Source of the DNA: a virus | Virus record (IMG/VR): IMGVR_UViG_3300034073_002919 | Span: 1 to 26,346 of that record | Strand: one strand, 5' to 3' | DNA length: 26,346 nucleotides | Part shown: positions 1 through 26,346 of the stretch, piece after piece | Layout: the number at the start of each line of letters is the position of its first letter | Numbering within the stretch: position 1 is the stretch's first letter | Notes under the pieces: generated by a model | Told to the model about the DNA's origin: nothing | The model's input: only the letters and a program-made list of their open reading frames with translations | The model's database searches: none | Translations under genes and position numbers: made by a program

Positions 1-3000
1 AAATTAGATTCGGTTGCACTCTTCCTCATCATATTTTTTAATTTGAAAATATCCACTAATAGTGTTTCTCCTATATTTCTAGATGCTCTATCTAAAAATA
101 AGATATCTTCAAAATATGTCTTGTTTGTAAAATCACCACCAGCAATCCACTTATCATTTAATGCTTTCAATTTTTCATACGTTTCAACCTTGCTAACGTC
201 TCCATCAACAACAGAGTTAAATTTAGTTTCTGCAATAATTTGTTGGTCTGGTAATCCGTTTCTAACTTTTTCCATTACACCATCCAATATTTCATCCTGT
301 AGTTTTGTTGCGGTATCATTAAACTGAAGTAATAAATTTCTAAATTGTGTTGCGGTTATGTTAGGTGTTTTTAACTTTTGTGTTGCATATATTTTTATTA
401 TTGGAGCCAACAAAGTTATATTTTCAATACTGAACTTTATATTATTGTCTATAAAAAAGTCTGTAATGTAAGAACCTTGATTTGTATATTTCAATTCTTG
501 TATTGTTGAAAATCCAACTTCTAATTCAAGTTGTTCCCAAGTTTTTTTATAATTTTGTTTCGACTGCTCAAGTGTGACATTTCCATTTGAAGATGGAAGT
601 GTGTTTTTTTCATATGGTAAAAATTTAATAGGGTCAATAACTTCCCATGTGTTATTATGAGAAAGAAAAGAATTGAATATTCTTTCGTTGTATTCAGAAG
701 GATTTCCATATCTGAAAATAACATCATACTTAAGAAAAGCCGAAATTTGATTTTGTAATATTTTTTGTTGTTCAGTAATACTTTCAACAAAATAATCATA
801 ATCCTCTTGTCCTGCTTTCTTTGGTAAAACTTTCATCATATTTCTCATTAATGTTTGAAAGTTTCTGTAGTCGTCTGATTCTCTGGTATTTACACCATTG
901 TATCGTATAGTTGTTTTTGCAGTAATTGAAATATCATTAGTCGGTTTACAAAAGTTCAAAAACTCCGTTTCAAAACTGTCTAATATTTTTTTATCAAACA
1001 CTGAAAATATTTCTTCTATTTTAGTATATTCTTCATCTATAGGTAATAACCTGAACGGTGCAATATTTTTAGGATTTTCCTCAATTGAATTCAAATATTC
1101 ATCTGTATTTGGTTTTTTTACTTTTGTTGTGTCAAAATATCCATAATTTGGCGCTGCCCAATATAGTCTACAAGAACCATTAAATACCGAATAGTTACCA
1201 TTGAATGATGTATTTGGATTGATTAGCCCGTCTCCCTGAACTAATACAGATGATTGATTTTGTTGATTCCAACCAAAAGATGGAAATATTAACATGTTAG
1301 TTACTCTATTCTCACTCTGTGGTGCACAATCTTTTATATCTACAACAATATCTTCTACAGGAAACATTACCGACCACGTTTTCAAATTTAATTTGAAATT
1401 ACCTCCACTTATGTTTACCAAGTTTGAGTTTGATAAATTAACAATTTTTAAATTCTTATCCACTGCTTTCTGTAAACTAGAATCTGTATAGTCTTTGAAT
1501 ATTTCAAACCCATTATAAAATATATTGAAATCATTAATTAATTTTGGATAAAATCCTACTTCAGTATTATATGTGTCGTTGTTTTTGGAACTCATCTGAA
1601 TTTCTTGTTCTTGCCCTGAGTTAACAAACTTATATTTTTTTTGCGGGTTTTTGGTTACTGGGTCATAATTTTCTATGTAGTTAAAATTAGTCCAAACAGA
1701 ATCCAATATATCGACATTAGTTTCTTTATATGTTTTATACCTATGCCAAATTGAACCCATTTTGAGAATCCACGCATAAGGTAATTTATGTATTGCACCG
1801 AACTTCTTTAGTACCGCAAACATATAATCATTATCACTATAAAGGTTACCATCCAATTTTGTCTTAAGTTGTTCCCTTAAAGTTATTAAAGGTAAAGAAT
1901 TCAAAAATAGATAAGCCGCCTCCTTATACGGATATTTTTTCTTTTCTTTATAATTTTTTACACCTAATTGTATTGCATTAATAAAGTATGGGGTGTTCAT
2001 CATAGATGTTACAGTATTACCTGCAAATCCTTCAGTTGGTAATAATTGAGACGGAGTTACTCTTGGTATATTAACTGAAGATGAAAATGCGGTTTCATAA
2101 TTAAAATTAGTTACTGGTCTAGCATATGTATAGTTTGTTAAACTATTGAAACTAGCAATTACATTTCTAGGTGTATAAATTGTTAAAGTATTATTAGTAT
2201 TAAACAACAAATTGTTTTGGTTTTTTGAAATATTCACCATGTTGTTAGTAGTCCATGTTTGATTAGTAAATGGGTATGTATCTAAAACTGTAAATTCATT
2301 ACTTGTAGTATCTATAAATTGTTTAACTTGTTTAATAACTTCTGAAGAAGAAGTTTGTGGTATTGGGCCTTCTTGCCACGTTTCTAAAATTGAAAACGAA
2401 TTTTGTGTTAGTGTTCTTAAGTAAGGTGTAACGAAAAAGTCCCTAATAAAGTCATTGTAATTTCTTCCTGTTCCTTGATTAGAAAATTCTCTAAGTCTTT
2501 CTACATAGTTTGTTGAATTAAAGACATAGTTTTTTAATTTGAATTTTAAACTAGGGGCACCACTAGATAATGATGTTTTTATATTATCACTTTCATAATT
2601 TTGTATTGCCTCTATTAATTGAGTCAGATTATTTTGATTTGGTCTGAAAAGACCTGTATAATGAGATGTTACAAATTGTCTTTCATATATTTCGTAAAAA
2701 TATTTTATTTCATCTTTATTAACATATGCCAAATTCCTTTGTGGAAATTCGATTGCATTTATGTTCACTAAATTAGTAATGTTATTGTTGTTAGATGGTG
2801 GTTGTGTAAGTGGGGGGTCAAACTTTTGAGTTAATCCTTTCAAATATTCTTCAACAAATTCAACTTCAGGCCATACATCATATCTATTACCTTGCGTCAA
2901 AGAAATCACAGATGGAGAAGCAATATATTGTAATTGAAACCTACCCTTTTTATCATCAGGTGTTTCTACAAAAAATTGAGGCCATGGATATACCGGTGTC

Positions 3001-4853
3001 TTTGACTCACTTAACCGACTAACGGCATTTGCCAAAAATGCGTATGGTCCAACTTTGATATCTTCTTTAGCGTCAGATGATTTTGCTGAAGACGTATTGT
3101 CTAATATAACTCTTCTTCTAATTGGGTCATTTCTTTTGTTCCACGCATTAGTATGAGTTTCATCCATCAACCTGATGAAGGCCTCAGTACTCGCCATTAT
3201 TATTGCCGTTATATTTCTTACCGTTGGTGAAAATCCAATACCTAATCTATCATCTTGGAGTTTATTTGCTAGGTCTTCAGTGATTAATGTCTCATACTCC
3301 CCCAATTTTTTATTGGCTTCTGAATCCATTATTCTGATTTTGTCTGAAAATATATCAAACCTAAATGCTGGTTCTTTTAGGGTTTCGATATTATTACCCT
3401 GTGTAATTGTGGTATTATTTTCTGATTGAGAAAAAGTAACATTGTACAATTTCTGAATTGTATCAGTTACTATTTTAGGTGTTACTTGAGGACTTATAAT
3501 TGAAGTTAATGATGTTATTGTCTTACTCAAATCTAAATTATCTGAAGTTAGATTATCGACTATTATGTCTGTAATCTTAATGCTATTTTCTACAGGTGTT
3601 CTACCTAAAGAACCTAAAACACCGCTTTTACTTAGATTATCTGCATTTCTATTTATAATTTCTGCAAGTTCTTTTTTCCCCAAATCTTTTTGACTAGGTG
3701 TAAAATCTTTAAATAAAAAATATTCTTCTTCATTTTTACCAATCAAAGGTTTAGGGTTCAACCATTTAGAAAACCAAGAATTCAAATCTTGAGAATAAAC
3801 TTCACCATAATACTTTGAAAGTATTGTTTTATAATTTTTACAGTCTGTAAGTGGTTGAACATTAGCCTTTGGATATTTTGAGAGTATATCCGTTTCGAAG
3901 GTGTCAATTTTATTCATAAATTGAGCCAAAGTCATTTCCGGAAAGTTCTCAGGAATTAACCCCTTAGATTTATATTCACTATAAACCTGAACTATTTTTT
4001 CATATCCCCTTTCTGTTATTATAGATTCAACAATATTATTCGACTGAGTTTGATTTGTTCTATTTGTATATTCATAAGAAGAAGAAAACATGTGTGGGAC
4101 TGCCAATAAACTACCTATCTCTATCTCATTTAATATATTGAACTTATACCCTCTAAAAACCAAAGATACTTCATAATTTCCATCTGCAAGAAATTTTGCA
4201 TTAAATTTTTCTAAGTTCAATTGATACTTGACCGCCTTTCCATAATATCCCTTTATAGTCAAATAAAAAGGTGGATATGGTAAATTGAAGAAAGCCGCGT
4301 ACGGAGATTGGTCACCTAATTGAAATAGTGCTCTCCCTTGTACATCGACTAAAGTGATATTTACAGTTGGTATGAAAGATGTTCCCAAAGTAATATTTAT
4401 GGACCTAATACCAAGTAAACCATTATTAACTGAACCATCAACACCATTAGATGTTATGGTTGATTTGGTATAAGGTTTGCTGTTTTTTACACCTTCTATA
4501 ACTGTTTCTTTTAATTGGTTGTTACCCATACCATCAACAGTATTCAAACCACTAAACTCTTCATAATACCCATTAGTAAAATAATCTTCTTTATTTGGAG
4601 CCAAGAAATTAATTTTAGCAATTGATATTGTATTTACTCTATCTTGAGGACTTCCCCCAACAGCTAGTTTTGTTCTTGGTAAAAGTTCTGCTTCTAAGTT
4701 AGCAAAGGTTACCAAATTTTCATGGTCTACAAGTCTTTCCTGTATATTACCGTTAGAGTCAATAGTTTTGTTTGGGTCAACAATTATAATGTTATTGTAT
4801 TCCTGCTCTACATAAATGGTCTCCGAGTTATTTGATAAAAAATTATCTGCCAT
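1..4853 (-). CDS. Giant baseplate-type structural protein, C-terminus beyond left edge
   Basis: An open frame of 1617 codons runs without a stop from ATG at 4853 to the window edge, so the protein is longer than this. Its start overlaps the end of the gp53-like gene by 11 bases, which suggests translational coupling. About residues 165-250 form a beta-rich, hub-like stretch containing DVQGRALF, SPYAAFFNLPYPPFYLTIKG and YYGKAVKY. This resembles conserved segments of large baseplate proteins of T4-like phages, but I cannot name an orthologue. A second distinctive region, HKLPYAWILKMGSIWHRYK, lies near residue 1030. The protein is rich in Asn, Thr and Ser, with no signal peptide or membrane helix seen. 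Its place at the end of the tail operon, after tape measure and gp53-like genes, supports a baseplate role. That it is a virion protein is likely; the exact function is unknown. Confidence 0.75.
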   Translation of the reverse strand, partial: MADNFLSNNSETIYVEQEYNNIIIVDPNKTIDSNGNIQERLVDHENLVTFANLEAELLPRTKLAVGGSPQDRVNTISIAKINFLAPNKEDYFTNGYYEEFSGLNTVDGMGNNQLKETVIEGVKNSKPYTKSTITSNGVDGSVNNGLLGIRSINITLGTSFIPTVNITLVDVQGRALFQLGDQSPYAAFFNLPYPPFYLTIKGYYGKAVKYQLNLEKFNAKFLADGNYEVSLVFRGYKFNILNEIEIGSLLAVPHMFSSSYEYTNRTNQTQSNNIVESIITERGYEKIVQVYSEYKSKGLIPENFPEMTLAQFMNKIDTFETDILSKYPKANVQPLTDCKNYKTILSKYYGEVYSQDLNSWFSKWLNPKPLIGKNEEEYFLFKDFTPSQKDLGKKELAEIINRNADNLSKSGVLGSLGRTPVENSIKITDIIVDNLTSDNLDLSKTITSLTSIISPQVTPKIVTDTIQKLYNVTFSQSENNTTITQGNNIETLKEPAFRFDIFSDKIRIMDSEANKKLGEYETLITEDLANKLQDDRLGIGFSPTVRNITAIIMASTEAFIRLMDETHTNAWNKRNDPIRRRVILDNTSSAKSSDAKEDIKVGPYAFLANAVSRLSESKTPVYPWPQFFVETPDDKKGRFQLQYIASPSVISLTQGNRYDVWPEVEFVEEYLKGLTQKFDPPLTQPPSNNNNITNLVNINAIEFPQRNLAYVNKDEIKYFYEIYERQFVTSHYTGLFRPNQNNLTQLIEAIQNYESDNIKTSLSSGAPSLKFKLKNYVFNSTNYVERLREFSNQGTGRNYNDFIRDFFVTPYLRTLTQNSFSILETWQEGPIPQTSSSEVIKQVKQFIDTTSNEFTVLDTYPFTNQTWTTNNMVNISKNQNNLLFNTNNTLTIYTPRNVIASFNSLTNYTYARPVTNFNYETAFSSSVNIPRVTPSQLLPTEGFAGNTVTSMMNTPYFINAIQLGVKNYKEKKKYPYKEAAYLFLNSLPLITLREQLKTKLDGNLYSDNDYMFAVLKKFGAIHKLPYAWILKMGSIWHRYKTYKETNVDILDSVWTNFNYIENYDPVTKNPQKKYKFVNSGQEQEIQMSSKNNDTYNTEVGFYPKLINDFNIFYNGFEIFKDYTDSSLQKAVDKNLKIVNLSNSNLVNISGGNFKLNLKTWSVMFPVEDIVVDIKDCAPQSENRVTNMLIFPSFGWNQQNQSSVLVQGDGLINPNTSFNGNYSVFNGSCRLYWAAPNYGYFDTTKVKKPNTDEYLNSIEENPKNIAPFRLLPIDEEYTKIEEIFSVFDKKILDSFETEFLNFCKPTNDISITAKTTIRYNGVNTRESDDYRNFQTLMRNMMKVLPKKAGQEDYDYFVESITEQQKILQNQISAFLKYDVIFRYGNPSEYNERIFNSFLSHNNTWEVIDPIKFLPYEKNTLPSSNGNVTLEQSKQNYKKTWEQLELEVGFSTIQELKYTNQGSYITDFFIDNNIKFSIENITLLAPIIKIYATQKLKTPNITATQFRNLLLQFNDTATKLQDEILDGVMEKVRNGLPDQQIIAETKFNSVVDGDVSKVETYEKLKALNDKWIAGGDFTNKTYFEDILFLDRASRNIGETLLVDIFKLKNMMRKSATESN

Positions 4854-5166
4854 AATAATAAAAATGATTGTCTATAGCACCTTTATAGTCCTGTAAAGAT
4901 GGTATAAGAGGAAAAGGAATTGTCAATATAGCGCCATCATATATATAATTTTCCAATCCACCAAACTCAGGATTTGCCATCAAAATTAACCAACCGAAAT
5001 ATGGCGTTCCATAAAATTCTTGTGAGACTTTATCTAATCTACTTTTAGCAACTCTATAAATATATGTTCGGTCACTAACCTTAGATGGCAGATTCACGTA
5101 AGGAACTACTGTTTGTTCTCCGTTTATTAAAAAATTAGAATATCTATTGTAATATGAAAAACCCAT
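4843..5166 (-). CDS. Baseplate wedge protein, gp53-like with LysM-type fold
   Basis: This 107-aa protein has the signature of the short LysM-like baseplate proteins (T4 gp53 N-terminal domain, tail protein X type). It contains YRVAKSRLDKVSQEFYGTPY, then FGWLILMANPE, then a closing ILTIPFP strand. In this family the domain helps clamp baseplate subunits together around the hub. The ATG overlaps the stop of the 1657-aa gene by one base (TAATG), and its own end overlaps the next giant gene by 11 bases. The three genes therefore look like one translationally coupled unit. T4 gp53 is about twice this length, so this may be only the LysM core. Family assignment is fairly sure; equivalence to gp53 rather than another LysM tail protein is inference. 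Confidence 0.7.
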   Translation of the reverse strand: MGFSYYNRYSNFLINGEQTVVPYVNLPSKVSDRTYIYRVAKSRLDKVSQEFYGTPYFGWLILMANPEFGGLENYIYDGAILTIPFPLIPSLQDYKGAIDNHFYYYGR

Positions 5167-8100
5167 TAGTTAAGTTTTACTTTTGTTATATTTATTCCAC
5201 CCTCATTGTTATTGAATGTTTTTTTGTTATTATTACTATTTGTTGATTTACCTAAAGAGTTAATCAATTTTTTTCTATTTTGATTTAAACTATTTTCATC
5301 ATTATTGTCGTAATTACTAAAATTAAGAGTTTTACTATTTTGTGTTTTCAAACCAACAAATGGTATTAATTCTTTCATTTGATTTTTTTCAATTTCATTC
5401 AAAAGATTTTTTGCTGTATTATTTTCTAAATCATAATTAGGCTTCGCACTATTTTTCCAATATTCGTCAAATTTTGCTTCTAAATCACTACTTCCATTAC
5501 CTATTAAACTATTATTAGAAGTAATATTATCTAGAAGATAACTTTTGAATGCATCATATTTGTTACTATCCGTGACCTCAGTGTTCAGTAAACTATATTG
5601 CCTCATGTGATTAGAATTATTTGAAAAATAATCATTCGAAGCAACGGATAAGAAAGGTGTATCAACATCAAAACTCATATTTTTTCGAGTAACTAAAGTT
5701 CCTGTTCCTTTTGGTCTAGATTCAGTAGGATATGCAGTTTGTGACTTTTCTGAAAACGTATTTAAAGCTGACATGATTTTATCACCGTCTTTTTTCAAAT
5801 TTTCTAATGATTCTCCACTTGTATAATAATAAACAATGTTGTTATTTTTTTCTTGAAATCCATCTGTTCCTGACACTTTTGTAAGTCCATCAATCCTACC
5901 GTAATTTATTATATTTAATTTAGCAATTTCAATAATTAAATCTTGTTGTATATTAACTATATCCTGAATTATTACAGTTAATGGGTTCAAGAAAGTTGAC
6001 TCTTTTTGATTTAAATAATTTTTATAATTTATTTTTAATTGTCTGATAACTTTATTAGAAAAGTTTTGGATTGACATAAACTTTATAAACTCATCTTCGT
6101 TAGTTTCAATATCTCTTATAAGTTTTTTGAATAATGAATTTATGTTTTTTTCATAGTTTGATGGTTTACCAAAAATAAACCCATATTCAGGATTTTCTAT
6201 ATCTAAAATAACACCATCAGTGTAGTTTCTACCAAGTGACCATATTTGTCTTATTGAATCATTATATTGTGACAGAACATCTTTATTTTTATTGATAACC
6301 GATTGAAAATAATTTTGTGTACTATTTGATAGTCTATCGAAAAATTTATTATAAGATATTGTTCCTGTTGTGCCAGATTCTGTATCTTCTCTTGTCAAAA
6401 TTTCTCCTATAGTACCACCATTTTTTTGTCCGTCTTCATTTTGTACTTGATTAGTAGTTGGCGGAGCAGGACTATACAATTCATAAAATTTTTTGTCGTA
6501 TTCCTCTAGGCTTTTATCTGTAACTTCTGCTCTTTCATCATAGATTTCAGTATTGGCATAGAAATTGAATGATAATGCATTTTGTAATTTTTCCACCGCT
6601 TGTTGAATTCCGCTTCCTCCAACAAAATTAAAACTTAAGGTAACTTCAGCAATCATTGGTTGTATTCCAATACCTTCAGGATTTAAATCCAATTCATTGT
6701 ATTTTAATTGTAAATCTTTTGGTATTATTTTTGTATTATAAAAATCACCGATTCTTAAAACCAAAACAGGAGGTGTCCCAAATGCACTATTAGTTGCATT
6801 GTTATATTGTAATTCTGATTTTCCATTCACAACTTTTACAACAGGAATTGTTTCTCCAGGTCTAACACATTGCTGTAAAAAGGTAAGTCTAGAATTCAAT
6901 CCTTCTGGAGTCATACTATGAAACCCTGGATTAAAAAACTTTAGTTTTTCTTTAAGGTTATCATAAACTAAAGGAGAGTCTTCTTTAATTGCTTCAAAGT
7001 AATCACACTCAGAAAGTAATAATCTTAAAACCTTTTTTGATAATCCAATAGTCGGTAATTCACGATTAACAGTTTCAACAGGAGTTCCATTATTGGTTGT
7101 TATTGTTGGTCCTGTAGAATTAGCCGCGTTTCTCGCAACATCTGTTTTAGGTGTAATATTAATTGACTCTATAGAAATTCTTCTACATGCCATACCATAA
7201 ACAGTGTTTATTGAACTTGTATCTGTCTTTTTTGTGTCTTTAAAACCACAATCATACGATGCCCCATATCCATTATTACTTTTTACTATCGCGTTTGTAT
7301 TTTCCTGTGCTATATAAAATGTAATTTTATTTTTTGCAATATCTCCTATAGTCTTATCCGTTGGAGTTGGTTTATAACCTAAAATATAATCTTTAACTGA
7401 TTCAATTCTATTTGTATTTAATTTTCTATTATATGAATTATTTGAAGAACTACTAGTTGTTCCTGCCAAATTAATTACCAATTTTTCATAGTTACCACTA
7501 TTAAATCCTTGATAAATCTTATTTAGATTTGTTTTGATTTTTTCATAGTTCCATTTAATAACATTATCAAAGAAAGATGACACTTGCTCAGGACTTGTTT
7601 TATACGGGTCATCTAAAGATGGAGATTGTTCTACTATTACAGGTTTTCTTGTAATATATTGTTGGTATACCGTTTCATACGACTCACCACTATTTGGTTC
7701 TTCATTTTCGAAATAAAATGCAATTCCACTTAACTCTCTTGATATATTATTATTTTCTAAATCTGGATTAGACGCTATAACATTTTCCTGCCCCTTAGGA
7801 GAATTGTTACCTGTGACTAAAGTTTCGTTAACTCCTTGTACTTGTTCTTTACTTAATTTTCCTTGGTCTAATTCCCTTTGAATCAAATAAAGTTCATTAG
7901 GATTTGCCAATGGATATTTTTCCGCCAATTCATATAAATCATATTTCAAACATCCGGCAAAAAAAGATTCAATCATCCCTGTAATCCTTTCATTATTAGT
8001 TTCGTCGGACATTACTTTGTTGACTATTAAATTCAAAACTGACGGATGGTCAACAACTATTTTCCAACTTATAGTACCTGTTCTAGACGTAGACTTATAA

Positions 8101-10139
8101 GTATAAATTGGCTCAGGTCTTCCTAAAAACTCGTTTGTACTCCATCCTGCCTGCGATGTCTCATTGAATGTTAATCCGTATGGTGGGAACCACATAACTC
8201 TTCCCCCATTAGGACCCCTTTCACAAAGAGGTAAGTCCGCAACAGTATACCCTGGTTTGCTAGATGTTCTCCATGCTAAATTCTCCAAAGAAAACATATA
8301 CTTCTTTGCGTATCCCGTTTCTGAATCACCGTACAGATTTGTTGAATTTCCTGCACTATCTTTTCTGTTTGGATATATGTTTAAATTATATGTATTGTCT
8401 AACACAGAAGATGCAATCTTACGTCCATGTGTTGTTATACCATTAACTTTTTGTAAATCATTATATTGTAAATAAGGAGTATCTTTTGAGAAAACTCTAC
8501 AATATTCCGTTCCTACTTCTTGACCAATAGCACCAGTGTATTTTATAACTTGTGAACCCTTAGTTAGTTCTTTATATCCATCATTAAACACTTTACTTAC
8601 TTGGTCAATAGCATTTCCTACATGTTTTAATCTTCTTCCACCTGATGGTTGACTATCAATAATTCTTTGGGTGTCGTCTAATATAGAACCTTCCCTAAAT
8701 TCATAGTTTGTAGACTCGGTACTGTTATAAGAAGAAGGTCTAAAGTTTTCATCTATGTTAGTTATCTCACCACCAATTCCAACTTTTTTACCAGCATTAC
8801 CCTTGTATTTAGGAGATACCCAAGTAAAACCACCTTCTATACCACCGCCATCACTATATGTAGGTCCGTTAGCACCTAATTTTATTTCTCTTGATGGTCC
8901 TTCATACAGTTCTGCAATTTCTGACGGACCATATACAGGTGCCGCAGTTTCTCTTCCAAAATTATCAACAGGTACATCACCAGAAGGTGATAATATTCTT
9001 GATGGGTCGGATGTTATTGAACCAATATAATAGTTACTAACACTAACTGAAGTTCCAACAATCGCTCCACCTAATCTATCTAATATAGTTCTATTGTAGT
9101 TTGGCTTATATCTGTTATAATCAATGTTATCAAATAATCTAGATTTTTGACCTCCACCAGTATTATTTAAAAATAATTCTGAACCTGAATTTCCAAATCC
9201 TAAAACTCTTGAAAAGAATTTGCCAACTTGTGTTCTTCTGAACGCATTTGATATTTGTTGTATCGTTGTTGGTAGACCTGAATTAATACTTGGGTCAAAG
9301 TATGAACCAACTATCGGAGATACTGGTAATATACTTCCTGCCAATCTTAATGCAAAATCAGTTGCTGCCAACACAGGATTTGCAGGTGCAGTAATTCTAT
9401 AATCAGGCTCAATTAGGGGAACTCTCCCTGTAACTATATTTAATAAATCAGTACCACTTCTTGTATTAAAAATATTTGCTCTTCCTATTGTGTTTCTTCT
9501 AATCTGTGTGGCAATTCTTGTTTCAAACTCTTTTCTCAAAACAGTTGCACCCAACCTTGCAATATACGAATCACTACTGAGTAAACCATTAGAACCTTGT
9601 GGGTCTTTACTCAATAATATAGAAACTGGATTATATGATGAAGGTACGAAAGTTGTAGGATATGGTTGTCCGTTTGGTGTTCTTCCTCCATTAGGATAAA
9701 CAATATTTAATGATGAAAACGCCTCAGCAGAATCAATAATTGTTGGTCCATTAGCATACGGATTAAGTGGTTTCCACGCTGGAGAAACTCCTGCAAAACC
9801 TGTTTGTGCTGCAATATACCCTTGGTCAATAATTTTAGCATCTTGCTGAAAAGGTCCATATTCTCCTTCATTAGATTTACTATTCAATAAAGCATTTGGG
9901 TCAGGAACTTGTTTGTATCCTCCTTCAGCGCCATATTGATTCCTTGCATATAATTCATTAGCGTAAGTTGGATTATCTATTAATTCATCAGGAGAATCTT
10001 TGACTGATAAATCAGATATATAAGACTCATAATTAATTGGAGGCGTTGTTCTGCTAGGAGACTTGGCATACGGTACCAAGTTCTTAACGACAATTTTTTT
10101 CCTAAACGATTCAGAATTTACTAGTAAAGGACTAGCCAT
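5166..10139 (-). CDS. Giant baseplate/tail-tube-associated structural protein (1657 aa)
   Basis: A single uninterrupted frame encodes 1657 aa. Near residues 649-710 is a motif block with WFPPYGLTFNET, W, GRPEPIYTY, TSRTGTISWKI and VDHPSVLNLI. It resembles the tube-adaptor segments of contractile baseplates, where a tube-like barrel binds the tube end. A second conserved block near residues 1155-1205 contains IQPMIAEVTLSFNFVGGSG and KLQNALSFNFYANTEIYDER. The first 500 residues are Pro/Gly/Asn-rich and look irregular, and the last 100 residues are extremely Asn/Lys-rich. It follows the tape-measure gene after a 35-base gap holding a TATTTAT word 14 bases from the ATG, and is coupled to the gp53-like gene. 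In T4 the position after gp29 is held by tube-end proteins gp48 and gp54. A virion role is likely; the exact role is inferred. Confidence 0.7.
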   Translation of the reverse strand: MASPLLVNSESFRKKIVVKNLVPYAKSPSRTTPPINYESYISDLSVKDSPDELIDNPTYANELYARNQYGAEGGYKQVPDPNALLNSKSNEGEYGPFQQDAKIIDQGYIAAQTGFAGVSPAWKPLNPYANGPTIIDSAEAFSSLNIVYPNGGRTPNGQPYPTTFVPSSYNPVSILLSKDPQGSNGLLSSDSYIARLGATVLRKEFETRIATQIRRNTIGRANIFNTRSGTDLLNIVTGRVPLIEPDYRITAPANPVLAATDFALRLAGSILPVSPIVGSYFDPSINSGLPTTIQQISNAFRRTQVGKFFSRVLGFGNSGSELFLNNTGGGQKSRLFDNIDYNRYKPNYNRTILDRLGGAIVGTSVSVSNYYIGSITSDPSRILSPSGDVPVDNFGRETAAPVYGPSEIAELYEGPSREIKLGANGPTYSDGGGIEGGFTWVSPKYKGNAGKKVGIGGEITNIDENFRPSSYNSTESTNYEFREGSILDDTQRIIDSQPSGGRRLKHVGNAIDQVSKVFNDGYKELTKGSQVIKYTGAIGQEVGTEYCRVFSKDTPYLQYNDLQKVNGITTHGRKIASSVLDNTYNLNIYPNRKDSAGNSTNLYGDSETGYAKKYMFSLENLAWRTSSKPGYTVADLPLCERGPNGGRVMWFPPYGLTFNETSQAGWSTNEFLGRPEPIYTYKSTSRTGTISWKIVVDHPSVLNLIVNKVMSDETNNERITGMIESFFAGCLKYDLYELAEKYPLANPNELYLIQRELDQGKLSKEQVQGVNETLVTGNNSPKGQENVIASNPDLENNNISRELSGIAFYFENEEPNSGESYETVYQQYITRKPVIVEQSPSLDDPYKTSPEQVSSFFDNVIKWNYEKIKTNLNKIYQGFNSGNYEKLVINLAGTTSSSSNNSYNRKLNTNRIESVKDYILGYKPTPTDKTIGDIAKNKITFYIAQENTNAIVKSNNGYGASYDCGFKDTKKTDTSSINTVYGMACRRISIESINITPKTDVARNAANSTGPTITTNNGTPVETVNRELPTIGLSKKVLRLLLSECDYFEAIKEDSPLVYDNLKEKLKFFNPGFHSMTPEGLNSRLTFLQQCVRPGETIPVVKVVNGKSELQYNNATNSAFGTPPVLVLRIGDFYNTKIIPKDLQLKYNELDLNPEGIGIQPMIAEVTLSFNFVGGSGIQQAVEKLQNALSFNFYANTEIYDERAEVTDKSLEEYDKKFYELYSPAPPTTNQVQNEDGQKNGGTIGEILTREDTESGTTGTISYNKFFDRLSNSTQNYFQSVINKNKDVLSQYNDSIRQIWSLGRNYTDGVILDIENPEYGFIFGKPSNYEKNINSLFKKLIRDIETNEDEFIKFMSIQNFSNKVIRQLKINYKNYLNQKESTFLNPLTVIIQDIVNIQQDLIIEIAKLNIINYGRIDGLTKVSGTDGFQEKNNNIVYYYTSGESLENLKKDGDKIMSALNTFSEKSQTAYPTESRPKGTGTLVTRKNMSFDVDTPFLSVASNDYFSNNSNHMRQYSLLNTEVTDSNKYDAFKSYLLDNITSNNSLIGNGSSDLEAKFDEYWKNSAKPNYDLENNTAKNLLNEIEKNQMKELIPFVGLKTQNSKTLNFSNYDNNDENSLNQNRKKLINSLGKSTNSNNNKKTFNNNEGGINITKVKLN

Positions 10140-10153
10140 TTAATTATTTTATA

Positions 10154-10160
10154 ATAAATA
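10154..10160 (-). promoter_or_regulatory. TATTTAT promoter-like word before the 1657-aa gene
   Basis: On the coding strand the context is ACGC-TATTTAT-TATAAAA, with 14 bases between the word and the ATG. It lies in the short gap after the tape-measure gene. No Shine-Dalgarno sequence is visible in the A/T-only leader. Confidence 0.5.
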
Positions 10161-10174
10161 GCGTAATTATTTTT

Positions 10175-12025
10175 TTATGCTGGACGACCTATAGATTTGC
10201 TTTGATACTCTTCTGTTTTTGGTTTTACTGCATTTACAATTTTTTCAACAAATTGATTATCTCCTAATTTAGAAGTAAATATTTCTTCAAATTTATTCGT
10301 ATCATAATCAAATCCAGGTTCTTTAGAAAAGACTATTCTCAAAATAGGTATTTCACCAAAACTAACATTATATTTATTTTCGTTAATATTTTTGTTAACC
10401 GTGTATTCACTCATATCACTTGTATAGCTCTTAGATACAATTTCACGGGCTATAGGATTTCCATAATTATTGTTTTGATATTGTTGATATTGTTGGTTTT
10501 GTTGACCATCATACCTGTATGATGCCTCTTTAAAAAAGGGTATATTAAATCCTGTTTTTTCTTGGAGAAGTTTTATAAACTCTGATAACTTTTTTGGTAA
10601 CTCGTCCATGAAATTTTTTCCTGACTCCATAAATTTTTGCATTGTGGGTTTCAAATCCTCATAAAATTTCTTTACATCATTATTCAAAAAGGTTTCGAAA
10701 TTTTTTTGAATATCCTCTATTTTTTCATTTGATGCAAGTCTAATATCTTGTTGGGTCATTCCTCGTAGTAGTGTAGTTGATAGTTTATTGATTTGACTAA
10801 CTATATCGTCAGATAACTTTAATCCTTCGAGTGCATTTACTAATTTTTCAGGTGTTGACGCGGCAAGTACTAAAGAAGCTTTTTGTGAAGTAATTTCCGC
10901 TAATATATTTTCTAATCTGTCAAGTTGGTCTTTAGCAATTTGTTGTACGTCTTTGCCTTCTTGTCCTTCTCTTTGTCTTTCAATCAGTTCTTGTAGTTGT
11001 TCATCTCTTGCATCTTGTAACGATATTGTTTTGTCTACACCTTCGTCTTTAACTGTAATTTGATATTGTCCTCCTGAACCAAGTTTTGCAATATTTGCAA
11101 TATACATTTTATCTTCTTCATTTTCAAATTGAAAAGAAGGTGAAATTTGTGATAACTTTCTATCTAAATCAGCAGCACCAATTGCCAACTTATTAAGTTC
11201 CCCACCAGTCATTCCCATTTCTTTTCCTATCTCTCTTAGCATTAACATTCCTTGAGGATTAATTTTGAATTGGTTTGCCTGTTCATCAAAATATGTAAAT
11301 TGTTTGGTCATTTCAATTATACTATTTTGTAAACCCTCAGGGTCTGTTAATGCCTTATTCATTAATTGGAATGGGTCAGTCAAAGTACCAACAGAAACAC
11401 CCATTCTTTGGAATGCGGAAGACATTTCAATAGCCTTTTCTGGATTCAGAACTTGTTCTGCAAATCCCATCGTTACCCCCATATCAAATTTAAGTAATTG
11501 TGCTTGTGTTGACATTCTAGTTAAACCCATAACTCCATCTTGGAAATTAAACTGATTTAACTTATCTATGTTCTTAACAATATCAGCATAAACGTCTCTA
11601 GTATTAGCACCAATACTTTGAATATACCTAACAGACTCTCCTACTTTACTACCGATGTTTGTAAATTGAACCCCTATTTTTTCAAAACTATCAATTAAAG
11701 TTTTCGTTTCTACACCTGTTAATTTATTTGAAGCATATAGTTTGGAAACTTCTTCTCCGGTTGCGAGAACGTTTCTTTTTGTTGCAGAGGAGACATTATC
11801 AATTATATTAATAGCATCAATTCCTGTTCCTCCGAGTTTATTTACCAATGGTATAGTAGCAGAAACCGCTTCACTGAACTCTGTAACTCTTTGTCTAGAT
11901 TGTCCGAATCTTTCATTTAAAATAGTTATTGCATCATATACTTGTGCAATAGTTTCCTTCGTTTCTTCTGTCTTTGGTAATGCAGAAATGACAGGTGATA
12001 ATAATTTAAATATAAAATCAAACAT
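10175..12025 (-). CDS. Tail tape-measure protein
   Basis: This 616-aa protein starts with a hydrophobic/helical segment (MFDFIFKLLSPVISALP). It continues as a mostly helical chain with long Ala/Ile/Asn/Gln heptad-like stretches, including GLTRMSTQAQLLKFDMGVTM around residue 165 and a polar helical section around residues 330-400. A Gln/Asn/Tyr-rich linker lies near residue 520, followed by a compact C-terminus. Such a protein would fill the tail tube and set its length. T4 gp29 has 590 residues, so a T4-sized tail near 90 nm would follow from the usual 1.5 angstrom per residue rule (inference). It lies directly downstream of the gp26-like/frameshift gene, where tape-measure genes sit in many phages. 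A terminator and a TATTTAT word stand just before it. The call rests on position, size and helical character. Confidence 0.72.
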   Translation of the reverse strand: MFDFIFKLLSPVISALPKTEETKETIAQVYDAITILNERFGQSRQRVTEFSEAVSATIPLVNKLGGTGIDAINIIDNVSSATKRNVLATGEEVSKLYASNKLTGVETKTLIDSFEKIGVQFTNIGSKVGESVRYIQSIGANTRDVYADIVKNIDKLNQFNFQDGVMGLTRMSTQAQLLKFDMGVTMGFAEQVLNPEKAIEMSSAFQRMGVSVGTLTDPFQLMNKALTDPEGLQNSIIEMTKQFTYFDEQANQFKINPQGMLMLREIGKEMGMTGGELNKLAIGAADLDRKLSQISPSFQFENEEDKMYIANIAKLGSGGQYQITVKDEGVDKTISLQDARDEQLQELIERQREGQEGKDVQQIAKDQLDRLENILAEITSQKASLVLAASTPEKLVNALEGLKLSDDIVSQINKLSTTLLRGMTQQDIRLASNEKIEDIQKNFETFLNNDVKKFYEDLKPTMQKFMESGKNFMDELPKKLSEFIKLLQEKTGFNIPFFKEASYRYDGQQNQQYQQYQNNNYGNPIAREIVSKSYTSDMSEYTVNKNINENKYNVSFGEIPILRIVFSKEPGFDYDTNKFEEIFTSKLGDNQFVEKIVNAVKPKTEEYQSKSIGRPA

Positions 12026-12041
12026 ATCGTAACTTTATCTT

Positions 12042-12048
12042 ATAAATA
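12042..12048 (-). promoter_or_regulatory. TATTTAT promoter-like word before the tape-measure gene
   Basis: Coding-strand context is TTC-TATTTAT-AAGATAAAG, ending 16 bases before the tape-measure ATG. It follows immediately after a terminator hairpin, an arrangement expected of a new transcription unit. Confidence 0.55.
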
Positions 12049-12050
12049 GA

Positions 12051-12076
12051 ATAAGGACTGAAAATTCAGTCCTTAT
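12051..12076 (-). terminator. Intrinsic terminator after the gp26-like gene and its shifted extension
   Basis: A perfect 12-bp inverted repeat, ATAAGGACTGAA / TTCAGTCCTTAT, has a nominal 2-base centre and is followed on the minus strand by T-rich sequence (CTATTT). The stop codon of the shifted frame (12066-12068) lies inside the stem, so this hairpin closes the gp26-like transcript. Confidence 0.8.
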
Positions 12077-12218
12077 TATGTAATTCTTTCCATTTGTCGA
12101 GAAGATATCTTCTTGTAAAAATTGGCATTTTTTCAAAATCACTCCAACCAACATTAAAAAGAGTTGATAAAAAATAAAACTCATCAATCTGAATTTTTCT
12201 ATATTCAGAAGAAAGGGC
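12066..12218 (-). CDS. Frameshift-encoded C-terminal extension of the gp26-like protein
   Basis: In the +1 frame relative to the gp26-like gene, an open stretch of 50 codons runs from GCC at 12218 to TGA at 12068-12066. It begins ALSSEYRKIQIDEFYFL and has FNVGWSDFEKMPIFTRR and YLLDKWKELHNKD further on. It looks like real protein: aromatic/charged helices, a Trp, and an ending exactly in the terminator. The only in-frame ATG is 20 codons before the end, and a TAG lies upstream of the shift site. Independent initiation is therefore unlikely, and ribosomes would enter by slipping on the T6C run. Joined to residues 1-243 of the gp26-like protein it gives about 293 aa. Layout and place before the tape-measure gene match tail assembly chaperone pairs (lambda G/GT, P2 E/E+E'). 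T4 has gene 51 next to 26, but gp51 is far longer, so homology is uncertain. Confidence 0.65.
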   Translation of the reverse strand, partial: ALSSEYRKIQIDEFYFLSTLFNVGWSDFEKMPIFTRRYLLDKWKELHNKD

Positions 12219-12948
12219 GAAAAAAGTCCACCCCAAATCCTACATTAACTCGTAGATTTTCTCCTGATGGGGTTACAACTATTTTAGTCATATCTAATTT
12301 TGGCTCATTTTTTTCAATAAATGATTTAACATATTTAGAATCTAATATTGGCATTTGTTCTACAAATTTTGCAATTTCACCCGCATCATTGACACCATCA
12401 ATCTCAACTATTTGTTTTTGAAGCTTCATAGTAACCTTTGGGAAAACCCTTCCTTTCGGATAAGAAGATTCTAATTTATTGATATTCATAATTTCACCAT
12501 ATGTAAGAGGTTTTATTTTTAAATTAGAACCACTTTTAGGTAAAGTTATTGAAAAAGTACCGTCTGCGTTTGGTTCTTCTCCCTTAATTATAGGTAATGA
12601 ATCTAATGCAACAACGGTGTTAAAAATTTTATTTGTTTTTGGGTCAGTAAGGCTTATCTCCATTTCAGGTCCAAATGAAGTATTTCTCAAAAAGATTAGA
12701 ACCGCTTCAATATCACCTTCTAACAAATCATCTATTCTTACATCTGGTTCATATATCTTATTTCTTAATAAAGAAGTTGTAATGTTGTCTCCGCCTCCCA
12801 AAAGTATATTTTCATCTGATGCAGTTAAATATCCAACCTTTAATGACTTTTTTTTATTTTTATAGAAAATTCCCTCAGAAGGTAATGGTACCACATCATG
12901 AGGTAATGTCAGATTTTCTTGGCCATAAATTCTTGATTGTTCATCCAT
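12205..12948 (-). CDS. gp26-like baseplate/tail assembly protein (T4_baseplate family)
   Basis: This 247-aa protein has the opening typical of T4 gp26 relatives: DVVPLPSEGIFY, a short Lys-rich strand, YLTASDENIL, then LLRNKIYEPDVRIDDLLEGD and LIFLRNTSFGPEM. In T4 this family acts in assembly of the baseplate hub. The same fold is used by tail assembly chaperones that coat the tape-measure protein. No zinc-binding Cys pairs are seen in the middle. The frame ends GVDFFRPFF, and a T6C run five codons before the stop offers a shift into a 50-codon extension. The ATG lies only 3 bases after the T-run of a terminator, so output may be held below that of the tube gene upstream. Family call is good; the chaperone role is inferred from family and position. 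Confidence 0.72.
   Translation of the reverse strand: MDEQSRIYGQENLTLPHDVVPLPSEGIFYKNKKKSLKVGYLTASDENILLGGGDNITTSLLRNKIYEPDVRIDDLLEGDIEAVLIFLRNTSFGPEMEISLTDPKTNKIFNTVVALDSLPIIKGEEPNADGTFSITLPKSGSNLKIKPLTYGEIMNINKLESSYPKGRVFPKVTMKLQKQIVEIDGVNDAGEIAKFVEQMPILDSKYVKSFIEKNEPKLDMTKIVVTPSGENLRVNVGFGVDFFRPFF
12219..12225 (-). promoter_or_regulatory. Candidate programmed frameshift site (T6C)
   Basis: Zero-frame codons are GAC-TTT-TTT-CGC. A +1 slip lets a Phe tRNA (anticodon GAA) move from TTT to TTC, a better match, and puts the ribosome in the 50-codon open frame. A -2 slip leads to the same frame. It is not a standard X-XXY-YYZ heptamer for -1 slipping. Confidence 0.6.
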
Positions 12949-12951
12949 ATG

Positions 12952-12989
12952 TAAAAAAATTAACCCTGAATTTTATTATTCAGGGTTAA
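12952..12989 (-). terminator. Strong terminator between the tube gene and the gp26-like gene
   Basis: On the minus strand a 12-bp perfect stem, TTAACCCTGAAT / ATTCAGGGTTAA, with a 6-base loop is followed by a run of seven T. The next ATG is only 3 bases beyond. It probably ends most tube transcripts while allowing limited read-through into the assembly-protein gene. Confidence 0.85.
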
Positions 12990-13012
12990 ATATACTCATT
13001 CTAAATTAGAAA

Positions 13013-13019
13013 ATAAATA
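13013..13019 (-). promoter_or_regulatory. TATTTAT word between the tube stop and the terminator
   Basis: Context is TAC-TATTTAT-TTTC, just past the tube stop codon and 64 bases from the gp26-like ATG. Unlike the other copies, the terminator hairpin lies between it and the gene. A transcript starting here would carry that hairpin in its leader. Confidence 0.35.
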
Positions 13020-13022
13020 GTA

Positions 13023-13511
13023 TTAATACACTAAAACACATCTGTCCATTCTCAACATCGCAGTTATTGTTGCAAGTCCGTCTTGAGAATAATTCAAATT
13101 ACCAAAATCAACAGATGTTAGGAAGGTTCCATATAGAATCCATTTCTCAACAACAACTCCTGTAGGGTCCAACATTTCAATATCAACATCTTTTTTGTAA
13201 CCCGCAGCATATCCCATACGACCAGTAACAGATTCTGCGTGTAGACGAACCCATTCCATAAGAGCTTGTGATGCTGAAGGACCTATTGGGTCTCTGAACG
13301 TAACATTAAAAGCATCCCAATTAAACCTTCCCGCAACATAAGTTGATGTATTCAGAAAAGGAATGTCAATTTCTTTGATTTTTATACTAGGTCTTTTAGC
13401 ACTTTCTACAAACCATTCGTTAATACCTAATGAACTTGGAAATCTAAGAATGAAACGATTTTGTCTTTTCGGTTCATACGGTAGGGGCATTTTCATTAAT
13501 AAGTCAGCCAT
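13023..13511 (-). CDS. Tail tube protein, gp19-like
   Basis: This 162-aa protein has the size and pattern of T4 gp19, the subunit whose stacked hexamers form the inner tail tube. It opens with PYEPKRQNRFILRFPSSLGI (about residues 11-30), followed by WFVESAKRPSIKIKEIDIPF. A beta-rich middle includes WDAFNVTFRDPIGPSASQAL and the helix MEWVRLHAE. It closes with ILYGTFLTSVDFGNLNYS and ATITAMLRMDRCVLVY. These fit the family's barrel-plus-helix layout. It has its own upstream TATTTAT word 33 bases before the ATG and a strong terminator after it, suiting a highly expressed single-gene unit. No truncation is evident. Confidence 0.92.
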   Translation of the reverse strand: MADLLMKMPLPYEPKRQNRFILRFPSSLGINEWFVESAKRPSIKIKEIDIPFLNTSTYVAGRFNWDAFNVTFRDPIGPSASQALMEWVRLHAESVTGRMGYAAGYKKDVDIEMLDPTGVVVEKWILYGTFLTSVDFGNLNYSQDGLATITAMLRMDRCVLVY

Positions 13512-13544
13512 ATCTTAAAATTTAATTTTTTCTTGTTTATACAT

Positions 13545-13551
13545 ATAAATA
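13545..13551 (-). promoter_or_regulatory. TATTTAT promoter-like word before the tail tube gene
   Basis: Context is GGTTA-TATTTAT-ATGTATAAAC, 33 bases before the tube ATG, within the 96-base gap after the HAD gene. The remaining gap is A/T-rich and holds only weak inverted repeats. Confidence 0.5.
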
Positions 13552-13607
13552 TAACCTACTCTAAAAATTTTTCTATTTACTTTTTTTTTATAGAAATTAA
13601 AATATAA

Positions 13608-14432
13608 CTAGACTTCTTTTTTAGCTCCAGTTGCAGTAGAATAAGTTTTTACTAGTTTATCTGGTTTATCTTCAAAATGCTTCTTCATTACTTCTACATT
13701 CTTAGGGTCATCGTCAGAAAATCCTATAGTAAGTTTCTCTGGAACAAATTTATTACCTATTTCTTTCTTTAAGTATGCCTTTTTATTAAGTAATGCCGCC
13801 ATTCCTTTAATATAAGAAACAAATTCATCCATTGCAATAACCTTTAATTCTTCTGGGCTAGCAGCACTTCCTTGTCCAAATGTAACTGGATGGTATTTAT
13901 TAAGTTCTAAATATGTTTTGATTAATTCATTATCACTCATATCTTCCTCGTCCACAAACTTCCTATATTTTCTTAAATTTTTGACCAATTCTTTTTTATC
14001 GATTCCATTGAATCCTGTTAAGATATAATTGTAAATTGCTTTCTTTATTGTTGTTGGATTATGCCCTCTTGCTGTTATTATCGCAAATATTGAACCATTA
14101 TTTATAGCTTCTCTGAAATCATTGAACGCTGGTCCTGTTTTAGCTTTGAGTGAATCAGATATAAACTCTTTATCCCCTTCAGTTCTGAAATTTCTAAAAG
14201 CGTTATTTGCGAACCCCACAATTTTTTTACCTTGATACTCAAATGGTTTGTTTCCAATATCGTGTCTATATTTTGCAAAATCATCTGTACTCATACCGAC
14301 CTCATCCCCATCTTCAGTTTTTAATATAATTTTTGTTGGCATGTGTACAATGTTATCATCCCAATCAAAGGCATAATACTTCATATTTGGTGTAGTATCA
14401 TCCTTAAAACCTTCTTTGATAATATAAATCAT
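13608..14432 (-). CDS. HAD-superfamily phosphatase-like protein
   Basis: This 274-aa protein carries the HAD motifs in order. Motif I is YYAFDWDDNIV (D23 as likely nucleophile, D25 as acid/base). Motif II is IFAIITARGH (T120). A conserved lysine (near K233) comes next, and motif IV is IGFSDDDPKNVEVMK (D240-D242, metal binding). The section between motifs I and II (residues 28-115) is a long cap-like insert with ST-DFAKYR and a GDKEFI stretch. HAD enzymes commonly remove phosphates from small molecules, nucleic-acid ends or proteins; the substrate here is unknown. The gene has its own TATTTAT word and stands between sheath and tube genes, which in T4 are adjacent. A start at Met17 (14384) is also possible. 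Superfamily is sure; role in tail biology is open. Confidence 0.8.
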   Translation of the reverse strand: MIYIIKEGFKDDTTPNMKYYAFDWDDNIVHMPTKIILKTEDGDEVGMSTDDFAKYRHDIGNKPFEYQGKKIVGFANNAFRNFRTEGDKEFISDSLKAKTGPAFNDFREAINNGSIFAIITARGHNPTTIKKAIYNYILTGFNGIDKKELVKNLRKYRKFVDEEDMSDNELIKTYLELNKYHPVTFGQGSAASPEELKVIAMDEFVSYIKGMAALLNKKAYLKKEIGNKFVPEKLTIGFSDDDPKNVEVMKKHFEDKPDKLVKTYSTATGAKKEV

Positions 14433-14466
14433 ATTTAGTAAATATTGTTTGAAACTATTTCTTCAT

Positions 14467-14473
14467 TATAAAT
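14467..14473 (-). promoter_or_regulatory. TATTTAT promoter-like word before the HAD gene
   Basis: Context is TTCAA-TATTTAT-AATGAAG, 34 bases before the ATG and just downstream of the sheath terminator. Confidence 0.5.
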
Positions 14474-14486
14474 ATTGAATAAAATA

Positions 14487-14512
14487 AAAAACCCCTCACT
14501 ATGGAGGGGTTT
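14487..14512 (-). terminator. Intrinsic terminator after the tail sheath gene
   Basis: A 10-bp stem, AAAACCCCTC / GAGGGGTTTT, has a 6-base loop and continues as a T-rich tail on the minus strand. It lies about 20 bases after the sheath stop codon and is the most GC-rich hairpin in the window. Confidence 0.88.
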
Positions 14513-14532
14513 TAATATAATCTAAGTTATTG

Positions 14533-17500
14533 TTAGATATTTTCAAACGAAGCACCTGTTGGTGTTATGAAGAATTCAATCTCAATAAATTCAAGTGCTT
14601 TTGTTGGTTTAAGATAGATTCTACCTGTAAGTGTGTTTCTATCCAAATCTTCAGGTGAAGAAGAAACCGTTACTCTAAAGTCATAAAGACCTCTGTCTCT
14701 TCTGATTGAATCAAGGATTGGGTTAACACTATCCAAGAACTGTTGTCTTACGATTTGGTCGTTTTGTTCGAACAACAATCTTACTGCCACTGCAGAAATC
14801 AATTTACGTGCTTGAAGAAGTAATCTTCTAACATTCAATCTATCTAATGCAGAACTAGCAACTTGTAATGTTTTGTTACCCCATATTACTGTACCAACGT
14901 CAGAGAAAGTTGCAATTGGGTTAATTCTACCTTGATATAGAGTATCTCTATCTTCTTGAGTTAGTTTTAATCTTGCCTTAACAGAGTTAACTAAACCTCT
15001 TGTATAACCCGCGGATGCGAACCAAGGGAAAGCTATATTATCTGTAAGTGCTAAGTTTCTACAAACCTCACCTGTTGGTGGTAAATAAATTTGTGTATTA
15101 TTTACAGTATCTCTAACCAATATCCAAGGATAGTATGTTGCGGTATAGTTTGAATCTATTGCTGAATTATCCAAGTTGTCAACTGCTTCTTGAGGACGAA
15201 TTATCAATTGTGAATCAGTAGCGTCTGGTTGATACATTGGGTAGTCAGGTGTAGTTGCGATGTATACAGAGTCAGCTCTTGAGAACTGTACCATGTTAAT
15301 TGTTTCCTCAACCAACTTTGGATTATTTACATAATCAATACTTGATGTTGCAAAAACATTTATATTTGTAGATTCAGGATTTGCAAAAGTCAGTATTCCC
15401 AAAAGATATGCGTAGTAGTCAGTGTTAGCGAAGTCTTGAGTATTACCTTCAACAGGTATTCTCTTAAACATGCCTTCACCAGTTGCTGAAGGATATCTAA
15501 CTGAAGGTGCTGCACCTGCCAAATAACCTGACGCTCCTAATCTAAATCTATCTTGATTTGTACGATTCTCTCTATAAATGTCCCATCCATCAAATCCTCC
15601 TGCAAAACACATAGTGAATTTTCTAGAATAGATATAGTAGTATGGGTTCTCTTGTGTTTCAGGGTCTGCTCTGAATTCTGCACTACCTACTTGGAATGCA
15701 GGGTCACCACTTGTAACATACTCGGAACCGATAGTAACTACAGTAGCACCTGAGTCCATATGGAAACCTTGTGTTAGGTAATTCCAAGGAACTGAATCGT
15801 ATGCTGTACCCCAAGTACCGGCTGAAGGATTTCTCTTTCCCTTATATTGTAAGAAAGAAACGTCAACACCCAAAGAAGTTGAAAAACCTAAGTAAGTTCT
15901 TCTTACGTTATCACCTGAAGAATCATCAACTGTTGCACCGTATGCTGAAATACCAAATGGAGGATTGTATATTGTTTCTCCAGGAAAATCATATTTTGTT
16001 TTATAAACAGGTACTGGAGAAGGATTTGATATTGCATCATAAATTCTTTGGTCATAACCATAGAATCCACAAGGTAAGGCATCTATTGGGGCTTCGTTTG
16101 ATATTTCAATCATTATATATTTTGAAACCAAAGGATACTCTCCGTCAAATGAACCAATTTTTTTACCAACAAAACTATTAGATGCTGGGTCCATAGTACA
16201 GTTTGTGAACTTTTCTATAACAACAGGATTTTGGTCAGTATCAAAGAAACTTCTTACTAATACATCAAATGAAAGATTAGAGAATGAAATATTTGCAATT
16301 GAAACTTTAACCTCTGTGTTAGCACCCGTACCATCAGATATTGATAAGAATCTGAATAACTTATAAACTTTATTTCCTCTCAACTCTGAAACAACATATG
16401 GTGTTTGAGGAGTCGTATATTTTTCCAAGTTCCATGCGATAGAATCTGCATTGAAACTACTTGCCTCAGGAAGTGCAATCAAATCACAACTTAATCCACG
16501 AATATAACCTTTATCGTAAAGATAATTTAATGCCACAGGGTAAACCTCTTCAACAAAGATTGGGACTTCATTTTTAGATTTACCAAAATTATCAACACCT
16601 AATACTTTAGTGATGTATTTACTGCTAACCGCAGATAATGATGTCTCAAAAGAGAAGGTGTCCCCATCTCTTGTGATACCTGATAGTAAGAACGTAGAAT
16701 AAGGGTTTGAAGAAACACCTGAGTAAGAACCTGTACAATCCAAAACAACATCAGTTGTTCCGGTTACTTCATATTGTGGTCCATGATTGTTTGAATCATA
16801 TAAAGAAACACCTCTTGAACGTAAAGTTGCAACAACTAAATTATTATATTCACTATATGCAGTACCTGAGTAAGTATAAACATTACCCGATAATGTTCCT
16901 GTATAAGTAGAAGATGCTCCTGACGTAAAATCAGAAATTACATAATCAAAAGAGAAACCTGAATAAGACTCACTTGTATAGTTTGAGAAATTTGAATACA
17001 ACCAAGCAGAGTTATCAGTATTTGATAATGTGTTGGCAGATAAACTCAAATTATTAACACCAAATACATTTGTTTGTGCGGTATATGTTGTCACCAAACT
17101 GTTGTAATCTTCTGAAGGAATTGAACCGTAAAATATTGCGGTAGTTCCTGTTGTAGAAGAGTTAGTTGCGAATGATGTTAATATATCAGTAAAGTCTTCG
17201 TTGAAAGTTGAAGTACTTCCATCAGAAAGTCTGTACTGAGTATTTAACAAATTATTTATTTCAGTTGGAAGTGATGATGTTAGAGATGCTGTACTTGCAG
17301 ATGCAACACCTGAGAAAGTAACAGTGAACGGTACAGCGGCTCCGTCAATTCCTATAGTTGAAGGATTTACATTCGCGGTAACTTTCAAAGTCCAAGAAGG
17401 ACCCGCATCATATCCTGACAAACCTAAAATTCTTGTAACAAATAACTGATTAGATTGTTGAAGATAAGATTTCGCAATATACGAAGCTTCGTATTTTGGA

Positions 17501-17724
17501 ATCTGTGTATTCACAAATTTTGTTGGTTCTGTTCCTCCAAAAAAAGCTTGGAATTCATCAAAATTTGTTATGAAAATTGGTTCGAATGCAGGACCCTTCA
17601 AAGTCTCACCAACCAAACCTAGTGTAGTTACACCTACACTCTGAGCCACAAAAGACAAGTCTGTTTCTGAAGTATAAACACCTGGAGAAACGAAAACTTT
17701 TTGATTTGTTTGTACTGTTGCCAT
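14533..17724 (-). CDS. Tail sheath protein, gp18-like
   Basis: This 1063-aa protein matches contractile sheath proteins. The N-terminus has VFVSPGVYTSETDLSF followed by TTLGLVGETLKGPAFEPIFI and a strand/helix pattern up to about residue 105 (SNQLFVTRILGLSGYDAGPS). The C-terminal domain has INPIATFSDVGTVIWGNKT, LDRLNVRRLLLQARKLISAV and a final beta strand, KALEFIEIEFFITPTG, that in this family swaps between neighbouring subunits. T4 gp18 has 659 residues. The extra length lies mainly in a Ser/Thr/Tyr/Gly-rich insert (about residues 110-345) and further middle inserts, probably surface-exposed domains. It has its own TATTTAT word 34 bases upstream and a strong terminator, as expected for an abundant virion protein. 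Confidence 0.93.
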   Translation of the reverse strand: MATVQTNQKVFVSPGVYTSETDLSFVAQSVGVTTLGLVGETLKGPAFEPIFITNFDEFQAFFGGTEPTKFVNTQIPKYEASYIAKSYLQQSNQLFVTRILGLSGYDAGPSWTLKVTANVNPSTIGIDGAAVPFTVTFSGVASASTASLTSSLPTEINNLLNTQYRLSDGSTSTFNEDFTDILTSFATNSSTTGTTAIFYGSIPSEDYNSLVTTYTAQTNVFGVNNLSLSANTLSNTDNSAWLYSNFSNYTSESYSGFSFDYVISDFTSGASSTYTGTLSGNVYTYSGTAYSEYNNLVVATLRSRGVSLYDSNNHGPQYEVTGTTDVVLDCTGSYSGVSSNPYSTFLLSGITRDGDTFSFETSLSAVSSKYITKVLGVDNFGKSKNEVPIFVEEVYPVALNYLYDKGYIRGLSCDLIALPEASSFNADSIAWNLEKYTTPQTPYVVSELRGNKVYKLFRFLSISDGTGANTEVKVSIANISFSNLSFDVLVRSFFDTDQNPVVIEKFTNCTMDPASNSFVGKKIGSFDGEYPLVSKYIMIEISNEAPIDALPCGFYGYDQRIYDAISNPSPVPVYKTKYDFPGETIYNPPFGISAYGATVDDSSGDNVRRTYLGFSTSLGVDVSFLQYKGKRNPSAGTWGTAYDSVPWNYLTQGFHMDSGATVVTIGSEYVTSGDPAFQVGSAEFRADPETQENPYYYIYSRKFTMCFAGGFDGWDIYRENRTNQDRFRLGASGYLAGAAPSVRYPSATGEGMFKRIPVEGNTQDFANTDYYAYLLGILTFANPESTNINVFATSSIDYVNNPKLVEETINMVQFSRADSVYIATTPDYPMYQPDATDSQLIIRPQEAVDNLDNSAIDSNYTATYYPWILVRDTVNNTQIYLPPTGEVCRNLALTDNIAFPWFASAGYTRGLVNSVKARLKLTQEDRDTLYQGRINPIATFSDVGTVIWGNKTLQVASSALDRLNVRRLLLQARKLISAVAVRLLFEQNDQIVRQQFLDSVNPILDSIRRDRGLYDFRVTVSSSPEDLDRNTLTGRIYLKPTKALEFIEIEFFITPTGASFENI

Positions 17725-17758
17725 TATTATTGGTTTCTAGATTAGATTTATTTTATTC

Positions 17759-17765
17759 ATAAATA
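17759..17765 (-). promoter_or_regulatory. TATTTAT promoter-like word before the sheath gene
   Basis: Context is TCTAA-TATTTAT-GAATAAAA, 34 bases before the sheath ATG, the same spacing as for the HAD gene and nearly that of the tube gene. Confidence 0.55.
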
Positions 17766-17802
17766 TTAGAAGAACATGGAAAAAACTTTACTTTTTATAA
17801 TG

Positions 17803-17809
17803 TATTTAT
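17803..17809 (+). promoter_or_regulatory. TATTTAT promoter-like word before the small RHH gene
   Basis: Context is TAATG-TATTTAT-ATTTAG, 36 bases before the ATG at 17846. It lies back to back with the sheath promoter word, about 40 bases away on the other strand. Confidence 0.5.
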
Positions 17810-17845
17810 ATTTAGTATGAATAAATTCTACCTTTTTTATCTTTT

Positions 17846-18013
17846 ATGAGTAAACTATACGACAGCAATATAAAGAACATTAAAATATCTCAGAATGTAC
17901 ACGAAGTATTGAAAAGATACTGTGAGAGAAAAGGGATAAAGATTTACAAATTTTTAGAACAAATTATTCTAGAAAAATGTAAAGAAAAAAAAGACATCTA
18001 CGGAGAGGATTAA
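17846..18013 (+). CDS. Small ribbon-helix-helix-like DNA-binding protein (55 aa)
   Basis: A 55-codon frame reads MSKLYDSNIKNIKISQNVHE, then VLKRYCERKGIKIYKFLEQI and ILEKCKEKKDIYGED. A short strand (IKNIKIS) is followed by two helices split by KGIKIY. This is the layout of Arc/CopG-type ribbon-helix-helix repressors, which bind operators as dimers through the strand. It is the only plus-strand gene inside the tail block, placed head-to-head with the sheath gene. Its stop overlaps the stop of the converging 347-aa gene by 3 bases (TTAA). A TATTTAT word stands 36 bases upstream. It could regulate the sheath promoter region it faces, but that is inference. The gene is below common length cut-offs and easy to miss. 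Confidence 0.7.
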   Translation: MSKLYDSNIKNIKISQNVHEVLKRYCERKGIKIYKFLEQIILEKCKEKKDIYGED

Positions 18014-19053
18014 ACAATCTTGTTTGTGAAAACTATTTTGGATTCTAAGTTGTTATCGTTTTTCACAACATCAACTCTTAATACGTCATTAGTGTTAATC
18101 AATATTTGATTAACATCACTACCATAAAAATGATTATTAATGTAAACATCGTAAGATTGAACATTGATAGAAGAGTCTAATGTCATATTTACAGTATTGT
18201 CCATTATTTCGCTCAAAGAAGTTACACCTGTTAAATACAATAAAGTTTGTGTAAACTCATCAGGATTTTTTGGATACTGTTCATTTTTTTTACCCCTACT
18301 TGTATAAGGTTCAACTTCCATAACTTGTAATATTCTTGATATCGCAGGCTTAACTTCAAACTCGTCTTCGTCTATCAGGTATCCCAACATTATGAATTCA
18401 TAATTTTGAACGTAATATTTTCTTTTATCCAAATCACTAATACTTTCATCAGATATTGCATTCATCACAATTGGAACATATTGGCCTTTTATAAAAGTAT
18501 ACGATTGTCTCGAAGAGAATTTTTGTAATACAAGTTTATTGAATTGATTCAATTCTCTCATTCTATTACAAACTATTTTAATATTATATGTAACATCAAC
18601 AGGAACAGGTTGTGGTATTTTATAAATGTCCATTCCCTCTTGATTACCATTCCACGTTGGTACTGAAGCATAATAGAACTCTTTCCTATTTGGAATTGTA
18701 TATTGCAATGCAGGGTTACTACCATATTTAACATCAGGACTTCTAATTGTTGTGATAAAAGGTGGAGTAGGGTTGAAGTCTTGGTCAACAAAAGTCCAAG
18801 TTTCTGTGAACTGAGTCCAGTTTTGAGTTGTAATTATAATATCAATAGGAGGAACAAGTTTACCCGAAACAACTAGTTTCAACTCATTTTTTACAAAGTC
18901 TAACATACCTCTGTCCAAGTCAGCATGTAAAACTGATTTTGGAAGATAGGTACCATCTTTATTTATATAATCTTTAAGTTGTTCCCTTCTCTCATACAAT
19001 GTCTTATTGGGAACTAACGGTAATGATTTTTTTATTTGTACAGGAAATGCCAT
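18010..19053 (-). CDS. Putative tail terminator/sheath-stabiliser protein (gp15-like)
   Basis: The protein is 347 aa from the ATG at 19053 (MAFPVQIKK). A start at 19086 would add 11 residues but would lie inside the preceding gene and upstream of the TATTTAT word, so I prefer 19053. The middle (PVPVDVTYNIKIVCNRMREL, then NQFNKLVLQKFSSRQSY) recalls the strand-helix-strand core of T4 gp15-type proteins that cap the tail tube and sheath and join them to the neck. Its position between neck-type genes and the sheath matches gp15 in T4 gene order. The C-terminal 70 residues form a separate beta-rich unit. Virion role is likely, gp15 equivalence tentative. An alternative is another connector or baseplate protein. 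Confidence 0.5.
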   Translation of the reverse strand: MAFPVQIKKSLPLVPNKTLYERREQLKDYINKDGTYLPKSVLHADLDRGMLDFVKNELKLVVSGKLVPPIDIIITTQNWTQFTETWTFVDQDFNPTPPFITTIRSPDVKYGSNPALQYTIPNRKEFYYASVPTWNGNQEGMDIYKIPQPVPVDVTYNIKIVCNRMRELNQFNKLVLQKFSSRQSYTFIKGQYVPIVMNAISDESISDLDKRKYYVQNYEFIMLGYLIDEDEFEVKPAISRILQVMEVEPYTSRGKKNEQYPKNPDEFTQTLLYLTGVTSLSEIMDNTVNMTLDSSINVQSYDVYINNHFYGSDVNQILINTNDVLRVDVVKNDNNLESKIVFTNKIV

Positions 19054-19054
19054 A

Positions 19055-19474
19055 TTATTTTGATAAATAAATTTTATTATAACCATTTACCATATCCACT
19101 TCGTCTCCATGAAATATTGGTTCTTGTGTAGATTTAATTACAAAGCTATCGTTTTTATATGGATTGTACGATACAATCTCTCCTTTCGGTTCTTCAGGAA
19201 TATCAGAACAAGGAAACTCACAATAATCTTCCAAAGTACCAATAACAAATGCATGAACGTTTTTAACTTTCTCTTTTCTCACTTTTTCTAATCCACCCTT
19301 TCTAACTCTAAATTCAACATTAGACAGTTTCAAAAAATCAGCATGTAAAACAACTATTCCACTTTTTTGAACAGAAAAAGTATGTTTATGTAGATTGTAA
19401 TAAACCATAACTTTTTGACCTATAATGTTTTCTTTCAGAACATCTTTTTGTGATTCTGATATTAAAATAATCAT
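19055..19474 (-). CDS. Conserved phage protein of unknown function, YNLHK family
   Basis: This 139-aa protein has a recognisable conserved core: MVYYNLHKHTFSVQKSG, IVVLHADFLKLSNVEFRVRK, then GGLEKVRKEKVKNVHAFVIG. I recall similar YNLHK...KNVHA proteins in otherwise unrelated phages, with no known function. Its ATG overlaps the stop of the 170-aa gene by four bases (ATGA), so the two are co-translated. An AGGGG just before this ATG is one of the few Shine-Dalgarno-like sequences in the window. The last 40 residues are specific to this protein. No catalytic motif, signal peptide or membrane segment is seen. Its presence in the neck/tail-completion cluster might be due only to genome packing. 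Confidence 0.6.
   Translation of the reverse strand: MIILISESQKDVLKENIIGQKVMVYYNLHKHTFSVQKSGIVVLHADFLKLSNVEFRVRKGGLEKVRKEKVKNVHAFVIGTLEDYCEFPCSDIPEEPKGEIVSYNPYKNDSFVIKSTQEPIFHGDEVDMVNGYNKIYLSK
19063..19069 (-). promoter_or_regulatory. TATTTAT promoter-like word before the gp15-like gene
   Basis: Context is AAATT-TATTTAT-CAAAATAATATG, only 9 bases before the preferred ATG and inside the end of the 139-aa gene. If it is a -10 type element, the transcript would have almost no leader. Confidence 0.4.
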
Positions 19475-19983
19475 ATACCCCTAAATTCATTTTGATTAAC
19501 TGGAGTGGCAACAATAGTTCTATAGAACGGTTTGTATCCAGCGTATGTATGTTTATTGTCAGAAACTACCCTTCCGTCATCAGCCACAACATAATATCTA
19601 ACCCTTGATTCTGTTTCATAGTAGCCTAAATAATCACCAAACGCAATGTCTATTTGAAGTTCATCCAAGTATTTTTGATAAACAGAAAACATCATATTAC
19701 CCGGCTCTTCTAACTCAACTTTACTTGTACCAATTTTTTGATTTGTTGGTGCCATAATTTTAACTAACCCTTTAACTTCCACAGGCGGTAAAAATTGTAT
19801 ACCATCCTCAGGAGCCTCACCATATACGTCGTCTGTTTTTGTTTTATATCTATCTATTCTATATAAAATTACAGTGAAGTTCATATCACCTTGTAACCAT
19901 TCTTGACCCATATCAATATCCAAGGAATAATCTTCAGCCCCAAAAAATTTACCCAGTCTTGTGATAGGAACTAATTTCTGCAT
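19471..19983 (-). CDS. Putative neck/head-tail connector protein (gp14-like)
   Basis: This 170-aa beta-rich protein includes YSLDIDMGQEWLQGDMNF, IQFLPPVEVKGLVKI, LQIDIAFGDYLGYY and VRYYVVADDG. The stretch with a gapped GDYLGY strand followed by a Tyr-rich strand is reminiscent of T4 gp14 neck relatives (GD-IYFP type). The match is weak and the protein is shorter than gp14 (256 aa). It starts the minus-strand tail block and is coupled by an ATGA overlap to the 139-aa gene, just before the gp15-like and sheath genes. Location next to a gp13-like gene across the divergent region also supports a neck role. It could instead be an unrelated head-completion protein. Confidence 0.42.
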   Translation of the reverse strand: MQKLVPITRLGKFFGAEDYSLDIDMGQEWLQGDMNFTVILYRIDRYKTKTDDVYGEAPEDGIQFLPPVEVKGLVKIMAPTNQKIGTSKVELEEPGNMMFSVYQKYLDELQIDIAFGDYLGYYETESRVRYYVVADDGRVVSDNKHTYAGYKPFYRTIVATPVNQNEFRGI

Positions 19984-19990
19984 TTAATTT

Positions 19991-19997
19991 TATTTAT
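19991..19997 (+). promoter_or_regulatory. TATTTAT promoter-like word before the SET gene
   Basis: Lies on the plus strand 41 bases before the ATG at 20039. It is one arm of an inverted repeat with the minus-strand copy at 20001-20007. Confidence 0.45.
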
Positions 19998-20000
19998 TTG

Positions 20001-20007
20001 ATAAATA
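20001..20007 (-). promoter_or_regulatory. TATTTAT promoter-like word before the neck-type gene
   Basis: Context on the minus strand is TTGAGG-TATTTAT-CAAATAAATAAAATTAAATG, 17 bases before the ATG at 19983. It would drive the first gene of the tail block. Confidence 0.5.
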
Positions 20008-20038
20008 CCTCAAATTTTCTTATATTAGTAAAAAAAGT

Positions 20039-20440
20039 ATGAGAATATTACCTCCTACAAAAATATACGTATCAAAAAGTAATATTCATGGATATGGAAT
20101 ATTTGCAAAAGAAACCATATTGGAAGGTGAGTTAATTGAGGAATGCCCAATATTTGACTTAAACATACCTTTAGGACATGCCAGCCCACTATTCATCGAC
20201 TACAGATTTAATTGGCCACAAGGAACTTTAAATTGGACAAAACAAGTAATTGCTTGGGGATATGGTAGTTTATATAATCATTCTGATAGTCCAAACGCAT
20301 ATTGGAAATCTAACATAGAAAAAGAGACATTTGAGTTTTATTCAATAAAACAAATAAACCCAGATGAAGAAATATTAGTTTATTACGGTGACGTTTCATA
20401 CTGGCAGGACGGAAGAAACCATGTTGAGGTTAAGAAATGA
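20039..20440 (+). CDS. SET-domain protein-lysine methyltransferase-like
   Basis: This 133-aa protein is a minimal SET domain, a fold that moves a methyl group from S-adenosylmethionine to lysine side chains. Visible landmarks are IHGYGIFAKETILEGELIEE (about residues 17-36, SAM-binding GxG type), IAWGYGSLYNHSDSPNAYW (the NHS knot motif, about residues 71-89) and INPDEEILVYYGDVSYW with the catalytic-type Tyr (about residues 107-123). No pre-SET or zinc-binding post-SET segment is present. It starts a plus-strand group; its TGA overlaps the helicase ATG (ATGA), so both are probably made together. The target is unknown; it might be a phage structural protein or a host protein. Fold assignment is good, activity unproven. 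Confidence 0.85.
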   Translation: MRILPPTKIYVSKSNIHGYGIFAKETILEGELIEECPIFDLNIPLGHASPLFIDYRFNWPQGTLNWTKQVIAWGYGSLYNHSDSPNAYWKSNIEKETFEFYSIKQINPDEEILVYYGDVSYWQDGRNHVEVKK

Positions 20441-22188
20441 TGAACGAAAGTTTAGAATCGAGAGCAATTGAACTTCTAGAATTTTATGAAGGAAGTAATA
20501 ATTTTATTTTAGAACTGAAACGAAGGTCTCAGTTAAATAAAAAGTTTTACCCAACGAGAAGTCAATCTGAATATATTATAAATAATCATAACAAAAATCC
20601 AAAAGTTGCAAAAAAATGGGTTGTGTTAGATGCTTATTTTGCACAGAAATTTGCTAACGATAAACTCTTGACTGTAGTACCTGAAAAGATTTGGATAGAA
20701 AAATTATTGGCAGAAAGTGATAAGGCATATCATGTTTGGGGTAAATTTTTTGAGGACGGTGTTTTGAACGATTTTTGGGTTCCTAAGGCTTCTCTCATAA
20801 AAGATAATACCGTTAAGGATGTTGTTATTGATTATACAAAATATTCTAACAGACCTCCTATGGAACATCAGAAAGCATCAATCCAAAAATTGGTCGAAAA
20901 CAAAAAGTTTATTTTGGCCGATGATATGGGTTTGGGTAAAACAACATCCACCATAATTGCGTCGTTAGAAACAAAATCTAAAAAAATTCTTATTATCTGT
21001 CCTGCAACATTAAAAATAAATTGGAAGAGAGAAATTGAAAATTATACTGATAGGTCAGTATTCATTGCTGAAAGTAAAAACTTTAGTACTGAACATGATT
21101 TTGTAATCATAAATTATGATATACTTAAAAACTTCCACGACATAAAAAACAAAGAGGAGTCTCAAATAATTAAATCAAATTTTGATTTGGTAATTGTTGA
21201 TGAAGCCCACTACATAAAAAACGCACAAGCACAAAGAACAAAGTTAATTAACGACATTGTTAAAAATATTGAAAGGCTTTGGTTATTGACAGGTACCCCA
21301 ATGACTTCAAGACCAATTGATTATTTTAATCTATTAAGTTTGGTTGACTCACCTGTTGCCAAGAATTGGATGGCATATGTTATCAGATATTGTGCAGGAT
21401 ATCAATTTAAGGTTGGAGCAAAAAAAGTTTGGAACGTTATGGGTTCTTCTAATTTGGAAGAACTAAGAGACAGAACATCAGGAACTATTTTAAGGAGATT
21501 GAAAGAGGATGTACTTGACTTACCTGATAAAATAATATCTCCCGTATATTTGAGGTTGAAATCAAAAGAATATGAAAACTTGATGGGTGAATATTATGAA
21601 TGGTACAGAAGTAACCCAGAAGAATCAAAGTCTTTAACCGTTCAGTTTACAAAACTAACAAAAGTAAGACAGGTAATTGCAAATGAAAAAATATCTCAAA
21701 CAATAGAACTTGCAGAAAATATAATTGAGCAGGGAAAAAAAGTTATTATTTTTTGTAATTTTACAGAATCATTAAATCAAATTTTTTCACATTTTGGAAA
21801 AAGTGCAGTGAAGATAGATGGGTCAATGTCCAAAATAGAAAGACAAAATAGTGTAGATAAGTTCCAAGAAGATGAAAAAATAAAAATATTTGTGGGTAAT
21901 ATCAAAGCGGCTGGAGTAGGTATTACATTAACCGCAGCAGAAGCGGTAATAATGAATGACCTATCTTTTCTACCTTCTGACCACTCACAAGCTGAAGATA
22001 GAGCATATCGTATAGGCCAAAAAAATAATGTTTTGGTATATTATCCTTTATTCGAAAACACAATTGAGGGTTTAATTTATGATATCTTAATCGCCAAAAA
22101 ACAAGTAATTGCGACAGTACTTGGTGATAACTTAAATGAAACAGATTTTGTTGAAGAAATAATGAACAGAATCAATAATGGTGGATAA
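20437..22188 (+). CDS. SNF2-family DNA helicase/translocase
   Basis: This 583-aa SF2 enzyme is of the SNF2 type. MEHQKASIQKL (Q-motif-like region, near residue 142) is followed by ADDMGLGKTT (Walker A, 161-170). Then come IICPATLKINW (motif Ia), VIVDEAHYIKN (DEAH box, 255-258) and LLTGTPM (motif III, 285-288). The second lobe has VIIFCNF, a KAAGVGITLTAA motif and QAEDRAYRIGQ (motif VI, 518-528). SNF2 enzymes move along double-stranded DNA. The phage-sized members resemble fork-remodelling SMARCAL1-type proteins and could serve replication restart, as UvsW does in T4 by a different family. The N-terminal 135 residues form an unassigned domain. The start may be either of two adjacent ATGs (20437 or 20440). 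Confidence 0.9.
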   Translation: MMNESLESRAIELLEFYEGSNNFILELKRRSQLNKKFYPTRSQSEYIINNHNKNPKVAKKWVVLDAYFAQKFANDKLLTVVPEKIWIEKLLAESDKAYHVWGKFFEDGVLNDFWVPKASLIKDNTVKDVVIDYTKYSNRPPMEHQKASIQKLVENKKFILADDMGLGKTTSTIIASLETKSKKILIICPATLKINWKREIENYTDRSVFIAESKNFSTEHDFVIINYDILKNFHDIKNKEESQIIKSNFDLVIVDEAHYIKNAQAQRTKLINDIVKNIERLWLLTGTPMTSRPIDYFNLLSLVDSPVAKNWMAYVIRYCAGYQFKVGAKKVWNVMGSSNLEELRDRTSGTILRRLKEDVLDLPDKIISPVYLRLKSKEYENLMGEYYEWYRSNPEESKSLTVQFTKLTKVRQVIANEKISQTIELAENIIEQGKKVIIFCNFTESLNQIFSHFGKSAVKIDGSMSKIERQNSVDKFQEDEKIKIFVGNIKAAGVGITLTAAEAVIMNDLSFLPSDHSQAEDRAYRIGQKNNVLVYYPLFENTIEGLIYDILIAKKQVIATVLGDNLNETDFVEEIMNRINNGG

Positions 22189-22191
22189 CGG

Positions 22192-22215
22192 AAATATTCA
22201 AAAATATGAATATTT
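22192..22215. repeat. Short A/T-rich inverted repeat before the neck gene
   Basis: AAATATTCA and TGAATATTT are separated by 6 bases. The right arm overlaps the TATTTAT word. It could be an operator-like site or a weak hairpin. Confidence 0.35.
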
Positions 22216-22217
22216 AT
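22211..22217 (+). promoter_or_regulatory. TATTTAT promoter-like word before the gp13-like gene
   Basis: Context is ATGAA-TATTTAT-TGTTATG, only 4 bases before the ATG, in the 33-base gap after the helicase. A transcript starting just downstream would be leaderless, so the spacing is unusual. Confidence 0.4.
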
Positions 22218-22221
22218 TGTT

Positions 22222-23343
22222 ATGTCTGTAATATCTGAACCAGAAAGAAGTCAAATTTATACAAGATTAAAACACTTGTTAGGAGCTCCACTTAGAAGCG
22301 TGGAACTCGAAGATGAAATGTTAGATTCGCTAATGGAACTTTCTATTGGTGATTATGAACAATATATTTTGGATTGGTTGATAGAATCCCAATGGGTCAA
22401 CCTTGTCAACTTGGACATGTCCAATCAATCAGTTGCAAACGCACTTATAACAAGGACTATGAACTTTGAACAACAGTTTCAATATTCATATTCTAAAATT
22501 GTTGGACTACAAACAACAGGTCCTTGGGTCTTAAAGAAAGATTATTTTACATTAAGCGCAAACACACAAACTTACGAAATACCTGCAGGTCGTGAAATAA
22601 ATGAACTACTATGGTATAGTAATCAACCGTGGGGTATGTTTGGATTAGGGGGTATGGGTTTGGGTTTTGGATATGATGGTGCTGGTTTGGGAGCAAATCA
22701 ATCAGGATATGCCCAATTTGGATATCAGGGTTCTTACTTTATGATGTCAGGATTTGACTACCTAATTAGAGCACAAGAAGCAAATATCTTAAGTAGAATT
22801 TTAGGTGGTAGTTTAACATACAGAATCACTGCATTACCTGACGGAAAAAAAATGATTCACCTAATGAACACACCAAATGGTAGATTTAATTGGACGAGTT
22901 ATAGTTCATATGCAGGAAAAAATGTGTGGTATTGGTATTATGATACAACAGGACATGACAGAAACGCTTGTCTGAAAGCGAATCCAGATATAATCAAATT
23001 ACCATCAGATGTACCAACAGGAGGATTAGAATGGGCCGACCTTAATGATTCCGCAAAACAATGGGTTCGTAGATGGTTTACCGCATACGCAAAAGAAACA
23101 TTATCTAGAGTTAGAGGTAAGTATAGTGGAAACTTGAAAACCCCTGATAGTGAATTATCAATGGATTACACAAGTTTATCTACAGAGGCAAAAGATGAAA
23201 AATCTAAATTAGAAGAAGAATTAAAATTGAGACTCGAAAGATTAAGACCTGAGAAACAAATGGAGAAAGAAGCATTGATTGCGGAAAATTTAAATAAACA
23301 ATTGAAGTTCCATGCTTTCCCAAGACAAATTTATGTAATATAA
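22222..23343 (+). CDS. Putative neck protein, gp13-like
   Basis: This 373-aa protein starts with a helical segment (SEPERSQIYTRLKHLLGAPL) and ends with a pattern I associate with T4-like gp13 neck proteins. That pattern is KQWVRRWFTAYAKETLSRVR-GKYSG followed by MDYTSLSTEAKDEKSKLEEE and a long charged helix. gp13 closes the filled head and joins it to the tail. T4 gp13 is 309 aa. The excess here includes a Gly-rich stretch at about residues 136-170 (GMFGLGGMGLGFGYDGAGLG within it), probably a flexible loop. The small gene that follows starts six bases after its stop. A head-tail junction role is likely; the exact match is tentative because the evidence is motif recall. Confidence 0.58.
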   Translation: MSVISEPERSQIYTRLKHLLGAPLRSVELEDEMLDSLMELSIGDYEQYILDWLIESQWVNLVNLDMSNQSVANALITRTMNFEQQFQYSYSKIVGLQTTGPWVLKKDYFTLSANTQTYEIPAGREINELLWYSNQPWGMFGLGGMGLGFGYDGAGLGANQSGYAQFGYQGSYFMMSGFDYLIRAQEANILSRILGGSLTYRITALPDGKKMIHLMNTPNGRFNWTSYSSYAGKNVWYWYYDTTGHDRNACLKANPDIIKLPSDVPTGGLEWADLNDSAKQWVRRWFTAYAKETLSRVRGKYSGNLKTPDSELSMDYTSLSTEAKDEKSKLEEELKLRLERLRPEKQMEKEALIAENLNKQLKFHAFPRQIYVI

Positions 23344-23349
23344 TTGGTT

Positions 23350-23685
23350 ATGGCAATTATTAAAAGTATACCCTCTCAAAGATTAATTCACGGAAGAATA
23401 TTGAATACTTCCGAAGTATCATTAGTATCTGAAGTTGAATATAGAACACAAGGTGAACAATGTGTTATCATAAAAGGAATCCCTTTTTGTAAAGTAATAT
23501 TAGATTCCACAACTACTGACCATGTCGTTATCAAATCATTAACTAGCGTACTATTAGTACCTGATACAGGTAGAATAGATGAAGATTATGATGAGATTGA
23601 TTTGGAAAGAGGTGCATGTGTTGAGTTTAGGTTTGTTGGGGCAAATTGGTACATTCTGTCATCAGACGGATTGAAACAGTCCTAA
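23350..23685 (+). CDS. Small beta-rich probable virion protein
   Basis: This 111-aa protein starts at ATG 23350 (MAIIKSIPSQRLIHGRIL). An upstream in-frame TTG at 23344 is less likely. It alternates strands throughout, including SLVSEVEYRTQGEQCVII, KGIPFCKVILDSTTTDHVVI and a last section, GACVEFRFVGANWYILSSDG. That W-Y-I-SSDG ending is typical of short beta-sandwich tips on phage fibres or decoration proteins. It lies 6 bases after the gp13-like gene, so the two probably share a transcript. Its last 24 bases overlap the end of the converging DNA polymerase gene. I do not recognise a named family; the virion role is inferred from neighbours and beta content. Confidence 0.6.
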   Translation: MAIIKSIPSQRLIHGRILNTSEVSLVSEVEYRTQGEQCVIIKGIPFCKVILDSTTTDHVVIKSLTSVLLVPDTGRIDEDYDEIDLERGACVEFRFVGANWYILSSDGLKQS

Positions 23686-26346
23686 TTTTTCTTCCCACCC
23701 TTCTTCGGCCAATTGGTACATGTAATCGGGGGTAAGTCCTCTCTTTTCCCAGTAAGAGAGTTCTGCTTCGCTAATATCTAAAACATCTTCTTGTAATCTA
23801 TCTTGGTCAGACTCACTAAATGGTTTACCGTTTATGAGTTCACACTGAGATGTTGTGAATATACCTCTTTCAGAAGGATTATCGATTATCAAACCATTTC
23901 TAACTTCTTCTTTGAATACAACAAGTAAAGGTTCTATCCTTTTGTTAAAAGTTGTTATTGCTCTTGGAACATTATAATCACCTGTCAGGTCTGGTGTTTT
24001 TTCTAAAACATCTGATTCTAACATATAACAATTAATCATAACACCTTCGGTTATTGGTTTAGACTTTGGGTTGTTTGCAATTGCAACCGCATTTGTGTCT
24101 CTAATCTGTTTGGTGGTCATTTTCTGAACATCACCCTGTGATGCTTTAGTACCGTTATTAACATACATAATAACGTCGCCAAGATTAACACTTAACCCTT
24201 CTCTGATTGCTAATTCCATATGAGCCATTCTCGACATAGAATTACCTGCTTTGGTCTTTGTTGTTAACCTTTTCTTGTAATCATCAATAGTCAGTTTCAC
24301 CTTCGCTCTTTGTGCAATCTTGGACAATGGAACCTTCTTATCATATATCTTTTGTAGATACTCATAATAGTATTCTACAAAAGACTTACCATCACCTTCT
24401 AACAACATTTTAATTCCTTTATCCAAAAATTCTTCAATATATAAAGGAAGTTTTTTTGATTTAATTGAATTACCCGTTAGTTTAATCTTCCCCTTCGCAT
24501 CCATTACTGCATAGTTCTTTCTTGCCAAGTTAATACATGATGGCCAAACACCATCAGTATCTAAAGCCATTTCACCTCTCATGAATATATCGTTATACTC
24601 GGCAACATCAGCTTCAGGTCCTGTGTATTCTTTACCTTTTTTAACTTTCCAGTTTAGTCCACGACCGACATATTTTCTTTCGTTAACACCATCAGGGCTA
24701 GAAAAGTTGACACCGTCCGTGTCCATCACAAGAGGCGTATATCCTTTACTCATAAAGAATTTAATCATTTGTCTCAGATACTGCCTACCCGTACATGTAA
24801 TTTGTTCTCCCATATACATGTCACCCCATGCAAATACTTGAGGTGCGGAGAGAGCACCGAACATAGAGTTGATGAATATTTTAATTGGAAGTTGTTTGTT
24901 TGAATATGATTCTGATTTCTTTTTATCAGACTCATAATATTCTTCTGCAAGTTGTTTGTACTTAATACGAGTGTCCCTAAAATACTTCAGCATTCCTTTC
25001 ATTGCCCCCGTCACATCACAGTCAGGAAAAACATCATGTACGAGTTGAATAGAGGGGTATAGGGATGAGAAGTCCAACTTAAGTACATTCTTACTATACC
25101 CGACCTTAAGTAGTCTTGAAAGACCTCCTACGAAGTCAGTTTTACTTTGTTTTGCGGGAATTGATAAATTATGTTTATAAGACCACGCTAACATCAACAT
25201 CTTCCATAGAGTTGCGGTACCCATAGTTGATACCCTCTCATATGTTGTTGGAATCATAGATGCAAGCAAGAAAGAACCTTGATTAAATTCTTTATCTACC
25301 GCAAGGGTTTCCTCCAAGTCATCATCCAAATATCTCTCAACAATATCATCTCCTGTAGTTTTAATATAAACACCAGGAAATTTAATATCCAAATCAGAAT
25401 ACTCAGAAGCTTTTTTATACTTACCATTTTTAACATTGAGCCAATATTCTTCTTTCTCATGATACATCTTACCAATGTTAGTATGGTCAATGTAAACACG
25501 GTCAGGAGCTTCAGCATTTATATATTTTGTAATATATTTCAAACCCGCAGACTTAATACTTGAGTTAATTGCTTGGGCTCTCCTTACTGCATGGATGATA
25601 TCAATAACATTATAACCCCAAATAGAAGTTTGAGTATAGTTCTCAACCTCGTTGGCAAGTTTTAACAAATTATCTTTTCTTGTATAAGAATGTTCAGGAT
25701 GCAAAGATTTACAAACCTTCTTTGCATCAATACCGAGAATCCTACATCTTTCGAATATCCAGTGCCAGTCGAAGTTTGCTGAGTTATAACCACCGATGAT
25801 ACTTGGTTTAATCTCATTGATTATGTTGAAGAATTCAATAATTGCACCCTTTTCTTGAGACTCATCCAAACATTCAATTACCTTATGATAACCTTTGTTA
25901 GTCTTAATTCCAATCATGAATATACGACCGTCCTTAGGTTCCAAAGCATCCGTCTCCAAGTCAAATACAAGTCTTGTGACTTGTTCATAATCTTCAAATC
26001 CCTTGAAAAGTCTTTTTTCTTTTGAAATCAAATACTGTTCAACAGGAGGCAAAATCAGAATTCTGTCTTTGACTTTTTCACCCCATGGGTCACATCCACC
26101 ATCCCTAAAAAATTGGATTAATTCTCTATACCCTTTAAGTGATTTAACCATGAAGGTCAAACCTTTCTCAAGTCTTTCGTTTCCTTGAGTTTCTAACTTT
26201 TCTATAACAATACCGTACTTAGTCATGGCTTCTTTTTGAGCCATTTTGGAATCGTTATAGAATTTGAGACCCTTTAGGTCACCTACCCAAGCAAAGGGGA
26301 TAAATGTATCTTTTCGTATTTCTTTCCCTTTATTGGGGATTTCTTT
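23662..26346 (-). CDS. Family B DNA polymerase with 3'-5' exonuclease (gp43-like), N-terminus beyond right edge
   Basis: The frame is open to the window edge. 34 in-frame codons precede the ATG at 26244 and include a polymerase-like FIPFAWVGDLKGLKFY, so the true start lies outside and at least 894 aa are encoded (T4 gp43 has 898). Counting from Met at 26244: Exo I RLVFDLETDALEP (D95, E97), Exo II GGYNSANFDW (D159), Exo III YLDDD (Y305, D309), polymerase motif A LDFSSLYPSI (D391), motif B KIFINSMFGAL (K455, N459, G463), motif C VMDTDGVNF (D508, D510). All catalytic carboxylates are present, so both polymerase and proofreading should be active. Motif C has Gly where DTDS is usual. The gene converges on, and overlaps by 24 bases, the small plus-strand gene. 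It would copy the phage genome. Confidence 0.95.
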   Translation of the reverse strand, partial: KEIPNKGKEIRKDTFIPFAWVGDLKGLKFYNDSKMAQKEAMTKYGIVIEKLETQGNERLEKGLTFMVKSLKGYRELIQFFRDGGCDPWGEKVKDRILILPPVEQYLISKEKRLFKGFEDYEQVTRLVFDLETDALEPKDGRIFMIGIKTNKGYHKVIECLDESQEKGAIIEFFNIINEIKPSIIGGYNSANFDWHWIFERCRILGIDAKKVCKSLHPEHSYTRKDNLLKLANEVENYTQTSIWGYNVIDIIHAVRRAQAINSSIKSAGLKYITKYINAEAPDRVYIDHTNIGKMYHEKEEYWLNVKNGKYKKASEYSDLDIKFPGVYIKTTGDDIVERYLDDDLEETLAVDKEFNQGSFLLASMIPTTYERVSTMGTATLWKMLMLAWSYKHNLSIPAKQSKTDFVGGLSRLLKVGYSKNVLKLDFSSLYPSIQLVHDVFPDCDVTGAMKGMLKYFRDTRIKYKQLAEEYYESDKKKSESYSNKQLPIKIFINSMFGALSAPQVFAWGDMYMGEQITCTGRQYLRQMIKFFMSKGYTPLVMDTDGVNFSSPDGVNERKYVGRGLNWKVKKGKEYTGPEADVAEYNDIFMRGEMALDTDGVWPSCINLARKNYAVMDAKGKIKLTGNSIKSKKLPLYIEEFLDKGIKMLLEGDGKSFVEYYYEYLQKIYDKKVPLSKIAQRAKVKLTIDDYKKRLTTKTKAGNSMSRMAHMELAIREGLSVNLGDVIMYVNNGTKASQGDVQKMTTKQIRDTNAVAIANNPKSKPITEGVMINCYMLESDVLEKTPDLTGDYNVPRAITTFNKRIEPLLVVFKEEVRNGLIIDNPSERGIFTTSQCELINGKPFSESDQDRLQEDVLDISEAELSYWEKRGLTPDYMYQLAEEGWEEKLGLFQSV

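Follow-up and report, generated by a model that had tools for sequence, protein, structure and literature searches.

TATTTAT as a putative late promoter element in a group of uncultured water phages, with a candidate fused sigma factor as its reader

Does a seven-letter word that recurs ahead of the genes of an AT-rich phage mark a promoter and, if so, which sigma factor would read it? The question is raised by TATTTAT in the window analyzed here, a stretch of 26,346 nt (IMG/VR record IMGVR_UViG_3300034073_002919), for which a preliminary description had listed the word before eleven genes. All eleven sites were found, and the gaps given to the start codon are correct except at gene 13608-14432, where the gap is 35 nt and not 34. 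The word as such is not in excess: both strands together hold 21 copies, shuffling gives 20.9, and the intergenic DNA of the window is 79% AT. Despite this chance-level total, the clustering at gene starts that had been described is real. With genes called by a simple ORF script, 10 of 17 starts have TATTTAT no more than 70 nt ahead, a figure above five was reached in none of 5,000 dinucleotide shuffles, and across 1,000 window shuffles no 7-mer whatsoever exceeded 8 starts. A single copy had been reported inside a gene; this is true of the coding strand, but nine more copies lie antisense within genes. The remark that genes without the word are mostly coupled to their neighbor also held, the ortholog upstreams of coupled genes carrying it in 0/18, 1/24, 0/24, 1/39, and 0/29 cases.

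The individual sites were graded as strong or weak by their orthologous upstream sequences. At the six best, the word is kept in 194/198 ortholog upstreams. Five of these are on the minus strand: 10154-10160, a putative -10 element for the operon of 5166-10139 (1657 aa, baseplate-region; gap 14; 34/34 orthologs, mostly at gap 13-16); 12042-12048, for 10175-12025 (616 aa; gap 16; 10/10), which comes right after a terminator-like hairpin at 12050-12077 (minus strand; the region folds at -17.4 kcal/mol); 13545-13551, for the tail tube gene 13023-13511 (phrog_4542/45; gap 33; 37/37); 17759-17765, for the tail sheath gene 14533-17724 (phrog_23; gap 34; 42/42); and 20001-20007, for 19471-19983 (170 aa; gap 17; 38/42). 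The sixth, 22211-22217 on the plus strand, would serve the neck adaptor gene 22222-23343 (phrog_211; gap 4; 33/33, with gap 4 or 5 in 28), for which a leaderless transcript is predicted.

Conservation is lower at the other five. The minus-strand copy at 14468-14474 (19/44 orthologs), just past a terminator-like hairpin at 14488-14513 on the same strand (region folding at -14.8 kcal/mol), probably serves 13608-14432 (274 aa) as its -10 element, and the plus-strand copy at 17803-17809 may do so for 17846-18013 (55 aa, Arc-like repressor, phrog_582; gap 36; 16/36). The minus-strand copy at 13013-13019, 64 nt ahead of the baseplate hub gene 12205-12948 (phrog_150; 18/33, gap about 62), is doubtful as its promoter because a further minus-strand terminator-like hairpin (12989-12960) intervenes. 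Two sites are weak and may be due to chance: 19063-19069 (minus strand, within the final part of the preceding gene and 9 nt ahead of 18010-19053; 10/48) and 19991-19997 (plus strand, 41 nt ahead of the SET-like gene 20039-20440; 5/30).

The same arrangement recurs at genome scale. In two relatives of >300 kb, TATTTAT precedes 94/201 and 82/236 non-coupled starts (9.7 and 13.3 expected), and six larger related contigs have it ahead of 153/315 such starts (15.9 expected). Across 80 related loci, which are akin, so that the counts are not independent, it is found at 248/360 starts, with 24.8 expected. The word ends exactly 4-5 nt from the ATG in a third of sites, and there is a second peak at 13-16 nt (gap histogram 0,1,1,0,50,48,12,...; 38 at gap 14); sites far from the ATG show a peak at the expected transcription start position. 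In a logo of 285 sites, upstream positions carry ≤0.19 bit, save for the base adjoining the word, which is A, C, or G, and the downstream DNA is A-rich. There is no conserved -35, so that what stands out is a single element at the -10 position with A/T-rich DNA downstream. One-mismatch forms are barely enriched at the favored gaps, position 6 excepted, and for this reason the exact word was retained. The earlier reading of a -10-like element can be sharpened: TATTTAT is a strict element in fixed register to a putative start site.

It is important to consider these sites alongside a separate class of 64 starts, which carry a host-type promoter, TTG-N17-21-TAnnTTTG. The two classes are nearly mutually exclusive (odds ratio 0.13, P = 5e-9). 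By gene content, the TATTTAT class is one of late-type functions (endolysins, portal, and tail fibers in the relatives; sheath, tube, and neck in the window) and the host-type class one of other functions. The host element TAHHTTTG occurs 23 times at gap 4, with a bulge at 14-18. Because TAnnTTTG at other genes has the same spacing to the start codon, TATTTAT probably acts as a -10 element too and, because it does so this near to the ATG, many transcripts are expected to be leaderless. In Flavobacterium johnsoniae, 4-5 nt separate an element of the TAnnTTTG type from the start site (PMC6847099). With the primary promoter of Bacteroidota, TTTG / TAnnTTTG (PMC6847099), which occurs in these phages as the second class, the TATTTAT sites share the element-to-start spacing and an AT-rich stretch near -28, but they lack the TTTG end, and the two seldom occur on one gene. 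Nor do the sites fit the Bacteroidota sigma-A promoter (TTTG at -33, TAnnTTTG at -7). A scan with the sigma-70 consensus returned 53 sites versus 65 in shuffles, that is, fewer than in shuffled sequence.

Which protein, then, would read the word? The window contains no sigma gene, but the suggestion that the phage has its own -10-like element, and possibly its own sigma factor, gains support from the genome-scale enrichment and from a gp55-like sigma gene found elsewhere. Matches to phrog_234 (gp55 late sigma) are present in 13/18 related contigs, including all eight of the largest, and in 21/59 members; phrog_12791 gave no match. The protein concerned, of ~249 aa, aligns with gp55 in hhalign at E 3e-5, and a PDB profile search with it returned gp55 as the top match. 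Compared as single sequences, the two show weak similarity (E 0.006-0.04), and gp55 was no longer found in the PDB with a 59-row profile of the ~249-aa protein. A structure model from 59 sequences (pLDDT 78), which replaced one from 8 similar sequences (pLDDT 63), matched sigma proteins in 50/50 of the matches listed, with gp55 third and many of the listed matches spanning residues 25-248. The match to 7d7c_F is remote (Z 10.5, 118 residues, rmsd 6.9); the large rmsd of the whole-chain fit reflects a different placement of the two domains. Homology to gp55-type sigma region 2 is accordingly present, though remote. The predicted helical C-terminal domain (157-248) aligns with the end of full-length sigmas, and a hydrophobic/acidic clamp-binding tail is not evident by eye at the end of alignment A1. 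The sliding clamp gp45 (phrog_223) matched in 0/8 contigs, which may be incomplete, and the clamps may have diverged. The likely reader is this conserved protein, a distant gp55 relative with a predicted sigma-4-like C-terminal domain; on the model, it appears to be not a plain gp55 but one with that domain built in.

Our main reading, to which we give a probability of about 0.78, is that a class of late promoters peculiar to these phages has TATTTAT as a lone -10 element and is used by host core RNA polymerase with the ~249-aa fused sigma. The phage sigma would open the promoter at TATTTAT, with A, C, or G before it and A-rich DNA after it, and transcription would start about 5-6 bp past the element. 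A gap of 4-5 nt to the ATG would then give a leaderless mRNA (about a third of messages), and one of 13-16 nt a leader of about 8-11 nt. The N-terminal domain of the sigma, distantly related to T4 gp55 region 2, and a C-terminal domain resembling sigma region 4, a beta-flap binder, would let one natural chain replace the split gp55 and gp33 of T4. The remaining genes would rely on the host-type TTG...TAnnTTTG promoter.

An unlikely competitor accepts the promoter but has it read by an RpoD-like sigma of 265 aa, or by the host sigma with a phage activator. Such a sigma is encoded by five related genomes (G003, G019, G020, G021, and G022); in the two relatives of >300 kb, which encode one, it could be the reader of TATTTAT. 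TATTTAT also resembles the host element TAnnTTTG in beginning with TA and in being AT-rich. Against this, host-type promoters form a separate class, nearly exclusive of TATTTAT, and the Microcystis phage Mel-JY01 uses TATTTAT (at 18/68 starts of structural and replication genes and at 2/58 of the remaining ones, P 0.0004) with a homologue of the ~249-aa sigma, WWT39502.1, and no RpoD-like sigma (best tblastn E 4.3). As Mel-JY01 infects a cyanobacterium, reading by host sigmas would require two unrelated hosts to agree. At loci with Mel-JY01-like sigmas, TATTTAT is the top 7-mer (78/201 starts vs 12.5 expected); the spacings in Mel-JY01 differ from those in Bacteroidota-type phages. Against our main reading stands the distant phage LR756508, which has a homologous sigma but lacks the word (1 vs 1.9 expected). 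When genome contigs were scanned with the RpoD-like sigma, only remote sigmas from other phyla came up, since the peptide patterns used lay in variable stretches; the scan is therefore mute on the host. At L085, L067, L054, and other loci, weak tblastn matches to this sigma turned out to be the neck protein.

That the word is instead a translation-start or mRNA leader signal is very improbable. A third of the copies do stand exactly 4-5 nt ahead of an ATG, but coupled genes also need translation and do without the word, and its two sharp peaks with a tail are common to the host -10 element TAnnTTTG, from whose genes it is mostly absent. Start signals in Flavobacterium differ, with A at -3 and -6 (PMC6847099), and the word recurs in the cyanobacterial phage with other spacings. 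We give still less credence to the idea that the copies belong to T4-type late promoters (ATAAATA) on the opposite strand. The two words are reverse complements, and in a T4 control, where the method returns TATAAATA, several copies of TATTTAT are divergent TATAAATA promoters read on the other strand. At the tube, 5166-10139, 10175-12025, and neck sites, however, the flanking genes point one way, the sense-strand word is kept in all orthologs examined, and ATAAATA gives a flat gap histogram. TATAAATA itself is low in the relatives of >300 kb (10 vs 3.3 and 10 vs 7.1 expected) and absent from the tested part of Mel-JY01 (0 vs 1.7 expected); a crAss001 control had no TATTTAT. Chance in AT-rich intergenic DNA, with which the window total agrees, is refuted for the class: in every data set of the lineage, dinucleotide shuffles fall far short of the observed position, orientation, spacing, and conservation. 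It may still hold for 19063 and 19991.

Returning to the late-promoter reading, this appears to be a variant of T4-type late transcription, with a new word and a fused instead of a split late sigma, by which uncultured phages from water, forming a large group, would switch on late genes from their own start signal. As in the T4 system of gp55, gp33, and gp45 (PMC2988020), the -10 position holds a lone AT-rich element, followed by A/T-rich DNA and with no clear -35, late genes lie on both strands, virion and lysis genes have the element, and a phage sigma akin to gp55 in region 2 is predicted to work with host core polymerase. The differences are TATTTAT in place of TATAAATA, the predicted sigma-4-like domain within the candidate sigma, the many predicted leaderless mRNAs, and no gp45-type match in the eight contigs. 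Late motifs near structural genes were also found in silico in KVP40, 44RR, S-PM2, and Aeh1 (PMC2988020); their consensus is near that of T4 or changed at -13/-12 (Aeh1), and none is described with a middle TT for AA. Our literature search found no paper giving TATTTAT as a phage late promoter and none on Mel-JY01.

A review of T4 late transcription poses the question why gp55 and gp33 are invariably two proteins, and treats a fused gp55-type late sigma as hypothetical and not found in nature (PMC2988020, section 9). Hundreds of phage contigs seem to encode such a sigma together with a matching word, which makes the question directly testable. We consider it an even bet that T4-like phages of one widespread lineage, with hosts among both the Bacteroidota and the cyanobacteria, have a natural late sigma in which a gp55-like domain 2 and a flap-binding domain 4 are fused, and that this sigma reads TATTTAT without a -35, the Bacteroidota branch making many leaderless late mRNAs. 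Leaders exceed 10 nt in 87% of predicted Flavobacterium transcripts (PMC6847099); from the 4-5 nt spacing, leaderless late messages should be far commoner in these phages. The word also offers a simple marker for late genes in an abundant uncultured lineage. The accessible part of the description of the Moraphages (PMC12619734) gives no late promoter motif; by that description they resemble the phages studied here in being large and aquatic, with predicted Bacteroidota hosts, and in having sheath, gp19, gp25, gp13, PolB, and a sigma factor.

The window is the entire IMG/VR record (26,346 bases, with no larger genome behind it). It encodes tail and neck proteins of a contractile, T4-like phage (baseplate wedge and hub, tail tube, tail sheath and head-tail adaptor), together with a helicase and a family B DNA polymerase. 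There are 21 copies of TATTTAT in it, equal to the dinucleotide-shuffle expectation; the preliminary description had warned of chance copies in AT-rich DNA. Its clustering at gene starts is nevertheless real: the word lies within 70 nt of 10 of the 17 starts, against never more than 5 in 5,000 shuffles, and the best of all 7-mers in 1,000 shuffles reached at most 8. An eleventh site, with a gap of 64, falls narrowly beyond the limit. The single internal copy reported earlier is correct for the sense strand; nine antisense copies are also intragenic.

Sheath relatives are encoded by at least 598 IMG/VR stretches, from which we retained 80 loci (69-87% identity); no record in the phage collection searched covered the sheath to 80%. 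Conservation was scored upstream of orthologous genes from these loci, and of the eleven proposed promoter sites six proved strongly conserved: those before 5166-10139 (34/34), 10175-12025 (10/10), the tube gene at 13023-13511 (37/37), the sheath gene at 14533-17724 (42/42), the neck adaptor gene at 22222-23343 (33/33) and 19471-19983 (38/42). Conservation is partial before 13608-14432 (19/44), the hub gene at 12205-12948 (18/33) and 17846-18013 (16/36), and poor before 18010-19053 (10/48) and 20039-20440 (5/30), where the copies are possibly due to chance. A terminator-like hairpin sits immediately upstream of two sites in the window; at 13013 such a hairpin lies downstream of the word, so this copy is doubtful as the hub-gene promoter. 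Genes lacking the word had been described as nearly all translationally coupled, and orthologs of upstream-coupled genes indeed almost never carry it (0/18, 1/24, 0/24, 1/39 and 0/29).

Enrichment is also seen at genome scale in the relatives, the check that the preliminary description had proposed. TATTTAT precedes 248 of 360 non-coupled starts in the 80 loci (24.8 expected), 153 of 315 in six contigs of 107-172 kb (15.9 expected), and 94/201 and 82/236 starts in relatives of 321 and 309 kb (9.7 and 13.3 expected). As a positive control, T4 late DNA put through the same pipeline yielded TATAAATA (12/27 versus 0.6); crAss001, which infects Bacteroidota, gave no TATTTAT. Several T4 copies of TATTTAT are divergent TATAAATA promoters read on the opposite strand, an origin that cannot account for the window's sites between same-direction genes.

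Starts without TATTTAT are enriched for TATCTTTG (34 versus 0.7), which is the -7 element of Bacteroidota promoters and is frequently preceded by TTG at a distance of 17-21 nt. Only 6 starts belong to both classes (odds ratio 0.13, P 5e-9). This host-type class suggests a Bacteroidota host for the window's branch. In the two large relatives, TATTTAT-class genes include endolysins, chitinase, portal and tail fibres; the host-type class includes tRNA nucleotidyltransferase, phosphoesterase, a UmuD-like protein and a protease family named by PHROGs as head maturation or ATP-dependent protease. From these functions, rather than a time course, we infer that the TATTTAT class is late.

The end of the word lies 4 or 5 nt from ATG at 98 of 298 sites and hardly ever 0-3 nt from it, and gaps of 13-16 nt form a second peak; the histogram is flat for the reverse complement. 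Host-type TAHHTTTG shows the same pattern in the same phages (23 at gap 4, bulge at 14-18). In Flavobacterium johnsoniae, a TAnnTTTG-type element occupies -12 to -5 and the start site lies 4-5 nt beyond (PMC6847099), so at gaps of 4-5 nt +1 would fall on the A of ATG for both elements. With the start site there, mRNAs of this class should be leaderless. Where the word is distant from ATG, A peaks 12-13 positions past the first T, independently of the start codon. The logo has no strong -35, and position -1, the base just before the word, is almost never T; some 28 bp before the inferred start the DNA is A/T-rich, matching what has been described for Bacteroidota host promoters. The proposal that TATTTAT is the phage's own -10-like element appears essentially right.

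A gp55-like sigma gene, which the preliminary description had proposed to look for, was found in relatives. A conserved protein of about 249 aa, the likely reader of TATTTAT, is matched by phrog_234, the T4 late sigma family, in 13 of 18 related contigs (E 6e-5 to 2e-3), all eight largest and the close window relatives G002, G004 and G006 among them; aligned copies are 77-91% identical to the first. Its top PDB profile match is gp55 (E 0.033), and profile-profile comparison with gp55 gave E 2e-4, improving to 3e-5 once 59 diverse sequences were used; phrog_234 was the best-scoring family for these, in 21 of the 59 members. An AlphaFold2 model (pLDDT 78) has two helical domains, at about 24-130 and 157-248, and all 50 rows listed in a structural search with it were sigma proteins. 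For sigma-E, region 2 bound to the -10 element superposes on 91 residues (rmsd 2.4, Z 9.9); T4 gp55 (7d7c_F) ranks third (Z 10.5), and numerous full-length sigmas align across residues 25-248. On these alignments, the protein looks like region 2 plus region 4 in a single chain, the C-terminal assignment, from whole-chain alignments, being the weaker half.

In T4, these functions are divided between gp55 and gp33, whereas here the late sigma seems to be fused. A review of T4 late transcription asks why a fused late sigma is unknown (PMC2988020). A jumbo-phage survey reports phage sigmas of minimal and RpoD-like type, as well as gp33 orthologs in jumbo phages related to T4, and its excerpted text makes no mention of a two-domain gp55 (PMC7824862). 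The mode of action would essentially be that of T4-type late transcription; the TATTTAT system is not a strict member, because its consensus differs and its sigma seems fused.

In an independent lineage, Microcystis phage Mel-JY01 encodes a homologue of the sigma (24-27% identity), relatives of which are encoded by at least 592 IMG/VR stretches. The top 7-mer in loci with Mel-JY01-like sigmas is again TATTTAT (78/201 versus 12.5). In Mel-JY01 itself it precedes 15 of 49 starts over 100 kb (versus 2.7), has similar flanks, and favours the structural and replication regions (18/68) over the 98-157 kb region (2/58; P 0.0004). This suggests that word and sigma family go together even where the hosts belong to different phyla. 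A counter-example is LR756508 (484 kb, 150 kb sampled; L144, L266-L268), which has a sigma homologue and no TATTTAT enrichment; this sigma could recognise a different word, or word and sigma could be less tightly linked than supposed.

Several larger relatives also encode a full-length RpoD-like sigma of 265 aa with regions 1.2, 2 and 4 (G003:132449-133246; G019:291709-292503; G021:54706-55500), and so seem to carry two sigma factors. It is present in five Bacteroidota-type records and absent from Mel-JY01. In G021, the gene immediately before it has a host-type promoter. The first and last 200 bases of G019 are identical but lie in repetitive sequence, so the match may stem from the assembly instead of proving that G019 is complete.

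Directly downstream of the gp55-like sigma gene (L129-L136), and adjoining it in every phage looked at, is a gene for a helical-looking protein of about 121 aa with an acidic-hydrophobic C-terminus, a possible partner or recombination mediator. In several phages a TATTTAT of its own precedes this gene at gap 4-5, and by eye Mel-JY01 WWT39503.1 appears homologous.

In the window, the 133-aa product of 20039-20440 resembles by eye a SET-domain methyltransferase, odd for a tail gene region. Between the sheath and tail tube genes, 13608-14432 encodes a 274-aa protein with a HAD-like N-terminal start (YAFDWDDNIVHMPT) and no PHROG match. Finally, AAAAGTAAAGTTTTTTC (17766-17802), between the sheath gene and a divergent 55-aa gene, is near letter-perfect in many relatives, a conservation above that expected of spacer DNA.

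Follow-up and report, generated by a model that had tools for sequence, protein, structure and literature searches.

The gp26-like gene analysed here very probably encodes the tail assembly chaperone of a T4-like myophage, in a short and a long form produced by a programmed +1 slip on a TTT codon. The window, that is, the whole stretch of DNA that was analysed, is a virus record of 26,346 bases (IMG/VR IMGVR_UViG_3300034073_002919) and comprises that record completely. Its minus strand carries a T4-like tail cluster consisting of the sheath gene, the tube gene, the gp26-like gene and a 616-aa gene. The features are as follows.

14533..17724, minus strand: tail sheath gene (phrog_23 tail sheath, E 1.4e-55)
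13023..13511, minus strand: tail tube gene, upstream of the gp26-like gene (phrog_4542 tail tube, E 9e-26)
12205..12948, minus strand: gp26-like gene, 0 frame, 247 aa; predicted short chaperone form (TAC-N), by PF12322, phrog_150 and AlphaFold matches
12205..12267, minus strand: conserved RNA three-way junction enclosing the slip site and the 0-frame stop (RNAalifold, 18 pairs)
12231..12234, minus strand: GGGG tract 8 nt 5' of the slip codon, a possible Shine-Dalgarno-like or structural element (codon columns)
12220..12222, minus strand: putative slip codon TTT, second of the Phe-Phe pair, with +1 re-pairing to TTC; invariant in clade A
12217..12219, minus strand: A-site codon CGC (CGY in the clade), rare (codon counts and clade-A columns)
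12066..12218, minus strand: +1-frame extension including its stop codon, predicted TAC-C domain (intact in relatives; pN/pS 0.22; aligns with distant lineages)
12050..12077, minus strand: terminator-like hairpin overlapping the extension stop (perfect 13-bp)
10175..12025, minus strand: downstream gene, 616 aa, probable tape-measure protein (position and a weak profile match)

In the proposed mechanism, most ribosomes would stop at the TGA and yield the short form, and a minority would stall when TTT occupies the P site and the A site holds the rare CGC (CGY in relatives). The tRNA-Phe on TTT would then move one base forward onto TTC, and translation in the +1 frame would add about 50 residues (A-L-S-S-E-Y-R...) to give the long form. 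If the pair works like lambda gpG/gpGT, coating of the tape-measure protein would fall to the short form, and the long form would recruit tube subunits through its extension. The sequences on which this model is based contain two conserved frames, a TTT_Y that is always available, a rare A-site codon, the GGGG, an RNA fold and a characteristic gene order; a +1 slip on TTT, its stimulation by the GGGG and by a hairpin ending some 14 nt upstream of the P site, and a chaperone function would be in keeping with them. A programmed frameshift yielding a chaperone pair from a gp26-like gene had been proposed in a sequence-only reading of this DNA, and conservation, codon usage, selection and gene order all support that proposal at the sequence level.

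The junction and conservation of the shifted frame

The 0 frame closes at 12231-12205 of the minus strand with the codons GTG GAC TTT TTT CGC CCT TTC TTC TGA. Read across the junction, the +1 frame is W T F F A L S S E Y R K I Q I D E F Y F L S T L F N V G W S D F E K M P I F T R R Y L L D K W K E L H N K D; it stays open for 50 codons past the junction, up to a stop at 12068-12066. This confirmed the earlier description of a gp26-like frame that ends shortly after a T6C run and of a +1 frame that continues for 50 codons; the 293-aa fusion given there was reproduced when TTT plus C was read as a single step. The extension contains no ATG, GTG or TTG before the ATG of its MP motif, which stands some 20 residues ahead of the C-terminus, and thus lacks a usable start, and its stop lies inside the 13-bp terminator-like hairpin, both as originally described. 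A second, similar hairpin is located at 12960-12989, between the tube and chaperone genes, and both are built around TTCAG. Searches of Pfam and PHROG with the extension returned nothing reliable.

Clade A was collected from viral contigs and consists of 80 relatives found by scanning with the gp26-like protein and 43 loci found by scanning with the extension; since the relatives, in this clade and beyond it, are not phylogenetically independent, counts among them overstate the independent evidence. The sequence-only reading had named a shifted frame that is not conserved in relatives as grounds for its own refutation; the frame proved to be intact, with the same starting point, in every clade-A gp26 relative whose contig was long enough to reach it. 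In 41 representatives of <95% identity, third-position variability had the phase of the 0 frame as far as the Arg codon, and that of the +1 frame once the stop codon was reached. The +1 extension is under purifying selection, with a pN/pS of 0.22 in the +1 frame compared with 0.81 and 1.59 in the other two frames over the same stretch, and 0.32 in the 0 frame upstream (47 representatives). Conservation of the extension and these pN/pS values together rule out sequencing error and chance, and a conserved shifted-frame overlap near the 3' end is what is expected of a chaperone pair. No relative was found in bacterial genome contigs. The T6C homopolymer, whose conservation in related genomes had been proposed as a check, was rejected as the signal because it is not conserved: relatives read TTC TTT CGY, and the invariant part is the second TTT. 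In L045, L061, L063 and related loci, the 0-frame TGA is replaced by GGA, so that the 0-frame stop moves two codons on, leaving the shifted frame unaffected.

The proposed slip codon and competing explanations

The second Phe codon was TTT in 35/35 clade-A representatives, with variation at the first Phe codon and at eight other conserved Phe columns. TTT followed by T or C was present at 144/144 distinct junctions of clades A, B and C, versus 4.3% of six-codon control windows from the same genes; tRNA-Phe can therefore fully re-pair one step forward at every junction. Some relatives have a +1-frame TAG just upstream (GTA GAN), which confines the shift to GAN TTY TTT CGY CCT TTC TTC. The following codon is also unusual: CGC occurs once in the 8487 codons of the window's 16 main genes, at the slip site, with AGA accounting for 76% of Arg codons, and Arg244 is CGY in 35/35 clade-A representatives, the other conserved Arg columns being AGA/AGG. 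TTT_CGY was found in all clade-A sequences and in Streptococcus phage GXN1, which places these sites in the UUU_CGN +1 class, with the direction read from sequence only. A +1 slip on TTT_CGY is favoured because TTT_Y is universal, -2 re-pairing is often impossible, TTT and CGY are invariant, CGC is rare and a UUU_C precedent is known. The original guess of a +1 slip from TTT to TTC is the best-supported option. As for other signal classes, the -1 heptamer (X_XXY_YYZ) does not match, since the extension lies in the +1 frame in the window and in clades A-C and in the -1 frame only in the related phages L130, L131, L136 and L137. Nor does a prfB-type site: four sense codons separate the slip codon from the stop, the stop is missing at that place in some relatives, and the GGGG stands 8 nt from the slip codon, whereas a prfB-type site has its slip codon immediately ahead of a stop and a Shine-Dalgarno-like element about 3 nt 5'.

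The earlier reading had left the shift as '+1/-2', of which the +1 part is the better supported. A programmed -2 frameshift, as in phage Mu, would enter the identical reading frame with one extra residue, and the T6-T7 runs of many relatives, the window included, would let tRNA-Phe re-pair two bases back; however, strict -2 re-pairing is missing in 6/35 clade-A and 25/48 clade-B junctions, being impossible in TTC TTT CGY (clade A), in TTT CTT and TTT CTA (clade B) and in L135, although the shifted frame is conserved in all of them, and the F-F-G/A/V-L-S/T...Y-R alignment of the extension needs no extra residue. We regard this explanation as improbable. Slightly less so, but still unlikely, is a programmed +1 slip at another codon, namely CGY_C, CCT_T or, in a prfB-like manner, the last TTC before the stop. 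In favour of such a slip, clade A keeps CCTTTCTTC without variation and most relatives have a stop after it, but tRNA re-pairing would be poor at all three codons, the stop is replaced by GGA in some relatives, and clades B and C are without TTC TTC; the invariance of CCTTTCTTC in clade A is attributable to overlapping coding together with an RNA helix.

The remaining explanations dispense with a ribosomal slip. Slippage of transcription on the T run, adding or removing mRNA bases, would suit the T6 of the window and the T6-T7 of many relatives, but relatives with just TTCTTTC or TTTCTTTGG keep the shifted frame, which makes this reading very improbable. We give an equally small chance to the extension being a separate small gene with its own start: an ORF is annotated there in some records (SP15_046; Microcystis WWT39326.1), but the annotated starts disagree between relatives, and the window's extension is devoid of ATG, GTG and TTG until its last part. 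A single gene split by an indel, through sequencing error or as a pseudogene, could be imagined from the homopolymer at the junction; a similar junction recurs in >200 independent contigs and in cultured phages, among which no in-frame fusion was seen, and the probability of this explanation is negligible.

The G tract and the RNA fold around the proposed slip site

Sequence constraint is also seen 5' of the slip codon. Gly239 is GGG in 35/35 clade-A representatives, with GGG being a minority at all other conserved Gly columns, and the equivalent column of clade B has GGG in 27/42 Gly versus 31/587 elsewhere. The spacing of the resulting GGGG is within the range at which it could meet the anti-Shine-Dalgarno sequence. 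RNAalifold analysis of 28 sequences gave a three-way junction composed of GGAGA paired with TCTTC, a hairpin at columns 10-32, and GGGGT(N)GA paired with TCGYCCT, the last enclosing the slip codon. In this fold 97.8% of cells were paired, compared with <=71% when partners were slid, and its covariation score exceeded all 500 shuffles. The mean folding z was -2.56 (36 sequences); along the gene, the junction window reached -2.67 (25 representatives), whereas none of the other tested windows fell below -1.41. Pair 15-27, which joins two synonymous third positions, had the top mutual information among the third-position pairs tested. Helices 1 and 3 are nearly invariant and their support is consequently energetic only; in relatives where TAA or GGA replaces TGA, the outermost pairs are lost. 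Clade C had its lowest mean z, -1.41, in the same window, and clade B gave no clear folding signal there.

Because the fold encloses the slip site, most of it would be melted with a ribosome in place, and helices 1 and 3 would be open during the slip. The helix-2 hairpin finishes some 14 nt upstream of the codon in the P site, and re-forming of this hairpin could push the ribosome forward. The three-way junction would account for the invariant GGA (Gly229), GGG (Gly239), CCT and TTC TTC. The site extends further 5' than had been indicated, to the GGGG (12234-12231) and the fold (12267-12205). A simple 3' stimulatory structure was rejected, with a z of -0.83 over 156 nt downstream, and a search for known RNA families yielded just a sub-threshold FsrA match elsewhere (18.7 bits vs 80).

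Gene neighbourhood, related phages and known systems

The 0-frame protein matched the PF12322 T4_baseplate profile (E 2.9e-7; 30.8 bits, above the curated cut-off of 24.5) and the phrog_150 baseplate hub (E 2.6e-10). Its AlphaFold model (pLDDT 85.7) found its matches in BFVD among predicted proteins, namely 'baseplate hub assembly' proteins, a T4-like gp26 and a gp51-like protein; a structure search with the same model found no similar solved structure, and profiles compared directly with individual T4 gp26 and gp51 sequences gave no significant match. Residues 212-248 at the C-terminus of T4 gp51 were weakly similar to the extension, with 47/2000 shuffles scoring as high, which is expected if gp51 is a long form. 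The 10175..12025 product is probably the tape-measure protein, its match to the annotated immuto tape-measure protein profile being weak in the window (prob 53%, E 1.4e-4), and annotated tape-measure genes lie downstream of gp26 homologues in immuto, SP-15 and LIS04. The order of tube, gp26 and tape-measure genes is that of a frameshifted tail assembly chaperone pair, with the weak tape-measure match in the window as its least certain member. Sheath and tube genes are normally neighbours; in the window, a 274-aa gene at 13608-14432 (minus strand) separates them. The product of 20039-20440 (plus strand) may be a small SET-domain-like protein. Most genes of the window are without a clear Shine-Dalgarno motif and its GC content is 32%; together with Flavobacterium relatives, this suggests a Bacteroidota host.

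In clade B, around the cultured Flavobacterium phage immuto (NC_055915), the 0 frame is TTT (CTT, TTT or CTA) TGG or TAC CCT and the +1 frame encodes FFGLTPEYR... The 0 frame of clade C, the group of Microcystis phage Mel-JY01, is (T/C)TT TTT TGG or TAC CCT, with the same +1 extension; 75/78 of its members were classed as +1 by the longest-frame rule, and the remaining three have the same site. The extension is also in the +1 frame in Rhodothermus phage RM378 (TTT TTT TGG), Streptococcus phage GXN1 (TTC TTT CGT), Bacillus phage SP-15, Listeria phage LIS04 and a 484-kb uncultured phage, and marine contigs show the same arrangement. The Phe-Phe position is shared by Xanthomonas phage XacN1, a 595-kb uncultured phage, Desulfovibrio phage 7757 and Aeromonas phage Ahp1, but these carry their extension in the -1 frame. 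The -1 extensions of L130, L131, L136 and L137 lie on poly-T sites. The extensions share FF..L....R and (W/Y)....MP...R motifs. The window's virus and at least 140 distinct relatives carry a conserved signal that most likely causes a one-base forward skip in some ribosomes near the end of the tail helper gene. We consider it somewhat probable that a large, mostly uncultured T4-like set makes its gp26-type chaperone by a +1 slip on UUU_Y, that one clade adds UUU_CGY and the three-way-junction RNA as a composite signal, and that, as the -1 relatives at the same Phe-Phe indicate, the direction switched in evolution while the product was kept. The occurrence of -1 and +1 at one position in one protein family opens the evolution of frameshift direction to study.

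Vladimirov, Gautam and Davidson reportedly assigned T4 gp26 as TAC-N and gp51 as TAC-NC, and are said to have found frameshifting conserved in several T4-like groups. As cited in PMC12846349, their study (Virology 2022) identified the tail assembly chaperones of T4-like phages, and sites of such chaperones are cited in that same paper on phage Adele as poly-T -1 signals. The earlier reading was right to tie T4 gp26 to the classical chaperone system but, going by these citing passages, the connection is not new, gp26/gp51 chaperones and T4-like frameshifting having been published in 2022. T4 gp26 and gp51 belong to the same PF12322 family, and the predicted fold of the 0-frame protein matches gp26 and gp51-like proteins; T4, however, has two chaperone genes, in contrast to one gene plus a shift here, and the T4-like sites as cited (PMC12846349) are -1 rather than +1. 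Lambda gpG/gpGT and P2 E/E+E' likewise give a short and an extended product from one gene between the tube and tape-measure genes, but by -1 slips on heptamers instead of a P-site TTT_Y +1 slip. The Vandenendeviridae/Andersonviridae TAC (phage Adele) also has a conserved overlapping extension at the 3' end of its gene, but its shift is -1 on a GTTTTT motif (PMC12846349).

A comparable signal is that of influenza A PA-X, where P-site UUU_C with a restricted A-site codon was established as a +1 mechanism by protein sequencing and a wider class was predicted (PMC3498833), and UUU_CGN is prevalent in plant amalgaviruses (PMC5052127). Both share with the present site a P-site UUU followed by C, an A-site CGN and the +1 direction (PMC3498833, PMC5052127), whereas they involve eukaryotic ribosomes and unrelated genes; the likeness would be convergent, and a GGGG tract and RNA fold are added here. 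Shifts of +1 also occur in structural genes of other tailed viruses, in tail assembly of the haloarchaeal myovirus HSTV-2 and in Listeria PSA, in the latter case at a proline codon, within the genes for capsid and tail shaft. A +1 TTT_Y class in the gp26 family was not found described in the literature searched, which covered Vladimirov et al. 2022 through its citation. The principle is known; what looks new is the +1 TTT_Y variant, how widely it occurs and the RNA element. These would extend frameshifted gp26-type tail chaperones to wide environmental T4-like groups and offer, in bacteria, an abundantly sampled natural example of forward slipping on UUU_Y, a type of signal known hitherto mostly from eukaryotic viruses.

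In SP-15, immuto and Mel-JY01, the extension is truncated or given a wrong start by gene callers, and these annotations need joining. Small 'hypothetical protein' genes are annotated downstream of gp26 homologues at L129 4740-4859 (SP15_046), L134 3151-3261 (KNV73_gp038) and L133 3071-3307; at least SP15_046 and the Microcystis ORF fall within the frameshifted chaperone extension.
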